Source: Candidatus Sulfotelmatobacter sp. (GTDB taxonomy: Bacteria > Acidobacteriota > Terriglobia > Terriglobales > Acidobacteriaceae). From it: a stretch of 64,000 bases of DNA. Of this stretch, positions 1 through 64,000 are shown in pieces. Every line of letters starts with the position of its first letter. Position 1 is the stretch's first letter. Made by a program: the position numbers and the translations under genes. A model generated the notes under the pieces. It saw nothing but the letters and a program-made list of their open reading frames with translations, was not told where the DNA came from and did no database searches. The stretch is taken from positions 1 through 64,000 of the forward strand of contig JASHOH010000031.1 in NCBI GenBank assembly GCA_030041215.1. Direction: 5' to 3'.

Positions 1-61
1 GCAATAAGCTGGACTGAGGTTCGTTGACCCTCACCAGCACAGGGGAATAACATTCCCGCCA

Positions 62-2914
62 ATGGGCGCACCCACCCAACTGATTGGGCAGACCATCTCG
101 CACTACCGCATCCTCGAAAAACTGGGCGGGGGAGGAATGGGTGTGGTCTACAAGGCTGAGGACGTGAAGCTGCATCGCTTCGTTGCCCTGAAGTTCCTGC
201 CTGATGACGTAGCCAAGGATGCCCAAGCCCTCGCTCGCTTTCAGCGCGAGGCGCAGGCTGCTTCTGCGCTGAATCATCCCAACATCTGCATGGTCTTCGA
301 AATTGACGAGCGCGATGGTCGGCACTTCATCGTCATGGAGTATCTGGATGGATTGACACTGAAACACCGCATCGGCGGCAAGCCATTAGAGATCGAAACG
401 GTACTGTCGTTGGGGATTGAGATCGCCGACGCGCTCGATGCGGCTCACTCTGCGGGGATCGTCCATCGCGACATAAAGCCCGCCAATATCTTCGTGACCC
501 AGCGCGGCCACGCCAAAATTCTGGATTTCGGGTTGGCGAAAGTAATACCTGTGCTGAGCAATGTGGCAGCGTCAGAATCAACCGTTACGCTCGAAGAGCA
601 CCTGACTAGTCCCGGCCAAGCTGTTGGCACCATCGCTTACATGTCACCCGAGCAGGTGCGGGCCAAGGAATTGGACGCCCGAACGGACTTGTTCTCATTC
701 GGTGCCGTTCTCTACGAGATGGCGACAGGGACGTTGCCTTTCCGTGGAGAGAGTTCAGGTCTGGTTTTCAAAGCCATTCTGGACGGCACGCCAACGCCAG
801 CGGTGCGGCTGAATCCCGACCTGCCTGCCGATCTGGAACGGATCATCAACAAGTGTTTGGAGAAGGATCGCAACCTCCGTTACCAGCACGCCTCCGACAT
901 CTGCACTGATTTGCAACGGTTGAAGCGGGACACGGATTCGGAGAGGTTGGCGGCGACCGCGAGTGCCGAAGCGCAGGGTCACGCCCGAATGCGCTGGAAG
1001 GTGATTGTGCCCTTTGTACTAGCCGTTTTGGTGCTCGCACTGGGCGGTTACTTCTATCTTCACCGCCCGCCCAAGCTTACTGACAAGGACACTATTGTGC
1101 TCGCCGACTTCGACAACAAGACGGGCGATCCCGTTTTCGACGGCACGCTGCGGCAGGGGCTCTCGGCGCAACTGGAGCAGTCGCCGTTCTTGAGCCTCCT
1201 CTCCGATGAACGAATCGGGCAGACGCTCTCACTGATGGCCAAGCCCAAAGATGCCCGGCTGACTCATGAGTTAGCTCGTGAGGTTTGCCAGCGCACGGCC
1301 AGTACGGCGGCTTTGGACGGCTCGATTGCACAGGTTGGCGCCGAGTACCTTCTGACCCTTAAGGCGGTAAATTGCGCAAACGGGGAATCGCTAGCGAGCC
1401 TGCAGGCTCAGGCCGGCGACAAGAACCACGTGCTTGAGGCTTTGGGGAAGATCGCATCCGAGATGAGAACGAAGTTGGGCGAATCCATTGGCACTGTGCA
1501 GAAGTTCGACACGTCCTTGGAGCAGGCCACAACGCCATCACTTGACGCACTCCACGCCTACACACTAGGACGAAGGGCATTAAACAATGGCGACCCGCTA
1601 GGAGCTGTGCCGTTCTTTCAGCACGCCATCCTCATAGATCCGAATTTTGCCACGGCCTACGCGTCGCTTGGGGCTAGTTACTCATCCCTTTCAGAAAACA
1701 CCCAGGCGGCGGAAAAAATCAGGAAAGCCTACGAACTGCGGGACCGAGTAAGCGAGAAGGAGAAGTTCTATATCGAGTCGAAATACTATCTCAATGTCTC
1801 GGGCGACCTGGAGAAGGCACGCCAACACGATGAACTCTGGGCGCAGACATATCCGCGCGATGACAGACCGCGGAGCGACTTAAGTATTATCTACACTTAC
1901 TTGGGGCAATATGACAGAGCCCTCGAGAAGAGCCGCGAGGCCCTCACACTCGACCCCATGGGAGGGTTGAATTACGTCCACCTGGTGTTTGCTTATCTCA
2001 ATCTGAACCGGCTGGAGGAGGCTCAAGCCACTGCCGAGGAAGCACAGAAGAGAAATCTCGATTCACCGAACCTGCGCTGGACTCTGTATCCGCTTGCTTT
2101 TGCGAAGAATGATGCTGACTTGATGGCACAGCAGGTGGCCTGGTTCGAGCGTAACCCGACCACCCAAGGATGGGGACTGCCTTTCGAAGTCGAGACAGCG
2201 GCTTATTATGGACGGCTGCAAAAGGCTCGCGAGTTAACGCGCCAGGGAGTGGCCGCGGCACTGCATTATGGGTTGAAGGAAGTCACCGCAGGCGCTGAAG
2301 CCGAGGCTGCCCTGCGGGAAGCTCTTTTCGGTAATGCTCGCGAGGCCCGCGAGCAGGCGGCGGCGACACTTCGGCTCTCCAGTGGCCGCGACGTAGAGTA
2401 CGAAGCGGCGTGGGCACTTGCCCTTGCGGGGGATGCGGCACAGGCGGAAATGCTGGCGAAGGACTTGGCCACGCGTTTTGCCGAAGACACAATCGTGCAA
2501 TACCTATACCTGCCGACGATTCAGGCTCAACTCGCACTCAACCGCAAAGATTTTGCGAAGGCAATGGAGTCTCTTGAAATGGCGGCACCTTATGAATTGG
2601 GGAATCCCGGCAACTATCCTTTCATCAGTTTGCACCCTGTGTACGTATGCGGGACAACATATCTGGCCAAGGACCAGGGCGAAGGGACACAAGCCGCAGC
2701 CGAGTTTCAGAAGATCATTGACCATCGTGGTGCTGTAGCCAACCAACCCATCGGCGCACTGGCTCACCTCCAACTTGGCCGCGCATACGCAACGTCCGGC
2801 GACACCGCCAAAGCGAAAGCGGCATATCAGGATTTTCTCGAGCTCTGGAAAGACGCCGACCCCAACATCCCCATCCTGAAGGAAGCCAAAGCCGAGTACG
2901 CGAAGTTGCAATAG
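62..2914 (+). CDS. Ser/Thr protein kinase with TPR repeats
   Basis: This is a 950-residue membrane-anchored eukaryotic-type Ser/Thr kinase. The kinase domain covers about residues 14-285, with the glycine loop GGGGMG at 22-27, the ATP lysine K44, the catalytic loop HRDIKPAN at 135-142, DFG at 155-157 and the activation-segment end [10 protein letters not shown] near 189-198. One membrane helix follows at about 314-333. The remaining 600 residues are probably extracytoplasmic and contain TPR-like helical repeats from about residue 500. This kinase-TM-TPR architecture is abundant in Acidobacteria and probably serves sensing through protein partners; the substrate is unknown. All catalytic motifs are present, so the kinase should be active. 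It stands alone: the next gene is on the other strand. It may lie inside the integrated element proposed to end near 4406. Confidence 0.93.
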
Positions 2915-3082
2915 CCTCGTCAGGACTTCTTGTTAGGTGGATAGCACGGGGTCACTGCATGGTCGGCAGCTTGTCTTGGAGTGAACGGGCGTTCGCAGAT
3001 TAAGCATCGCCGCATGTCACCGACGACCACAAAGACTTTCCCAACGGTTTCGTTTTGACCCCGGTTCATTGATCAGCCTGCG

Positions 3083-3349
3083 TCATGTTCTCCCGACCGC
3101 CTTAGGGCCGGGAGTCTTGTCGCATTTCTTGATGCTACGGACGAGAACGCGGCGATACGCCTTGCAAGCCTCGGCAGCGTGCGCGACGTTCTCCATGCTA
3201 TCCGCGAAGGTCGCCAGCAACAGGTCGCTTGCGCTATCGTATTCGCGAAGCGCCGCCTCGTCGCTGGACGGCGAAGCCCAGTACCTTCGGCGAGCGAGCA
3301 GATAATTTTGACCTGCTTCCTCCGTGGTTATCTCGCTCTCTCGGCGCAT
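3083..3349 (-). CDS. small hypothetical protein downstream of recombinase
   Basis: This 88-residue protein is predicted to be soluble, charged and helical, with about five cysteine or histidine residues and a basic C-terminus. The frame stays open further upstream into the recombinase gene. I chose the ATG at 3349 because a Shine-Dalgarno-like TTGGAG sits 7 bases before it, and the upstream part would read the recombinase gene in another frame. It begins 40 bases after the recombinase stop on the same strand, so the two are probably cotranscribed. I recognise no family. A role in recombination or as a passenger of the element is only inferred from position. Confidence 0.5.
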   Translation of the reverse strand: MRRESEITTEEAGQNYLLARRRYWASPSSDEAALREYDSASDLLLATFADSMENVAHAAEACKAYRRVLVRSIKKCDKTPGPKAVGRT

Positions 3350-3389
3350 TTTTTTCTCCAAGGGATGGCATTCGGAAGATTTGCGCTTT

Positions 3390-4049
3390 TCATTGAGCAG
3401 CGCCCGCCGCGTTCGCTTGCTCCGGCACGCTCCCGGCGAGCGGGGGAACCAGAACGTCTGGGTTCGCACTCGCTTCCTTCATCAGCCTGCACACGAACGC
3501 ACGCGAGATTCCGTGTTTCTTCGCAACCTGCGTCAGCGACATCCCCGAACGGCGGTCATGGATCACCTGCTCCCGATTCACGTCAAGCCGAGCGCGACCG
3601 ATCCGCCTACCTTCTGCGCGGGCGCGAGCCATCCCACTCCTTACTCGTTCGATGAGCAGCGCCCTCTCCATCTCGCCCAACACCGCCACGATTCCAAGAA
3701 ATGCCCGTCCCAACGCCCCCGATGTGTCGAACGCCTCACGCAACGACACGAACTGGACGTCGCACGAATCGAGTTCGTCGATCACCTGCAGGAAGTGCCT
3801 GGTTGACCGGGCGAGGCGGTCGCACGACCAGACAAGCAGTACATCGAAGTGCCGCCTACGTGCGTCTTCGAGCATCCGGTCGAGCGCGGGGCGGCGTGCC
3901 TTCGCCCCGCCGAATCCGTGGTCTACGTACTCCCGCTCCTGCGCGACACTCAACCCGCGACGCTGCGCGTACTCGCGGAGTTCCCTTAGTTGCGTCTCCG
4001 GGTGTTGGTCTACGGTGGAAACTCGGACGTAAAATGCGGCTCGTTTCAT
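3390..4049 (-). CDS. small serine recombinase (resolvase/invertase family)
   Basis: This 219-residue protein matches the small serine recombinases in length and layout. The N-terminal catalytic domain starts with YVRVS, where R9 and S11 are the expected catalytic arginine and nucleophilic serine. The conserved DRLARSTR segment follows at about residues 76-83. A long E-helix region (EMERALLIERVRSGMARARAEG) leads to a C-terminal helix-turn-helix of the resolvase type (SLTQVAKKHGISRAFVCRLM). It should make a covalent 5'-phosphoserine link and catalyse inversion, resolution or insertion. No recombination sites with obvious inverted 12-mers were seen nearby. The family is typical of plasmids, phages and islands. 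It is unlikely to be the integrase that made the tRNA-Ser scar at 4385, because tRNA 3' ends are normally used by tyrosine integrases. Confidence 0.9.
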   Translation of the reverse strand: MKRAAFYVRVSTVDQHPETQLRELREYAQRRGLSVAQEREYVDHGFGGAKARRPALDRMLEDARRRHFDVLLVWSCDRLARSTRHFLQVIDELDSCDVQFVSLREAFDTSGALGRAFLGIVAVLGEMERALLIERVRSGMARARAEGRRIGRARLDVNREQVIHDRRSGMSLTQVAKKHGISRAFVCRLMKEASANPDVLVPPLAGSVPEQANAAGAAQ

Positions 4050-4250
4050 CTGGTCTCCTCAACGATCAGGTGTATCGCGTTCGGCTGGGCGGAAGGATTG
4101 CCTACGTTACCGTGCCGGAGGACTGACCAACCCGACCTTTGAGCGGGAAGCCATCTCTTCCCAGATGCTTAGACAACCAAAAAATCTTTTCGCGCTACGC
4201 GCTTCAGGGTAGCGGCAACGCAAGCTTGCACTAGAGAACATTGCAGAGAG

Positions 4251-4275
4251 GGGCGTCCTGAGGGACGCCCTTTTT
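4251..4275 (+). terminator. rho-independent terminator
   Basis: GGGCGTCC (4251-4258), a TGAG loop, GGACGCCC (4263-4270) and a run of five T form a perfect 8-bp GC-rich hairpin with a U-tract on the + strand. No + strand gene lies immediately upstream, so it may be left over from a lost gene or stop transcription entering from the left. Confidence 0.75.
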
Positions 4276-4384
4276 GTCGCCAATTTCGGCTACGTTTTGA
4301 ACTTGAGTTTTTCGCCATTTTTGCTAGGATTTCGGCGCTGTAACAGATCGGCTACTACCGAAGTCCTTTGGCATCAAGGCGAAA

Positions 4385-4406
4385 TCGAATCCCACTCTCT
4401 CCGCCA
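4385..4406 (+). other. tRNA-Ser 3'-end remnant (att-like scar)
   Basis: TCGAATCCCACTCTCTCCGCCA, read in two parts, matches what is expected for the 3' end of a bacterial tRNA-Ser gene: the T-loop/T-arm 3' half (TCGAATCCC), the acceptor strand (CTCTCTCCG) and the encoded CCA. No matching 5' acceptor strand (GGAGAGAG) and no D or anticodon arm lies upstream, so this is not a complete tRNA. A roughly 20-bp copy of a tRNA 3' end is the usual product of site-specific integration. Its orientation places the integrated element to the left, toward position 1, with the intact tRNA expected outside the window. Confidence 0.6.
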
Positions 4407-4470
4407 TTACCTTTGTTATCTAGTACTTACGAGTGGTGATACCTAGACTGATACCACAATCAGGAAAGGA

Positions 4471-4728
4471 TCACCATTGAACCGCGACGTCATCGACGGA
4501 CCAGGCACCCGGTCCAATCATGGCCAGAGTAGCTCCGAGGATTGCCAAAACAAGGGGCAGCCAGAAATCGCCCCCTCCTGAGAGAACGATCCACAACTCA
4601 CGGCCCGCTATTACCACGCCCGCGATTGGGGTCCACAAGCCGACTAGGAGAGTCTTGACGCGCTTGGTGACGTTGCCCTCCTCTTCGGGAGGAAACAAAT
4701 CAGACCTTTGTCTCGCGAGTTTTCTCAT
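4471..4728 (-). CDS. small membrane protein with DoxX-like C-terminus
   Basis: This 85-residue protein has two predicted membrane helices (about residues 26-48 and 57-74) and ends in GPGAWSVDDVAVQW. The ending resembles the C-terminal GPGxxSxDA motif of DoxX-family membrane proteins, which are normally about 130-150 residues. It may therefore be a shortened DoxX relative or the remaining C-terminal half of one. An ATG at 4728 was preferred to a TTG further upstream at 4773; neither has a convincing ribosome binding site. It is divergent from the sigma-54 activator at 4917. The function is unknown. Confidence 0.5.
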   Translation of the reverse strand: MRKLARQRSDLFPPEEEGNVTKRVKTLLVGLWTPIAGVVIAGRELWIVLSGGGDFWLPLVLAILGATLAMIGPGAWSVDDVAVQW

Positions 4729-4916
4729 ACCCCGATTGGGGGAGCAGCGACTCCCCCTAAGCCGTGACTCCAAAATCCAACCATTTGGGGTTTCTGCAGG
4801 CCGACAGTCCGGTCATAATCATCCTCACGATCGTCAATTACTCATCATTCGGGGAATAATGCGGTAGGGCCAAGCAACTGAAAACTTCGCAGCATCGGAG
4901 CAGAGGGGGATGACTT

Positions 4917-5981
4917 ATGAGTTCGACATATCAGGGGATCAATCAACCAGCGCCCTTTTATCCAAACGATTCGACGCTTCCTGTACCAGTCTCTTCTCTG
5001 GCTGAATCCCGGTCCGACGACGTTTCGGACAGTCTGGTCAGAGGCGTCGTCGGATCGAGTCCTGCCCTTCGCAAAGCGTTGGACCTGGCGCTCACCGTCG
5101 CTCCCACGAATTCCTCTGTGTTGATTCACGGAGAGACCGGCACAGGAAAGGAGCTGATTGCTCAGGCCATTCATCGCCACAGCCAGCGACGCTCCCGCCC
5201 CTTTATAAAGCTTAATTGCGCTGCCATTCCCGGGGGCTTGCTTGAGGCCGAACTGTTCGGCCACGAGCGCGGCTCTTTCACGGGAGCCGTCACCCGCCGG
5301 GTCGGCCGCTTCGAAGCGGCCAACCAAGGCACGCTCTTTCTGGACGAAGTTGGAGACATCCAGATTGAACTGCAGGCTAAATTGTTGCGCGTCCTCCAGG
5401 AGGGAGAGTTCGAGCGTCTAGGCAGCACGCAGACGTTGCGGGCCGATGTCAGGCTGATTGCCGCAACGCATCGCGACCTCACCGCCCTGGTTGCCAACGG
5501 TGAGTTCCGCAGCGACTTGTATTATCGGCTCAACGTATTTCCGATTTGGGTTCCTCCCCTTCGCGAACGTCCGGAAGACATCCCGGCATTAGTGATGCAC
5601 TACGTAGGCACTTTTGCCGACGGTATGAACAAGGAGATTGTCGACGTGCCAGAAGAAGCCATGGAAGTAATGTGCAAATACTCCTGGCCGGGGAACATCC
5701 GCGAGTTGCGCAACTTCATTGAACGCAGTGTGATCTTGAGCCCGGGGCGCACTCTGTGCGCGCCACTCAAGGACCTGAAGCCAACAACGATATCAGTGGC
5801 CGGCATTCCGGTTACGCTCGAAGATGCCGAACGCGCCCATATCTGTGGGACCTTAGAACAAACGAAGTGGGTCGTTGGGGGCCCCAGAGGAGCCGCGGCT
5901 CGGCTTGGAATCAAGCGATCCACACTGTACTTCCGGATGCGAAAACTGGGGATTTCCCGGATGGAGCGGCACTGTGCTTGA
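4917..5981 (+). CDS. sigma-54-dependent transcriptional activator
   Basis: This 354-residue enhancer-binding protein has Walker A GETGTGKE (72-79), the sigma-54 contact loop GSFTGA (119-124, a variant of GAFTGA), Walker B with GTLFLDEV (138-145), and arginine-rich segments of the AAA+ core. It ends in a Fis-type helix-turn-helix (about 324-346). The N-terminus is only about 40 residues long and has no receiver, GAF or PAS domain. It is therefore built like PspF and may be constitutively competent or held by a partner protein not seen here. The gene ends 667 bases before the esterase gene at 6648, which has a strong -24/-12 promoter, so the esterase is the likely target. Start: ATG behind a purine-rich GAGGGGGATGA stretch. 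Confidence 0.92.
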   Translation: MSSTYQGINQPAPFYPNDSTLPVPVSSLAESRSDDVSDSLVRGVVGSSPALRKALDLALTVAPTNSSVLIHGETGTGKELIAQAIHRHSQRRSRPFIKLNCAAIPGGLLEAELFGHERGSFTGAVTRRVGRFEAANQGTLFLDEVGDIQIELQAKLLRVLQEGEFERLGSTQTLRADVRLIAATHRDLTALVANGEFRSDLYYRLNVFPIWVPPLRERPEDIPALVMHYVGTFADGMNKEIVDVPEEAMEVMCKYSWPGNIRELRNFIERSVILSPGRTLCAPLKDLKPTTISVAGIPVTLEDAERAHICGTLEQTKWVVGGPRGAAARLGIKRSTLYFRMRKLGISRMERHCA

Positions 5982-6390
5982 GGCGCGTGTCTACTCGTTC
6001 TTGAGATTTTGTCACGTGATGAATAATCAAGGGAACATCTCGGGAGAGCCCACACCAGGACCGTTTCGAGTTGGCTACCTCGGTATCCCGGCGCCACATC
6101 GCCCCACTACGTTTGGCACACATCTCGCTCACCAACGGCTCGAAAACCCCCGAAAGACCCTCCTTGTCGAGTGACTACTAGTCAGCCTTCTCATCGCGGC
6201 CGCCTCCCCGACAGGCAGGCGTTCGAACAAGCTGAACTATAGCCCGTTTTCAAACTCCCTGCCGGCGTTGCTGTTTGTCCCCTTGTGCTCTGCTGGAGGA
6301 GACTTCCTTCGAGTTTGCCAAGATGCCGGATATGGCAGCAACAACACCCGGAGCGACGTTGAGAAGGTCGTCGCGTGGCATTCACTTCCG

Positions 6391-6423
6391 TGTCATCTGC
6401 GTGACAGGTGTCCAACATGTTGG
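6391..6423 (+). promoter_or_regulatory. candidate activator-binding inverted repeats
   Basis: Two inverted repeats lie close together: TGTCA-N6-TGACA at 6391-6406 and the perfect 12-bp palindrome CCAACATGTTGG at 6412-6423. They are about 125-160 bp upstream of the sigma-54 promoter at 6549, the usual distance for an enhancer bound by a sigma-54 activator. That they bind the product of the gene at 4917 is inferred. Confidence 0.4.
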
Positions 6424-6548
6424 CAACCAAACGGTCTGCCCTGATTGATCTGCGCGCAATGCTCGGGTATTCCGGAATATCAGGCAGTGATTGCAGCAAC
6501 GGGCTTTACTTGACTCTATCTCGCTTCGAGTCCCACTCACGATTCAAT

Positions 6549-6564
6549 TGGCATGCAGGTTGCC
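6549..6564 (+). promoter_or_regulatory. sigma-54 (-24/-12) promoter
   Basis: TGGCATG-CAGG-TTGCC matches the RpoN consensus TGGCAYR-N4-TTGCW except at the last base. The invariant GG (6550-6551) and GC (6562-6563) are exactly 10 bases apart. Transcription would start near 6575, giving a leader of about 70 bases before the ATG at 6648. A gene for a sigma-54 activator lies just upstream, which makes a chance match less likely. Confidence 0.65.
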
Positions 6565-6647
6565 CTAAGCGGAATGTGACACATCGCACGCAATCATCTG
6601 GGTGCGTGACGCCAGAGAGTTCAAGAGAAAACGATGAGGAGAAGAAA

Positions 6648-7712
6648 ATGAAAAGCCTTCGTTTGTTAACCACATTCGCCCTAGGGGCGGCAATGGTTAT
6701 CGCTCAGCTTGCGACCGCTCAAATTCAAGACACTACCGCCGCTCAAGTTCCCGACGCCGCGACTGATCCTCGAATCGACCCGCAGATTCGAGCCTTCCTT
6801 GCTGAACTGAACAAGGACAGCAGCCCGTTCTGGGAGCTGCCGCAGCCAAAACCGCAAGAAGTTTTGACCGATCTGCAAAACAGATATCCCGTAGATATGT
6901 CGGGAGTAACGACGGTCGAAAAAAACATCACGCAAGATGGTCGCACGGTGAAGCTGTACATCATGAAACCGCAGGAAGTGAAGGGCACGCCGGGAGTGCT
7001 GTTGTTCATCCACGGCGCAGTCTGGATCGCTGGCAATTTCCAGAACCATCAGCGGTTGCTGCGTGACTTGGTAGTCGGTTCAGGACAAATCGGCGTCTTT
7101 CCTGAGATCACGAACCTGCCCGAAGGAAAATTTCCCGTGCCACTGGAGCAATCCTATGTAGCCTTGAAGTGGATTGCCGCTCATGCCAGTGAGTTCGGCG
7201 CCGATGGCACCCGCATCGCAGTCGCCGGAAATTCAGTCGGTGGAAACATGAGCGCGGCGCTGTCGCTCATGACCAAAGACCGGAACGGCCCAAAGATATC
7301 GTTGCAGGTGCTGTTGATTCCGGCCACTGACGCCAGTGTCGACACGAACTCGTATCACGAGTTCGCGACCGGCCGTTTCCTCCCGCGCGCGTTCATGAAG
7401 TACGGCTGGGATCGTTACGCGCCGGACGAGCAAACGCGCAACAACCCATACGTCTCACCTCTTCGGGCAAGTGCTGAGGAACTGAAAGGCGTCGCGTCCG
7501 CGCTAGTTATCACTGCCGAAAATGATCCGCTCCGCGATGAAGGCGAAGCCTACGCTCGCAAACTCAAAGAGTCAGGCGTTGCTGTGACAGCGGTTCGCTA
7601 CAACGGAATGATTCACGACTTCGTGCTACTTAACGGGATTCACGACGTACCAGGAGTCCAGAGTGCTCTTCAGCAGGTCAGCGAGGCGATTCGCGGCGCA
7701 TTGCAGCCTTGA
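6648..7712 (+). CDS. exported alpha/beta hydrolase (esterase/lipase, HSL-like)
   Basis: This 354-residue protein has an N-terminal signal peptide (basic MKSLR, hydrophobic core, ATAQ cleavage region near residue 25), so it should be exported. It belongs to the alpha/beta-hydrolase-3 (hormone-sensitive lipase-like) family. The oxyanion-hole segment is HGAVW instead of the usual HGGG. The nucleophile elbow is GNSVGG, the acid is probably Asp in ENDPLRDEG and the base is His in MIHDF. It should cleave carboxylic esters; the substrate is unknown. The ATG at 6648 follows a GAGGAGAAG ribosome binding site. The open frame starting at 6408 would add about 80 residues ahead of the signal peptide and run through the promoter, so it was not used. 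Control by sigma-54 and the activator at 4917 is likely. Confidence 0.88.
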   Translation: MKSLRLLTTFALGAAMVIAQLATAQIQDTTAAQVPDAATDPRIDPQIRAFLAELNKDSSPFWELPQPKPQEVLTDLQNRYPVDMSGVTTVEKNITQDGRTVKLYIMKPQEVKGTPGVLLFIHGAVWIAGNFQNHQRLLRDLVVGSGQIGVFPEITNLPEGKFPVPLEQSYVALKWIAAHASEFGADGTRIAVAGNSVGGNMSAALSLMTKDRNGPKISLQVLLIPATDASVDTNSYHEFATGRFLPRAFMKYGWDRYAPDEQTRNNPYVSPLRASAEELKGVASALVITAENDPLRDEGEAYARKLKESGVAVTAVRYNGMIHDFVLLNGIHDVPGVQSALQQVSEAIRGALQP

Positions 7713-8254
7713 CTAGCGCATAACGCGGATTGAATGGGAGTCACGGCGACTGGTGTCTGAAAAGGAAGGAGGGGCCTTTAACGGGTCCCTCAAGTTTTTC
7801 TGTGCCGGACGCGTATCCGAGATGAGGCTGGACAAATCAGATTCTACCTTCTCTTCATAATCGTCGTTCAGGAAAGGAAGACGTCTCGTGAGCGATTGTG
7901 CAACAACTTCACTCGATCCGATCGAACTACGATCGCAGCAATCCATATCGACAATGTGGCTCGCCCCTCGATTGGCCGCCATGTCTATAGGCTGACAGCT
8001 GTCGCTCAACATGCTGACGCCCTGTCGGATAACCCACGATCGATTTGAAATCTAGCAGAGGTAAACGCGTGTGAATGCCAGTTTTAGCAGGAAAGTCGGC
8101 AATTGTGAACGATCCTGGGAGATTGGAATCCAGCCTGCAAGGCAGCAGTCGGCAACCGAATCTCAGGATCACAAACTCTGTGGGAGTGAAGATCCAGACG
8201 GTCTGACGGAAACGTGCACTAGGTTACGCGTCTGGGAGGGACAGGATCCTATCA
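7713..8254. other. intergenic region, no convincing gene
   Basis: These 540 bases contain only short open frames on both strands without good ribosome binding sites or recognisable protein features. No repeat or terminator was clear. Confidence 0.5.
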
Positions 8255-8530
8255 ATGAATGCAAATGAGGCAACCTTCGGAATAACGATACCGTCCTCCC
8301 TCGAAGTCCTGGCGCGGAATCTTGCATCAAAGCGCGGAGTCTTGATCTACCATCTTGTGACCTCTGCGCTTCACGAGTTCCTTCACTTTTCGCAGAGTCG
8401 GATTTATCAGATCTCGACTTCCGCAGCGCTGGTTGAGGGCATCCATTCCGGCTCCATTTCTTCTTCCACCCTTTTAGAGCGTGGTGACTTCGGCCTTGGC
8501 ACTTTTGACGGACTCGACATCGCGCGCTGA
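8255..8530 (+). pseudogene. truncated RHH-acetolactate decarboxylase
   Basis: The 91-residue product has two recognisable parts. Residues about 8-45 resemble a ribbon-helix-helix DNA-binding fold (ITIPSSLEVLARNL...HLVTSALHEFL). Residues about 51-90 match the start of alpha-acetolactate decarboxylase (YQISTSAALVEGI...GDFGLGTFDGLD). Some acetolactate decarboxylases carry such an N-terminal extension and are about 220-260 residues long. Here the frame stops just after the GLGTFDGLD motif, so the part carrying the zinc-binding histidines is gone, and I could not find it in the other frames downstream. It therefore cannot be an active decarboxylase. The RHH part could still be made and bind DNA, but I regard this as a relic. 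Confidence 0.65.
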
Positions 8531-8627
8531 CTCAAGGGCAGCTTCTAAGCAGGACACGCTAACCACCACCTAGCGGCTGAGAAAACAGCATCCCACTTTA
8601 CGCGCGGTTCTATGCCGGCTAGATCTC

Positions 8628-8971
8628 TTATCTGCTGCATTCCTTTGAGATGGTTTTGACCGAGCTGACTGTGAGCGTTACAGCAGAAGTTGACCGCCCG
8701 GCATCGGTGCTGTCGCTCAAAGTCGGCGATTTTGTTCCGGTCACCTTCACTTGCTGGCCGAGATATTGGCCCAGCTTGATTTTGTCGGCAGCGTGAAGCA
8801 CGTAACTGTTGCCTGGATCAGACTGTGTCAGTTTGTAATCGCCGCTCTGCCGACTTACGCATCCCTGTACTGTAACTTGCCCCTTCGCCTTGGTTGACGG
8901 CTGAGACTGAGCCTGGCCTGATTGCACGATCAAAGAGCTGCCACAAACAACAAAGTTGTTTTGGTCATCAT
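8628..8971 (-). pseudogene. secreted beta-rich protein with a frameshift in its signal peptide
   Basis: Reading leftward from 8971, a good ribosome binding site (GGAGG) precedes ATGATG and the start of a signal peptide (MMTKTTLLFVAAL), which ends at a TGA at 8930-8932. A different frame continues from the same point with LIVQSGQAQ, a natural end of a signal peptide. It then runs about 100 residues of a small beta-rich domain (VTVQGCVSRQSGDYKL...YVLHAADKIKLGQYLGQQVKVTGT) to the stop at 8628. A single missing base near 8930-8940 would explain this. The mature part resembles small exported proteins of unknown function common in Acidobacteria, possibly OB-fold-like. Either the gene is broken or the assembly has an indel. 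A single-frame reading from 9017 has no signal peptide. Confidence 0.6.
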
Positions 8972-9017
8972 GGAAAACCTCCGGGGAAAGGATTTCGTTA
9001 TCTGTCCGCTTAGGCAA

Positions 9018-9596
9018 GGAGTCAACACTGTGATTTCACTATTGTTCGCGTAGTTCTTGCTGCTCGCTTCATGCGCGGCCTGCATGGCCTACTCCCGCCT
9101 TGTCATCGAGCGGAATGCTCCATTGCGCACACATCGCATGATCTCATTCGTACGCTATAAGCGCCTCCAGCTCAAAAGTCTACCCTCGCTTATGATTTTC
9201 CCTGATGAAAGGGCTCTGCTGGCAATCCAACTCTTGATTACGGGCACCATCATTCGCGATGAGGGAGCGCGAGAGATTCAATCGCCCCACCTCTCGCGCA
9301 CGGGCGGATCGAGGAAATCATCGGGCGCCCTGGCTTCAAGGGCGGCGTGACCGCCTAGTCCATCGTGGCTATTTAAACCACGCTGGCCGTGCGAACTGAT
9401 ACGAAGGTATCGCCTATACCAAAGTTCAATTGTTTCGCGTTCGCGCTTCTGCTGTGATCCTCTGATCGCAGCCGATGCGATGGGCGGAAAAGGCTGCAAC
9501 TAGTTAGGGCCACGCCATTGGTTTTTTCGTTCAAGTGTGATTCGCAAGACTGCGAGGCGTATAAGGCTCAGTGTGCCGCTGACCGGTGCTTCGACT
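9018..9596. other. intergenic region, no convincing gene
   Basis: Short frames on both strands (for example 9057-9350) lack ribosome binding sites and known features. Nothing else is apparent between the frameshifted secreted protein and the porin fragment. Confidence 0.45.
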
Positions 9597-9935
9597 ATGT
9601 GCGCACGAATCCCCCGAATTGCTTTTCTGGTGTGCGCTGGCTTTTGCATGCTGGTAGTGCCGCTGTATTTGCTAGGCCAACAACCAGAGGAGACTCTCAG
9701 CGGCCCGGATAGCCCTGAGACCGGTCAGGGCCCGCACGGCCACCTTTTTGGCCAGTGGGGAGGCGAAAGGACACGCTTGGAACAACGTGGCGTCCATTTC
9801 GATTTTCAGTACATCAGCGATTCTCTCCTGAATATCGCAGGTAGGAAAGAAGACCGCTTTGCAAGCTGGAACCGTTTTCGGTGGACAGCGGACATCGACT
9901 TCGGCTCCTTGGTGAAACAGCAGTCTTACCCGTAG
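9597..9935 (+). pseudogene. N-terminal fragment of an OprB-like porin
   Basis: A 112-residue open frame starts with a hydrophobic signal-like segment (MCARIPRIAFLVCAGFCMLV). It continues with GHLFGQWGGERTRLEQRGVHF and FQYISDSLLNI, which align with the first mature residues of the intact porin at 11093 (HFFGDWNGERGKLLQKGFNL and VEYVSDSLWNV). The frame stops after DFGSLV, where the porin would still have more than 300 residues to go. It is a truncated paralogue. The hydrolase gene begins only 10 bases after this stop, so the remaining transcription and translation signals of the fragment could drive that gene. Confidence 0.7.
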
Positions 9936-9945
9936 GGAGCATGAC

Positions 9946-10974
9946 ATGAACCGTCGAAATTTTCTCTCTCTAGGATCAGCCGGCGCGGCACTCGCTCTTT
10001 TGCCTGCAGTAAAAGCTCCGGCTGCCGCTGCGTATCCACCTTGTTCGCATCTATCAGAGTTGCCAGCACCACCGTCGCCTGAGACAACTAAAAGGCTCTT
10101 TCCCGGGTTCGTTGCCGAGACGGTCAAAACCAGCGGCGCCAGCATTAACGTCCTCAAGGGCGGAGAAGGCCCTCCATTATTGCTGATTCACGGCCACCCA
10201 GAGACGCACGTCACGTGGCACAGGGTCGCCGCTGATCTTGCACGCAACTACACCGTCATCATGCCCGACCTGCGAGGCTACGGAGATTCCAGCAAGCCCG
10301 ATGGTGGCGAGCGTCAGATCAACTACTCGTTTCGGGCGATGGCTCAGGATCAGGTCGAAACTATGCGGCACTACGGCTATGACCGTTTCTATGTAGCGGG
10401 TCACGACCGCGGCGCCCGTGTTTCGCACCGCCTTTGCCTCGATCACCCTGACAACGTGCTCAAAGTCTGTCTTATGGATATCGCACCGACCCTCACAATG
10501 TACCGTGACACGAACAAAGAGTTTGCCACGCGGTATGTGTGGTGGTTCTTTCAAATCCAGCCTTTTCCAATGCCCGAGCATTTCATTGGCTTGGATCCCG
10601 AATACTACATGAAGGAGCACCTCGACGTGCAAAACAAGACTCCCGGAGCAATCACACCGGAGGCCATGGCTGAGTACTTGCGCTGCTACTGCTGCACTGG
10701 AACGATCCACGCGTGCTGTGAAGACTATCGAGCCGCGGCGGACATTGATCTCGAGATGGACGAAGCGGACGACAAAGCAGGACACAAGATCACCGCACCG
10801 TTGCTCGCCTTGTGGGGCGCTAAGGGAGTCGTCGGTCACCTGTGGGACGTGCTTGCCACCTGGCGTGCCAAAGCAACTTCAGTCAGCGGCAAGGCCCTGG
10901 ACTGTGGACACCTGCTTCCTGAGGAACAGCCTGCCGAGGTGCTTGCCGAGCTTCAGCAGTTCTTTCGGGGGTAA
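9946..10974 (+). CDS. Tat-exported haloacetate dehalogenase-like hydrolase
   Basis: This 342-residue alpha/beta hydrolase has an N-terminal Tat signal (NRRNFLSLG followed by a hydrophobic alanine-rich core to about residue 30). The core resembles fluoroacetate/haloacetate dehalogenases. HGHPETHVTW is at 82-91 and DLRGYGDSSKP at 108-118. The nucleophile elbow GHDRGAR supplies Asp154 with Arg155 and Arg158, matching the Asp-Arg-x-x-Arg set that attacks and binds haloacetates. The base is probably His322 in CGHLLPEE. Epoxide hydrolases share part of this pattern, so dehalogenase activity is likely but not certain. Known haloacetate dehalogenases are mostly cytoplasmic, so the Tat signal is unusual. 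It sits between a porin fragment and an intact OprB porin, which fits uptake and periplasmic attack on a small molecule. Confidence 0.82.
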   Translation: MNRRNFLSLGSAGAALALLPAVKAPAAAAYPPCSHLSELPAPPSPETTKRLFPGFVAETVKTSGASINVLKGGEGPPLLLIHGHPETHVTWHRVAADLARNYTVIMPDLRGYGDSSKPDGGERQINYSFRAMAQDQVETMRHYGYDRFYVAGHDRGARVSHRLCLDHPDNVLKVCLMDIAPTLTMYRDTNKEFATRYVWWFFQIQPFPMPEHFIGLDPEYYMKEHLDVQNKTPGAITPEAMAEYLRCYCCTGTIHACCEDYRAAADIDLEMDEADDKAGHKITAPLLALWGAKGVVGHLWDVLATWRAKATSVSGKALDCGHLLPEEQPAEVLAELQQFFRG

Positions 10975-11092
10975 ACGACTGCATCGGGCAAGATGGGCGT
11001 TGTAAGGATTGGAGAAGTGAACGCTCTGATTTCAGAGCGGGTCAATCCCGATCGATTTCGACAGAATCAGCCGTACGGGGTAGGAATGTACC

Positions 11093-12406
11093 GTGACTCG
11101 CCATTTTTGCAAAATTACGCGGACGGTCTGCATCTGCCTGGTTCTTCTCTGTCGCGGTCTCGCGACCGCGCAGACGGGAGGCATAAATGACACGCTAGCA
11201 GGAGCAGACAAGGGCGAGCACGCGCCAGAAGCTCAGCCACACTTCTTCGGTGATTGGAACGGCGAACGAGGAAAGCTATTGCAAAAGGGGTTCAACTTAA
11301 ACGTGGAATACGTAAGCGATTCGCTCTGGAACGTCCAGAGCGCCCAAAAGGAACGCCTTGCGGTCTTCGAACGCGTTCGGGGTACGGTGGATTTCGATTT
11401 CGGCCGGCTTGCGGAGATTCATGGCCTATTCCTGCACATCACGGCTGTGTATCAGGGCGGGGGCAATCTCGGGAAGTATCTGGGCACGATTACAGGGCCA
11501 AGTGGATTAGCGAGTGCGAATACATTTCGGCTCGATTCCTGGTGGTTGGAGAAAAGGTCGTTCGAGGACCGTCTAGTAGTGCGTTTCGGGCAATTTGCCC
11601 CACAGGATTTCTATGGAACTCAACTGTTCGGTCCGTCGTTCGTTTTTGAGCCCTTGCAATATGCCCTTCCCAACCTGTTCTCGACCGTTTATGAAAGCTT
11701 CGACCCGCCATCCACGCCGGCCGCCGAGGTGCGCGTGATTCCACTACCTCATTTCTACGTGAAATCGATGGTTTACGCTTCAGTGCGAAACCCATATTCG
11801 ATTAATCCGACAGGATTGGTACCACAGTTTCAGGGAGATGCATCCTCGGCTTCAGAGATCGGTTACAGCCCCGGAAAGGATGCCTCCGCCGTTCGCGCTC
11901 AAGACAATGTCGAAGCCCGCAAGGGCTACTCTGGTCTATACCAACTTGGCGCCGTTTACAACCCTGGCAAGTTCACTTCAACATCGAGCCCCACGCCTGT
12001 TTCTGGCAATTACCTGATCTATGGGGAAGCGAACCAGGCGATTTACCGCACGTCGCGCGATGGAAGCAAAGGAATCGACGCCACCCTCAACGCCGACTGG
12101 TCACCCCGAGACCGAAGCAGGAATAACCAGGTTTTCACGGCGGGCGCCCGTTTTAATGAGCCGCTGCCCATTCGCCTACATAACCTCATCGGCCTGGCTT
12201 ACGTCCGCAACGCAATCAACGAGTCGTTTCCTGTCTCGCCTCCCATTGTTTCAGCACACGACGCGGAGCACGGCTTCGAGGCAGACATTCTTGTGGAGTT
12301 TCCCCATGCGATCACCCTACAACCTGTCGTGCAGTACTACATAAATACGGGAGGGAGTTCGAATAATGCTCTGGTGTGTGGGTTCCACACAAAAATCAAC
12401 TTTTGA
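11093..12406 (+). CDS. OprB-family carbohydrate-selective porin
   Basis: This 437-residue protein has a signal peptide (TRHFCKITRTVCICLVLLC...ATAQ) followed by a beta-rich domain of the OprB type, in the outer membrane. OprB-like features are the early FGDWNGERGKLLQKGF motif, the alternating beta-strand pattern, and the C-terminus ending in aromatic and hydrophobic strand residues (VCGFHTKINF). OprB porins pass sugars and other small solutes. The start is a GTG at 11093; an alternative upstream start could not be excluded. It follows the Tat hydrolase by 118 bases. The fragment at 9597 is its paralogue. Confidence 0.85.
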   Translation: MTRHFCKITRTVCICLVLLCRGLATAQTGGINDTLAGADKGEHAPEAQPHFFGDWNGERGKLLQKGFNLNVEYVSDSLWNVQSAQKERLAVFERVRGTVDFDFGRLAEIHGLFLHITAVYQGGGNLGKYLGTITGPSGLASANTFRLDSWWLEKRSFEDRLVVRFGQFAPQDFYGTQLFGPSFVFEPLQYALPNLFSTVYESFDPPSTPAAEVRVIPLPHFYVKSMVYASVRNPYSINPTGLVPQFQGDASSASEIGYSPGKDASAVRAQDNVEARKGYSGLYQLGAVYNPGKFTSTSSPTPVSGNYLIYGEANQAIYRTSRDGSKGIDATLNADWSPRDRSRNNQVFTAGARFNEPLPIRLHNLIGLAYVRNAINESFPVSPPIVSAHDAEHGFEADILVEFPHAITLQPVVQYYINTGGSSNNALVCGFHTKINF

Positions 12407-12537
12407 CCGATGGAATCGGAACCTGTTCCAAGCGCTGGGTTCAACGAGTAGTTGGTTGAAAGGAAATAAAAGAGTCAGCAGGTCTGAAGATCAAGTTGGA
12501 GGTAGTGGCTTAACCCAAAATTAATAAGGAGGAGTTT

Positions 12538-13950
12538 ATGCCAGAAATTCGCAAAGAAACCGATAGTCTTGGCGAAGTAGATGTCCCCGCCGATAAACTT
12601 TGGGGTGCGCAAACCCAACGCTCGCTCGAACACTTCAGCATTGGGCAGGACTTGATTCCCCGCGAAATGATCACTGCCTACGCAATTCTGAAAAAAGGCG
12701 CGGCTAACGCAAACTATGCCGGCGGACGCCTCGACAAGAAGCGCCACGATCTGATCGTTCAGGTCTGCGACGAGATTCTGGCCGGACAGCATCACGACAT
12801 GTTTCCCTTGCACGTCTGGATGACGGGCAGCGGCACTCAGTTCAACATGAACGTGAACGAAGTAATCTCCAACCGCTGCAGCCAGATCGCGGGCACGCCG
12901 CTCGGAAGCAAAACGCCGGTGCACCCAAACGACCATGTAAATATGGCTCAGTCGTCGAACGATTCGTTCCCGTCGGCCATGAATATCGCGGCTGCAGTCA
13001 ACGTGAAGCAGCGGCTGATTCCGGCGGTGAAGCAGTTGCACGATGCGATTGCCGCGAAGGCGGAGGAGTGGGACGACATTGTCAAGATCGGCCGCACGCA
13101 CATGCAGGACGCCACGCCGCTCACTCTAGGGCAAGAGTGGTCTGGCTACGAAGGCGTCCTCTCGGACGATCTCGATCGGATTGAAGATGCCCTGAACGGT
13201 GTCTATCGTCTCGCTCTCGGAGGCACGGCGGTTGGCACCGGCCTCAACTCAGTGCCCGGCTTCGCCGAGGCCGCCGCAGCCGAGATTGCCAAGCTTACAA
13301 GCCTGCCATTCATCACTGCGCCAAACAAATTCACCGTGCAAGGCGCTCACGATGCTCAAGTGCAGCTTTCAGGCACGCTCCGCACACTCGCGGTGTCACT
13401 CTATAAGATCGCGAATGACATTCGCCTGATGTCTTGTGGGCCGCGAGCAGGTTTCGCGGAGCTGAAGATTCCAGAAAACGAGCCTGGCTCTTCGATCATG
13501 CCAGGCAAGGTAAATCCCACTCAGGCCGAAGCCCTTGCGATGGTCGCTGTGCAAGTGATGGCGAACGACACAGCAGTTGGCTTTGGTGGCGCGGGCGGTT
13601 ACCTCGAAATGAACGTTTACAAGCCGCTGATCATCTTCAACGTGACCCACTCAATCACCATCATGACCGATTCATGCACGAACTTCCGGAAATTCCTGGT
13701 GGAAGGAACCAAGCCCAATCTGAAGAAGATCAACCAGTACGTCGAAGAGTCGCTCATGCTGGTCACGGCGCTTTCGCCGGTGATCGGTTACGACAAAGCT
13801 TCGAAGATTGCCCACTACGCAAATGACAACGACCTTACGCTCAAAGCCGCAGCTCTGAAGCTGGGCTTCGTAACGGAAGCTGAATTCGATAGCGTTGTTG
13901 ATCCGAAGAAAATGGTCCGACCCTACGTGGCGACGCCGATCGCTGCCTAG
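12538..13950 (+). CDS. fumC: class II fumarate hydratase
   Basis: This 470-residue enzyme interconverts fumarate and L-malate in the TCA cycle, in the cytoplasm as a homotetramer. The fumarase/aspartase superfamily signature [11 protein letters not shown] is present at about residues 318-328. So are [10 protein letters not shown] (about 98-107) and [17 protein letters not shown] (about 182-198), which contribute to the active site. The length is normal for FumC, which needs no iron-sulfur cluster. Start: ATG at 12538 after a strong AAGGAGGAG ribosome binding site. A long hairpin at 13983-14013 probably ends its transcript. It opens an organic-acid block with malate:quinone oxidoreductase downstream. 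Confidence 0.97.
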
Positions 13951-13982
13951 GGGCCTTTAGCCAATCGACGTGCTCGCGGCTG

Positions 13983-14013
13983 GAGCCGGCTCGGCGAAAT
14001 TTCGAGCCGGCTC
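13983..14013 (+). terminator. hairpin after fumC
   Basis: GAGCCGGCTCG (13983-13993) and CGAGCCGGCTC (14003-14013) form a perfect 11-bp stem with a 9-base loop, 33 bases after the fumC stop. No long T-run follows, so termination may be weak or the hairpin may protect the mRNA 3' end. Confidence 0.6.
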
Positions 14014-14043
14014 TAGTTCAATTGCTACGGTTTGGAGGTTTCG

Positions 14044-15351
14044 ATGATCCCGGCAGTTGCTAGACCGCAGTCATCGCGAGCAAGTATGACGTGCGAGGAA
14101 AGCTCGAAGCTAATGCTTGCGTTTGCTCGAGTGTTGTTCATCAACGGGGACGCTACGCACCAAGTTTTGAACGCTACCCAACGCTTGAGCAACTGTCTAG
14201 GAGTTCGCGCGACAATCTTGCCCCGGTGGGGAGAACTGGAAATTCAAACCGAGTGCGCTGACGGCAAATTCGTTTCAGCAGTCGAGGGTGCGCCCTCAGG
14301 TGTCGACATGGACCGCGTGGCCTCGACTTTACGAACGGTGGAAGAGTTGTGTGGTGACCGGCTGGCCCCGGCCGACGCAATAGACGCGATCAACAGAATC
14401 GCAGCAGTGCCCCCTCTACCGACATCGCTGTTTACTCTGGCGGCAGCAGTGGGTGCTGTGGCTTTAGCGGTGATCTTCGGGGTCCGACACCTGACCGCAG
14501 CGGCGCTCGTATTCGGGAGCGGGGGGGCGGGTGCCATTCTGCGCCGCATATTGGCCCGTTACAGCACAAATCTCTTTCTGCAACCATTCAGTGCGTCGTT
14601 AGTGGCTGGCATAGTTGGGGCGCTGGCAGTTCGATATAACCTGAGTTCGTCGCTGCGCCTTGTCGCAGTCTGCCCGTGCATGGTGCTGGTACCGGGGCCG
14701 CATTTTCTCAATGGCATGTTGGATCTTGTTAGGGGCCGCATGAATCTCGGAGCGGCCCGGCTGATCTACGCCGTGCTCATCGTTGTGGCCATCTCGACCG
14801 GGTTGCTGATCGGGCTCGCATTTTTCGGCGTCTCTCTACCTGTGGATGCGGCCGGCAGGCCGGTGTCACTTTGGCATGACGTGATTTCGGCAGGCGTGGC
14901 GGTCGCTTGCTACAGTATTTTCTTTTCCGCGCCTCTGAAGATGCTGCCTTGGCCGGTCACGGTCGGAGCGATGGCCCACGCTCTAAGGTGGGTCGCTCTT
15001 ACAACGTTTAGGGCCAGCGCAGCCACGGGTGCATTCGTTGCCTGTCTCATCGTTGGCGTGATCCTCGCACCGGTCGCCCGGCGGTGGCACTTGCCCTTCG
15101 CAGCAATTGGCTTCGCCTCCGTGGTCTCAATGATGCCAGGCGTGTTCATGTTCAGGATGGCAAGCGGGCTCTTGCAACTTACCGACACTTCGCAAAGAAC
15201 GTGGGAACTCATGGGTGCGACGCTCGTTGACGGCTGGACCGCCATTTTCATCATCTTGGCGATGAGCTCCGGGCTCATCGTCCCGAAGTTAGTCATTGAC
15301 TACGTTAGTGAAGAGTACTTTTCCAATTCGGGAACAGGGTGGAGTTCTTAG
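14044..15351 (+). CDS. threonine/serine exporter family protein (ThrE-like)
   Basis: This 435-residue inner-membrane protein has the two-part ThrE layout. An N-terminal ThrE_1/YjjP-like domain ([23 protein letters not shown]...) leads to about five membrane helices, and a C-terminal ThrE_2/YjjB-like domain adds further helices. The fused form is typical of actinobacterial ThrE, which exports L-threonine and L-serine; E. coli YjjP/YjjB instead exports succinate. Given the fumarase and malate oxidase neighbours, dicarboxylate export is as plausible as amino-acid export. ATG at 14044 was chosen because GGAGG lies a few bases upstream; the TTG at 14032 would place that site inside the gene. Confidence 0.85.
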
Positions 15352-15375
15352 GGGCTCAAGGAAAGGAATATCCGT

Positions 15376-16338
15376 ATGAATCTCAGCGGACTTGTAGCCG
15401 CCTTGCTTCCGGTATTTTTTGTCCTTGCGCTAGGTTATGCCGCCGGCAAGCGCAATGCATTCGATGCCGATCAGGCTGCCGGCCTGAGCAAGCTTGCGGT
15501 TTCGTATGCTTTGCCCGCGTCGCTATTTGTCGGCATGACCGATATACCCAGAGAGCTGCTCCTGCAACAAGGCTCTCTGGTTTTGGCCCTGATACTGGCT
15601 CACGGCGGCCTTTTCTTCGTCGCCTGGCTAGGGTTGGGATTCATACAAAGCCTTCGCGGAACACGAGCAATCCTCTACGCCCTCATGCTTTCGACGTCCG
15701 CGACGCCGGTTTTTGGCTTGGCCGTTCTCGAGCCGATTTTGGGTCCTACCGCCGCGGGCGCCGTGGGACTCGTCGCCTTATCGATTAATCTCGTGGTGCC
15801 TGCAACTGTCGTTCTATTAGAGGTAGATGCGGCCAACCATGGGAGCATCGCCAAGGGCGGTTCGACGTCGAGTCCTGTCCTCACCGGATTGAGTTCAGGT
15901 CTGAAATCGCCACTCCTCTGGGCGCCAATTGTTGGGATTGCTATCGTCATTGCCAAAATGCCTCTACCGCGAACAATAGTCGCATGCCTTGAGCTGATTG
16001 GTTCGACGACTTCCGGTGTTGCTGTCTTTGCTGTAGGCCTGGTGCTGGCCGCTCACGCGTTTTCGTTTTCCCGCGCTGTATTGCTCGGCACCCTCGGCCG
16101 TCTCACTGTGCAGAATGTGGTCCTGCTCGTTCTCCTCCGTTTGCTGCACGTCAACAGTCCGTTCTCGCGTGAGGCATTGATATGTTGTAGCTTTCCCTTG
16201 GCTACCGTTGTCGTACTCTTCGCCGCAAGATATAAATCCTCCGAATCTGAAACGGCATCTATGCTTCTGCTTTCGACACTTTCTTTAGCAGTTACGGTGC
16301 CAATCATTCTCTGGCTTACGCATCATTGGCCCGTGTAA
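15376..16338 (+). CDS. AEC-family (auxin efflux carrier) transporter
   Basis: This 320-residue protein with about ten predicted membrane helices matches the AEC/bile-acid-like carrier family. It starts with a hydrophobic helix ([20 protein letters not shown]) and a [13 protein letters not shown] segment typical of the family. Bacterial members such as MdcF are linked to malonate, malate or other organic anions. It lies 24 bases after the ThrE-like gene and 37 bases before mqo, which supports an organic-acid substrate. A 100-bp degraded copy of its 5' part lies at 18335-18437. The start ATG follows AAGGAA. Confidence 0.87.
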
Positions 16339-16375
16339 AGAGTTTTTCGAGGCAGCTCGTCGAAAGGAGAAAATT

Positions 16376-17914
16376 ATGGCAACCGTTAGCTCCACAAACC
16401 AACCCGATGTCATTCTGGTCGGTGCAGGCATCATGAGCGCCACCCTCGCAGTATTCCTGAAGGAACTTGATCCGGGCCTGAAGATAGAACTCCACGAGGT
16501 TCTGGGTAGCGCGGCCCAGGAAAGCTCGAATGCGTGGAACAATGCGGGAACTGGCCACGCTGCGCTTTGTGAGTTGAACTACACTCCTCAGGAACCTGAC
16601 GGCAGCATCGACATTTCAAAGGCTCTGCAGGTGAATACCGAGTTCGATCTCTCCCGTCAGTTCTGGGCCTATTTGGTGAAGAAGGGAGCCATCAAAGACC
16701 CTCAATCCTTTATTCACTCCGTGCCTCATATGAGTTTCGTGCGCGGACTGGAGAATCGCACGTTCCTTAAGAAACGCTTCCAGGCGCTCTCTGCCCATCC
16801 CCTTTATTACGGCATGGAATACTCCGAGGACAAGAAACAGATTGGCGAGTGGATTCCGTTGGTCATGGAGGGGCGGGATGCCAGCGACGTTGTCACAGCC
16901 ACTCGAATGATTACGGGCACGGATGTGGACTATGGTGCGCTCACTGACGAACTGCTCGCTTCTCTAAGCGGCAAGGAAGGATTCTCAGTTCACTTTTATA
17001 GTCGAGTGCAAGATCTGCGCCGCGATGGGGACCGGTGGAATGTGCAAATTCGAGATGAAAAAACCGGAGAGCAAAGGGATGTCCAATCCAAGTTCGTTTT
17101 CATCGGGGCCGGTGGCGGGGCGTTACCACTTCTACAGAAGTCCGAGATTCCCGAGGGCCACGGCTACGCCGGGTTTCCGGTGAGCGGAATTTGGCTTCGC
17201 TGCGACGAACCCGAAATTTCTTCCCGTCACCACGCCAAGGTCTACGGGAAAGCGGCGAGTGGATCACCTCCGATGTCGGTGCCTCATCTCGACACTCGGC
17301 ACATCAAAGGGAAGGTCTCCTTGCTGTTCGGGCCGTATGCGGGGTTTTCCACGAAGTTTCTCAAGCATGGATCTTATCTTGATCTGTTCGGTTCCATCGA
17401 TCCTGAGAACATCCTGCCGCTGTTAGCTGTGGGGAGAAACAACTTCGCTCTCGAAGAATATTTGGTGGGTCAGCTCTTGGAGTCCTCGGACAAACGCTTT
17501 GACGCGCTCCGCGAATTCTACCCAACTGCAAAGGAAGAAGACTGGAGGGTCGAAGTGGCGGGACAACGTGTGCAGATCATCAAAAAGGACCCCATACACG
17601 GCGGCATTCTTGAATTTGGCACAGAGCTTGTTATCGCATCCGACCGTTCAATTGTTGCAATGCTCGGCGCCTCGCCAGGTGCTTCAACCGCAGTCTGGAT
17701 CATGCTTCAGGTCATTGAGCGCTGTTTCCGAGACAGACCGACGAGCGGAGGATGGGCGGAGGGGTTGAAGAAGATGATTCCTTGCTACGGGCAATCTTTG
17801 ATCGACAATCCGGCTTTGACCGAACGCGTCCGCGCCGAAACGGCCGCGGTATTGAACATCAACAACATCATGACCAAGGAGAAGAAACCCGCGCCCGGGA
17901 AAAGTGCGGCATGA
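16376..17914 (+). CDS. mqo: malate:quinone oxidoreductase
   Basis: This 512-residue FAD enzyme oxidises L-malate to oxaloacetate and passes electrons to the quinone pool at the inner face of the membrane. The N-terminus carries the dinucleotide-binding motif ([17 protein letters not shown], residues about 10-26). The Mqo signature follows: [23 protein letters not shown]. The length is normal. Mqo works in one direction under physiological conditions and, with fumC upstream, forms a fumarate-malate-oxaloacetate route. It is preceded by GAAAGGAGA. The next gene, a cupin, starts 26 bases downstream. Confidence 0.96.
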
Positions 17915-17939
17915 TCGAAAAGCAAAAAGGAGACTGAAC

Positions 17940-18302
17940 ATGATTCGTGCATATCGGTTGTACACGGGGCCTGATGGGAACTCGCATGTAGTACCCGGCA
18001 GCGTAAATGGAGGCCATTTGGTCGACGTGAAGTCTATTCAGTTTAAGGAGACGGCGGCTCATTCATCCTATGACTGGCACAATGACCCAACCCCTCAGTA
18101 CGTCATTACTTTGGCCGGCGTGCTGGAATTTGCGACGGTAGGCGGGGAGGCCTTTACGCTCCGTCCCGGTGACGTGCTTCTGGCAGAGGACCACACCGGT
18201 TCAGGCCACAAATGGCGCTTGGTCAATGACGAACCGTGGAAACGCGCTTACGTCATCTTCAAAGAAGGCGCGAATACCCAGTTCGTTCCGGATAGAGCGT
18301 AG
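17940..18302 (+). CDS. small single-domain cupin
   Basis: This 120-residue protein forms one cupin barrel. The first cupin motif is represented by HSSYDWHNDPTPQYVITLAG and the second by LRPGDVLLAEDHTGSGHKW. Several histidines (WHND, DHTGSGH) could bind a metal. The ATG at 17940 follows AAAAAGGAGACTG. It lies 26 bases after mqo and is probably part of the same transcript. The substrate is unknown; small cupins often act as isomerases, dioxygenases or binding proteins. It is not closely similar to the bicupin encoded 550 bases downstream. Confidence 0.8.
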   Translation: MIRAYRLYTGPDGNSHVVPGSVNGGHLVDVKSIQFKETAAHSSYDWHNDPTPQYVITLAGVLEFATVGGEAFTLRPGDVLLAEDHTGSGHKWRLVNDEPWKRAYVIFKEGANTQFVPDRA

Positions 18303-18334
18303 CGGGGTCTGACACGCTTTCGAGCCAGTCCGAC

Positions 18335-18437
18335 AAGGCTATGGCGCCGGCAAGCGCAATGCATTCGACCCCGACCAAGCTGCTGGGTTGAGCAAGCTTG
18401 CGGTTTTGTATGCCTTGTCCCGTCGTCGGCATGACCG
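18335..18437 (+). pseudogene. relic copy of the AEC transporter 5' region
   Basis: About 100 bases here align closely with 15434-15542 inside the AEC transporter gene, including an identical GCCGGCAAGCGCAATGCATT block and GAGCAAGCTTGCGGTTT. The relic frame reads [28 protein letters not shown] before it degenerates. The rest of 18303-18855 shows no convincing gene. It is a remnant of a second AEC gene or of a partial duplication. Confidence 0.7.
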
Positions 18438-18855
18438 AAAAATCGGTCTTAGCAGAGGCGGGGAAGGTGGGTTGTTCCAAAAACAGGGCACAAAAGGGAT
18501 AGCCGGACACCCAGCCGGGGCCGCGCGACAAACACGTTCCCAAATGTCGGCGAGAGAGGTGTACAATTGCGCAATTTTCGAGCTCAAAAAAGAAATTCCC
18601 GATCAACACGACCTAAAGCACCATGGGTTGTTCGACGCACGAATGGACGGTGCACCGCGGGAAATCCTGGTCCACCAGAAAGCTTGCGACGCATTAAGAG
18701 ACCTATTCAGAAACGCAAGCCGAGCGACTGAGTTTCGAAAGGAGTCTCCGCAAGAATGAGGCCAAAACAGTATTGCCCAAGTAACATTCCCGATCAAGAT
18801 TAGATCGGGTGTGCAGGGCTGCAGACTCTTAAATGTGATGCAGAGGAGAAATTCA

Positions 18856-20070
18856 ATGGCTATTTCCAAGACAAAACAGCGCGAAGAAATCGAATCTACT
18901 TCCCAAGCTCCTCAGCCCATCCGTGGCGACAGAGGCGCCTCCATCCTAGGGCCGCGCAACGCGCCCCTGGAGCGTGAGAACCCCGATTTGCTGGCTTCTC
19001 CATATACGGATTCCGGCACCATCCCCAATCTCAAATTCTCATTTGCCGCAGCTCGCAACCGGCTTCTCACCGGCGGCTGGGCGCGCGAAGTTACAGTGCG
19101 TGAGCTGCCGGTGGCAACTACTCTTGCCGGCGTGAACATGCGCTTGAAGCCCGGTGCAATCCGTGAGATGCATTGGCACAAAGAGGCGGAATGGGCGTAT
19201 ATGCTGGCGGGGAGCGCGCGAATCACCGCCATCGATCCGCAGGGCCGGAACTTCATCGATGACATTGGCGTCGGCGACCTCTGGAATTTTCCTTCGGGCA
19301 TTCCTCACTCGATCCAGGGGCTGGAGGAAGGTTGCGAATTCCTGTTGGTGTTCGACAACGGGAGCTTCTCGGAGAACGAGACATTCCTCATCACGGACTG
19401 GTTTGCGCACACGCCGCGCGAAGTACTGGCCAAAAACTTCGGCGTCTCCGAGGCGGCCTTCGATAACCTGCCCCAGGACGTCGAGCACACCCGGTATATC
19501 TTCTCGGGAAAGGTGCCCGGCCCTTTAGTCCCTGTTAATTCGCCTGCCGGTCCGGTCCCCATAAGCTACAGTCACCACTTGTCGGCTCAAGAACCAATCA
19601 AGGTTGCGGGCGGGCAGGTGCGCATCGTTGATTCCTCGAATTTTCGCGCCGCAACTACCATTGCTGCGGGGCTGGTGGAACTCGAGCCGGGGGCCATGCG
19701 GGAAATGCATTGGCATCCCAATATCGACGAGTGGCAGTACTACATCAGCGGTCATGCACGCATGACCGTGTTCGCTTCCGGCGGCAAAGCACGCACGTTT
19801 AACTATCAGGCAGGCGACGTAGGCTACATACCGTTCGCCATGGGGCACTACATCGAAAACATCGGCGATGAGCCAGTGCGGTTCTTGGAAATGTTTCGAA
19901 GTTCCTATTTTGCCGATCTTTCGCTAAACCAATGGATGGCCCTGACACCACCCGAACTGGTGCAGGCCCACCTGAACCTGGACCGGAAGACGATGGCGGC
20001 TCTGCGCAAGGACAAACCCATCATCGCCCCGTTTCGGGCCGTGCAAGGGGAGCTAAAGCGGCCTGCGTAG
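18856..20070 (+). CDS. oxdC: oxalate decarboxylase (bicupin)
   Basis: This 404-residue bicupin should convert oxalate to formate and CO2 using manganese. The first cupin has MHWHKEAEW with Mn ligands H106, H108 and E112 and a distal H151. The second has [10 protein letters not shown]. The active-site lid SENET at 172-176 keeps the Ser-Glu-Asn that separates decarboxylases from oxalate oxidases; the glutamate is the proton donor in Bacillus OxdC. No signal peptide is evident, so it is probably cytoplasmic. The ATG at 18856 follows GAGGAGAAATTCA; an upstream start at 18811 is poorer. It closes the organic-acid block. The decarboxylation consumes a proton and could help acid tolerance. Confidence 0.93.
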
Positions 20071-20784
20071 GGGCTTTATGAGCCCTGCAACTTCAGAACG
20101 AAGAGGCCTGTTGCAACGAAAAGTCGGTCGTTAGGGGCAGCCCGTGGAATCGGGCGAGCCGGGGCGGTCGCTTTCGCCCGGGAGGCTCGCCTGCGGACGA
20201 GGAAAGGGCGCGAAATGTCCTCGTCGCCAAAACACCGTTTCGCTTCCCCTGGATCCGAACCGGAAGATGTCGCGCCGGTTGCGGTTTTTCTCGCCCTCCG
20301 GCGCAGCGGTTATGGTTACAGGCGCGACTTATGACGTTACCGGGCGGCGACAGCGCCCACAATGCAGCGTGATCACAGCGTGCTGTGTTGCGGTTGAGCC
20401 GATCCCTGGCCGGGAATCTTTATCTCATGGGCAAGTTAACGAAAGAGGAGGTTTGGCTATCGGAAGGCAAATCTCGTTTTACCTGGCTTCGCACAGATGG
20501 CGGGTTCGTGCTTCTTGACCATGCGGTCGAACGAAGGGCAACCTTGCGGCGAGGTAGACGCGATCAGCCCCGCTCCCAAACCGTCCATATTCAGTCTTTC
20601 TCTATCTGCAAAGGTGCGGTCTCTCTCGAGCGGTAATGACGAAGTGGTTGGATGGGGCAACGGTTCGCGCGATCTTGATTCTCAGCTGGAACAGGATTGC
20701 GCTTTGCTGAAATACGCACGACATACGGGCTCAAGATTCCTGAGTATTCTCTGAGACTACGACCGATCCAGGGAGCAGAGACTT
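20071..20784. other. long intergenic region, no convincing gene
   Basis: Seven hundred bases separate oxdC and the RND operon. Only short overlapping frames on both strands are present, none with recognisable protein character. The RND promoter is presumably in the last 200 bases but no clear -35/-10 pair was identified. Confidence 0.45.
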
Positions 20785-23700
20785 ATGTGGCTGGTGAGTT
20801 TAGCGCTACGAAGGCCTTACACCTTTGTCATTCTGTCTTTGCTCATCTTTATCCTCGGTGTCAGCTCGATCCTTACCACGCCCGTCGATATTTTGCCTGA
20901 GATCAACATTCCGATTGTCAGCGTCATCTGGACGTACAACGGCCTTGCTGCGGACGACATGTCGAAGCGCATCGTGGGAATCTGCGAGCGAGCGCTAACT
21001 ACAACCGTCAACAACATCAAGAGCACGGAATCGCAGTCGTATAACGGCGTGGGCGTTATCAAGGTCTCCTTTCAACCAAACGTGCAAATCGACCTGGCAA
21101 TCGCCCAGGTAACCGCACTCGCGCAGTCGATCCTCCGTCAGATGCCGCCTGGAATTCTACCGCCGCAGATACTGAAATACGACGCCTCCAGCGTGCCGAT
21201 CGTGCAGCTGAGCTTGGGGGGAACCAGTCTGTCGCAGCAGCAACTGTTCGACCTGGGGCAGAACTTCATCCGTCCTCAACTGGCCACGGTCCAGGGCGCG
21301 GCCGTGCCACTCCCCTATGGCGGTGAGGAGCGCGCCATCATGGTGGACGCCGAACCGGAGCAGTTGGCAGCTAATCATCTCACGGTTTCCGACATTTCAA
21401 GCGCGCTCAATAATCAAAACCTCATCCTCCCCACCGGAACCGAAAAAATTGGCGACAGGGAATATCTTGTCGGCAGCAATAGCAGTCCTCCTTCCATTGC
21501 CGAACTCAACAATATGCCGATCCGTTCGCTGAACGGGTCAGTCAGCCGAATGCGTGACGTAGCGTGGATTCACAACGGGTATGAGCCACAGACCAGCTTC
21601 GTGCGGGAAAATGGGAAGCCCTCGGTACTCCTGACGGTAATCAAAAACGGTGCGTTCTCGACCATTACCATCGTGGATCAAGTGAAGCAAGCGATCCCGC
21701 GCATCAAAGCCGGCTTGCCAAGCGCGCTCACGATCACTCCGCTTTTCGATCAGTCGATCATTGTGAAGGCATCCGTTCGGGATGTGGTGCAGGAGGCCAT
21801 CACCGCGGCCTTGCTTACTGCCGTCATGATCCTCGTTTTTCTCGGTAGCTGGCGTAGCACGCTCATTGTATGCACTTCGATACCGCTCGCCATCCTCTTT
21901 TCGGTGGCGGCCTTTTCCCATCTCGGTGAAACGATCAACATAATGTCACTCGGGGGCTTGGCGCTGGCGGTAGGCATGCTCGTCGACGACGCGACCGTGG
22001 AGATCGAGAACACGCACCGGAACCTCGCGGCAAGCAAGATTCCCTTGGCGGCAGCCATTCTGAACAGTGCACAGCAGGTGGCCGTTCCAGCGCTGGTATC
22101 GACGATGTGCATTTGCATTGTGTTTGTTCCGGTGACGCTATTGTCGGGGGCCGCGAAGTACATCTTCACTCCGCTGGCGTTGGCCGTGGTGTTCGCGATG
22201 ATCGCGTCTTATCTGCTGTCACGAACGCTGGTGGCCACCATGATGCATTACCTGATGCTGGCGGAAGTCTCGTTGTATCAAGATGAAGAGAATTCACCGC
22301 AAGCGCGGACCTGGATCTGGCTCTTTCACAAGCGCTTTGAGCACCATTTCGACCGCTTCCAGGAGAAATATCGCTCCCTACTCGAATGGGCGCTGGCGCA
22401 TCGGGCGCTGGTGATCGTTGTATTCGCGATAGTGTCACTAGGATCGCTTTTTCTCGTATTTGTCATTGGCGAAAACTTCTTTCCGTATGTTGATTCCGGA
22501 CAGATACAATTTCACGTCCGTCCGCCGAGTGGCACGCGGATCGAAGTAGCGACGGAGATCTTCGCGCGCGTGGATAAGGAGATACGGCGCGTGATTCCGC
22601 CGGATCAACTGTCTATGGTCGTCGACAACATCGGTCTTCCACCCGGCGGCGTAAACCTGGCGTTTTCCGCGAGCGACACCACCAGCAACGGGGACGGCGA
22701 CATATTGGTGCAGCTTACCGCTAAGCACCGCCCCACGCAGGAGTGGATGAGCATTCTGCGCGAAGATCTGAATAAAGTTTTTCCGCAAGAGACATTTTTC
22801 TTCGAACCCGCGGACATCACGAACCAGACGCTCAACTTCGGGTTACCGGCGCCCGTCGATGTCCGAGTCTTGGGCAAGGACGCTGCGGCTACACAGCAAA
22901 TTGCCGTCGAACTCCAGAACCAGATCAAGAACGTGCCCGGAGCAGCGGACGTTTTTATTCAGCAGCAATTCAGTGCACCGCAGTTCGACGTCAACGTGGA
23001 TCGTCTGAAAGCGCAGGAACTTTCGCTGACGCAGAGGGATGTCGCCGGCAATATGGTTCTGGCACTTTCCGGCAGCGGGCAAACGGCCCCTAATTTCTGG
23101 ATGGATCCGGAAACGGGCGTGGAGTACCCGCTGGTTGTGCAAGTTCCGCAGTACCGTCTTCACAATTTCAATACCTTATTCGATTTGACGGTTACCTCGC
23201 CGGGCTCTCATAACGATCAGCTTCTGGGTAACGTTTCCTCAATTCGTCGTGCCGTCTCGCCGCTTACGGTATCGCACTTTAACGCTCAGCCCGTGATGGA
23301 TGTATACGTCAACACCGAGAATCGCGATCTGGGCGGGGTAGCGAGCGATATAAATAAGATTATTAAAACTGCTTCGCAGCACCTTCCAGAAGGCACTCGG
23401 ATTGAGCTCGGAGGGCAAGTGCAAACGATGAATTCATCGTTTCTGCATCTGGGCTTAGGAATCGTAACGGCCATCGTTTTCGTTTACCTGCTGATGGCTC
23501 TCAACTTCCAGTCCTGGTCGGATCCGTTCATCATCCTGATGGCTCTTCCCGGGGCTTTCGCTGGCATCGTGTGGATACTGTTTTTGACGCAGACGACATT
23601 CAGCGTTCCCGCGTTGATGGGAGCCATCATGACGATGGGTGTGGCCACCGCTAACAGCATTTTGGTCGTCACCTTTGCGAATGACGCGCGTGCTGAAGGC

Positions 23701-23991
23701 AAGAATGCCATCGAGGCTGCGCTTGAAGCCGGGCACACGCGGCTGCGTCCTGTCTGCATGACTGCGCTCGCCATGATACTCGGCATGTTTCCGATGGCGT
23801 TGGCGCTCGGTCAAGGTGGCGAGCAAAACGCGCCAATTGGTCGCGCCGTAATCGGCGGACTTCTGTTTGCCACGGTCGGTACGCTTTTCATTGTGCCGAT
23901 CATCTACTCGCTGCTCCGCAAGGAAGCGCCGATAGATTTCGACAAACGCATTGACGAAGAGACAAGGGGGCACTTGCAGAGAGCCCAATGA
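20785..23991 (+). CDS. RND efflux transporter, inner-membrane permease
   Basis: This 1068-residue permease has the RND plan. TM1 at the N-terminus is followed by a large periplasmic porter domain, TM2-6, a second periplasmic domain and TM8-12. The start resembles multidrug HAE-1 pumps (LPEINIPIVSVIWTYNGL). The proton-relay aspartates are present in MLVDDATVEIENTHRN of TM4. It takes up protons and drives substrates out through the adaptor and outer-membrane channel encoded downstream. I cannot tell the substrate from sequence; the HAE-1 type suggests organic compounds, not metals. It heads a three-gene operon, and the next gene starts 85 bases later. Confidence 0.94.
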   Translation: MWLVSLALRRPYTFVILSLLIFILGVSSILTTPVDILPEINIPIVSVIWTYNGLAADDMSKRIVGICERALTTTVNNIKSTESQSYNGVGVIKVSFQPNVQIDLAIAQVTALAQSILRQMPPGILPPQILKYDASSVPIVQLSLGGTSLSQQQLFDLGQNFIRPQLATVQGAAVPLPYGGEERAIMVDAEPEQLAANHLTVSDISSALNNQNLILPTGTEKIGDREYLVGSNSSPPSIAELNNMPIRSLNGSVSRMRDVAWIHNGYEPQTSFVRENGKPSVLLTVIKNGAFSTITIVDQVKQAIPRIKAGLPSALTITPLFDQSIIVKASVRDVVQEAITAALLTAVMILVFLGSWRSTLIVCTSIPLAILFSVAAFSHLGETINIMSLGGLALAVGMLVDDATVEIENTHRNLAASKIPLAAAILNSAQQVAVPALVSTMCICIVFVPVTLLSGAAKYIFTPLALAVVFAMIASYLLSRTLVATMMHYLMLAEVSLYQDEENSPQARTWIWLFHKRFEHHFDRFQEKYRSLLEWALAHRALVIVVFAIVSLGSLFLVFVIGENFFPYVDSGQIQFHVRPPSGTRIEVATEIFARVDKEIRRVIPPDQLSMVVDNIGLPPGGVNLAFSASDTTSNGDGDILVQLTAKHRPTQEWMSILREDLNKVFPQETFFFEPADITNQTLNFGLPAPVDVRVLGKDAAATQQIAVELQNQIKNVPGAADVFIQQQFSAPQFDVNVDRLKAQELSLTQRDVAGNMVLALSGSGQTAPNFWMDPETGVEYPLVVQVPQYRLHNFNTLFDLTVTSPGSHNDQLLGNVSSIRRAVSPLTVSHFNAQPVMDVYVNTENRDLGGVASDINKIIKTASQHLPEGTRIELGGQVQTMNSSFLHLGLGIVTAIVFVYLLMALNFQSWSDPFIILMALPGAFAGIVWILFLTQTTFSVPALMGAIMTMGVATANSILVVTFANDARAEGKNAIEAALEAGHTRLRPVCMTALAMILGMFPMALALGQGGEQNAPIGRAVIGGLLFATVGTLFIVPIIYSLLRKEAPIDFDKRIDEETRGHLQRAQ

Positions 23992-24076
23992 CGCCGAAAC
24001 CCCGAATTGCGGCAAGTAAGCAATCCCCAGGAACTGGAACCGGCATCGCCGCAAGCGTGCCTTCAGGAGCGGCGCG

Positions 24077-25399
24077 ATGAATAGCAGACTCGTTGGGGGC
24101 TCTCCCTCGTCGGCGGACGGTGGAGAGAAAGGCTCGGCTTCGGGTCAGAGGCCTCCTTACGGGCGGTACCTGCTTATTGCTGTGGTGGTCATCGCCGGGC
24201 TGTTTCTGCTGGGATGGTGGCCTAAACACGAGCTCAACAGGCGGGTTCAGGCAAAAGCGAAACAAGAGAAAGCCGCGCTTCCGGTTGTAGAGGTGGTGAC
24301 CGCTTCCCAGGTTCCGAAGACGGCGGAGCTTACATTGCCTGGAACCGTCGTGCCGGTTTCAACCACCCACATATACGCCCGAGCAACCGGATACCTTAAG
24401 ACTCTGAACGTGGATATCGGCGACAGGGTTCGTCGCGGTCAAGTACTGGCCATCATTGAGTCCCCGGACCTCGACGCCGCCGTTCAGCAGCAGCAGTCTT
24501 TGCTACAGGTCAGCAAAGCGGCTCTGAACACGGCACGCAGTCAACTCGCCTTACAACAGGCGACCTATGACCGGGTTCACGTTCTTGCCCAACACGGAGT
24601 ATTGTCTCAGCAGGATGACGACGTAGCACTCGCCGCGGTCAAGGCTGCCAGTGACGCGGTACAGTCGGCAGAAAACAACGTGAACGCCGAGGCCGCTGCT
24701 CTTGAGCATTGGACGGTGCTCGCTTCGTACGAGCAAGTGCGTTCGCCCATTGATGGAACTGTGACGGCTCGTAACGTCGATGTCGGCAGCTTCGTCTCGA
24801 GTAGTGGGGCGGCCACGGGTCTCACCGTAAACACAACTTCCGTCCTATTGGACTCTGGCGGGCCACCCACCGGCGGCGCGCAGGGCGGTGAACTCTTCCA
24901 GATTACTAACACGCATAGTCTTCGAACATTTATCAGTGTGCCGGAGGAGGATGCATTGAACGTGCTGACCGGGAACGAAGCTACCCTGACATTCTCCGAA
25001 CTGCCTGGTCAACAATTCCAGGGAAAGATCGTTCGCAGCAGCGACTCTCTCAATCAGCAGACCCGAACGCTGTTGCTCGAAGTGCAGATACAGGATACTC
25101 AGCGGCGGCTGCGCCCAGGAATGTTCGCTTCGGTGCAACTGCACTTCAATGTGCAGAGCCCTGGCATTCTGATTTCAGGCGACAGCGTAATCCCTCGGGC
25201 GCAGGGACAGTTCGTGGCCGTCGTTGACAACAACATCGTTCACCTACAGCAGGTCCAGGTGGGGCGCGATCTGGGAACACAGCTGTACGTAACCGCCGGA
25301 CTTCGAAACGGAGACCAAATAGTGGTTAACCCCACCGATATTGTGCAGGAAGGGGTTCACGTCCAAACCCAGACTGCGCCCAAGGGGCAGGGAAAATGA
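24077..25399 (+). CDS. RND efflux periplasmic adaptor (HlyD/MFP family)
   Basis: This 440-residue membrane-fusion protein has one N-terminal membrane helix (about residues 28-50). A lipoyl half-motif (ATGYLKTLNVDIGDRVRRGQVLAIIESPDL) is followed by a coiled-coil hairpin (about 135-210), the second lipoyl half (RSPIDGTVTARNVDVGSFV) and beta-barrel domains. It links the permease to the outer-membrane channel. The glycine-rich insert SGGPPTGGAQGGELF between lipoyl and barrel domains is unusual in length. It overlaps the next gene by four bases, so translation is probably coupled. Confidence 0.92.
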   Translation: MNSRLVGGSPSSADGGEKGSASGQRPPYGRYLLIAVVVIAGLFLLGWWPKHELNRRVQAKAKQEKAALPVVEVVTASQVPKTAELTLPGTVVPVSTTHIYARATGYLKTLNVDIGDRVRRGQVLAIIESPDLDAAVQQQQSLLQVSKAALNTARSQLALQQATYDRVHVLAQHGVLSQQDDDVALAAVKAASDAVQSAENNVNAEAAALEHWTVLASYEQVRSPIDGTVTARNVDVGSFVSSSGAATGLTVNTTSVLLDSGGPPTGGAQGGELFQITNTHSLRTFISVPEEDALNVLTGNEATLTFSELPGQQFQGKIVRSSDSLNQQTRTLLLEVQIQDTQRRLRPGMFASVQLHFNVQSPGILISGDSVIPRAQGQFVAVVDNNIVHLQQVQVGRDLGTQLYVTAGLRNGDQIVVNPTDIVQEGVHVQTQTAPKGQGK

Positions 25400-27369
25400 T
25401 TCGCATCTGCTGGAGGGCACCTCAAACTTCATCGTTCGCACTGATTTCGTGGATGACGAACGTGAGAATCTGCGTGGTACTCCTGGCGGTCGGCTTCGTT
25501 TGCACTCGCGGCGTGTGCCAATCTGCATCCGAAGCGACGCAAAGCTTCCGAAGTAACGCCGGCGGAATTGAAGCATCTTCACCTACTCGGCTCGCCTTTC
25601 ATTGGCAAGCCGCGGGCCAGAAAGCCAGTCCCGATGGAATGCGGCTATCGTTGCAACAAGCAATCCGCATGGCCCTTGAGAATAACCTCGACATCCGGTT
25701 GGAGCAGATCGATCAGTCGGTGGCTGATTTCAGTGTGACCAGAACTGAAGGCGGTGCTATCCCCAGTTCAATTAATTACAACATTGCCGAGGCCCCGGCT
25801 GGGGAAGTGGTAGCACCCGTCCCACTTCTTGATTCCACGGCGTCGACGCTGTCGCCGAATGGCATTGAGCCCTCGGGAATCACCATTCCGTCTTCCTATG
25901 ATGCCGGCCATGTTCTGGAGGCGCAACACTCTCTCTCGATTGCCACGGCGCCGTTTTCGCCCGGTGCTCCTGTACCAGTTTTCGACCTTAATCTGGTGGG
26001 ACAATACGGCTGGATTCGGCGAGACCCAAGCAATGCTATAGTGACCTCTACTTCCGCCACTGCCGCGGACACAACAATTACGAACAACACGCTGGGGAAC
26101 ACCATAGCGGTGAAGGGCTTCTCTACCGGTACTTCGATCCAGATTGGAATCAACAACTTCGTCGATTCCTTCTACTCGGGGCGATCCTCTGCGATTCCGT
26201 TCACGCATCCTAACGCGATTGCCCTTATCGCCCAACCACTGCTTCGTGGCGCTGGTCGGAAAAACAACACCCGTTACATTGCCATTGCCAAGACAAACAA
26301 GAAGATCTCTGCCGACATCCTCGAACAACAGATGATAAGCACGGTTTCCGGCGTCGAGAGTCTGTATTACGACCTCGTGAGTTTGCAGGACTCTGTTAAA
26401 GTGCAGCAAAAGGCCCTGGATGCGGCGAATAATCTGTTGAGCGATAATCGGCAGCAGTTCGATGTCGGGCGTATGCCGCCCATCGAGGTGGCGCGTGCGG
26501 AAGCGCTGGTGGCCGCCAGCCAACTTGCGCTTACACAGGCAAATTCTCTCCGTGAGCAACAGGAGAATGTGCTGCGAAGTGTCATTGATCCGCAGTCGCT
26601 CTTGACTCCAAATACAAAGCTGATTGACGTCGTAGCGACAGATGAACTTTCATCACCGCCGGACACGCCTCAGTCTCCCATTGAAGAGCTCATCCAATAC
26701 GCCCTGGAGCAGCGACCGGACATACGTCAGTCCAAGCTGCAAGTCAGTAACGGAGAACGCGCCGTCGCCGGCTCTGCCAATGCTCGGCTGCCCGAAATCG
26801 ACCTGTATGGCTCATTTCAGACTCGAGGCGTCATCAGCCCGAGCCTTGTTCCGGTGGGCGGCGATCTTACGACCGGTGCCACGGTCCTTGACCCGATACC
26901 TACTGGCGGAGTTCGGGCTTCAAAGGTATTGGAAGCGGGTATTCAGTTCAATCTACCCGTACAGAGAAAGGTCGCCGAGGCCGACCTGGGCGCTGACCGC
27001 TCGCAACTCCAGCAAGAACGATTGCGTCTGAGGCAGATGGAAGCGCAGGCTGCCGCTGAGGTAAGAAATGCAGTGATCGCCCTGAACGCTGCTAAGCAAG
27101 CGGCGGAGGCAGCCGCAACGGCCAGGCATTTACAGAAGCAGCTTCTCAGTGCCGAGGCGGAAAAGTTTCGTGCAGGCTTCTCCACAACTTTTGCTGTAAT
27201 CGAGCAGCAGAGTTATCTGACACAAGCTGAGACAACCGAGATCGCAGCTCAGTTAGCTTTGAAGAAGGCTACCGTGCAATTGTATCGAGCGCTCGGGGAC
27301 ACGTTACAGCGGCATGGGATTGACCTTGATCCGGATGTGACGAAGACGAAGCCGGTTCCGCAATTGTGA
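25396..27369 (+). CDS. TolC-like outer-membrane efflux protein
   Basis: This 657-residue channel protein carries two OEP-type repeats with long alpha-helical, Ala/Gln-rich segments (about residues 340-400 and 540-620). It has an N-terminal signal-like stretch, most likely from about residue 20 (MTNVRICVVLLAVGFVCTRGVC). It is larger than E. coli TolC (about 490). The extra length is in a region at about 110-280 rich in Ser, Thr and Pro, presumably beta-barrel loops. The annotated start overlaps the adaptor stop (ATGA); an internal ATG at 25453 would put the signal peptide at the very N-terminus and is an alternative. Third gene of the RND operon. Confidence 0.88.
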   Translation: MIRICWRAPQTSSFALISWMTNVRICVVLLAVGFVCTRGVCQSASEATQSFRSNAGGIEASSPTRLAFHWQAAGQKASPDGMRLSLQQAIRMALENNLDIRLEQIDQSVADFSVTRTEGGAIPSSINYNIAEAPAGEVVAPVPLLDSTASTLSPNGIEPSGITIPSSYDAGHVLEAQHSLSIATAPFSPGAPVPVFDLNLVGQYGWIRRDPSNAIVTSTSATAADTTITNNTLGNTIAVKGFSTGTSIQIGINNFVDSFYSGRSSAIPFTHPNAIALIAQPLLRGAGRKNNTRYIAIAKTNKKISADILEQQMISTVSGVESLYYDLVSLQDSVKVQQKALDAANNLLSDNRQQFDVGRMPPIEVARAEALVAASQLALTQANSLREQQENVLRSVIDPQSLLTPNTKLIDVVATDELSSPPDTPQSPIEELIQYALEQRPDIRQSKLQVSNGERAVAGSANARLPEIDLYGSFQTRGVISPSLVPVGGDLTTGATVLDPIPTGGVRASKVLEAGIQFNLPVQRKVAEADLGADRSQLQQERLRLRQMEAQAAAEVRNAVIALNAAKQAAEAAATARHLQKQLLSAEAEKFRAGFSTTFAVIEQQSYLTQAETTEIAAQLALKKATVQLYRALGDTLQRHGIDLDPDVTKTKPVPQL

Positions 27370-27534
27370 ACGACTTCCAGGCTTAACAGAATGGATCACG
27401 TTTATGCCCGAAAATGGGTTGACGACAAGCACGCAAGCCTCCGGAACCACATACCATTTAAATAAAACCGCGACTTTCCTCGCATAGGGCTGGCCTATTC
27501 GCCAAGCACTGGCGGCGACGGCATCTTCGCCAAA

Positions 27535-27720
27535 CTACTGGGCGATCGCATAGGCGCCATGCTCGCCGTATATGCTGTCAGCCGCCGTAGCCACATGCAC
27601 CACCGTGTTTAGCGTACCGGCCCAGGTGAACAAACTGCTGGCGCACACCACCTCAATGATCTCTTCGTCGCTGAAATGGCGGCGCAACGCTGCGAACAGG
27701 TTGTCGTCGACGCAAACATA
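27535..27720 (-). pseudogene. carboxymuconolactone decarboxylase-like fragment
   Basis: A 61-codon frame on the minus strand reads YVCVDDNLFAALRRHFSDEE followed by IIEVVCASSLFTWAGTLNTVV and ends at the TAG at 27535-27537. This matches the C-terminal helices of the carboxymuconolactone decarboxylase/AhpD-like family (FSDEEIIEVV...). The N-terminal part, including the usual CxxC, is missing. A ribosome-binding-site-like AAGGAGG and an ATG at 27719 lie at its edge but in another frame. I regard it as a relic. Confidence 0.6.
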
Positions 27721-27792
27721 GTTCCTCCTTTTTAGCTTAAAGAAGCATCGTTCGAACTTCCTCGATTTTCCGTGGCGATCAAGCCCAGCCCC

Positions 27793-28326
27793 CTAGGGAC
27801 GCTGGTTGATCATCAGATGCGCCCAAGGTGTATTAGCCCACATGATCCATGTCCCAGTTTGCCTCGGTGTCGTCGGCAGTCCACTGGTTTTGGGATCGAA
27901 GGGCCACATGATCATCCAGTGCGGCGGTTCTTCGATGGGCGTACCAGACTTAGCATATGGGTCCGTGGCGCTCCAATCGGTGCCTCCGGCCAGCATATAG
28001 ATCACGCCCGGCTCAGTATTCGTCGGCTTCGGTTTGTGCGCCATAATGTCGTTGAGCCATTGCATCGACGGTCCATCGGCGCACATGGCAACGTCGCCGA
28101 CCACACCCGGTGTCCCTGGAAAACAAGTGAACCCATTGTTTCCATCACGCAAGACAATCATCTTGCCCCGGTCATCGAAATCCACGACCTTCGCGTCTTT
28201 GGCAATTTCAGGCGGCGCGGCGGAAAGCGCACGCTTGATCTTGTCTTCCTTGCTTTCGCCAGCTATCGCGAGCAAACCATGCAGCAAAAGCACAGTCCAT
28301 ATAACGCCTCGCCAGTAGCGCTTCAT
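27793..28326 (-). CDS. secreted protein of unknown function
   Basis: This 177-residue protein starts with a signal peptide (MKRYWRGVIWTVLLLHGLLAIAG). The mature part is rich in Trp, Pro and Asp, with motifs such as DGNNGFTCFPG, MCADGPSMQW and HWMIMWPFDP. I recognise similar exported proteins from soil Acidobacteria and Proteobacteria but no functional family. The ATG at 28326 was chosen over one at 28371 because it follows AAAGGAGGAAAC and begins the signal peptide. It is probably periplasmic and monocistronic. Confidence 0.75.
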   Translation of the reverse strand: MKRYWRGVIWTVLLLHGLLAIAGESKEDKIKRALSAAPPEIAKDAKVVDFDDRGKMIVLRDGNNGFTCFPGTPGVVGDVAMCADGPSMQWLNDIMAHKPKPTNTEPGVIYMLAGGTDWSATDPYAKSGTPIEEPPHWMIMWPFDPKTSGLPTTPRQTGTWIMWANTPWAHLMINQRP

Positions 28327-28554
28327 GTTTCCTCCTTTGTCGTTCCCAGCAGGCTGAAAGAATATATGCAATCGCGACTCCTTCGCACGGCGTTTCCTAC
28401 TTCGGCCTCAGGTCCATCGCCTCGACCATCCGCTTGTACGGAATCTTGGCTCTGGACAAAGGCCCCGGAGTTGCCTTACCTAGCTCGCGAAGGAACCTTT
28501 GTAGTTTTCTATGCTCGCTTGTAACCAAACTGTACCGGAGCCATAATTCTCCCT

Positions 28555-30021
28555 GTGAGCTTCGAAGAACTGCGGTCACCGCTTCGCTTTCTGCAATCCA
28601 CCCTGAGTGATTTTCGCCCGCCCGACTGGCTGCAGCAATACCAATGTTGGTGGGAAAAAGAAGGCCAGGATATTTCTGACCTTACCGATCGTGCGGGTAC
28701 ACCGTGGCTGCGGATGTTCGATCTTTCCGGGACACGAGTGGATGAGATTTTGTACTCGCCGGACTATTGGAGAATGCTGCGACACGGTTATCAGACCGGC
28801 TTGATCTGGCGTGTGTCTGAGGAAAAGGCAGTTTTCCCGGCCGGTCTTCTTCCGGCAGCTCTGGGAATCTACGTAACATCGTTTTACGATCCCGGGCTGG
28901 CGTGTCCGTATACGGTTTCGCTGAGCACGTTCGTCCCCCTCTCGAAGTACGGCGATGCAGAACTTCAGGAGCGCTTCCTGCCCAGGCTGTTGCAAAAAGA
29001 CGAAGCAGTGTGGCAAGGAGCAACGTGGATGACCGAGATCAAAGGCGGCTCTGACCTTGGCGCGACGGTCGAGACCATTGCTCGCCCCGCCGGGAACCAG
29101 TGGTTATTAACCGGCGACAAATACTTTGCCAGCAATGCCGGTGCGGAACTGGCAGTAGTGGCTGCACGCCCGGAGGGCGCCGCCCGCAACGTGCGCGGGT
29201 TGGCTTTGTACCTGGTTCCAAGATTTCGCCAGAACGGTCAGCTCAACTACACGATTCGCCGTCTGAAAGACAAGATCGCAACACGCTCCGTGCCTACGGG
29301 AGAGATTGAATTGCGCGACAGCGAGGCTTGGCTTCTGGGGCGGGCCGAACACGGGATCTACCTCATTCTGGAAGTCCTCAACGTGTCGCGAGTGGCTAAC
29401 AGTATCGGAAGCGTGGCCCTTGCCCAGCGAGCCATGACGGATGCAGTTTCGTTTGCCCAACAGCGGATGGTTTTTGGCAAACCCCTGATTGAACAACCGT
29501 TGATGCGTCGCCAAATTGAAGACTGCCTGCGGCAACTTCAAGCAGCCTCAAGCTTGGCTTGGAAGGCAGTTGAGCTCTTGAACCAGGTGTGGCAGGAAAA
29601 GCCTCCTTATTCCGACCACTATTACCTGTTCCGGTTGGTTGCACATTTGGCAAAGTACTGGACGGCGGAGGTCGCCGTGCAAACTGCTAAGTGGGCGATG
29701 GAAGTGCATGGCGGTTTAGGCACGCTGCACGAGTACCGTGCGGAACGCTGGCTGCGGGAGGCGATGATTCTGGCGATTTGGGAGGGGCCTGCGCATCGCC
29801 AGATTCTGGATGGCTTGGAGGTCATGGAGCGCAAGCATGTCCACCGCCTGTTGTTTCAATCGCTATCGGGAGCCGTGGCTGCTTCTGCACTGCAACGTAT
29901 GGAAGCAAAGGTCGAGCAACACCTCGTATTACCTCTCGAGGAAAAAGAAGCCCGGGCCGAAGCGTTGTTCTCTGAGCTTGCTGCATTCACGGCGGATGCC
30001 TTATTGCAACCCAAGGAATGA
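28555..30021 (+). CDS. acyl-CoA dehydrogenase family protein (AidB-like)
   Basis: This 488-residue FAD enzyme has the acyl-CoA dehydrogenase fold. An N-terminal helical part leads to the middle beta-domain with WMTEIKGGSDLGA (about residues 160-172) and TGDKYFASNA. The C-terminal helical domain has RMVFGKPLIEQPLMRRQ. The WMTExxGGSDL segment and the length are closer to AidB than to short-chain acyl-CoA dehydrogenases, which are about 380 residues. AidB-type proteins bind DNA in E. coli, but most relatives have unknown substrates. The start is GTG at 28555. Its stop lies 138 bases before the hydrogenase operon on the same strand, with no clear terminator between. Confidence 0.86.
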   Translation: MSFEELRSPLRFLQSTLSDFRPPDWLQQYQCWWEKEGQDISDLTDRAGTPWLRMFDLSGTRVDEILYSPDYWRMLRHGYQTGLIWRVSEEKAVFPAGLLPAALGIYVTSFYDPGLACPYTVSLSTFVPLSKYGDAELQERFLPRLLQKDEAVWQGATWMTEIKGGSDLGATVETIARPAGNQWLLTGDKYFASNAGAELAVVAARPEGAARNVRGLALYLVPRFRQNGQLNYTIRRLKDKIATRSVPTGEIELRDSEAWLLGRAEHGIYLILEVLNVSRVANSIGSVALAQRAMTDAVSFAQQRMVFGKPLIEQPLMRRQIEDCLRQLQAASSLAWKAVELLNQVWQEKPPYSDHYYLFRLVAHLAKYWTAEVAVQTAKWAMEVHGGLGTLHEYRAERWLREAMILAIWEGPAHRQILDGLEVMERKHVHRLLFQSLSGAVAASALQRMEAKVEQHLVLPLEEKEARAEALFSELAAFTADALLQPKE

Positions 30022-30159
30022 AATTTGGATTGGTAACTCAAAATCTCCTGGCGGTGTGAAACGTCTAGGAAAAAAATCTCATCTTCAGCGCTTGGCTTGT
30101 TGTAGCAGAACGACGTCCGATTCCCTACCGCCCATAGGTGACTGACGGATCCCTGTGAC

Positions 30160-31374
30160 GTGCAGCACAGCAAGAAAAAACCATTCCTCTTACGATTGCG
30201 AATAACGGAGGCCGGTGTGGACGGAGCCTCGGTTGCAGAACGATCGCTTCTCACGCTTCAACAGCTTGAACATCTGATCCTGGTCCTGCACAGGCGTGGC
30301 TATGAGGTGATCGGACCGTTGGTGCGCGACGGTGCGATCGTCTATGACGTCGTAGACCGTCTCTCTGATCTTCCCGCAGGTTGGACCGACGAGCAGGAAG
30401 CCGGGCGATATCGTCTGCAGCGCCGCAATGATGGGGCTCTGTTCGGCTACGTGGTTGGTCCGCAAAGCTGGAAGAAGTACCTGCACCCTGGGGAAGTTCG
30501 CCTCTTGGCCGCCGAGCGCCACGGCCAAACCCTCCGTATCTTGAACAACGAAACAACTCCGCCCCGGCGGGCATTCCTGGGAGTGCGCGCGTGCGAACTG
30601 GCTGCCATCGCTGTGCAGGATCGCGTCCTGCTGGGGGATCGCTACCGCGATTCTGTCTATGCGTCCCGCCGCGAGGGAATCTTCATTGTGGCCGTGAATT
30701 GCACGCAGGCCGCACCAACCTGTTTTTGCACTTCCATGGGTACCGGCCCACGCGTTCGCAGCGGCTACGATCTGGCGCTCACCGAACTCGTCGGGCCGGA
30801 CAAGCATGAATTCGTCGTCGAGGCCGGCAGCGAGGCCGGCGCTGAGGTCTCACGTGAATTGGCGCGGGCTACGGCGGCAGAGGATGTGTGCCAGCAGGCC
30901 GACGCCGCTGTAGAGCGTGCCGCTTCGCAAATAAAGCGACGCATGGACACAACCAACATTCGCGAATTGCTTTACTCCAATTTTGACCATCCCCGCTGGG
31001 ACAACGTCGCCCAGCGTTGCCTCACTTGCGCCAACTGCACGATGGTTTGTCCGACTTGCTTCTGCACCACCGTGGAAGATGTTAGCGATATCACGGGTAC
31101 ACACGCACAGCGCTGGCGCAAATGGGATTCCTGTTTCACGCAGAATTTTTCCTATATTCACGGCGGCAGCGTGCGCAGCTCGGGCAAATCGCGGTACCGG
31201 CAGTGGATGACCCACAAGCTGGCCTCCTGGATTGACCAGTTCGGCAGTTCGGGCTGCGTGGGTTGCGGGCGCTGCATCAGCTGGTGTCCGGTTGGCATAG
31301 ACATCACCGAGGAGGTTCGTGCCATCCGGGAATCAACAACTTCTTCCAAGGAAAGTGGCCATGGAAACTCTTGA
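30160..31374 (+). CDS. hydB: NiFe hydrogenase group 3b beta subunit (4Fe-4S protein)
   Basis: This 404-residue iron-sulfur protein resembles the beta subunit of group 3b (sulf)hydrogenases and the A subunit of anaerobic sulfite reductase. An N-terminal domain ([18 protein letters not shown]...) is followed by two cysteine motifs near the C-terminus: [18 protein letters not shown] (about 287-304) and [16 protein letters not shown] (about 366-381). Each can hold a 4Fe-4S cluster. It should carry electrons between the flavin subunit and the NiFe module. Additional cysteines in [10 protein letters not shown] may bind a further cluster. The start GTG at 30160 is uncertain; the family often begins 15-20 residues later. 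First gene of the hydrogenase operon. Confidence 0.88.
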
Positions 31375-31825
31375 GCGCATCATTGCTGAACATCCCTTTT
31401 TTGCTGGGCTGGACCCGTATTACATAAATTTGCTGACCGGCTGTGCCGCGAACGTACGCTTCGACAGCGGAACATACATTTTCAAGGAGGGCGAAGAGGC
31501 CAATGAGTTTTATCTCATCCGCGCGGGGAAGGTGGCATTGGAGATCTTCCCGCCACAACGCAAACCGATCATGCTGGCTACGCTGGGCGATGGAGAAATT
31601 CTGGGCTGGTCATGGCTGCTTCCACCCTACCAGTGGAAGTGTCACGCGCATGCCATCGAACCCGTACGGGCCATTGCGCTTGATGGTAAGTGTTTGCGCG
31701 GCAAATGCGAGCAGAACCACGATCTCGGTTACGAACTCTTGAAGCGCTTCGGTCAGATCATGGAACTCCGTCTGGCGGCAACGCTGCTCCAGTTGGTTGA
31801 CGTTTACTCGAATGGAAGAAAATAA
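31361..31825 (+). CDS. cyclic-nucleotide-binding domain protein in the hydrogenase operon
   Basis: This 154-residue protein consists of one cNMP-binding (cupin-like) domain. Recognisable parts are [15 protein letters not shown] at the N-terminus, the barrel segment [23 protein letters not shown] and [18 protein letters not shown]. The phosphate-binding cassette is atypical (GEILGWSWL instead of GExxGExALL plus Arg), so it may not bind cAMP. It has no DNA-binding domain, unlike CRP/FNR. The ATG at 31361 overlaps the end of hydB by 14 bases. It probably modulates or assembles the hydrogenase in the cytoplasm; this is inferred from position. Confidence 0.8.
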
Positions 31826-32669
31826 AGTGGCAACGGCGGCCAATTTCGATCCCATGCTCCCGCAGCCCTACTCTGTGCTGCAGGTGGTTAAGGAAACGGC
31901 CGACACCTTCACGTTGACGCTGCAGGCTCGGAATGGAGCAGGAACGGCTCCCTTTGAGCCGGGTCAGTTCAGCATGTTGTGGGTATTTGGAGTCGGCGAG
32001 TTGCCGATTTCTATCAGCGGCGATCCATCCGACCTTGGCCGATTGGTATACACCGTGCGCTCTGTCGGTGAGGCAACCAACTCGCTGGTCAATCGTGAAG
32101 TAGGCGAAGCGATTGGCGTCCGCGGTCCCTTTGGCACAGGCTGGCCGATACATCAGGCAGAGGGCCGGGATGTGGTCGTTATCGCGGGTGGCATCGGCTT
32201 TGCCCCACTTCGTCCGGTGATCTACGAAGTGCTTCACAACCGCAAGAAATATGGCCGGCTGGTGATTTTGTATGGCGCGCGCAGCCCTCGTGAGCTGCTT
32301 TACCGCAAGGAACTCGCCGCCTGGGTCCGCCAGAATGACACCCAGGTCTTGGTCACGGTGGATTACGGTGGTTTAAGCTGGCGCGGCCATGTAGGCGTAG
32401 TCACAACGCTGTTCAAATATGCGCGGCTGCAACCTGCTCGGTCACTGGCCTTCACCTGCGGCCCCGAAATCATGATGCGCTTTGCCGCCCGTGAACTGGA
32501 AAATCTCGGCTTTGCGCGCGAGAACATCTACCTGTCCATGGAGCGAAACATGAAGTGCGCCGTCGGTTTCTGTGGACACTGCCAGTACGGTCCTCACTTC
32601 ATCTGCAAGGACGGGCCTGTCTTTTCCTATGACAAGATGCGCCCGCTGTTGGAGAAATATGAGCTCTAG
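31812..32669 (+). CDS. hydG: NiFe hydrogenase group 3b gamma subunit (FAD/NAD(P) reductase)
   Basis: This 285-residue flavoprotein has a ferredoxin-reductase fold like PyrK. The N-terminal FAD-binding barrel contains [12 protein letters not shown]. The NAD(P)-binding domain has [17 protein letters not shown] and [13 protein letters not shown]. Near the C-terminus [23 protein letters not shown] supplies four cysteines for a 2Fe-2S cluster. It passes electrons between NAD(P)H and the other hydrogenase subunits. The start was set at ATG 31812, overlapping the upstream gene by 14 bases; a GTG at 31827 is possible. It overlaps the delta-subunit gene by 11 bases. Confidence 0.9.
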
Positions 32670-33447
32670 AGTCAAGCGCAAGCCGCGCATTGCTGTTTTC
32701 AAGTTCGCCTCCTGCGACGGCTGTCAGTTGAGCCTGCTCGACGCTGAAGATGAACTCTTGGCTGTGGCCGGGGCCTTTGACATCGCCTATTTTCCCGAGG
32801 CCTCCAGCACAATGCTGCGGGGGCCTTATGAAATCGGATTGGTCGAAGGATCGATCACAACATATCACGATGCTCAACGCATCCAGGAAATTCGCCACCA
32901 GTGCAAGTCCCTAATCACCATTGGCGCCTGCGCTACTGCCGGTGGAATCCAGGCCCTGCGCAACTGGAAAGATGTGGACGAGTTTATTCGCGTGGTGTAC
33001 GCCACTCCCCGATACATCGAAACCCTGAAGCTTTCTACGCCCATCGCCGAGCACGTGCCCGTAAATTTCGAATTGCGCGGTTGCCCCATCAATAAACATC
33101 AGCTCATCGAGCTGATAACTGCTACGCTGGCGGGGCGAAAACCGAACCTTCCAACTTACAGCGTATGCATAGAGTGCAAGCGCAAGAGCAACGTATGCAT
33201 TGCCGTAGCGCAAGGCGTGCCATGCCTTGGGCCGGTTACCCAAGCCGGTTGCGGCGCGCTTTGTCCAAGCTTCAACCGGGGATGTTACGGCTGCTATGGT
33301 CCCATGGAAAGCCCGAACACCGAATCGCTCAGCAGCCAATTCCGCATTCTTGATCAAAGCAACGCTGATATTACCCGCGCCTTCCGGGGTTTCAATGCCT
33401 GGGCGTGGCAGTTTCGAAAGGCAAGCGAGGAAAGTGAGCGAGCGTGA
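32659..33447 (+). CDS. hydD: NiFe hydrogenase group 3b delta (small) subunit
   Basis: This 262-residue protein is the electron-transfer small subunit. The proximal 4Fe-4S ligands are seen as C19 and C22 (SCDGCQLSL), C91 (GACATAGG) and C142 (RGCPIN). A further set of C170, C173, C180, C189, C198, C202, C209 and C212 can hold two more clusters, as in group 3 and 4 small subunits. No Tat signal is present, so the enzyme is cytoplasmic, as expected for group 3b. The ATG at 32659 overlaps the stop of the gamma gene; the open frame upstream of it lies in the gamma gene's DNA. Confidence 0.92.
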
Positions 33448-34742
33448 GCAAACCAGTGGCAAGAACGATTAAGGTTGACACTTTGGCTCGAGTGGAGGGC
33501 GAAGGTGCGCTTTACGTCAAGCTCAAAGGCAACGAAGTTCATGATGTAAAGCTGAAGATCTACGAGCCGCCCCGTTTCTTCGAGGCATTTCTGCGTGGCC
33601 GGCACTTCTCGGAAGTGCCCGATCTAGTAGCTCGCATCTGCGGGATCTGTCCCATCGCATATCAGATGAGTGCGGTGCACGCCATCGAGCGCGCGCTTGG
33701 CATTGAAATTGACCCCTCGGTGCGCTCATTACGCCGATTGTTTTACTGCGGAGAATGGATTGAGAGCCACGCGCTTCACGTCTACATGCTGCACGCGCCC
33801 GATTTTCTCGGCTATCCGGATGCCATTGCCATGGCGCGCGACCATCAAGCCGTGGTGCAGAAGGGCCTGCGACTGAAAAAAGCCGGTAACCGGATCGTCG
33901 CTTTGATGGGAGGCCGCGAAATCCATCCCGTTTCCGCTGCCGTGGGAGGCTTCTACAAAGCGCCGGCCAAGAGCGCTCTGAATGAACTCGTCGACGACCT
34001 GAAATGGGCGTTGGACGCCTCGCTTGAGACCGTGCGTTTGGTCTGTGGCTTTGACTTCCCCGAGTTCGAGCAGGATTACGAATTTGTCTCTCTCTCTCAC
34101 CCGGCTGAATATCCCTTCAATGAAGGCCGGATCGTTTCGAATCGCGGGCTTGATATCGACGCCTCAGAATATGAGGAGAATTTCAGGGAGCAGCATGTGG
34201 AGTATTCGAATGCGCTCCACTCCGTGGTGCGTGGCCGTGATTGCTACATGGTTGGTCCGATGGCGCGCTTCAATCTCAACTTCGATAAATTGCCGGAGAT
34301 CGCCCGGCAGGCAGCGAACGATTGCGGACTCAAGGCGCCTTGCCGCAATCCATTTCGCAGTATTGTTGTGAGAGCGGTCGAACTGGTTTTTGCCTGCGAT
34401 GAAGCGCTTCGCATAATCCGCGGATATGAGCCGCCGGCGTTGGCGCGTGCCCAGGCGACTGCGCGAGCGTCGATAGGGCAGGCTGCGACAGAGGCACCTA
34501 GAGGCCTTCTCTATCATCGTTACGAAATCGATCAGGATGAACTGATCACGTCAGCCAAGATCGTCCCCCCAACCTCGCAGAATCAGAAACGCATCGAAGA
34601 GGATCTGCGATCTTTCGTGGGTCAGATCGCAACCCGGTCGGCCGAAGAGATCACCTGGAAATGCGAGCAGGCCGTGCGCAATTACGATCCCTGCATCTCC
34701 TGCGCTACACACTTCTTGCGCTTGCATGTAGAGCGGGGGTAA
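33444..34742 (+). CDS. hydA: NiFe hydrogenase group 3b alpha (large) subunit
   Basis: This 432-residue catalytic subunit binds the NiFe(CN)2CO centre. The two ligand pairs are C66/C69 in RICGICP and C417/C420 in DPCISCATH. The chain continues nine residues past His423, so a short C-terminal tail must be removed after nickel insertion. The protease for this is encoded two bases downstream. Length and motifs fit the group 3 bidirectional, NAD(P)-linked enzymes (oxidation or evolution of H2, some with sulfhydrogenase activity). It overlaps the delta gene by four bases. The Hyp metal-insertion genes are not in the window and must lie elsewhere. Confidence 0.94.
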
Positions 34743-34744
34743 AC

Positions 34745-35266
34745 ATGAGCCTTTGCATCATCGGCTGCGGCAATCTCGACCGTGGCGACGACGCCGCCGG
34801 GCTGCTGGTGGCGCGCCGTCTGCGTAATCTCGGCTTCGAACGCACCGGTGCGGAGATCGTAGAGAAGAACGGCGATATCCTCGGGCTGATCGATTGCTGG
34901 CCGCGATATGAGCAAGTCGTCCTCGTGGATACTTCTGCTCCCAACGACGAACCCGGAAAAATTTTCGTATGGAACGCCAGCGTCGAGCCGTTGCCAGAAG
35001 ACCTCTTCCACTGTTCTTCGCATGCGTTGGGCGTTCGCGAAGCAGTCGAATTAGCGCGGACGATGAATTGTTTACCACAACGCCTCTCGATCGTCTGCAT
35101 CGAAGGCAAGCAGTTTACTATCGGCGCGCCGCTTTCGCCGGAAGTCGAGCGTGCGGTCGAATTGGTGTGTCAGCTGATCCAGGGAGTGATATACGGCAGC
35201 TCGCAAATGCTTCCAAAGCAAAACGAAACCGTCTTTTTTCCGGCCGATTCCAGAATTTCAGCGTGA
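34745..35266 (+). CDS. hydrogenase maturation protease
   Basis: This 173-residue protein belongs to the HyaD/HybD/HycI endopeptidase family. IIGCGNLDRGDDAAGLLVARRL is the N-terminal signature, and the aspartate in the GDDAAG motif is a nickel-sensing ligand in HybD. VLVDTS supplies the central acidic residue and SSHALGVREAV the conserved histidine. It should cleave the C-terminal tail of the large subunit after His423. The ATG at 34745 starts two bases after the hydA stop; the open frame upstream overlaps hydA and was not used. Last gene of the hydrogenase operon. Confidence 0.92.
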   Translation: MSLCIIGCGNLDRGDDAAGLLVARRLRNLGFERTGAEIVEKNGDILGLIDCWPRYEQVVLVDTSAPNDEPGKIFVWNASVEPLPEDLFHCSSHALGVREAVELARTMNCLPQRLSIVCIEGKQFTIGAPLSPEVERAVELVCQLIQGVIYGSSQMLPKQNETVFFPADSRISA

Positions 35267-35947
35267 TTGGAGACAGTAGCGACCAAATAAATGCTAGTGC
35301 CTCGCTGAAATGAGGCGGATGATGGCGGCTCGTCACGTCGGATGCAACCAGGCCAATCAGGAGCCGCCCAGAGCATGACGCCTACTCTTGCGGGCCGGAA
35401 ACTCGGCCCAGACCGCCGCAATCACACGCTCACGTGAGTTGAGGCACAGTTTTCTCCGCCCTATTTTGCTAAATTGAAAGGGGTGTTCTGTAGCGTGTTT
35501 GAGTTTCGTGCACGCCAATGCCGCTGGGGCCCAAGGTGAGTTGTGGCCGACGAGGCCTCATCGCGCGATACTTTCCGAGCGGAGTTCCCTCCGCGACCCT
35601 GGGAAAAACTACTCTCGCTAGCTCAGCCTTTTCATTTTCATGATGGGCGAGAGAATCGATTTTTTGGGCATGGCGATCTGTGTCTTCTTCGAAATATGCT
35701 CTACAGTGGTCTTTTCAGGGACGGCTCTGGGGACACGGGCAGAACGTGGAGGTTCACCGAACTTCCGCCAGATCATCTCTCGCCTGAATGTAACCTGAGT
35801 GGCGGCAGTCATTGCGGATCGGAAGGAATTGCCGAAGTGGCCGGAAATTCGCTCGCGACGAACTCATCGCGACAAGCTGGCAGCTGCAGGCATGCTGAGT
35901 TTCAGTAGTTCAGAGGCAACAAGAACACAGGTTATGAGGAGGCACTT
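35267..35947. other. intergenic region, no convincing gene
   Basis: This stretch between the hydrogenase operon and osmC has only weak frames. A 52-residue frame at 35640-35798 could encode one membrane helix but has no ribosome binding site. Confidence 0.4.
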
Positions 35948-36394
35948 ATGATTCGCAGCGCAGTGGCCATATGGAAGGGAGGTCCGGGGGCCGGGGAAGG
36001 CACGGTTTCGACCTCCAGCGGAGTTATCAACAAGGCGTTGTATTCCTTCGGTTCGGGCACGGGTAATGAGCCTTGCACAAATCCGTCGGAGATGTTGGCG
36101 GCGGCAGTAGCCTCGTGCATGTCTCTTATGTTTGCCAGAGAAATGGCCGTGGCTGGCCTTAAAGATGAATACGTGAAGACTGAATCACAGTTAACCCTGG
36201 AAGAGAAAAGAAACCACTGGGAGATCACCGGCATTCAAGTGAACGTGGTTGCCACCGTGCCGGAAGTCCATGCCAAGAAGTTCCAGGAGGTTGCAGAGAC
36301 GGCGAAAGCAAAGTGTCCAATTGCTCGCGCCCTCAAAGTCCCGATCAAAATGACGGTAAGGCAGGAACTGAAGGCGAGCACAGTTGCCGCCTGA
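35948..36394 (+). CDS. OsmC-family protein
   Basis: This 148-residue protein has the OsmC/Ohr fold. The N-terminus AVAIWKGGPGAGEGTVST matches the conserved WxGxxxxGxG start of the OsmC branch. The two redox cysteines are present in AAAVASCMSLMFA and AKAKCPIARAL. OsmC proteins reduce organic hydroperoxides in the cytoplasm using thiol reductants. The ATG at 35948 follows TATGAGGAGGCACTT, a strong ribosome binding site. It seems to be transcribed alone or with the small membrane protein downstream. Confidence 0.92.
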   Translation: MIRSAVAIWKGGPGAGEGTVSTSSGVINKALYSFGSGTGNEPCTNPSEMLAAAVASCMSLMFAREMAVAGLKDEYVKTESQLTLEEKRNHWEITGIQVNVVATVPEVHAKKFQEVAETAKAKCPIARALKVPIKMTVRQELKASTVAA

Positions 36395-36608
36395 GCTGCG
36401 GATACCATGCTAACAGCACGGTTCGTGCGACTGGCATGATTGTCTTGGTCACACTGAAACGGCAACCACATTCACTGCCAGTCTGTCGCGAATGGGCGGT
36501 TCACAACAGAGACGTACACGCGTCACAGAAATACCGCTCCAACTGGAGTAAAGACTTAAGAGTAAGAGACTTAAGAGGCTAATGTTTCGCCTTTGGAAGG
36601 AGGTTCTC

Positions 36609-37031
36609 ATGGGCACCGCAACGATCCTTCCCTTCTCACCGGAGTCAAATGAGAGCAAAAAAGTCATTGAACGGTATCGGCAGGCCTATAGGGTCGCGCG
36701 CACAATTGCGGATTTCTCCGAGACGGCCAAATTAACCGGCCTCGTCGTGGGCGGCGTGCTCGTCGTGGCCTCGAGCCTTGCAGGGCAATGGGGCTGGGTC
36801 CGGCATTCGGGTTTCCTGTTATCTCTATCGCTGCTTGCCTGCGCCCCGCTCGCGGTATTGGCGGGGCATCTATGGGAGAAGGTTTTTCAGGCACAGGGAT
36901 GTCTGGTGGAAATGAGTGTCGATTCAGCCGTCAACTCGTCGCCGTTTCTCTCGAATACGCAGCGCTCATCGGCGATGTTTGTGCGGCAAGAGCTTAGGAA
37001 TGTGACCAATATCGAAGCGAAAACGGCATGA
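36609..37031 (+). CDS. small two-helix membrane protein
   Basis: This 140-residue protein has an N-terminal amphipathic or charged part (SKKVIERYRQAYRVARTI) and two membrane helices (about 42-60 and 68-90) joined by a short turn. A soluble tail of about 45 residues with a single cysteine follows. I recognise no family. The ATG at 36609 follows AAGGAGGTTCTC, an excellent ribosome binding site, so it is very probably real; the frame open from 36582 was not used for this reason. Confidence 0.72.
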   Translation: MGTATILPFSPESNESKKVIERYRQAYRVARTIADFSETAKLTGLVVGGVLVVASSLAGQWGWVRHSGFLLSLSLLACAPLAVLAGHLWEKVFQAQGCLVEMSVDSAVNSSPFLSNTQRSSAMFVRQELRNVTNIEAKTA

Positions 37032-37152
37032 GTCCGTTTTCGCCCAGTACGGGCGTCGCGCCGTCATTCAGTTCCCGGAGTGCGGACAATCCGGCATTTG
37101 ACTGCGTCGACAGAGTTCCCCATCGGAGTCTGCGGAAAAGGAAGGTGAAGCC

Positions 37153-38370
37153 ATGAGTCTTAGTCAGCTAGCCCGGTCCATAAAGGAGTCGGCAACTCTC
37201 AAGTTGAATGAAACCGCTGCCTTGCTTCGCGAAAAAGGCGAACCGGTCATTCACCTGGGCGGTGGTGAACCCAAAAGCAAGTGTCCGGTGGATGCCGTGA
37301 TCAACTGTGTGGCCGTGCTGAACACGGGAGAAATCCGCTACACCGCACCCGACGGAATTCCTGCACTCAAAAAGGCCATCATCCGCTACACGGAAGAGCA
37401 TTACAAGAAACTTGTCTCGGCGGACAACGTCATCGCATCGGGCGGTGCGAAGCAGGCGCTGATGGTACTGCTGCACGCCATCCTCGATCCCAAAGAAGAA
37501 GTGATCTTCCCTGCGCCTTACTGGGTCAGCTACCCGGAGATGGTGAAACTGGCAGGCGGAGTTCCCGTGCCAGTCACAGCCGAAGACGGAACGTTCTTTC
37601 CGACAGTAAAAGAGATCGTGGAGGTAGTGAGCTCGTATACCAAGGCCATTATCCTCAACAGCCCCAATAACCCTTCGGGCGCGATGTACTCGAAAGACTT
37701 CGTGCAGGAGATGGTCGAGTTCTGCGAGAAAAAAGGCCTCTATCTCATCATGGACGACATTTACAACCGGCTGATCTTCGACGGCAAGACTGCCCCGATC
37801 TGTTACGAATTCGCGAAGCATCCGCTCGAAGAGTCGAAGCTGATTGTGATTAACGGCGTATCCAAGATGTATGCGATGACGGGTTTTCGCATCGGCTGGG
37901 CCATCGCCAGTAAGCCTCTGATCGAAGCCATGGCGACCATCCAGTCGCAGCAAACCTCCGGACCATCTGCGCCGGCGCAATGGGCTGCGGTGGGGGCGCT
38001 CAATGGTGTGCAGTCATCCGTGGACAGCCTGCGTGTAATGCTGGAAAACAACCGCAACGTCATGATGGACCGCCTGCGGTCCTTCGACGGAGTGAAAGTT
38101 TATCAGCCGGAAGGCACGTTCTATTGTTTCCCCGACTTCAGCGCTTATATGAAGGACTCGCAAAAGCTCTCCAATTTCCTGCTTGACAAAGTGCGCGTCG
38201 TCACGGTGCCGGGAAAGGAATTTGGATTCGAAGGCCACCTGCGGCTCAGCTACTGCGGCGCGATCCGCGACATAACCGAAGGTATGGATCGCATTAAATG
38301 GGCGCTCGATACGAATTCGGCGAACGAACTCTATATCGGCGACCGCAAACTGGTGAGGGAGTGGGTATGA
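37153..38370 (+). CDS. aspC: aspartate aminotransferase (class I)
   Basis: This 405-residue PLP enzyme transfers the amino group between aspartate and 2-oxoglutarate, giving oxaloacetate. Fold-type I motifs are present: GGGEPKSKCP near residue 36, SPNNPSGAMYSK (about 173-184), the cofactor lysine in SKMYAMTGFRIGW (about 236-248) and the C-terminal RLSYCGA with the substrate carboxylate arginine. It resembles subgroup Ib transaminases. The stop overlaps the start of pckA by four bases, so the pair is translationally coupled: one makes oxaloacetate and the next converts it to phosphoenolpyruvate. Confidence 0.92.
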   Translation: MSLSQLARSIKESATLKLNETAALLREKGEPVIHLGGGEPKSKCPVDAVINCVAVLNTGEIRYTAPDGIPALKKAIIRYTEEHYKKLVSADNVIASGGAKQALMVLLHAILDPKEEVIFPAPYWVSYPEMVKLAGGVPVPVTAEDGTFFPTVKEIVEVVSSYTKAIILNSPNNPSGAMYSKDFVQEMVEFCEKKGLYLIMDDIYNRLIFDGKTAPICYEFAKHPLEESKLIVINGVSKMYAMTGFRIGWAIASKPLIEAMATIQSQQTSGPSAPAQWAAVGALNGVQSSVDSLRVMLENNRNVMMDRLRSFDGVKVYQPEGTFYCFPDFSAYMKDSQKLSNFLLDKVRVVTVPGKEFGFEGHLRLSYCGAIRDITEGMDRIKWALDTNSANELYIGDRKLVREWV

Positions 38371-40028
38371 ACATCTATCTTGACGTTCAATCTCCCGCGG
38401 TAAAAGAGGCCGGGAAGCTCGCCTCAAGTTACGGTCTCGAGAATCACGGACTGGTGAACTTGCGGCGTGTCTACTGGAATCTGCCCACGCCAGCGCTTTA
38501 CGAGGAAAGCATCTTCCGCTCCGAGGCAAGCTTATCGCACCTTGGGCCGCTGGTAGTTTCCACGGGCAAACATACGGCGCGGGCTGCGGCCGATAAGTTT
38601 GTCGTGCGGGAACAATCGACCGAAGAAAAAATCTGGTGGGGTCAGTACAACCGTCCGTTCACCAGCGAAGCATTCAGCGCTCTACTTACGCGCCTTCAGG
38701 GTTATCTACAGGGACGCGACGTATTTGTGCAGGACTGTTTCGCAGGCGCCGACCCCGAGCACAGCCTGCCGGTCCGCATCATTACGCAGAAAGCCTGGCA
38801 CGGCCTGTTTGCACGGACCATGTTTCTGAAAATCCGCAGCCAAGATGCGCTCCAACGCCACATCCCAGAGTTCACAGTAATTGCCATACCTTCCTTCCAG
38901 GCCTCGCCCATGGTTGACGGCACGCGTTCGGAAACGTTCATCATTCTCAATTTTCGCGAGCGGCTGGCCATTATCGGAGGCACAAGTTACGCTGGCGAAA
39001 TTAAGAAGACCATTTTTACCGTGCTGAATTTTCTGCTACCGCTGCAAGGCATTCTCTCGATGCACTGCTCGGCGAACGTGGGCTCGGATGGCGACGTCGC
39101 TATTTTCTTCGGCCTTTCGGGCACGGGAAAAACCACGCTCTCTGCCGATCCCAAGCGGCGCCTCATCGGAGACGACGAACATGGCTGGAGCGACAATGGC
39201 GTGTTCAATTTCGAAGATGGCTGCTATGCGAAGGTGATTCGCCTGTCTCCTGAAGCTGAGCCGCAAATCTACGCCTGCACGCGGCGATTTGGCACCGTGC
39301 TGGAGAACGTCACATTCGATCCGGTCTCAAGGCGGCTCGATCTGAACGACTACTCTGTGACCGAGAATACGCGGGCAGCGTACCCGCTCTCTTACATCGA
39401 GAACTCCATGCCAGAAAAGCGCGCAGGGCATCCGAAGAATGTCATCTTCCTCACCTGTGACGCTTCCGGAGTGATGCCGCCGATTTCGAAACTGAATCCC
39501 AATCAGGCGATCTATCACTTCATCTCCGGCTACACCAGCAAAATTGCCGGCACCGAAATCGGACTCGGCATAGAACCGGAAATCACTTTCAGCACCTGTT
39601 TTGGTGGGCCATTTATGGTGCACCATCCCCTGGCTTATGCCGAGCTGTTGAAGAAGAAGATTCAAAAGCATGGCGCCAACGTATGGCTGGTCAACACCGG
39701 CTGGACCGGCGGGCCTTTCGGCATTGGCAAGCGCATCAGCATTCATCACACGCGCGCCTTGCTCAATGCCGCGCTCAGCGGCTCTCTGCTAAAGGTGGAG
39801 TATAGGAAGGACCCGATATTTGGCTTCGAGGTGCCGGTTCAATGTGAGGGCGTACCATCGCAGATTCTCGATCCGGCAAATACCTGGCCAAGCCGCGAAG
39901 AATATTTCCGAAAGTATGACGCACTGGCTGCCCGCTTCATCGAAAATTTCAAGCTGATGATGGCCGAATGCCCCGAGCACATTCTGGAGGCCGGCCCCAA
40001 GCGGCTAGCGACGGCACCGGTTCATTAG
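38367..40028 (+). CDS. pckA: phosphoenolpyruvate carboxykinase (ATP)
   Basis: This 553-residue enzyme converts oxaloacetate and ATP to phosphoenolpyruvate and CO2, the entry step of gluconeogenesis. The kinase P-loop GLSGTGKTTLSADP and the metal-binding GDDEHGW are present. So is the kinase-1 region FVQDCFAGADPEHSLPVRII, and RAAYPLSYI near the substrate site. The ATG at 38367 overlaps the stop of aspC; an open frame from 38298 lies inside aspC and was ignored. With the Mqo and fumarase upstream, the genome can run malate through oxaloacetate to sugars. Confidence 0.95.
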   Translation: MNIYLDVQSPAVKEAGKLASSYGLENHGLVNLRRVYWNLPTPALYEESIFRSEASLSHLGPLVVSTGKHTARAAADKFVVREQSTEEKIWWGQYNRPFTSEAFSALLTRLQGYLQGRDVFVQDCFAGADPEHSLPVRIITQKAWHGLFARTMFLKIRSQDALQRHIPEFTVIAIPSFQASPMVDGTRSETFIILNFRERLAIIGGTSYAGEIKKTIFTVLNFLLPLQGILSMHCSANVGSDGDVAIFFGLSGTGKTTLSADPKRRLIGDDEHGWSDNGVFNFEDGCYAKVIRLSPEAEPQIYACTRRFGTVLENVTFDPVSRRLDLNDYSVTENTRAAYPLSYIENSMPEKRAGHPKNVIFLTCDASGVMPPISKLNPNQAIYHFISGYTSKIAGTEIGLGIEPEITFSTCFGGPFMVHHPLAYAELLKKKIQKHGANVWLVNTGWTGGPFGIGKRISIHHTRALLNAALSGSLLKVEYRKDPIFGFEVPVQCEGVPSQILDPANTWPSREEYFRKYDALAARFIENFKLMMAECPEHILEAGPKRLATAPVH

Positions 40029-40173
40029 CTAGGCGGAAAAACTCGATATTGGGTGGCGCGGCGCTTCCCGTGTGCTGTCACGCACTCCAGGGCTGCGATA
40101 GAGCCTTTGTCTCGCGTGGCGGCTTTAGCTCCTGCCTGAGTGCTGCATCAAAACACGCCCCAACCGTGGAAGA

Positions 40174-40224
40174 GCGGCCCTTCAGGGCCGCATAGAGGGC
40201 ATGAAACGAGATGGGCTTTAGCCC
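40174..40224. repeat. REP-like palindromic element
   Basis: Two adjacent hairpins are present: GCGGCCCTTCAGGGCCGC (40174-40191, a 7-bp perfect stem with a TTCA loop) and GGGCTTTAGCCC (40213-40224). The composition, 'ggccctTCAgggcc' followed by 'ggctttagcc', resembles short dispersed palindromic repeats I know from Acidobacteria genomes. It lies between the convergent pckA and SnoaL-like genes, a typical REP location, and may also act as a terminator for both. No second copy was noticed in the window. Confidence 0.5.
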
Positions 40225-40299
40225 CAGAGCCCCGCGGCGAGTTTTTCAGCATCCCATTTAGAAAAGTCGGCGGTCTGAAGAAAATCACTTCTCTTCTTT

Positions 40300-40782
40300 T
40301 CAAATCCTGGCTGAAGAGTCCCATTCTCCGGCCGTGATACTCGCGCTCGAGGAGGATGACGTCCCCAGGCCCGCCTCCTGCGGGAGCAGGGCCAATTGCT
40401 GCATCATGCCAAGTGTGTCCCACTCCTCCCATTCCTCCACAATCTTTCCGCCTGCAATCCGGTCAATGCATATGCCCGTGATGTGCAACTGCCTGCCTGT
40501 AGCCTCGATCCCCATGAACGTCCCGGCATGCGTTCCGGTAAACGTCCAGCGGGTGACGACTCTGTCTCCTTCCGCGACCTGATCTTCAATGGCCCACTGC
40601 CCATCGGGAAATCCACCAAAAAGAGAGAGCAGAAAGTGCCGATGCTCTTCGTTCCGCAGCTCACCCATTGCCGGTGCTCGATAAACAACATTCGAATACA
40701 ACTCTGGATAGAAATCTGGATTATGCCGGTTCAAACACTCGTCAAATAGACGACGCACGACGGACTTGTTCGCTTCGCTCAT
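40300..40782 (-). CDS. SnoaL-like/ester cyclase family protein
   Basis: This 160-residue protein has the SnoaL-like NTF2 fold. It shows an N-terminal helix (NKSVVRRLFDECLNRHNPDF), the cone-shaped sheet with GDRVVTRWTFTGTHAGTFMGIEATGR, and ICIDRIAGGKIVEEWEEWDTLGMMQQL. SnoaL-like proteins include polyketide cyclases and many of unknown function. The C-terminal tail (about 25 residues, Ser-rich) is dispensable-looking. The ATG at 40782 follows AAAGGAGCACGAT. It is on its own on the minus strand, convergent with pckA. Confidence 0.85.
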   Translation of the reverse strand: MSEANKSVVRRLFDECLNRHNPDFYPELYSNVVYRAPAMGELRNEEHRHFLLSLFGGFPDGQWAIEDQVAEGDRVVTRWTFTGTHAGTFMGIEATGRQLHITGICIDRIAGGKIVEEWEEWDTLGMMQQLALLPQEAGLGTSSSSSASITAGEWDSSARI

Positions 40783-41081
40783 ATCGTGCTCCTTTCAGTG
40801 GACCGTGGGCTTGCCCGTTCTGACGGATGGTGCCGTCGGTCTATTTCTGCGGCGAAGGGTCCTTCTGCGAGTAGATAATTACAAATGATTCTCTAACGCT
40901 CTTCGCGCCCTGTCAGTGATGTCGGTCACCCATCCATGAGCGATCTTCTCGACTTCAATTACGACCTCTGGCGCATCTCTTCGCACCAGAGGTGCCTTGT
41001 TTTTGGGCGCACCCAGGGTTGTGATTACCGTCATAGCTCGCCGAGGCCGGAAGTGGTTAACTCGGCTCAAAGAGGATCTCC

Positions 41082-43091
41082 ATGCCGGCCGAGCTGATCG
41101 ACACCAAAACTCTTCCCGAAAATGCCTATAAGCCGCTGCATGAGGGCGAACTGTATCTGCCCATCGTTCCGGCTTCCGCCCAATTGCCCGAAATCACTGC
41201 GCGCTCAATCTTCTGGGGCGTGCTGTTTTGCGTGATCTTTTCGGTAGCGTCAGCCTATTCTGCACTCAAGGTCGGCCAGGGAATGGAGGCGGCGATTCCC
41301 ATCTCCATCCTCGCCATTGGCTTGGCGCGCTTGTACCGGCGGCGCTCGTCACTACTAGAGAACGTAATTATCACCGGCATGGGCGGGGCGTCCGCCGCCG
41401 TAGTATCGGGCGCTGTCTTCACCGTGCCGGCGCTTTACGCTCTCCACCTCGACCCGCATCCTGTGCAAACCATCTTCATCTGCCTGGCAGGTGGGTGTCT
41501 TGGCATCCTCTTCCTCATCCCGCTGCGGCGCTACTTTGTGCGCCAAATGCACGGCAAGTTTCCGTTCCCGGAGGCCACGGCTATCACCGAGGTTCTCGTG
41601 ACGGGTGAGAAAGGCGGCTCGCAAGCCAAGCTGCTCCTTCAGGCCACTTTCATTGCCGCGATCTACGACTTCTTTGTCACCACTTTTCACGTTTGGAAGG
41701 AATATCTGAACTTCCAGTTTCTGCCCGTAGTGCGGTCACTCGCCGATCGCAGCCGGATGGTTTTTAATTTCGATGCCGTCGGCTTCATTCTCGGCCTGGG
41801 ATACGTAATGGGCTTGCGCGTCGCCCTCATCTTTTGTGCCGGCGGCGTGCTGGTGAACTTCGTGCTGGTGCCGACGATCTGGTTTATCGGTAGCCACATG
41901 GGCGACGTTACCGTGTATCCCGCCACCATCCCCATTTCGCACATGACAGCTGCGGATATTTACCGCAACTACGTGCGCTTCATCGGCGTGGGCGCCATCG
42001 CGAGCGCGGGACTGGTAGGAATCATCAAATCCCTGCGCGTGGTCGCAGGATCGTTTGGCATCGCTCTACACGCTTTCCGCCACGGTGAAGCACAAAGTGT
42101 AGAACGCACGGACCGTGACATTCCCATCATTTCCATCCTGCTCGGAGTTGTGCTGGGCGCGATCGCGGTAGCCGTCTTTTTCGGACAGCTTCACGTTTCA
42201 TGGACCGTGGTTGGATTAGGCCTGGTACTGACATTGCTATTCTCATTCTTCTTCACGACGGTAGCTGCGAATGCCATTGCCACCACGGCCAACAACCCTG
42301 CTAGCGGCATGACGTTGCTCACCGTAATCGTCTCGGCGGTCGTGCTGATGAAGTTCGGGCTCTCCGGAACCACGGGCATGTTCTTCGTGATGGCCCTGGC
42401 TGGCATGGTTTGCGTTGCCCTGTGCGTCTCAGGACAATTCATCACCGACCTCAAGGTCGGCTATTGGATCGGTTCCACGCCCGCAGCGCAGGAGAAGGTG
42501 AAGTTCATCGCGGCCGCCGCGGCAGCCTTGACCGCGGGCTTCACCATCATCCTGCTAGCCAAAGCATTCCAGTTCGGAGAGGCCGTACCCGGCGATCCGC
42601 GGCAGGTTCTGGTCGCGCCCCAGGCCTCTGCGCTGAAAGCCGTGGTTTCGGGATTCATGAGCGGTCAACCGGCCCCGTACATATTGTTCGGCCTCGGCGC
42701 CATGGTCACTGTGGTGCTGGAGATGCTCGGCCTTTCCTCGATGGTCTTCGCGCTCGGAATTTATTTGCCGCTGCAGTTGACCACGCCCATCCTGGCCGGA
42801 GGATTCCTCTCGCATCTTGTAAACAAGCGCGCCGAAAAGACTGGCGGCGAGCAGGGTAAAACAATTCGGGAGCGGGGTATCATCATTGCCGGCGGCCTGA
42901 TGGCTGGTGGTGCGCTCGGCGGCGTGATTGGTGCGGCGCTGCGGGTGCTGCCGCACTTCAAAGAAGAGTGGATCCAGACACCGTTCTACAACAACATGCC
43001 GGTTTCGCAGATGCTCTCCGCGCTCGGATTCGTGGCGCTTTGCTTATACCTCTATCTGAGCTCGATGAAACTGACGTCAGAACACGAATAG
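41082..43091 (+). CDS. OPT-family oligopeptide transporter
   Basis: This 669-residue protein with about 15-16 predicted membrane helices is a member of the oligopeptide transporter superfamily. It opens with LPEITARSIFWGVLFCVIFSVASAYSALKVGQGMEAAIPISI, given here in part because it matches the family start. NPASGMTLLT and KFPFPEATAITEVL are also typical. Members move oligopeptides or metal chelates by proton symport. It ends 69 bases before the DUF885-like hydrolase gene on the same strand. Peptide uptake feeding the hydrolase and amino-acid lyase is a reasonable inference. Confidence 0.9.
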   Translation: MPAELIDTKTLPENAYKPLHEGELYLPIVPASAQLPEITARSIFWGVLFCVIFSVASAYSALKVGQGMEAAIPISILAIGLARLYRRRSSLLENVIITGMGGASAAVVSGAVFTVPALYALHLDPHPVQTIFICLAGGCLGILFLIPLRRYFVRQMHGKFPFPEATAITEVLVTGEKGGSQAKLLLQATFIAAIYDFFVTTFHVWKEYLNFQFLPVVRSLADRSRMVFNFDAVGFILGLGYVMGLRVALIFCAGGVLVNFVLVPTIWFIGSHMGDVTVYPATIPISHMTAADIYRNYVRFIGVGAIASAGLVGIIKSLRVVAGSFGIALHAFRHGEAQSVERTDRDIPIISILLGVVLGAIAVAVFFGQLHVSWTVVGLGLVLTLLFSFFFTTVAANAIATTANNPASGMTLLTVIVSAVVLMKFGLSGTTGMFFVMALAGMVCVALCVSGQFITDLKVGYWIGSTPAAQEKVKFIAAAAAALTAGFTIILLAKAFQFGEAVPGDPRQVLVAPQASALKAVVSGFMSGQPAPYILFGLGAMVTVVLEMLGLSSMVFALGIYLPLQLTTPILAGGFLSHLVNKRAEKTGGEQGKTIRERGIIIAGGLMAGGALGGVIGAALRVLPHFKEEWIQTPFYNNMPVSQMLSALGFVALCLYLYLSSMKLTSEHE

Positions 43092-43159
43092 ATTGCGCGG
43101 TGTGACAACCGCTCAACTCACATTGGTTCGGTAGGAGTGATTTCAACGGAGACTTTCAA

Positions 43160-44521
43160 ATGAACCAAGCCGATCTTTCCATCGCCAACGCAATTCTTGG
43201 TATCGACACCCTGTGGGGAGGCGATGTCACGTGCCCCTCTGGTACGGGCCGCTTCATCGCCGATTCCTGGTTTTCCGATGAGGCGCTGCCCGCTGCTTAC
43301 ACTCACCCCACGGCGGCACGCCTGCGGGCCGCCGGCGGCGTTACCGGCAAGGACAGCGCCGTTGCCGTAGCGGACTACTTGCGCGAAATGGGGCCAGAGA
43401 TCATCCGCTCAATGGACGCCATCAACGTCGAAGCCCGCCGCGTGGGCGGCTTGCGTGGCGCGTTCCTGGAAGGCTTGAATACCTGCCTGTTCACAATGTG
43501 GGAACTTGCCATGGAGACCACCGGCAAGGGCAACCGCGTGCCGTATGAGCAGAGCGTCAAGGCATCCACCGGCCACGCGCCCGAGCCTTCGCGACCTGAA
43601 GCGAAGCGCGAACGCGTAGCCGAATTGCTCGACCGCGCGGGATATCAGCCGTCGGGCCCAGCCGGAATTTTGAATGCGGTCGATACCTGGCGCCGCGAAC
43701 GGCTGGTGCCCATGGCGTCAGTTCGCGCGCTCAGCACCGCCGTCATTGCTCACTTCGACGAACTCAGCCGAAGAAATCTGTTGCCTCATCTTCCCAAGGA
43801 GCTTGCCGGAGTTCCCCGCGCCAACATTCAATTTTTGCCTATCAAGGAGGCGTGGTTTTCTGGATCCATGAATTACATCGGGCGGGCAAGAAATCCGGAC
43901 GGCACTCCGAAATATGAAGCGACGTACGAGATCAACGCGTCCCTGCAGATTTCTGTGCCAGAGTTTGAGCAACTGATCAGCCACGAAGTGGTGCCCGGCC
44001 ACGTAACCACCTTCGCCTACTTGCAGAACTTGTATGTGCGGGGTCTGGTTGGTTTTGAGGCCACCGTGCTGACCATGAACACGCGTGCCGCCACTCTTTT
44101 TGAGGGCATCGCTAATAACGCCATCCTGATTGCCCATGGCGTGACCGAGGTTGAACAACTCCCCGATGAAGACTTGCAGATCGGTGTTCTGCTCGCACTT
44201 TTGCAGGACGACGCCAAGAATCAGGCTTCGTATCTCACTTGGAAAGAAGGCGTGCCGCAAAAAGAAGTAGCGGCAACTTTACGCCGCGACTTTCTCGTCA
44301 CCGAGGAGCGCGCCGACAAACTCTCCGGCGCTTGGGGCCGGCATCCGTTGCTCGGCCGGATGTACCTGCCCGCCTACCGCTGTGGAACCGAGAGAGTAGC
44401 GGAACTGCGGCGCAAATATGCTCCCAGTGAGATCCTTCCAGTCCTTTATGGCTGCGCGGGATTGGTCGACAGTGAGACGGTGGAAGCGGCATGTCCGCAG
44501 CCGACCTGTTCGAGCCGGTAA
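43160..44521 (+). CDS. DUF885-like zinc metallohydrolase
   Basis: This 453-residue protein carries HEVVPGH at residues 275-281, the HExxPGH zinc motif of DUF885-type metallopeptidase-like proteins. Downstream, FEGIANNAILIAHG (about 315-328) may supply the third ligand. No signal peptide is visible, so it is probably cytoplasmic, unlike many DUF885 proteins, which are lipoproteins and longer (about 580 residues). Hydrolysis of a peptide or peptide-like amide is likely; the substrate is unknown. It is 69 bases after the OPT transporter and 48 before the ammonia-lyase, forming a possible uptake-cleavage-deamination series. Confidence 0.7.
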   Translation: MNQADLSIANAILGIDTLWGGDVTCPSGTGRFIADSWFSDEALPAAYTHPTAARLRAAGGVTGKDSAVAVADYLREMGPEIIRSMDAINVEARRVGGLRGAFLEGLNTCLFTMWELAMETTGKGNRVPYEQSVKASTGHAPEPSRPEAKRERVAELLDRAGYQPSGPAGILNAVDTWRRERLVPMASVRALSTAVIAHFDELSRRNLLPHLPKELAGVPRANIQFLPIKEAWFSGSMNYIGRARNPDGTPKYEATYEINASLQISVPEFEQLISHEVVPGHVTTFAYLQNLYVRGLVGFEATVLTMNTRAATLFEGIANNAILIAHGVTEVEQLPDEDLQIGVLLALLQDDAKNQASYLTWKEGVPQKEVAATLRRDFLVTEERADKLSGAWGRHPLLGRMYLPAYRCGTERVAELRRKYAPSEILPVLYGCAGLVDSETVEAACPQPTCSSR

Positions 44522-44569
44522 TTTCCAACAGGAATTTGCCGAGACAAATAACGCACGAACGAGGGCGTT

Positions 44570-46141
44570 ATGACTGTCACATTGAATAAAGAGATCCCGA
44601 AAACCAAGCATCGAGACGGCGCCATCGTGATGGATGGACATTCTCTGACCATTGAGGACGTTGCCGCCATCGCCCGCCATAGGCAACCCGTGGACCTGCA
44701 CGTCGATGCGATCGACCGCATCAACAAGTGCCGCGACCTTCTCGAACGCAAAATCCGCACTCGTGAAGTCATGTACGGCGTGAACACGGGAATCGGTGAA
44801 CTCTCAGAAGTCGTGCTTACTCCCGAGCAGGTCGAAAAATATCAGAGGTATCTGCTCTATTCGCATGCTGCCGGTTGCGGCGAACCCGCCAGTGAGGAAA
44901 ACGTGCGAGCCGCCATGCTCTCCCGGCTCAACACGCATTGCTGGGGACATTCGGGCATAAGGCTCGAGATCCTTCGCACGCAAGTGGAGATGCTCAACCG
45001 GGGTGTGACGCCGGTGGTTTGCCAGAAGGGATCGGTTGGCGCTTGCGGCGATCTTTCGCCCATGGCGCAGATGGCCATCACTCTCATGGGAGAAGGCGAA
45101 GTCTTCTACAAAGGCCAAAGGCTTCCCGCAAAAGAAGGGATGGCCGCAGCGGGAATACCCACGATTGTTTTCCGCGAGCGCGATGGCCTCGCCGCGATCA
45201 ACGGCTCGAACTTTATCAATGGGATGGGCTGTCTCGAGCTTTACGACGCTGAACGATGGCTAAGAACCCAGGAAATTGCCCTCGCCATGACGCTCGAGGC
45301 TCTCAACGCCAACATGCAAGCCTACGATCCTCGCATCCATTCCGTGCGTGGATATCCCGGCGCACAGGAGTGTGCCGAAAACATCAACCGGCTAACCGAG
45401 GGCTCCGAACTGCTCAAGTTGCCGGGCAAGAAAGTTCAGGATGCGTATTCCTTGCGTTCGAGTCCGCAAGTGATCGGCGCGGCTCGTGACGCGTTTAAGT
45501 GGATTCGTTACATGCTGGAAATCGAACTCAATCACGCGGCCGACAATCCCACATTTTTCCCGGGAGAAGAGCTTGTGCTGACCGGTGCGAACTTCCAGGG
45601 CACGCCCATGGCTTTTGCCCTGGAGTTGCTGGGCATGTCTGTGACCACGGTGGCCGCGCTTTCCGAACGGAGATTGAACCGATTGATGAACCCGCATCTA
45701 TCAATGGGTTTGCCTCCATTTCTGACTAAGGGCGCCGGAATGTTCTCCGGTTTAATGTTGTCGCAATACACAGCAGGAGCACTGGTCTGCGAGAACCGCG
45801 TGCTAAGCCATCCCGCTGCGACCGGGTCCATACCCGCGGCCGCCGATCAGGAAGACTTCGTCTCCATGGGGATGACAACCGCGATCAAGACGAGGCAAAT
45901 CATCGACAACGCTTGGTATGTAATCGCCATCGAGCTGATGGCGGCAGCACAGGCCTTCGATTTCCGTTACCCAGTGAAGCCTTCTCCAGCGAGCCAGGCC
46001 GCCTACGAATTGATTCGTAGCTATGTGAAGAAACTGGATGAAGACAGACCGTTGTTTGACGATATCAATCGCCTCGCGAGCGTTGCGAAAGAAGGAACAG
46101 TGCTGCAAGCAGTGGGCAGAGTGGCGAGCGACCTGAACTAA
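44570..46141 (+). CDS. hutH: histidine ammonia-lyase homologue with Ala-Cys-Gly MIO triad
   Basis: This 523-residue aromatic amino-acid lyase removes ammonia from an amino acid to give an unsaturated acid. Recognisable parts are the Tyr-loop MYGVNTGIG (68-76) and YSHAAG with Ser98-His99; the SH pair is typical of histidine enzymes, not FL or HL. NPTFFPG and QEDFVSMG are also present, the Glu of the latter again being typical of histidine lyases. The MIO cofactor triad, almost always Ala-Ser-Gly, is Ala158-Cys159-Gly160 here (codon TGC at 45044-45046). A Ser-to-Cys mutant of a bacterial histidase is reported to keep activity, so the enzyme may still form MIO. Other hut genes (hutU, hutI) are absent from the window, so the specificity and pathway are open. 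Confidence 0.87.
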   Translation: MTVTLNKEIPKTKHRDGAIVMDGHSLTIEDVAAIARHRQPVDLHVDAIDRINKCRDLLERKIRTREVMYGVNTGIGELSEVVLTPEQVEKYQRYLLYSHAAGCGEPASEENVRAAMLSRLNTHCWGHSGIRLEILRTQVEMLNRGVTPVVCQKGSVGACGDLSPMAQMAITLMGEGEVFYKGQRLPAKEGMAAAGIPTIVFRERDGLAAINGSNFINGMGCLELYDAERWLRTQEIALAMTLEALNANMQAYDPRIHSVRGYPGAQECAENINRLTEGSELLKLPGKKVQDAYSLRSSPQVIGAARDAFKWIRYMLEIELNHAADNPTFFPGEELVLTGANFQGTPMAFALELLGMSVTTVAALSERRLNRLMNPHLSMGLPPFLTKGAGMFSGLMLSQYTAGALVCENRVLSHPAATGSIPAAADQEDFVSMGMTTAIKTRQIIDNAWYVIAIELMAAAQAFDFRYPVKPSPASQAAYELIRSYVKKLDEDRPLFDDINRLASVAKEGTVLQAVGRVASDLN

Positions 46142-46482
46142 CGGTCGAAAAAGGGCGAGGAAGCAACGGGTGTAGCAGGCCTCGCAATACTTGCAGAACT
46201 TTTTGTCAGGCGAAGCGCGGGAATTCTTTGACCTACTTCTGACCTCGAGCCGATTCTTGTCGGTTCGCAGTGATTGTAGTCACAGGTAGGAAGCATCCGG
46301 TCCTAACCAGCCCCAGTACTTACCCACTCGGACCCCGGTAAACGGTCACACGGCATTGTGCGCTGCGTCCTTTTTATTCCTATCTCGGAGCAGAAAATAA
46401 ATGACAGAAGGTCGGCGAACGGGGGCGGCAGGCAGCCCCGCGCATTAGAGACGCGAAGCAGCTTGCCACCCGGGAGAGAACC
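46142..46482. other. intergenic region before the citrate-type operon
   Basis: No gene is seen. The promoter of the operon that starts at 46483 should lie here, but no clear -35/-10 or -24/-12 pair was identified. Confidence 0.4.
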
Positions 46483-46692
46483 ATGGACGTGAGACTAACT
46501 TCGGAAGAAGGCGACGTTTTGCTGGAAATCCTGGAGGAACAGGACCGGGACTTGTTGGCAAAAATCTCGCATGCCAAACGAAAAGCCCCCAAAAAGGCAT
46601 TAAGACAGAAAGAGACGTTGCTCGAAAGCATCATCGAGAAGCTCGAAGTGGAGCATACCGAAGAGGAGGAGTTTACCGATCTATGGTGGTAG
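46483..46692 (+). CDS. small acidic coiled-coil protein
   Basis: This 69-residue protein is highly charged and mostly helical (LTSEEGDVLLEILEEQDRDLLAKIS, then KKALRQKETLLESIIEKLEVE). It probably forms a coiled coil and ends in FTDLWW. I know similar small proteins from Acidobacteria but no function. It overlaps the next gene by ten bases, so it is the likely first gene of the operon through 54827. Confidence 0.65.
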   Translation: MDVRLTSEEGDVLLEILEEQDRDLLAKISHAKRKAPKKALRQKETLLESIIEKLEVEHTEEEEFTDLWW

Positions 46693-47273
46693 CGGACCTG
46701 GCTGAAGGCACAAGCACGCGTAATGCGGTTCGGCAACTGTGGCCGGAGATCGATTGGATCCAGGACTTGCAACTGCGTGAGCGAGTGACCGCCACATGGG
46801 CTCTTGCACTTAAGCGCAGCGCATTAAAACCAGACGATCTGAATCGCATTCCCTTCACTTTGCTGGTCGCGAACTGTCCGATCACTTTCATGGAGCATAA
46901 GCGCTGTGTTGTGCACATCGCCCGGTCGAGCGCCCTGGCGATGCAAGAGTTCATGGGACGCGCGCTGCCAATCGACCTCGATGTAGTCATTGCCGGCGCG
47001 ATCCTCGCAGATGTGGGCAAGCTGCTGGAATATGAACTCGGCCCTGACGGCAAAGCGCGGCAGAGCGAGAGAGGAGAAGCTCTGCGCCATCCCTTTACCG
47101 GAGTGGCGCTGGCGCTTGAATGTGGCGTTCCCGATTCCGTCTGTCACATCATCGCCGCCCATGCCGCCGAAGGTGATTTAGTAAAGCGCACGACTGAGGC
47201 GTTTATTGTGCATCATGCTGATTTCATGGCGTTTCAACCGTTCAAGAATCCAAAGAACATCCAGCTCAGGTAG
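46683..47273 (+). CDS. HD-domain-like protein with a disrupted HD pair
   Basis: This 196-residue protein resembles HD phosphohydrolases. It has H72 (EHKRCVVHIAR), a segment where LHDVGK is expected but AGAILADVGKLLEYE is found (Ala109-Asp110), RHPFTG at 135-140, IIAAH at 156-160 and IVHHADF near 176-181. HD enzymes coordinate metal with the His-Asp pair. Without that His it may use the other histidines or act as a binding or scaffolding protein. The start overlaps the upstream small gene by ten bases and the next gene follows 11 bases later. The role in a tricarboxylate operon is unknown. Confidence 0.65.
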   Translation: MVVADLAEGTSTRNAVRQLWPEIDWIQDLQLRERVTATWALALKRSALKPDDLNRIPFTLLVANCPITFMEHKRCVVHIARSSALAMQEFMGRALPIDLDVVIAGAILADVGKLLEYELGPDGKARQSERGEALRHPFTGVALALECGVPDSVCHIIAAHAAEGDLVKRTTEAFIVHHADFMAFQPFKNPKNIQLR

Positions 47274-47284
47274 AGGAGAGAAAA

Positions 47285-48763
47285 GTGGCCACTGCGAATC
47301 CCGCGTTCGAAAGCAAAGAGACCGTCACAGCGACAATGTCACGCTGGGCTGCAAGCCTGCGCTTCGAAGATATTTCTCAGGATGCCGTTTATCAGGCAAA
47401 GCGTTTTCTCCTCGATTCCCTCGGATGCGCTCTTGGCGGCTATCAGCAGCACGATGTGAAAATTGCTCTCGCCGTGTTGGACGAGATGGCAGGGCGAGGC
47501 CACGCGACAGTCATCGGCAGTGGAAAGAAAATTGACCCGGTTTCGGCGACGTTGGCCAATGCGCTGATGATCCGTTGCATGGACTACAACGACATTTATT
47601 GGAAGCAAGATCCCTCGCATCCCTCCGACATTTTTCCAGCGGCGCTGGCGTGCTGTGAACGAGCGAGAAGCGATGGCAAAGAACTGATCGTCGGCCTGGT
47701 GCTTGGCCACGAATTCGAAATGCGTTTTTGTGAAGCCGCTTTTCCCGGCATTCGCGAGCGCGGCTGGCATCACGCCACTCTGACCGCGTTTGTCTCGCCG
47801 ATCGTGGGCGGGCGTGCCCTTCACCTGAGTTGGGAGCAAATTCAACATGCCATCGGCATCTCCGCCAGCCGCCACTGCACGCTGGGTGCGGTCACCGCGG
47901 GCAAGCTCACGATGATGAAAAATACCGTGGACCCGCTGGCTACCCAGAGCGGCGTGCTGGCGGCACTGCTCGCAGAAAAGGGTTACAGCGGGCCGGAGCA
48001 CGTGGTCGATGGCAAGGAGGGCTTGGTTTACTGCTTCGGGCCCGAGTGGAAGTTGAACACTCTTACGGATCGACTAGGCAGTTCGTGGCGCATTACGCAA
48101 TGCGGCATGAAAGGCTTTCCGACAGAGGCGCTGACGCACACGCCGATCTCGGCGGTACTGGACCTGGTCAAGACAAATGACCTGAAGCCAGAGCAGGTCG
48201 AGAAGATTCAGGTTCGCTCACTGGCCAGGGCGGCGGACATCCTTTCAGATCCCAGTAAGTATGACCCGCGCACCAAAGAAACCGCGGACCACTCGCTGCC
48301 CTATGTGATCGCCGCTGCGTTGGTCGACCGCCAGGTCACGCCGAAGCAGTTCACGATGGAAAAGATCATGGACCCCGAGGTGCGGGCGCAACTGAAAAAA
48401 GTCGAGGTCGTCCCAGATCCCGAGATTGAGAAAGTTTTTCCCTCGCTACAACGCGCGATCGTAAGCATTACCACGGTGGACGGGCGCACTTTCAGCAAAC
48501 AACTCGACTTCCCCAAGGGCGACCCCCGCAATCCGCTTACTGATCAGGAAGTGGAAGAAAAATTCTCCGCTCTTGCCGAAGGCGTTTTGTCGAAGGGCAC
48601 ACAGAAAAAAGTGAAGGATGCGGTCTGGAATTTGGAAACGTTGGACTCGGTCAGCAGCCTGATGGCTTTGTTGAAATCGAACGTTCGGCGCAGAAAGACG
48701 TCCACTGCCAAAATCAAGATTGGCAAAGAACCTGAGCAGCATGAAGCTGCACTCGCGAGTTAG
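47285..48763 (+). CDS. MmgE/PrpD family dehydratase
   Basis: This 492-residue protein belongs to the MmgE/PrpD family. Family signatures include FLLDSLGCALGGYQQHDVKIAL, MDYNDIYWKQDPSHPSDIFPAALA and WHHATLTAFVSP near the active site, with a C-terminal lid domain. The family includes 2-methylcitrate dehydratase (PrpD), cis-aconitate decarboxylase and epimerases. Here, next to aconitase-, isocitrate-dehydrogenase- and citrate-lyase-like genes, dehydration of a citrate-like compound is likeliest. The start is GTG at 47285 after AGAGGAGAGAAAA. It is two bases from the next gene. Confidence 0.85.
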   Translation: MATANPAFESKETVTATMSRWAASLRFEDISQDAVYQAKRFLLDSLGCALGGYQQHDVKIALAVLDEMAGRGHATVIGSGKKIDPVSATLANALMIRCMDYNDIYWKQDPSHPSDIFPAALACCERARSDGKELIVGLVLGHEFEMRFCEAAFPGIRERGWHHATLTAFVSPIVGGRALHLSWEQIQHAIGISASRHCTLGAVTAGKLTMMKNTVDPLATQSGVLAALLAEKGYSGPEHVVDGKEGLVYCFGPEWKLNTLTDRLGSSWRITQCGMKGFPTEALTHTPISAVLDLVKTNDLKPEQVEKIQVRSLARAADILSDPSKYDPRTKETADHSLPYVIAAALVDRQVTPKQFTMEKIMDPEVRAQLKKVEVVPDPEIEKVFPSLQRAIVSITTVDGRTFSKQLDFPKGDPRNPLTDQEVEEKFSALAEGVLSKGTQKKVKDAVWNLETLDSVSSLMALLKSNVRRRKTSTAKIKIGKEPEQHEAALAS

Positions 48764-48765
48764 CT

Positions 48766-50745
48766 ATGGGCCAAACCATCGTTGAGAAAATCGCGCAAAC
48801 TCATCTCGCCGAGGGTCCACGCCGGCCACTGCGCGCAGGAGATTTTGTCTCCATCCGCCCCGATCATGTAATGACCCACGACAACACCTCGGCGGTGATG
48901 AGCAAGTTCAAGGCGATCGGCGCGCAAAAGATTCATGCGCCTGCACAACTCGTCTTCGCGCTTGACCACGACATTCAGAACCAGGAAGAAGCAAACCAGA
49001 AAAAATATCGTGCAATTGAAGCGTTCGCTAAAGAGCACGGCATCGATTTCTATCCCGCCGGCACCGGCATTGGCCACCAGATCATGGTGGAGCGGGGTTA
49101 CGTCTTACCGGGATCATTCGTGGTCGCCTCGGATTCTCATTCCAACATGTATGGCGCGCTCGGAGCAGTGGGAACCCCGATCGTGCGCACAGATGCGGCG
49201 GCGATCTGGGCGACGGGCGTGTTCTGGTGGCAGATTCCCCGGTCAGTGCAAGTCGTGCTCAAGGGAAGGCTACCGGAGGACGCGACCGGCAAGGACGTGA
49301 TTATCACGCTCTGCGGTCTCTACAACCACGACGAAGTATTGAATGCGGCGATCGAGTTCAGCGGCCCGGGCATCAGCAGCCTTTCGATGGATGCTCGCTT
49401 TACGGTTTCCAACATGAGCACCGAGTGGGGACCGCTGGTCGCCTGGTTCCCGGTGGATACAGCCGCGATCGACTATCTGTACGGTGTTTTACAACGTTTG
49501 AAGCGACTGGGAATAAATCGGTTCGGCGAGGCCGACCTCGACGCGTGGGCGCAAAACCCGCTGCAGCCGGACGCTGACGCTGCTTATTCCGCGCGTATCG
49601 AGTTCGACCTCAGCCAGGTCTCGCCGCATGTCTCGGGTCCGGACACAGTGCAGGTGATGGACTCGCTCGCTGAAATGCAGCAGAAGAAGATCGCAATCCA
49701 GAAGGCATATCTTGTTTCGTGTGTCAATTCGCGCGTGGAAGATCTGGCTGCCGCAGCAAGGGTTCTCACCGGCAAGCGGGTCGCGCCCACCGTCAAGTTC
49801 TATGTGGGAGCGGCGAGCAGTTGGGTACAGGAAGAGGCCGAACGAAAGAACATCTGGCAGACCTTGCTTGACGCCGGTGTGATCCCCCTGCCGCCGAGCT
49901 GCGGGCCGTGCATTGGCCTAGGTACGGGATTGCTCGAAAAGGGCGAGGTCGGCATTTCCGCCACAAATCGCAACTTCAAAGGACGCATGGGATCGCGCGA
50001 TGCCCATTGCTATCTAGCCAGCCCGGAGGTGGTGGCCGCCTCCGCGATCGCCGGATATATCCACGCCACGAACGGTGCTTTCACTCGTGTGCCTCCGCGC
50101 GAGTATCGGGAATTTAAAGCGGCCGTGCCCGCCGCGGAAAAAGTGGGCATCCTGGCCGGCTTCCCCGAGTGCGTGCACGGACGACTGGTATTCATCCCGC
50201 AGGACAATCTGAACACCGATGCGATCTACGGGAAAGACTACACCTATCGCGACGACATGACCCCCAAGATGATGGCCGAGGTCGTGATGCAGAACTACGA
50301 CCTACAGTTCGCGTCGCGGTGCAATGCGGGCGATGTCATTGTGGGCGGTTTCAACTTCGGCACGGGTTCCAGCCGCGAACAAGCGGTTACTTGTTTGAAG
50401 GCGAAAGGCATTCCCCTTGTCATAGCAGCCAGCTTTTCGCAGACCTACCTGCGCAACGCGTACAACAACGGATTCCTGTGCATCGAGGTACCGGAGCTGA
50501 TTGCTCGACTGCGCCAGCAGTTTGGTACGGAAATTCAAGCGAAAGAGAAAACCATCATTCCGGGCGATGAGATCGACGTCGACTTCACGTCGAGCACAAT
50601 TCAGTGGCGGGGCGAGCGGTTCAATTTCCCCGCGTTAGGTAGCGTGCCCCAATCCCTGATCATAGCCGGCGGGATCGAGAATCTCGTCGCGAAGCGGTTG
50701 GGACTAAATGAAGATTGCGTGCGCCGAGACGCCGGCAATATCTGA
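48766..50745 (+). CDS. homoaconitase-like hydro-lyase (aconitase superfamily, LeuC-LeuD fused)
   Basis: This 659-residue protein contains both the large catalytic and the small swivel domains. The catalytic part is strikingly like fungal homoaconitase Lys4: DHDIQNQEEANQKKYRAIE, FYPAGTGIGHQIMVERGYV, ASDSHSNMYGALGAVGTPIV, RTDAAAIWATGVFWWQIP. The iron-sulfur ligands lie in SCVNSR and SCGPCIGLG. The swivel domain from about residue 525 has GGFNFGTGSSREQAV. It should isomerise a citrate-type to an isocitrate-type acid through an aconitate, with a 4Fe-4S cluster. The Lys4 likeness suggests a longer or substituted tricarboxylate (homocitrate, methylcitrate), but plain aconitase activity is not excluded. 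Confidence 0.85.
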   Translation: MGQTIVEKIAQTHLAEGPRRPLRAGDFVSIRPDHVMTHDNTSAVMSKFKAIGAQKIHAPAQLVFALDHDIQNQEEANQKKYRAIEAFAKEHGIDFYPAGTGIGHQIMVERGYVLPGSFVVASDSHSNMYGALGAVGTPIVRTDAAAIWATGVFWWQIPRSVQVVLKGRLPEDATGKDVIITLCGLYNHDEVLNAAIEFSGPGISSLSMDARFTVSNMSTEWGPLVAWFPVDTAAIDYLYGVLQRLKRLGINRFGEADLDAWAQNPLQPDADAAYSARIEFDLSQVSPHVSGPDTVQVMDSLAEMQQKKIAIQKAYLVSCVNSRVEDLAAAARVLTGKRVAPTVKFYVGAASSWVQEEAERKNIWQTLLDAGVIPLPPSCGPCIGLGTGLLEKGEVGISATNRNFKGRMGSRDAHCYLASPEVVAASAIAGYIHATNGAFTRVPPREYREFKAAVPAAEKVGILAGFPECVHGRLVFIPQDNLNTDAIYGKDYTYRDDMTPKMMAEVVMQNYDLQFASRCNAGDVIVGGFNFGTGSSREQAVTCLKAKGIPLVIAASFSQTYLRNAYNNGFLCIEVPELIARLRQQFGTEIQAKEKTIIPGDEIDVDFTSSTIQWRGERFNFPALGSVPQSLIIAGGIENLVAKRLGLNEDCVRRDAGNI

Positions 50746-50759
50746 CGGGAGAAAATCGT

Positions 50760-51983
50760 ATGGCGAAATACACAGTTGTCACCATGCCCGGAGATGGCAT
50801 TGGCAAGCAAGTAATGCCGGAAGCGCTGAGGCTGCTAAAGGCTGTGGGATTCGACGCGGAGTACTTTCAGGCCGATATCGGCTGGGAATGCTGGCGCAAC
50901 GAAGGCAATGCTCTGCCCGAGCTTACCATTGAGCTCCTTGCGAGTTATAAACTGGGCCTATTCGGCGCAATCACCTCAAAACCGAAGAAAGAAGCGGAAG
51001 CCGAACTGAAGCCGGCCCTGCGCGGCAAGGGCTACTCGTACTTCAGCCCCATCGTCGCCATGCGCCAGAGATTCAATCTCGACACCTGCATCCGACCCTG
51101 CATTTCTTTTCCCGGCAATCCTCTGAATTTCATTCGCAAGAAAACCGGTGGCGGATTCGAAGAACCATTCGTCAATGTCGTGATCTTCCGCCAGAACACC
51201 GAGGGGCTATATGCCGGCTTGGAGTGGACGAATCCTCCAGACCAGGTGCGCAGCGCGCTCGCGACCCACCCGAAGTTCGAGCCTTTTGCCGCCATACCGG
51301 GCGCCGATCTTGCAATTTCAGTACGGATCATCACGCGCAAAGCTGCTCACAAGATAGCGAAAGCGGCCTTCGAATGGGCGAGAAAGTTCGGCTACAAGTC
51401 GGTGACCATTTGCGAGAAACCCAACGTGCTGCGCGAGACTTCAGGAATGATGGAAGAACAAGCCAAGGCAGTCGCCAAGGAGTACCCCGAAATCGCGTTG
51501 TGGTCGACCAACATCGATGCCCAAATGATGTGGCTGACGAAGAATCCCGAGGAATACGGCGTGATTCTGGCTTCCAACCTCTTCGGAGATGTGATCTCTG
51601 ATGCCTTTGGGGGGCTGGTAGGCGGACTGGGCTTTGCGGCCTCGGGCAACATTGGCGACGATGTCGCCGTATTCGAGCCGACTCATGGATCAGCGCCGAA
51701 GTATGCCGAACTCGACCCGCCGATCGTGAACCCCATCGCCATGTTTCTTGCCGCCGCGATGCTGCTCGACCACGTGGGAGAAATCGACAAAGCAAAGCTC
51801 ATCCGCGATGCGATTGCGCACGTCGTACGCGAGGGCAAAGTCCGCACGTATGACATGTTGCGCATTCCCGGCGGACGCGATGTCATCGCCAAGGGCGCGG
51901 CCAGCACCTCACAGATGACCGATGCAGTTCTGGCGAGCTTAGGCAAAGTAGCAGAACCGGAACTGGAAGAAATTTTAAGGTAA
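50760..51983 (+). CDS. isocitrate/isopropylmalate/homoisocitrate dehydrogenase family
   Basis: This 407-residue beta-decarboxylating dehydrogenase contains the early MPGDGIGKQVMPEAL, the family segment FRQNTEGLYAGLEW, the catalytic ITRKAAHKIAKAA, and the metal-site segment ASNLFGDVISDAFGGLVGGLGFAASGNIGDD with FEPTHGSAPKYA. It oxidises and decarboxylates a 2-hydroxy-3-carboxy acid to a 2-oxoacid with NAD(P)+. I chose the ATG at 50760; an earlier start at 50715 lies within the end of the upstream gene. The family member, and whether it is NAD- or NADP-linked, could not be decided. It lies immediately before the CitD-CitE gene with no gap. Confidence 0.88.
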   Translation: MAKYTVVTMPGDGIGKQVMPEALRLLKAVGFDAEYFQADIGWECWRNEGNALPELTIELLASYKLGLFGAITSKPKKEAEAELKPALRGKGYSYFSPIVAMRQRFNLDTCIRPCISFPGNPLNFIRKKTGGGFEEPFVNVVIFRQNTEGLYAGLEWTNPPDQVRSALATHPKFEPFAAIPGADLAISVRIITRKAAHKIAKAAFEWARKFGYKSVTICEKPNVLRETSGMMEEQAKAVAKEYPEIALWSTNIDAQMMWLTKNPEEYGVILASNLFGDVISDAFGGLVGGLGFAASGNIGDDVAVFEPTHGSAPKYAELDPPIVNPIAMFLAAAMLLDHVGEIDKAKLIRDAIAHVVREGKVRTYDMLRIPGGRDVIAKGAASTSQMTDAVLASLGKVAEPELEEILR

Positions 51984-53219
51984 ATGATGATGAGCACTGC
52001 ATCGATAAGGCCGAGGCTGCAACCTGCCGAAGTCGGCAATTGGGGCCCTGACACGCGCTCCGATCTGCACGTGCGCATCGAGCCGCGTGAACGTGATGGC
52101 ATAGAGATCGCACTCGAGTCGCGCGTCGAGCCCTACTACGGCGAATCGATTCTGACTGAGGCCCGGCAAGTGCTGGAACAATTGCACGTCCAGCGCGCCT
52201 ACGTTGCCATTCACGATGAAGGCGCATTGCCTTTTGCGATCTCGGCGCGCCTTGAAGCGGCTGTAAAACGCGCAGGCCTCGGCAGCGGTTATCGAGTGCT
52301 CCCGGAGAAAATCGTTGTCCCGCCCGCGTCGGCTCGCGATCGAATGCGCCGCTCGCGTCTTTATATTCCCGGCAACGAGCCCAAGTATTTCATCAATGCC
52401 GGTCTGCGCAACCCGGATGGAATCATTCTCGATCTCGAGGATTCCGTCCATCCCCACGAAAAGGATGCTGCGCGCCTGCTGGTGCGCAACGCGCTCCGGG
52501 CAGTCGACTTCGGCACTTGCGAGCGTATGGTGCGCATTAACCAGTTGCCGTTGGGACTCGCGGATCTAGAGGAGATTGTTCCTGAATTCCCAGATTTAGT
52601 GCTCCTGCCAAAAACTGAGCGGCCGGAGCAAGTCATGCAGGTTGCTGATCGCATTGAGCAAATCAAGGGCAGACACGGCATCGATCGCTCGATTTGGCTT
52701 ATGCCAATTCTCGAGTCAGCGCTGGGAATCGAGAACGCCTATGCGATCGCTACTGCCAGCCCGGATATCGTAGCTATGACAATCGGTTTAGAGGACTACA
52801 CTGCCGATCTTGGCGTAGTCAAGACCGCCAAAGGCGACGAGACACTCTTCGCGCGGCAACGCCTGGTAAACGCTGCCCGCGCTGCCGGAATCCAGCCAAT
52901 CGACTCGGTTTACGGTGACGTCGCCGATCTCGAGGGTCTGAGGCAGTGGGGGATGAATTCACGCGCCATGGGATTTGAAGGCATGGGCTGCATCCATCCG
53001 CTGCAAATTGCCGTGATCCACGAAGCCTTCGCGCCCACGGCGACAGAAATCGAGAAGGCGCTGAAGATCGTAGCTGCATTCGACGAGGCCCAACAGAAAA
53101 GCCTGAGTGTTGTGAGCCTGGGATCGAAGATGATCGATCCGCCCGTCGTGCAACGAGCCTTGAAGTTGGTAAGCCGCGCCAGAGCAATGGGCATACTGCA
53201 ACAAAGTGGGATGAGCTGA
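51984..53219 (+). CDS. citrate lyase acyl-carrier and beta subunits fused (CitD-CitE)
   Basis: This 411-residue protein joins two parts. Residues about 18-105 resemble CitD, the citrate lyase acyl carrier (RIEPRERDGIEIALESRVEP, GESILTEARQVLEQLHV, GALPFAISARLEAA). From about residue 116 it is CitE/HpcH-like (RSRLYIPGNEPKYFINAGL, DGIILDLEDSVHPHEKDAAR, LMPILESALGIENAYAIA, GFEGMGCIHPLQI). CitE cleaves citryl-ACP to acetyl-ACP and oxaloacetate. In E. coli CitD the prosthetic group sits on Ser14. Here the aligned position is Arg25 and a Ser follows at 26, so attachment, if it occurs, is shifted by one residue. In known systems the two are separate genes. The ATG starts right after the previous stop. 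Confidence 0.8.
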   Translation: MMMSTASIRPRLQPAEVGNWGPDTRSDLHVRIEPRERDGIEIALESRVEPYYGESILTEARQVLEQLHVQRAYVAIHDEGALPFAISARLEAAVKRAGLGSGYRVLPEKIVVPPASARDRMRRSRLYIPGNEPKYFINAGLRNPDGIILDLEDSVHPHEKDAARLLVRNALRAVDFGTCERMVRINQLPLGLADLEEIVPEFPDLVLLPKTERPEQVMQVADRIEQIKGRHGIDRSIWLMPILESALGIENAYAIATASPDIVAMTIGLEDYTADLGVVKTAKGDETLFARQRLVNAARAAGIQPIDSVYGDVADLEGLRQWGMNSRAMGFEGMGCIHPLQIAVIHEAFAPTATEIEKALKIVAAFDEAQQKSLSVVSLGSKMIDPPVVQRALKLVSRARAMGILQQSGMS

Positions 53220-53222
53220 GCT

Positions 53223-54827
53223 ATGCCAACGCAGGAAATAGAGTACAAGCTTCAGCTGGAAGAAAATGCAGCGGGGCGTCTCGTACCCACGGTAGTGAAC
53301 GGGCGCGTGCAAACCCCCTACTTAGGAGTCGGCCAGTACAAACCAGCGGGACGCAAGGCAGCGCCGCCAATTCGCACGGCAGCCGACTATCCGGAGAATG
53401 GCGACAAGCGCGTTCCCGACCTCGAAACTGCTCTGCGTTGCTGCGGTCTGCGCGACGGCATGGTCATTTCCAACCATCATCATCTGCGTGATGGCGACAG
53501 CGTCGCGTTGATGGCGCTGCAAGCGGCCGCACGGTTGGGCGTCAAAGACCTGATGTGGTTTCCCAGCGCGTCGTTCCCCTCGCAAGTGGGCGCAATCGAA
53601 CTGATGGAGAACGGCACCATCCATCACGTCGAAGGCAGCATGAACGGCCCTCTTGGCGATTACTGCACTCAAGGAAAGATGCGAGGCATGGGCGTGCTGC
53701 GTTCGCATGGAGGCCGCTGGCAAGCGGTGCAGGATGGTGAAGTACACATCGACGTTGCCGTAATCGCCGCACCCACAGCCGATGCCTTTGGCAACGCCGA
53801 TGGTTCGCACGGCAAATCGGCGTGCGGTTCTCTCGGATTCGCACTGGCAGATTCCATCTACGCAGACCATGTTGTTGTGGTCACCGATAATCTGGTCCCA
53901 TTCCCCTGCGTTCCGTGGCAAATCCAGGGCAACAACGTCGACTACGTGGTGCAGGTGGAATCGATTGGCGACCCCGCCAAAATCGTCTCCGGCACTACAC
54001 AGATCACCCGCTCGCCAGACCGTCTGCTCATCGCAGAATATGTAGCGAAGTTCATGCGCGCGGCAGGCATCATGCGCGAAGGATTTTCTTTTCAGGCGGG
54101 ATCGGGTGGAATCGCGCTGGCCTTCGTCGATTATCTCAAGCGCATGATGAAGGAAGCCGGCATCAAAGCCCGATTTGTGCGTGGCGGCTCAACTAAATAC
54201 TTAGTCGAGCTTCTGCAGGAAGGTCTGACCGATTATATTCTCGATGGCCAAACTTTCGATCTCGACGCCGTAAAATCCATCGCGAGCGATGCGCACCACA
54301 TCGCAACTTCGCCTTTTACTTCCTACAACTACCACGGCAAAGGAAATTTCGCCTCAATGGTCGACGCAGTCGTACTCGGCGCAACCGAAGTCGATGTGAA
54401 CTTCAATGGAAATGTAGTCACCCATTCCGATGGAAGGTTGCTGCATGGCATCGGCGGCTGGCAGAACTGTCTTGCCGCCGGTTGCACCATCCTTGCGGTA
54501 CCGTCATTCCGTGATCGCATTCCAGTCATTGTCGACCAGGTCACAACCCTCACCGGACCCGGTGAACTGATTGACGTCGTTGTAACCGAGCGCGGCATAG
54601 CTATCAACCCCAGGCGGCAGGACTTGACCGATGCCGTCAAAGGATCGGGCTTGCCGATTCGACCCATTCACGACATCAAGACCGAAGTGGAGCGCATCTG
54701 TGGTGGGAAACCCGCTCGGCCTAAACCGGGCGACCGGCCTGTGGCTATCGTGAAGTGGGTAGATGGCACCGTGCTCGACACCATCTGGAAGGTCTCCAAT
54801 TCCACCCTCGCCAACCCCGCTCTGTAG
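53223..54827 (+). CDS. citF: citrate lyase alpha subunit-like CoA/ACP transferase
   Basis: This 534-residue protein resembles CitF, which swaps the acetyl group on the acyl carrier for citrate (citrate:acetyl-ACP transferase). Features are SNHHHLRDGD and the GFSFQAGSGGIALAF segment (about residues 292-306), ILDGQTFDLDAVKSI, and VVVTERGIAINPRR near the C-terminus. E. coli CitF is about 510 residues. The gene starts three bases after the CitD-CitE gene and is last in the operon. CitC, CitX and CitG, needed to make and acetylate the carrier, are not in the window and must be encoded elsewhere or be dispensable. Confidence 0.87.
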   Translation: MPTQEIEYKLQLEENAAGRLVPTVVNGRVQTPYLGVGQYKPAGRKAAPPIRTAADYPENGDKRVPDLETALRCCGLRDGMVISNHHHLRDGDSVALMALQAAARLGVKDLMWFPSASFPSQVGAIELMENGTIHHVEGSMNGPLGDYCTQGKMRGMGVLRSHGGRWQAVQDGEVHIDVAVIAAPTADAFGNADGSHGKSACGSLGFALADSIYADHVVVVTDNLVPFPCVPWQIQGNNVDYVVQVESIGDPAKIVSGTTQITRSPDRLLIAEYVAKFMRAAGIMREGFSFQAGSGGIALAFVDYLKRMMKEAGIKARFVRGGSTKYLVELLQEGLTDYILDGQTFDLDAVKSIASDAHHIATSPFTSYNYHGKGNFASMVDAVVLGATEVDVNFNGNVVTHSDGRLLHGIGGWQNCLAAGCTILAVPSFRDRIPVIVDQVTTLTGPGELIDVVVTERGIAINPRRQDLTDAVKGSGLPIRPIHDIKTEVERICGGKPARPKPGDRPVAIVKWVDGTVLDTIWKVSNSTLANPAL

Positions 54828-54879
54828 CGAGCAAGCTCAATCTTGGAAAGTAGAATAGGCTAGCGGGGAAAAACGCTAC

Positions 54880-54961
54880 AGTTCATTTTTTAATTGCCCA
54901 TTCATATAGGTTTGATTTGTTATTAACAGCACATGATTACAATTTTGTCACGTTCGTCGGC
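54880..54961 (+). repeat. leader repeat, copy A
   Basis: An imperfect direct repeat of about 80 bp with copy B at 55197. Shared blocks include TTCA(T)TTTTTTAATT, TTCAT, GGTTTGATTTGTTA and GATTACAA. Weaker similarity continues downstream (GTTGAGAGTGGC/GTTGAAATGGC and AAGTCGAGTG/GCGTCGAGTG). Contains an exact cop-box match. Confidence 0.7.
54936..54950 (-). promoter_or_regulatory. cop-box-like operator upstream of TonB receptor
   Basis: Read on the minus strand, TGACAAAATTGTAAT is an exact match to the cop-box pattern TGACA-N4-TGT-N-AT bound by CopR/PcoR/CusR-type regulators. It differs by one base from the site at 61007. It lies 512 bases upstream of the receptor gene start, inside repeat copy A. 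Confidence 0.6.
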
Positions 54962-55196
54962 GCTTGCTGCTTTGGAGATCCGACGCCCGCTGCGGCACTA
55001 GGTCTTAATTCGATGAAACGCTTGCTTTTAGCTGAACCTGAGGGTTGCGTTGAGAGTGGCCGCTATCGATTAAAAAGTCGAGTGCCTAAGGACGCAGTCC
55101 TGTGGAAAACGCGGCTGTAATCTCTCGCCAATGCGAAATACGCATTATCGAACGCGCGGCGTATTCGTGAGGTTAGTAGAGAGTCAGACCGCATCC

Positions 55197-55287
55197 GAAT
55201 CCATTTTTTTAATTACGCGTTCATGCCGGTTTGATTTGTTACTAATGGAACACCGATTACAAATGTCGGTCACGTTTTAAATAGTCG
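55197..55287 (+). repeat. leader repeat, copy B
   Basis: Second copy of the roughly 80-bp element, 316 bases after copy A and about 180 before the receptor gene. The cop box inside it has diverged in spacing. Confidence 0.7.
55256..55272 (-). promoter_or_regulatory. degenerate cop-box-like site
   Basis: Read on the minus strand, TGACCGACATTTGTAAT keeps TGAC and TGTAAT of the cop box but with the halves two bases further apart. It is in repeat copy B, 190 bases upstream of the receptor gene. Binding is doubtful. Confidence 0.35.
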
Positions 55288-55462
55288 GCCTCTTATGGAA
55301 GATTCATCATTCGTTGAAATGGCTATAAGAGCGTCGAGTGTTTTGCCTTGTCCGCTCGTCCTAGGGATATCGCGTTAACAGGGTGCGAGCCTTCCGTCGT
55401 ATCTCGCGCATCGTAGGGAACCCGCTGAGCACATCCGGGCAGATATAAGCGGAGAGATACTT

Positions 55463-58400
55463 ATGAAACTGGACGTTCACTTCCCTATTCTGGCTTTGCT
55501 CGGTAAAACCTTCGTTCGACCAAACACGAAAGCTTTTTCCCGGTCAGTGCTTTGGGCTCTTCTGGCGTTTTGCGCCGGTTCTGCCTTGCTGAGCGCCCAG
55601 AACGTCGTTCTGACCGGTTCTCTCGGCGGCAGGATTACCGATGAGAGTGGGGCAATCGTGCCCGGCGCATCGGTGATTGTGCGCAATCTCGCGACTGGTG
55701 TGGAACAGTCGGTCGTCACCAATCACGCGGGCTTATACACCTTAGCAGCTCTCATGCCGGGCACGTATTCGGTCACAGCAAAATCCAAGGGCTTTCGTGA
55801 TGTGCAAGTGGTGGAGCGTGTCCTCGTCGGAAACAATACATCGCAGGATATCAAGCTGCGAGTGGGGACAAGCGCCGACACGGTGGAAGTGACCGGGACC
55901 ACTCCACTGCTGCGGCCAACGGAATCTTCCGCCAGTACGGTATTGGAGCGGTCACTTATCGATGACCTGCCGCTCAACGGACGAAAATACACTGACTTCA
56001 TGATCCTCACGCCGAACACCAGCTATGACGGCGACACCGGGCTGGTGAGTATCGCCGGGCAGCAAGGCGGAGAAGATTCGGGATACGCTAACGGAAACGG
56101 GTCTACCTATTTCACCGTGGATGGCAGCAACGCCACCAACAACTACTTCTCCGATATCATTGGCCGCAATCGCATCCCCTATTTGTTTGGAGAAGATTCG
56201 ATCCAGGAGTTCCAGGTTACGGTGAGTCCGTATTCGGCCATTTACGGGGGTGGCGCTGGATTCGTGAACTCGGTGACGAGGTCGGGCAGCAATGCGTTCC
56301 ACGGCAGCGTGTTCTACTACAATCGCAACTCCGCTTTCAGTGCTAATGATCAACTGGACGAAAAGGCCGGCAATCCCAAGCCAGACGATTCTTTGCAGCA
56401 ATTTGGCGTGCGGGTCGGCGGTCCGATCACGCGGAACCATTTATGGTTCTTTGTCGATTATGAACAGCAGCTTCGCAACTTCCCGATCTCGGTCATCAAC
56501 TCGGCTTTGTCCCCGAATCCAGCGAATCTGGCGAACTTGTTTAGTGGCACCGGCGGTTTCGGCATTCCGGCTGGAACCCCGCTACCCGCCCCAACGGGAC
56601 CGTTGCCCGTACCAGGCGCCGACACTGCCGCCGACGTTTCCGCCGGCCCGAGCGATCCGCTCTATGCCACGTACTTGCAGCAAGTTTCGAATACGATTAA
56701 CGCGCTGAACTCCAACCTCGGAGTCAAATCCAGATCGGCCAACGATTGGGTGATTACGCCCCGGCTGGATTATCAGGCCACCAACCGCGACAGCCTGTTC
56801 CTCAGCCTCAATATCAACCGTTTCAACTCCCCCGGCGGGGTCATTCTCGACCCAACCGTCGGTAACTACGGAACGCAATCGCTGGCCAACGCTTACGTCC
56901 GTACCGAACAGGCTACTTTGGGATGGACGCACACTTTTTCTGCCAACCTGCTGAACGAATTTCACGCAAGCACGTCGCAAGATAATGAAATTGCGACGCC
57001 AACCGGGCTGGCTCCGAATACTCCGACCATCGTTCTCGACAGTCCTTCCGCGTTCATCATGGGAAACAACGCGTTTTCTGTGGGAAGAGTTTTTGAGAGG
57101 CAGTATTCACTGTCCGATCGTATTGACTTTGTGGTCGGTAAGCACACATTGCAATTTGGTTTCGATTTCACCCGCACCTGGGACGCGGACACTGACGATG
57201 GCGGGGCCGACCCAAACGAGGCTATCGATTTCGGTTCGCCGCTCGGTTTATATGAATTTTCGAATCTGGAAAACCTTGCGCTTGGCATATACGATGAAGG
57301 GTTCAGTCAGGCGTTCGGGAATCCTACTTTTGGTTTTGCCTATCCCTACTACGGTTTCTACGTACAGGATACTTATCGCGCACTGCCGCACCTGACCCTG
57401 GAATTGGGCTTGCGGGAAGATTTTCAGGTCTATCCTCAGCCGCAGGAAAATACGGCATTCCCGCTCACGGGACAATATCCGAATCAGTTTGCTCGTTTCG
57501 CGCCGCGCCTCGGATTCGCCTGGCAGCCCGTGGAGAAGACAGTGGTGCGGGGCGGATTCGGCATGTTCTACACAAACATGAACGGCCTGAACTACCGCAA
57601 CGCCGTTATCTCGAACGGGTTGGAGTCGCAGCAGTACTCGCTCAGCATCGGTTTCAACCCCAGTGCCCTGCCCAATCAGCAAGTGCCGACGTTCCCGAGT
57701 ATTCTCTCGGCGAATTCTACACCGCTCGTGGCACCGGATATTTCACTGGTTTCACCGCACTTCCGAGCGCCTTACATCTTGCAGGCTAGCTTGCAGATCC
57801 AGCGTGAGATTGGGGAAAACACAACCGTGGCCATCGGCACTATGTTCAACCACGGTGTGCACATTATTTCGGGCAGCGCTTATGACCTGAACTTGCCTCC
57901 GCTGACGGGTACAACCACGTATATCGTTTGCCCTCCGGCAACGACCGTTGTCCCTGGATCCTTCGCCCCGCCCTGCACCGGACCGAGCTACACCCTGCCC
58001 AACATGGATGCCGGTATACTCGCTGCGGGAGAAGGCGTCAATTATCCCAATCTCGGCGAGATCAATGAACTGATCAGCCCAGCGCAGAATTACTACAATT
58101 CTTTCTTTGCGCAGCTGCAGCGACGCATGACACGCGGGCTTTCACTGCAGGCGGCTTACACTTTCGCCAAGAGCATCATGCTCGATGGCATGGATTTCAA
58201 CAATCAGTACGATTTCAGCAACACCCATGCGCCCTCGCTGCTCGATCAGCGCCACAAGATCACCCTTGCCGCCGTATATCAGCCGCGACTGGAAAGGTTC
58301 GCTTCTTCGGGCACAAGCCGCGGCGTGCTTGAGGGGTGGACGCTGAGCAGTGTGATGGAGTTTTCTTCCGGCCGTCCTTATGCCGCACTGCTGGCCCCAG

Positions 58401-58879
58401 CCTGCACCAGCGTGAGTGGCGTTCTCGATTTCAGCGATTGCACTGGCGGCGACTTCAATTTGAACGACACGGCCTTCAACCAGGATACAGCCAATACGGC
58501 TGGCGGCATCAATGGTGCGGGGCCGACGCCTGGCATCGGTCTGAATTCTTTCTACGGCCCTTGGCTGGAAAGAATCGACCTTGGCCTGGCCAAGAGCATT
58601 CCCATCAGAGAAGGCAAGGATCTTCAACTGCAAGTGGAAGCCTTCAATCTCTTCAACCATCCCAACTATTACGTGCAGAACGGCGACGGCATCAACCAGC
58701 TTCAATATAACCCGATCGGAACCCAGCAAGGACAGTATCCCTGTGGCGATGGCGTCTCGCTTACCCAAACCTGCTTCCTGGTGCCCAACTCGGGTCCGGG
58801 CAATTTCGGCACGCTGCAGGAAATCAGTCCGAATGGACTGCCGCGCGCTTTGCAGTTCTCAGCAAGATTCACTTTCTGA
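55463..58879 (+). CDS. TonB-dependent receptor, Oar-like
   Basis: This 1138-residue outer-membrane protein has an N-terminal signal-like region (about residues 28-46). A carboxypeptidase-regulatory-like beta-sandwich follows at about 50-130 ([37 protein letters not shown]). Next comes a plug region with [21 protein letters not shown], then a large beta-barrel ending in LQFSARFTF with a terminal Phe. This is the Oar/TonB architecture greatly expanded in Acidobacteria and probably used for uptake or binding of large ligands. The ligand is unknown. The gene ends 23 bases before a CopRS-like two-component pair and has cop-box-like sites upstream, so control by that pair is likely. Confidence 0.9.
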
Positions 58880-58902
58880 CCCAACTGGTCAGGTCCAAAA
58901 GC

Positions 58903-59577
58903 ATGAAAATTCTGGTCATCGAAGACGAATCCAAGACCGCCAGGTTCCTGAAGAAGGGACTTAGCGAAGCGGGTTTTGTCGTCGACGTAGCCAGCGACGG
59001 GCTGGAAGGCCTGCACCTGGCGCAGGAAGTCGATTTCGATCTTCTGATTCTCGACGTGATGCTTCCCGGGATTGATGGCTGGGAGGTTCTGACCCGTCTG
59101 CGCCAAGCCAGCCAGCGGACACCAGTATTGTTTCTGACTGCCCGGGATGCTGTGCACGAGCGCGTGCGAGGGTTCGAACTCGGAGCCGACGATTACCTCG
59201 TGAAGCCGTTCGCCTTCTCTGAATTACTCGCGCGTGTTCGCTCCCTGCTGCGTCGGGTCCCGCCCCGCCCACAGGAAACCATCCGCATGGCAGACTTGGA
59301 GATTGATCTGTTGCGACACCGTGCCACCCGTGCCGGTCACCGGCTGGATTTGACAACTAAAGAATTTCTTCTCTTGTCGCTCTTGGCGCGGCGCGCAGGA
59401 GAAGTGCTGTCGCGAACTCTGATTGCCGAAGCAGTTTGGGACATGAATTTCGATAGCGACACCAATGTTGTCGATGTCAACGTCCGAAGATTGCGTAGCA
59501 AAGTGGACGAACCTTTTCCCCTCAAGTTGATCCATACCGTCCGGGGCGCCGGCTATGTCCTGGAATGTGAGCAATAA
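58903..59577 (+). CDS. OmpR-family response regulator (CusR/CopR-like)
   Basis: This 224-residue regulator has a receiver domain with acidic residues E7-D8-E9, phospho-acceptor Asp51 (LILDVMLPG) and the conserved Lys in VKPFAF. A winged-helix DNA-binding domain follows, ending in [17 protein letters not shown] and [14 protein letters not shown]. The recognition-helix sequence is very like those of CusR and CopR/PcoR, which sense copper through their partner kinases and bind cop boxes. Matching sites occur at 54936 and 61007. The gene overlaps the kinase gene by 23 bases. The signal is inferred, not shown; silver or zinc are possible too. Confidence 0.92.
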
Positions 59578-61009
59578 CCCCGCCCCGTGGTGGAGAACCC
59601 TGGCCTTTCGGCTGACGGCCGGGTACGCGCTGGCTGGTTTGTGCCTGGTATTCCTGGCTACGGCCAGTCTTTATCTAGTGCTGCGCACGGAATTGGAAAA
59701 AAGCACCGACCTGTTCCTCGTCGATAAGCTGCACGTCGTCCGAACTCTTTTGCGGGAGCGCCCACAGGACTGGGACGGGCTGAGAGAGGAAATTGAGCTG
59801 GAATCAGCCGCCCGCCGATATCAGCAATTCTATATTCGGCTGCTTGACGAACATAACGCGCCAGTGTTGGCAACGCCGGGCATGGCCGAGCAATTAGATC
59901 TGTCGCGACTCGCGAGCCAAACTCAGAGCCATCCTACTCGTGCCTTTTCGATGAGGGGAAGGCACAAGCAATCCTTTCGTGTAACCACGGCGCCAGCCGA
60001 GGTCGGCTCACCTTCCACTTCAACTGACACAATTGAAATCGCCATCGACGTCTCGCAGCAAGAAGCACTATTGGCGCGCTACCGGCATTGGTTCTGGGCA
60101 ATTCTTCTGGGAACCCTCGTGATCTTCCCGCTCGTCGGATATCAAATCGCACGTCACGGTATTCGCCCGGTGGAAGAGATTGCCACAACCGCTCGCCACA
60201 TCAGTTCCAAGAATCTGCGCGAACGCATCCTGCCGGAGGGCTATCCCTTCGAACTCGCCTCCTTGGCCCGCACCTTCAACGAAATGCTCGACCGCCTCGA
60301 AGAGTCCTTCGAGCGGATCTCCAGGTTCTCTGCCGATATTGCGCACGACCTGCGCACCCCGGTGAATAACATTCGCGGCGAAGCCGAAGTGGCCTTGGCC
60401 CGCGCCCGCACGGTCGATGAATACCGCGATGTACTTGGATCCTGTCTGGAAGAAGCGGTGCGCCTGTCTGAGCTCATCAGCGATCTTTTGTTCTTAGCTC
60501 GCGCAGAGAGCCCGCTGACCCAGTTGCGCCGCGAACCCGTGGATGTCGCCGAGTTGCTGGACGGTGTGCGCGAATACTACGAAGGCTCAGCTCAGGATGG
60601 AGGCATCTCCCTCACCACCGCTGTCGATTCCCAGCCAGTCATTGCCGAGCTCGACCGCAACCTGGTGCAAAGGGCAGTCGGCAATCTGGTCTCGAATGCT
60701 GTCGCGCATACCCCTGTAGGAGGATCGATCGTGCTCGGAACGGCATTGGCAACCGCCGCTGAAGGATCCACCGTCCGCATCGAGGTCTCCGATACGGGCG
60801 AAGGCATTCCGGCCGATGCGCTGCCCAAGGTCTTCGACCGTTTCTACCGTGTGGATACGTCGCGTTCCAAAGCTTCCGGCGGAACAGGGTTGGGTCTGGC
60901 GATCGTGCAGAGCATCATGGTACTTCACGGCGGCAATGTGGAAATCGCCAGCCAAGTGGGGCAAGGCACCCGCGTCACCCTTCGCCTTCCTGTTGCGGCC
61001 GCAAGATGA
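59555..61009 (+). CDS. sensor histidine kinase (CusS-like)
   Basis: This 484-residue inner-membrane kinase has two membrane helices (about residues 17-43 and 169-190) flanking a periplasmic sensor domain of roughly 125 residues. A HAMP linker ([11 protein letters not shown]...) leads to the phospho-acceptor helix [19 protein letters not shown] and the ATPase domain with N-box [31 protein letters not shown] and [13 protein letters not shown]. This matches the heavy-metal sensor kinase type. The periplasmic domain has few Cys, His or Met residues, so metal binding cannot be read off directly. The start ATG at 59555 lies within the regulator gene; a GTG at 59567 is possible. Confidence 0.9.
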
Positions 61010-61035
61010 CAAAAATGTAATCTTCACGTCATCTT
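61003..61035 (+). promoter_or_regulatory. cop-box operator with 11-bp direct repeats
   Basis: TGACAAAAATGTAAT at 61007-61021 is an exact match to the cop-box pattern TGACA-N4-TGT-N-AT; its first three bases are the stop codon of the kinase gene. GTAATCTT (61017) and GTCATCTT (61028) are direct repeats 11 bases apart, the usual spacing for OmpR-family dimers. AAGATGAC and GTCATCTT (61003 and 61028) are also an inverted repeat. A possible -10 (TAGACT, 61055-61060) follows, and the next gene starts at 61168. Confidence 0.6.
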
Positions 61036-61167
61036 GGCGTCCATGGTCTGCTTCTAGACTTGGAATGCTGGCGCGCCCAACGGCGCCAAACCTTTTCAAG
61101 CGCCTCCGCCCCACACTTTTCAAACCTACCGTTGACTGTCTTAACTTTTTCGAGAAGGAGACTCGTG

Positions 61168-64000
61168 ATGAGATTCGCACTGCAACTCCCCCGGAATAGC
61201 CGCCGCTGGCTGTTCCTAGCGGTCCTGCTCACTTCGAGCGTAGCCATGGCACAGACGCTTCTTCCAACCGGCGCAACGATCACGCCCAACGCCGCTCCTG
61301 GGTCGGTTTTTGCTCCTTTGACAACTTCCTTGCCCGACTTTTCAGTCTATACGCCGGACGGTGCTGAGACCACAGTCATTAGCCCGGATGGCAACACGCT
61401 GCTGATTCTCACCAGCGGCTACAACCTGATGGAGTATTCCGACGGCTCCTATTCAGGGCCGGACTCCGGCGAGTTTGTTTTCGTTTATGACATCTCTACC
61501 CCGAGCGCGCCGGTCGAGACGCAGGTAGTGTTTTTGTCGGACTTTGACGAAACCTTCGATGGAATCGTCTGGGCTCCGAATGGTTCCGCGTTCTACGTCG
61601 GCGGCGGAGGCAACGACAATGTGCATACATTCATCCAGGTCGGTGGTCAATGGACGGAGGCGCCAGGTTCGCCCATTCAGCTTGGCCATTTATTTTCTAC
61701 TCCGCCATACTGCGACCTCATGTGCCTGGAAACGGAGGTTGGTCCGACCGCAGCCATCCTCGGCATCACAGCCGATGGCGATACGCTCTTTGTGGCGAAC
61801 CACGAAACTGACTCGATCACTTCGGTTGATCTGGTTCACGGCGTCGTTCTCCAGGAGTACGACCTGCGTCCCGGTATCATCAACCCAGCACAAACTGGCG
61901 TTCCGGGCGGAGAGTTCCCCTACGGAGTCGCCGTCGCCGGCAACACTGCGAGCGGTACCGTTTATGTCTCAAGCGTTCGCGATCGCGAAATCGATGTCCT
62001 GAATCTGACCAATGGTTCGCTCACGCTTACGAACCGGATTCCAGTTCCCGGCAACCCTGAGAAGATGCTCCTGAATGCCGCCCAAACCAAGCTTTTCCTC
62101 GTGGCCGCCAACTCCGACGAGCTGATCGTCATTGACACGGCGACCAATGCGATCACGGCTCAGGTCAACACCAGCGCGCCGTTTGGCCTTCTCGGCTTCG
62201 GGAACATCCCCAAGGGCGCCAATCCCAACAGCGTTACCCTCTCGCCTGACGAGAGGACAGCCTACGTCACCAACGGCGGTACCAACTCTGTTGCTGTGAT
62301 CAAGTTCTTCCACGGCCAGCCCTTTGTAGCCGGCCTGATTCCGACCGGCTGGTATCCCAACTCCGTCAGCGTCAGCCCTGACGGTTCCACTCTTTACGTG
62401 GTCAACAGCAAGAGCGTAGAAACGCCCAATCTGCTGAATTGCCGGTACATCAACAATGATCCCGGCGGAGGCTTCGGTTCCGGCTGTCAAACCGTTTTTT
62501 CGCAGGACGGAGCCGCAAACGAGTACGCATGGCAGAACGAGTATTCAGGTTTTCTGACGCTGCCCGTACCCAATGCTTTCCAACTGGCTTCGCTCACGTT
62601 CCAGGTCGCCCAAAACAATGGCTTCAACTATCACTTAAGCCGGCAGGATGCCCAAACCATGGACTTCCTGAATCACCACATCCAGCACGTGATTTACATC
62701 ATTAAAGAGAACCGCACGTTTGATCAGGTTCTCGGAGATCTGACCAACGGCGCGAATGTCGATCCCGCGCTGACCCAGTTTCCCAGCGCTGTCACGCCCA
62801 ACTTCCACAACTTCGCCAACAACTTTGTGACCTTCGACAACTTCGACGACAGCTCGATGGTGAGCATGGACGGTTGGCAGTGGTCGACCGCGGCACGCGC
62901 TCTCGATATCAACGAGAAGTGTGTCACCGTCAACTACGGCAAAGGCGGATGCAATTACGACAGCGAAGGCACAGCGCGCAACGTTAACGTAGCGCTGACT
63001 GGTGTTGCCGCCCGCACAGCGTGGCAGCCGATCTACCCAGACGATCCAAATCTTTTGCCCGGCAACGCTAACGAAGTAGCCGCCGATGGCCCTGAAGGGC
63101 AAGAGGGTCTTGGCTACATCTGGGATGCTGCACTCAGTGCGAACCTCACTGTCCGCAATTACGGCTTCTATCTCGATCTGGGCGCCATGGACGTATACGA
63201 GGAATTGGGGATAATAACTCCAACCCTCACCAACCCTTGCGCTGCAAACCCACCGATCCAGGTTGCCTTCCCAGCGCACACAGCCCTGCTCAATATCACA
63301 GATTTGTGTTTTCGCGGCTTTGACAATGAGTTCCCCGATTACTTCCGCTACACCGAGTGGCTGCGCGAATTCAACCAGCAAGTGCAGAACAATACCTTCC
63401 CCAATTTGACCTTGCTGCGGATAATGCATGACCACTTCGGCGACTTCGGGATCGCCAGCTTCGGTGTGAATACGCCCGAACTGCAAATTGCGGACAACGA
63501 CTACGCCGTTGGACTTGTGGCGCAGACGATTGCCCACAGCCCCTACGCCAACAACACGCTCATTTTCGTGATTGAAGACGATCCTCAGGATGGCGCCGAC
63601 CACGTCAGCGGCGACCGCAGCGTCGCGTTCATCATCGGGCCGTATGTAAAGCAGGGAGCAGTTGTCTCCAACTTCTACACTACGGTCAGCATGGTGCGTA
63701 CCATCGAAGACGTCCTCGGCCTCGAGCATTTGAGCATCCACGATGCCGGGGTTCCGCCGATGGCGGGTGCCTTCAACATAAACCAGTGGTGCCACCCGCT
63801 CGAAGGCGGCGGATCTTCATGCTGGAACTATTCAGCAACGCCATCGCTCTTCCTGTGCAACAACACGACCCTGCCGATTTCCGCCTGCTCCAACGTGGAT
63901 CCTGCGACGGTTCCCAAACCGACGCATGATGCCGCGTGGTGGGAGTCAAAAACCAAAGGGATGGACTTCAGCAAAGAGGACCTCAATGATCCGCATACCT
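61168..64000 (+). CDS. YncE-like propeller fused to phosphoesterase (partial, 3' end outside window)
   Basis: The frame is open from ATG 61168 (after GAGAAGGAGACTCGTG) to the window end, 944 codons so far. A signal peptide (MRFALQLPRNSRRWLFLAV, then LLTSSVAMAQ) leads to a YncE/NHL-type beta-propeller (about residues 55-420, with repeated VSPDG, LFVANHETDSIT, AYVTNGGTNSVAVI and LYVVNSKS). From about residue 507 HVIYIIKENRTFDQVLGDL opens a phosphoesterase/alkaline phosphatase-like domain, with IFVIEDDPQDGADHVSGDRS near residue 805. Such fused proteins are common in Acidobacteria; the substrate is unknown. It is exported. A cop-box operator 147 bases upstream suggests control by the CusRS-like pair. 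The C-terminus is not seen. Confidence 0.88.
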   Translation, partial: MRFALQLPRNSRRWLFLAVLLTSSVAMAQTLLPTGATITPNAAPGSVFAPLTTSLPDFSVYTPDGAETTVISPDGNTLLILTSGYNLMEYSDGSYSGPDSGEFVFVYDISTPSAPVETQVVFLSDFDETFDGIVWAPNGSAFYVGGGGNDNVHTFIQVGGQWTEAPGSPIQLGHLFSTPPYCDLMCLETEVGPTAAILGITADGDTLFVANHETDSITSVDLVHGVVLQEYDLRPGIINPAQTGVPGGEFPYGVAVAGNTASGTVYVSSVRDREIDVLNLTNGSLTLTNRIPVPGNPEKMLLNAAQTKLFLVAANSDELIVIDTATNAITAQVNTSAPFGLLGFGNIPKGANPNSVTLSPDERTAYVTNGGTNSVAVIKFFHGQPFVAGLIPTGWYPNSVSVSPDGSTLYVVNSKSVETPNLLNCRYINNDPGGGFGSGCQTVFSQDGAANEYAWQNEYSGFLTLPVPNAFQLASLTFQVAQNNGFNYHLSRQDAQTMDFLNHHIQHVIYIIKENRTFDQVLGDLTNGANVDPALTQFPSAVTPNFHNFANNFVTFDNFDDSSMVSMDGWQWSTAARALDINEKCVTVNYGKGGCNYDSEGTARNVNVALTGVAARTAWQPIYPDDPNLLPGNANEVAADGPEGQEGLGYIWDAALSANLTVRNYGFYLDLGAMDVYEELGIITPTLTNPCAANPPIQVAFPAHTALLNITDLCFRGFDNEFPDYFRYTEWLREFNQQVQNNTFPNLTLLRIMHDHFGDFGIASFGVNTPELQIADNDYAVGLVAQTIAHSPYANNTLIFVIEDDPQDGADHVSGDRSVAFIIGPYVKQGAVVSNFYTTVSMVRTIEDVLGLEHLSIHDAGVPPMAGAFNINQWCHPLEGGGSSCWNYSATPSLFLCNNTTLPISACSNVDPATVPKPTHDAAWWESKTKGMDFSKEDLNDPHT

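Follow-up and report, generated by a model that had tools for sequence, protein, structure and literature searches.

The operon at positions 46,483 to 54,827 of the window (the whole stretch of DNA that was analysed, 64,000 nucleotides) may be a homocitrate module that interconverts 2-oxoadipate plus CO2 and 2-oxoglutarate plus acetate, a reading that we hold at about even confidence. The proposed steps are: (i) the dehydrogenase would carboxylate 2-oxoadipate reductively to homoisocitrate, or catalyse the reverse; (ii) the Lys4-type homoaconitase would interconvert homoisocitrate and homoaconitate; (iii) the PrpD protein would interconvert homoaconitate and homocitrate; and (iv) CitF and the CitD-CitE fusion (CitDE) would cleave homocitrate to acetate and 2-oxoglutarate by way of acyl-carrier intermediates. 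The HD protein would be accessory, perhaps maturing or renewing the lyase. To the observed gene content, families, conservation, exchange of hydratase pairs and lineage linkage we add all of these substrates by inference. The sequence-only reading had proposed, more generally, that a 2-oxoacid and CO2 form a substituted citrate that then breaks into an acyl unit plus a shorter 2-oxoacid, with the opposite direction also considered; this outline fits our findings, which narrow it to homocitrate, 2-oxoadipate and 2-oxoglutarate, the reactions themselves remaining putative.

The gene run and its recurrence

Seven tightly packed reading frames face one direction (Table 1), with intergenic distances of -10, 11, 2, 14, 0 and 3 bases in gene order. 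These coordinates agree with the sequence-only description of at least six same-strand genes with gaps of -10 to +14, and profile searches bear out the identities given there (PrpD, Lys4-like homoaconitase, dehydrogenase, CitD-CitE and CitF). The first frame is a doubtful member of the operon, because BLAST found nothing matching it in the related loci that were examined.

Table 1. Reading frames of the gene run, with positions in the window
Feature	Position	Strand	Remarks
69-aa ORF	46483..46692	+	No family; overlaps HD gene by 10 bases; membership doubtful
HD-fold protein	46683..47273	+	HDIG domain TIGR00277, 31.9 bits (cut-off 27.6)
MmgE/PrpD-family hydratase	47285..48763	+	Pfam superfamily; putative homocitrate dehydratase
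Fused homoaconitase, fungal Lys4 family	48766..50745	+	TIGR00139, 724.9 bits; homoaconitate hydratase proposed
Beta-decarboxylating dehydrogenase, isocitrate/isopropylmalate dehydrogenase family	50760..51983	+	Homoisocitrate dehydrogenase proposed; best model AksF2
CitD-CitE fusion	51984..53219	+	Carries its own acyl carrier domain; homocitryl lyase subunit proposed
CitF-family acyl transferase subunit	53223..54827	+	Family match

The run is a real arrangement and not a chance cluster, because the complete order HD-PrpD-homoaconitase-dehydrogenase-CitDE-CitF recurs in nine of 40 Acidobacteriota regions, the remaining regions being cut by contig ends or laid out differently; at locus L032, two small reading frames separate the homoaconitase and dehydrogenase genes. 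The fused CitD-CitE was found in 37 of 297 Acidobacteriota genomes (hereafter carriers; a hand-read list with the best place at 50% identity or more, several being fragments at contig ends), and also in genomes titled as more than 10 other phyla. The HD protein, the dehydrogenase, CitDE and CitF recur as a core, accompanied by one of two hydratase pairs. When parts were counted by tblastn at 80 named loci, 37 had none near CitDE apart from CitF; 11 of these bare loci lie on contigs shorter than 8 kb, and many have 10-kb flanks. A codon-usage gene caller gave nearly the same result for the 80 loci (HD 29, dehydrogenase 32, CitF 73, none 38). Unconserved neighbours in related genomes had been named beforehand as evidence against the operon, and the neighbourhood search instead found the gene set conserved across phyla.

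Other neighbours vary among loci (SIS domain, peptidase M28, glycosyl transferase, FTCD and others among ten proteins checked); the only lead from them was an AlaDh_PNT_N protein, which turned out to resemble lysine-ketoglutarate reductase. Some Bacteroidota have methylmalonyl-CoA epimerase and Na+-pumping decarboxylase genes beside CitDE, and some have a DASS transporter gene nearby; such neighbours would suit different organic acids.

Two hydratase pairs and a dehydrogenase

The two alternative pairs are PrpD with the fungal-type (Lys4) homoaconitase, as in the window, and Acn1 with a HacAB-like partner (type B). By tblastn, 15 of the 80 named loci have the former and 8 the latter; nine more hold a single pair member, some of them on cut contigs, and mixing of the pairs was seen at none of the 80. 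Loci of the Acn1/HacAB-like kind, 11 of the 32 that have any hydratase, lack PrpD; it was also not found beside the Lys4-type enzyme at L081 and L083, which are otherwise complete. On the CitDE tree the pair type switched at least two to three times, with two switches forced by well supported branches.

By profile score, the Lys4-type protein is a member of the homoaconitase family. Large and small subunits are fused, and the whole protein scores above the curated TIGR00139 cut-off of 529.9 bits, as do two distant orthologs (776 and 844 bits); 25 of 28 long orthologs found were aligned and scanned, and all 25 match at E <= 1e-50. The PrpD protein reaches the Pfam superfamily threshold alone and falls below the curated PrpD models (99.2 of 950, 84.7 of 575 and 57.1 of 458 bits; 20 of 28 orthologs were aligned). 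It is only remotely similar to characterised members (at most 99 bits) and could use another acid. According to PMC3556520, fungal homoaconitases interconvert only homoaconitate and homoisocitrate, and a second enzyme is needed to convert homocitrate to homoaconitate; the presence of two hydratases fits homocitrate isomerisation as described for fungi.

In all seven of the Bacteroidota genomes that have the dehydrogenase and HD protein but no hydratase next to CitDE (L093, L116, L118, L124, L126, L131 and L137), two aconitase-family frames of about 600 residues, identified by family and length only, lie together on one other contig (one frame is broken in G303). This homoaconitase-like pair may serve citrate too in G299, G307 and G320, because other aconitase-family proteins were not seen there.

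The dehydrogenase scores best with AksF2 (268 bits), then AksF (255) and isocitrate dehydrogenase (228), and a type-B ortholog gives the same ranking. The AksF and AksF2 models represent homoisocitrate dehydrogenases of methanogens, whose AksF enzymes accept a series of homologous substrates. All scores lie below the curated cut-offs, both for homoisocitrate dehydrogenase (AksF2 268 of 540, AksF 255 of 500) and for isocitrate dehydrogenase (PRK08997 228 of 510, mito_nad_idh 184 of 432). Among solved structures, a putative NAD-isocitrate dehydrogenase gives the best sequence match (199 bits), narrowly above the 194 of Thermus homoisocitrate dehydrogenase. At least 97% of 44 orthologs share an SPIV motif, with Ile replacing the Asn of SxNV; two solved isocitrate dehydrogenases in the alignment have SVNV and SINV here. 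In isocitrate dehydrogenases the SxN motif binds the gamma-carboxylate of the substrate.

A citrate-lyase-type enzyme and an HD protein

The nearest family of CitDE and CitF is citrate lyase; both reach Pfam gathering scores and stay under the curated cut-offs (261.5 of 443.4 bits for citE, 479 of 501.45 for citF). Judged from sequence, the lyase differs from an ordinary citrate lyase, because CitG was not found in the carriers tested, CitC is not clear, and an Arg aligns with the position expected for the prosthetic-group serine. CitG had no match in 24 of the 24 carriers tested (of 37), nor in non-carrier G084, and is present in all three genomes with canonical separate lyase subunits. CitC was not found in the window genome; six of the 24 carriers gave partial matches of at most 28.6 bits, four of them over a low cut-off of 20.9, and the three canonical genomes gave 212-224 bits. 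The serine position, which we take from Klebsiella CitD, was located by alignment with three canonical CitD sequences and holds Lys in two further sequences. The residue following the Arg is Ser in 91 of 93 sequences fitting an RxD pattern (101 examined); of the eight outside the pattern, six hold Ser by eye and two lack the start.

Beyond the operon, the aconitase family has three more matches in the window genome, one of them within a frame of 1017 residues; the same genome also encodes an NAD-isocitrate dehydrogenase above its curated cut-off and three citrate-synthase-family proteins. The concern that the operon holds ordinary tricarboxylic acid cycle enzymes is eased by these extra genes; together with the lack of CitG and of a clear CitC, and with the family scores, they make ordinary cycle genes plus a standard citrate lyase unlikely.

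The HD protein, a recurrent partner of the dehydrogenase and lyase, has no Pfam match (TIGR00277 HDIG only). Its HD histidine is replaced by Ala in the window protein (ILADVGK), whereas the Asp and several His are invariant; the orthologs as called start about 11 codons later. The predicted structure (pLDDT 90.8) matched only generic HD folds in the PDB (best 9h3f, YhaM, E 3e-4), from which a function is not derivable. The sequence-only reading had left this protein unnamed, yet it recurs with the gene set.

Direction, substrates and relation to known pathways

Gene linkage in Cloacimonadota points to lysine. A lysine-ketoglutarate reductase lies directly before CitDE in three of three loci, and in two of them saccharopine dehydrogenase precedes the reductase. 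The L099 reductase scores 265 bits to human AASS versus 67 to Lys1 and shares 58 and 65% identity with the other two copies. In Acidobacteriota G161 and G185, the reductase and saccharopine dehydrogenase are on the CitF contig, about 17 and 7 kb away. Within that phylum the reductase occurs in 14 of 37 carriers versus 44 of 260 non-carriers (Fisher p 0.006, not corrected for kinship; threshold set by hand at 175 bits, with 58 genomes hand-read at or above it). Among carrier genomes of other groups it occurs in 27 of 40 (the query's own genome included; 7 of the 27 matches weak, at 30-33% identity) and is missing in 13. Neither the window genome nor the remaining carriers in its family, nor any of the seven type-B carriers in the phylum, showed a clear reductase (no match, or fragments at E 1e-4), so that lysine cannot be the sole feeder by that route. 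The ten proteins adjoining the reductase in Acidobacteriota (MoeB, MutL, regulators, TrkH, an ADP-forming acyl-CoA ligase, three without family) include no aminoadipate-semialdehyde dehydrogenase or aminotransferase.

We think that breakdown is the usual direction, from lysine through saccharopine, 2-aminoadipate and 2-oxoadipate to 2-oxoglutarate and acetate. This would be the aminoadipate pathway reversed, and would return the 2-oxoglutarate consumed in making saccharopine. More tentatively, the module may underlie a widespread form of lysine breakdown: carboxylation of 2-oxoadipate would lead to homocitrate, which would be cleaved to 2-oxoglutarate and acetate by a homocitrate lyase related to citrate lyase, maturing independently of CitG and CitC and perhaps with help from the HD protein. 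Either enzyme pair, one with bacterial kin of fungal Lys4, would carry out the isomerisation. Our literature search did not find a description of such a homocitrate link from lysine to central metabolism.

Synthesis of lysine or 2-aminoadipate, with the module running forward, the lyase-type enzyme replacing homocitrate synthase and the saccharopine enzymes finishing lysine where present, seems unlikely to us. It is true that, apart from the synthase, the aminoadipate-pathway enzymes leading to 2-oxoadipate all have relatives here, and saccharopine dehydrogenase and the reductase could reverse, as in fungi. HMGL-family proteins were not seen in 8 of the 24 carriers tested (draft genomes), which implies no classical homocitrate synthase there; the window genome has five matches, two of which were examined further and fall below all curated cut-offs. 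However, the L099 reductase is closer to catabolic AASS than to lysine-forming Lys1, and lyase-type condensation with free acetate is energetically unfavourable at cellular concentrations. Moreover, type-B genome G002 has, in addition to the operon, a LysX, LysY/ArgC and LysZ-like cluster that includes a LysS-like protein of its own (310 bits, below the cut-off of 413.55), so that synthesis there would not depend on the lyase. That cluster also holds argininosuccinate synthase and may serve arginine too. The argument from G002 is weak, because its second HacAB-like set, beside a dehydrogenase above the isopropylmalate dehydrogenase cut-off, may be for leucine, and the operon hydratases could then serve synthesis. 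LysW-type lysine synthesis was rejected as a general partner, since, of 28 genomes, just G002 and G032 have LysX above its cut-off.

A slightly more doubtful alternative is that 2-oxoglutarate and CO2 are converted through isocitrate and citrate to oxaloacetate and acetate, as a reductive lyase branch or for glutamate use, by duplicated enzymes. The kinship of CitDE and CitF to citrate lyase, the dehydrogenase's best solved match, the transporter and Na+-pumping decarboxylase genes of some Bacteroidota, the sole aconitase-family pair of G299, G307 and G320, and four carriers in which citrate-synthase-family proteins were not seen (G081, G045, G032 and G118) would all accord with it. A single aconitase is sufficient for citrate isomerisation, however, and here two hydratases are kept and swapped as pairs; the homoaconitase assignment, the lost SxNV motif and the other aconitase- and isocitrate-dehydrogenase-family genes of many carriers, including the window genome, also argue against citrate. 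Least probable is another substituted citrate, such as methylcitrate or a longer homologue, with PrpD in its usual role. PrpD family membership, the epimerase and decarboxylase neighbours and the resemblance to AksF would suit it; but PrpD is missing with the type-B pair, the saccharopine enzymes are linked, and 2-methylisocitrate, having a tertiary hydroxyl, is not oxidised by this dehydrogenase type.

The homocitrate module that we favour resembles the first half of the alpha-aminoadipate pathway of fungi and Thermus (homocitrate synthase, homoaconitase with a second aconitase, homoisocitrate dehydrogenase) in its Lys4-family homoaconitase, two hydratases and homoisocitrate-dehydrogenase-like enzyme, but has CitDE/CitF for the synthase, PrpD for the aconitase and an extra HD protein, and probably runs in reverse. 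With bacterial citrate lyase (CitD, CitE and CitF; CitC, CitX and CitG) it shares CitE, CitF and a CitD-family acyl carrier domain; unlike that enzyme, its CitD is fused to CitE, has Arg followed by a conserved Ser at the presumed serine site, and is accompanied by neither CitG nor a clear CitC in the 24 carriers tested. The 2-methylcitrate cycle (PrpC, PrpD, AcnB/AcnD, PrpB) likewise pairs a PrpD-family dehydratase with an aconitase-family hydratase, but the operon adds a dehydrogenase and a CitDEF-type lyase, and PrpD gives way in type B. Lysine breakdown through 2-oxoadipate can follow the glutaryl-CoA route. An HglS route to 2-hydroxyglutarate is described in PMC7286885. Both decarboxylate 2-oxoadipate, whereas the module would carboxylate it and then split the product to 2-oxoglutarate and acetate.

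If the proposal is correct, the carbon metabolism of Acidobacteriota, Bacteroidota, Planctomycetota, Gemmatimonadota, Cloacimonadota, Ignavibacteria and other lineages, represented here chiefly by metagenome-assembled genomes, would gain a homocitrate lyase and a route that fixes CO2 on the way from 2-oxoadipate to 2-oxoglutarate. The proposal would also account for hundreds of genes resembling citrate lyase, aconitase and isocitrate dehydrogenase, and would provide fungal Lys4 with a possible relative in bacteria and biochemistry with a citrate-lyase-type enzyme that works without the known cofactor genes.

Gene content of the operon

The run consists of seven ORFs that share a strand and are separated by -10 to +14 bases. 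In order, they are a 69-aa ORF and the genes for an HD-domain protein (HD protein), an MmgE/PrpD-family protein, a homoaconitase with both subunits fused, a member of the isocitrate/isopropylmalate dehydrogenase family, a fusion of CitD with CitE (CitDE), and CitF. The sequence-only reading was correct for the enzymes that it named in this operon but left the HD protein unnamed; the operon observation holds up and, if anything, errs on the side of understatement. The homoaconitase passes the cut-off of its curated model, TIGR00139, by far (724.9 bits; cut-off 529.9). All of the other enzymes fall under named-enzyme cut-offs: with curated models, CitE scores 261.5 of the 443.4 needed, CitF 479 of 501.45 and PrpD 99 of 950, and the dehydrogenase scores 268 of 540 against AksF2. 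These proteins are thus related to the textbook enzymes rather than examples of them.

Features of the window and of loci in other genomes (L numbers)
Location	Positions	Feature	Remarks
Window	44570-46141	histidine-ammonia-lyase family gene	upstream of operon, same strand; hutH 544 bits (cut-off 539.15); no counterpart labelled among 40 annotated regions of the phylum
Window	46483-54827	operon	
Window	55463-58879	outer membrane protein, TonB-dependent/carboxypeptidase-regulatory type	downstream of operon; by ORF reading
Window	58903-61009	response regulator and histidine kinase pair	after outer membrane protein gene; by ORF reading
Window genome, contig C212 (L160)	1989-4202	further aconitase-family protein, 737 aa	match from about residue 275; under all curated cut-offs
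L075, close relative of window	9486-9965	extra ORFs between operon genes	84-160 aa (both loci)
L032, close relative of window	6559-7136	extra ORFs between operon genes	84-160 aa (both loci)
L182, Acidobacteriota	11033-13300	756-757-aa protein (both loci)	after lysine-ketoglutarate reductase and saccharopine dehydrogenase, directly or with a few genes between; matches models of ADP-forming acetate-CoA ligase
L183, Acidobacteriota	1146-3416	756-757-aa protein (both loci)	after reductase and saccharopine dehydrogenase, directly or a few genes on
L130, Gemmatimonadota MAG	12788-17754	GltD-like, acetate-kinase-family (66 bits) and TPP-dependent POR-type oxidoreductase (608 + 210 aa) genes	after operon
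L131, L137, Bacteroidota		lactate-racemase cofactor genes larB/C/E	nearby

Recurrence of the operon and exchange of its hydratases

When the CitDE protein was searched in 297 genomes of the phylum Acidobacteriota (threshold E <= 0.001), 92 gave a match of some kind, and 37, the window included, have by manual reading the fused type at ≥50% identity (carriers). Genes in forty regions of the phylum were called on the basis of codon usage. The gene-neighbourhood check proposed in the sequence-only reading bore out the operon: set and order recur, and HD-PrpD-homoaconitase-dehydrogenase-CitDE-CitF is complete in nine regions besides the window. In a tree of CitDE proteins, the rows nearest to the window are MAGs with Terriglobia and Sulfotelmatobacter in their titles, i.e., Acidobacteriota.

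In seven regions, termed type B (genomes G032, G002, G058, G070, G045, G081 and G091), two other hydratases stand in for PrpD and the Lys4-type homoaconitase: Acn1, an aconitase-family protein with a large and a small part that are fused in most of these regions, and a LeuC/LeuD-like pair (HacAB-like). For the two members of each that were scanned, the best models were of the aconitase/3-isopropylmalate dehydratase and homoaconitate hydratase families, and not TCA aconitase models. The module dehydrogenase is directly upstream in two of the seven regions, and elsewhere in the genome in three of the seven carriers (75-79% identity to a type-B copy).

Searching 84,980 species genomes with an alignment of CitDE proteins yielded at least 584 confirmed relatives, of which the best 80, nearly all MAGs, were analysed. 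Their titles include Gemmatimonadota, Planctomycetota, Bacteroidota, Chlorobi/Ignavibacteria, Cloacimonadota, WOR-3, Eisenbacteria, Krumholzibacteria, Chloroflexi, KSB1, Marinimicrobia, Deltaproteobacteria and others. Partner genes near CitDE were scored by tblastn, and among these best 80 of at least 584 loci, CitF was found in 74, the dehydrogenase in 33 and the HD protein in 30. PrpD and the Lys4-type enzyme occur together in 15 of the 80 (PrpD only, 3; Lys4-type only, 3), and loci L081 and L083, whose Lys4-type gene has no adjoining PrpD, are otherwise complete. Acn1 and HacAB-like proteins occur together in 8 (Acn1 only, 2; HacAB-like only, 1), and no locus among the best 80 mixes the two pairs. 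Another 11 have the dehydrogenase or HD protein without hydratases, and 37, including 11 on contigs <8 kb, have none of these near CitDE. A tree built from 112 CitDE sequences requires at least three switches of pair type, two of which are unavoidable given the good support of the branches concerned; with shuffled labels, about 14 are needed. Given the lack of mixtures and the repeated changes, the two hydratase pairs look like functional equivalents. Seven Bacteroidota genomes have the dehydrogenase and HD protein but no hydratase at CitDE. In each of them, a different contig carries a pair of aconitase-family frames of ~600 aa, for which family and length were the only basis of assignment; in G303 one of the frames is broken.

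Substrate of the module

A homocitrate substrate is suggested by the Lys4 family, the two hydratases, the dehydrogenase type and nearby lysine genes. All 25 Lys4-type orthologs scanned match TIGR00139, distant ones with 776 and 844 bits. For a citrate route, one aconitase is enough. The homoaconitases of yeast and Aspergillus interconvert only homoaconitate and homoisocitrate, and another aconitase converts homocitrate to homoaconitate (PMC3556520). The dehydrogenase scores best against models of methanogen homoisocitrate dehydrogenases. An SPIV motif is conserved in at least 97% of 44 orthologs, at a site that reads SVNV or SINV in the two solved isocitrate dehydrogenases of the alignment and GAIR in Thermus homoisocitrate dehydrogenase; the SxN motif of isocitrate dehydrogenases presumably binds the gamma-carboxylate of isocitrate.

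Counting against homocitrate are the closest sequence match of the dehydrogenase among solved structures, which is a putative NAD-isocitrate dehydrogenase (199 bits, versus 194 for the Thermus enzyme), the remoteness of the PrpD protein from any tested enzyme, the absence of an adjoining PrpD in L081 and L083, and the finding that several genomes (G299, G307 and G320) show no aconitase-family proteins other than the homoaconitase-like pair. Other neighbours could point to other acids or general fermentation: in some Bacteroidota, methylmalonyl-CoA epimerase and Na+-pumping decarboxylase genes lie upstream of CitDE (L093, L116, L118, L123, L126 and L142), and a DASS transporter gene is near CitDE in some genomes (one representative of each gene scanned).

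As for the lysine genes, each of the three Cloacimonadota loci analysed has lysine-ketoglutarate reductase (reductase) directly before CitDE, and in two of them saccharopine dehydrogenase precedes the reductase. The L099 reductase scores 265 bits with human AASS; of the module, the L134 contig has CitDE and CitF only. The two lysine genes also occur together in the Acidobacteriota G161 and G185, at distances from CitF of ~17 kb and ~7 kb, respectively. The reductase is present in 14 of 37 carriers of the phylum versus 44 of 260 non-carriers (p 0.006, ignoring kinship). Outside the phylum, 27 of 40 carrier genomes gave a hit, 7 of the 27 hits being weak. Against this link, no reductase was found in the window genome or in its family's other carriers, and the seven type-B carriers of the phylum all lack a clear one; 2-oxoadipate, if it is the substrate, may therefore have another source in these genomes.

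The lyase and the direction of the pathway

CitG was found in none of 24 carriers tested and in all three phylum genomes with canonical separate subunits. CitC scores 212-224 bits in these three canonical-subunit genomes and, over a partial stretch, at most 28.6 bits in 6 of the 24 carriers. In the CitD domain, an Arg aligns with what we take to be the position of the prosthetic-group serine, and a Ser follows it, forming an RSD motif, in 91 of 93 pattern-fitting sequences (101 examined). Either the prosthetic group may be attached one residue on and made by other proteins, or a different carrier may be used. The HD protein is a candidate helper of the lyase. It is present in both operon architectures and its model is of a generic HD fold; in window-type copies, alanine replaces the HD histidine.

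Breakdown is the favoured direction, though the grounds are modest: the reductase of L099 belongs to the AASS type and not to Lys1, lyase-type condensation with acetate is unfavourable, and the type-B genome G002 encodes a separate synthase-like protein within a cluster of LysX type. However, the dehydrogenase by a second HacAB-like set in G002 is over the isopropylmalate dehydrogenase cut-off; that set may thus be for leucine, and so the operon hydratases could still serve synthesis there. An HMGL-family protein is absent in 8 of 24 carriers tested, which argues against breakdown and would suit synthesis by the lyase.

In a literature collection with few subscription journals and no bioRxiv preprints, no paper containing the term "homocitrate lyase" was found, nor, judging by titles and abstract openings of the papers listed, a description of this gene set. 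Our confidence is set no higher than follows because all seven type-B carriers are without a clear reductase, the G002 argument is weak, and two near-complete loci have no PrpD; rival readings, in which the module would serve citrate or some other acid, become slightly more likely in turn. From sequence comparisons, the leading explanation, for which we consider the case evenly balanced, is that the operon is a homocitrate module, which would split (or make) homocitrate with a relative of citrate lyase, probably in handling lysine carbon. More doubtfully, it may represent a widespread, undescribed lysine breakdown via homocitrate lyase, in which 2-oxoadipate would be converted to 2-oxoglutarate and acetate.
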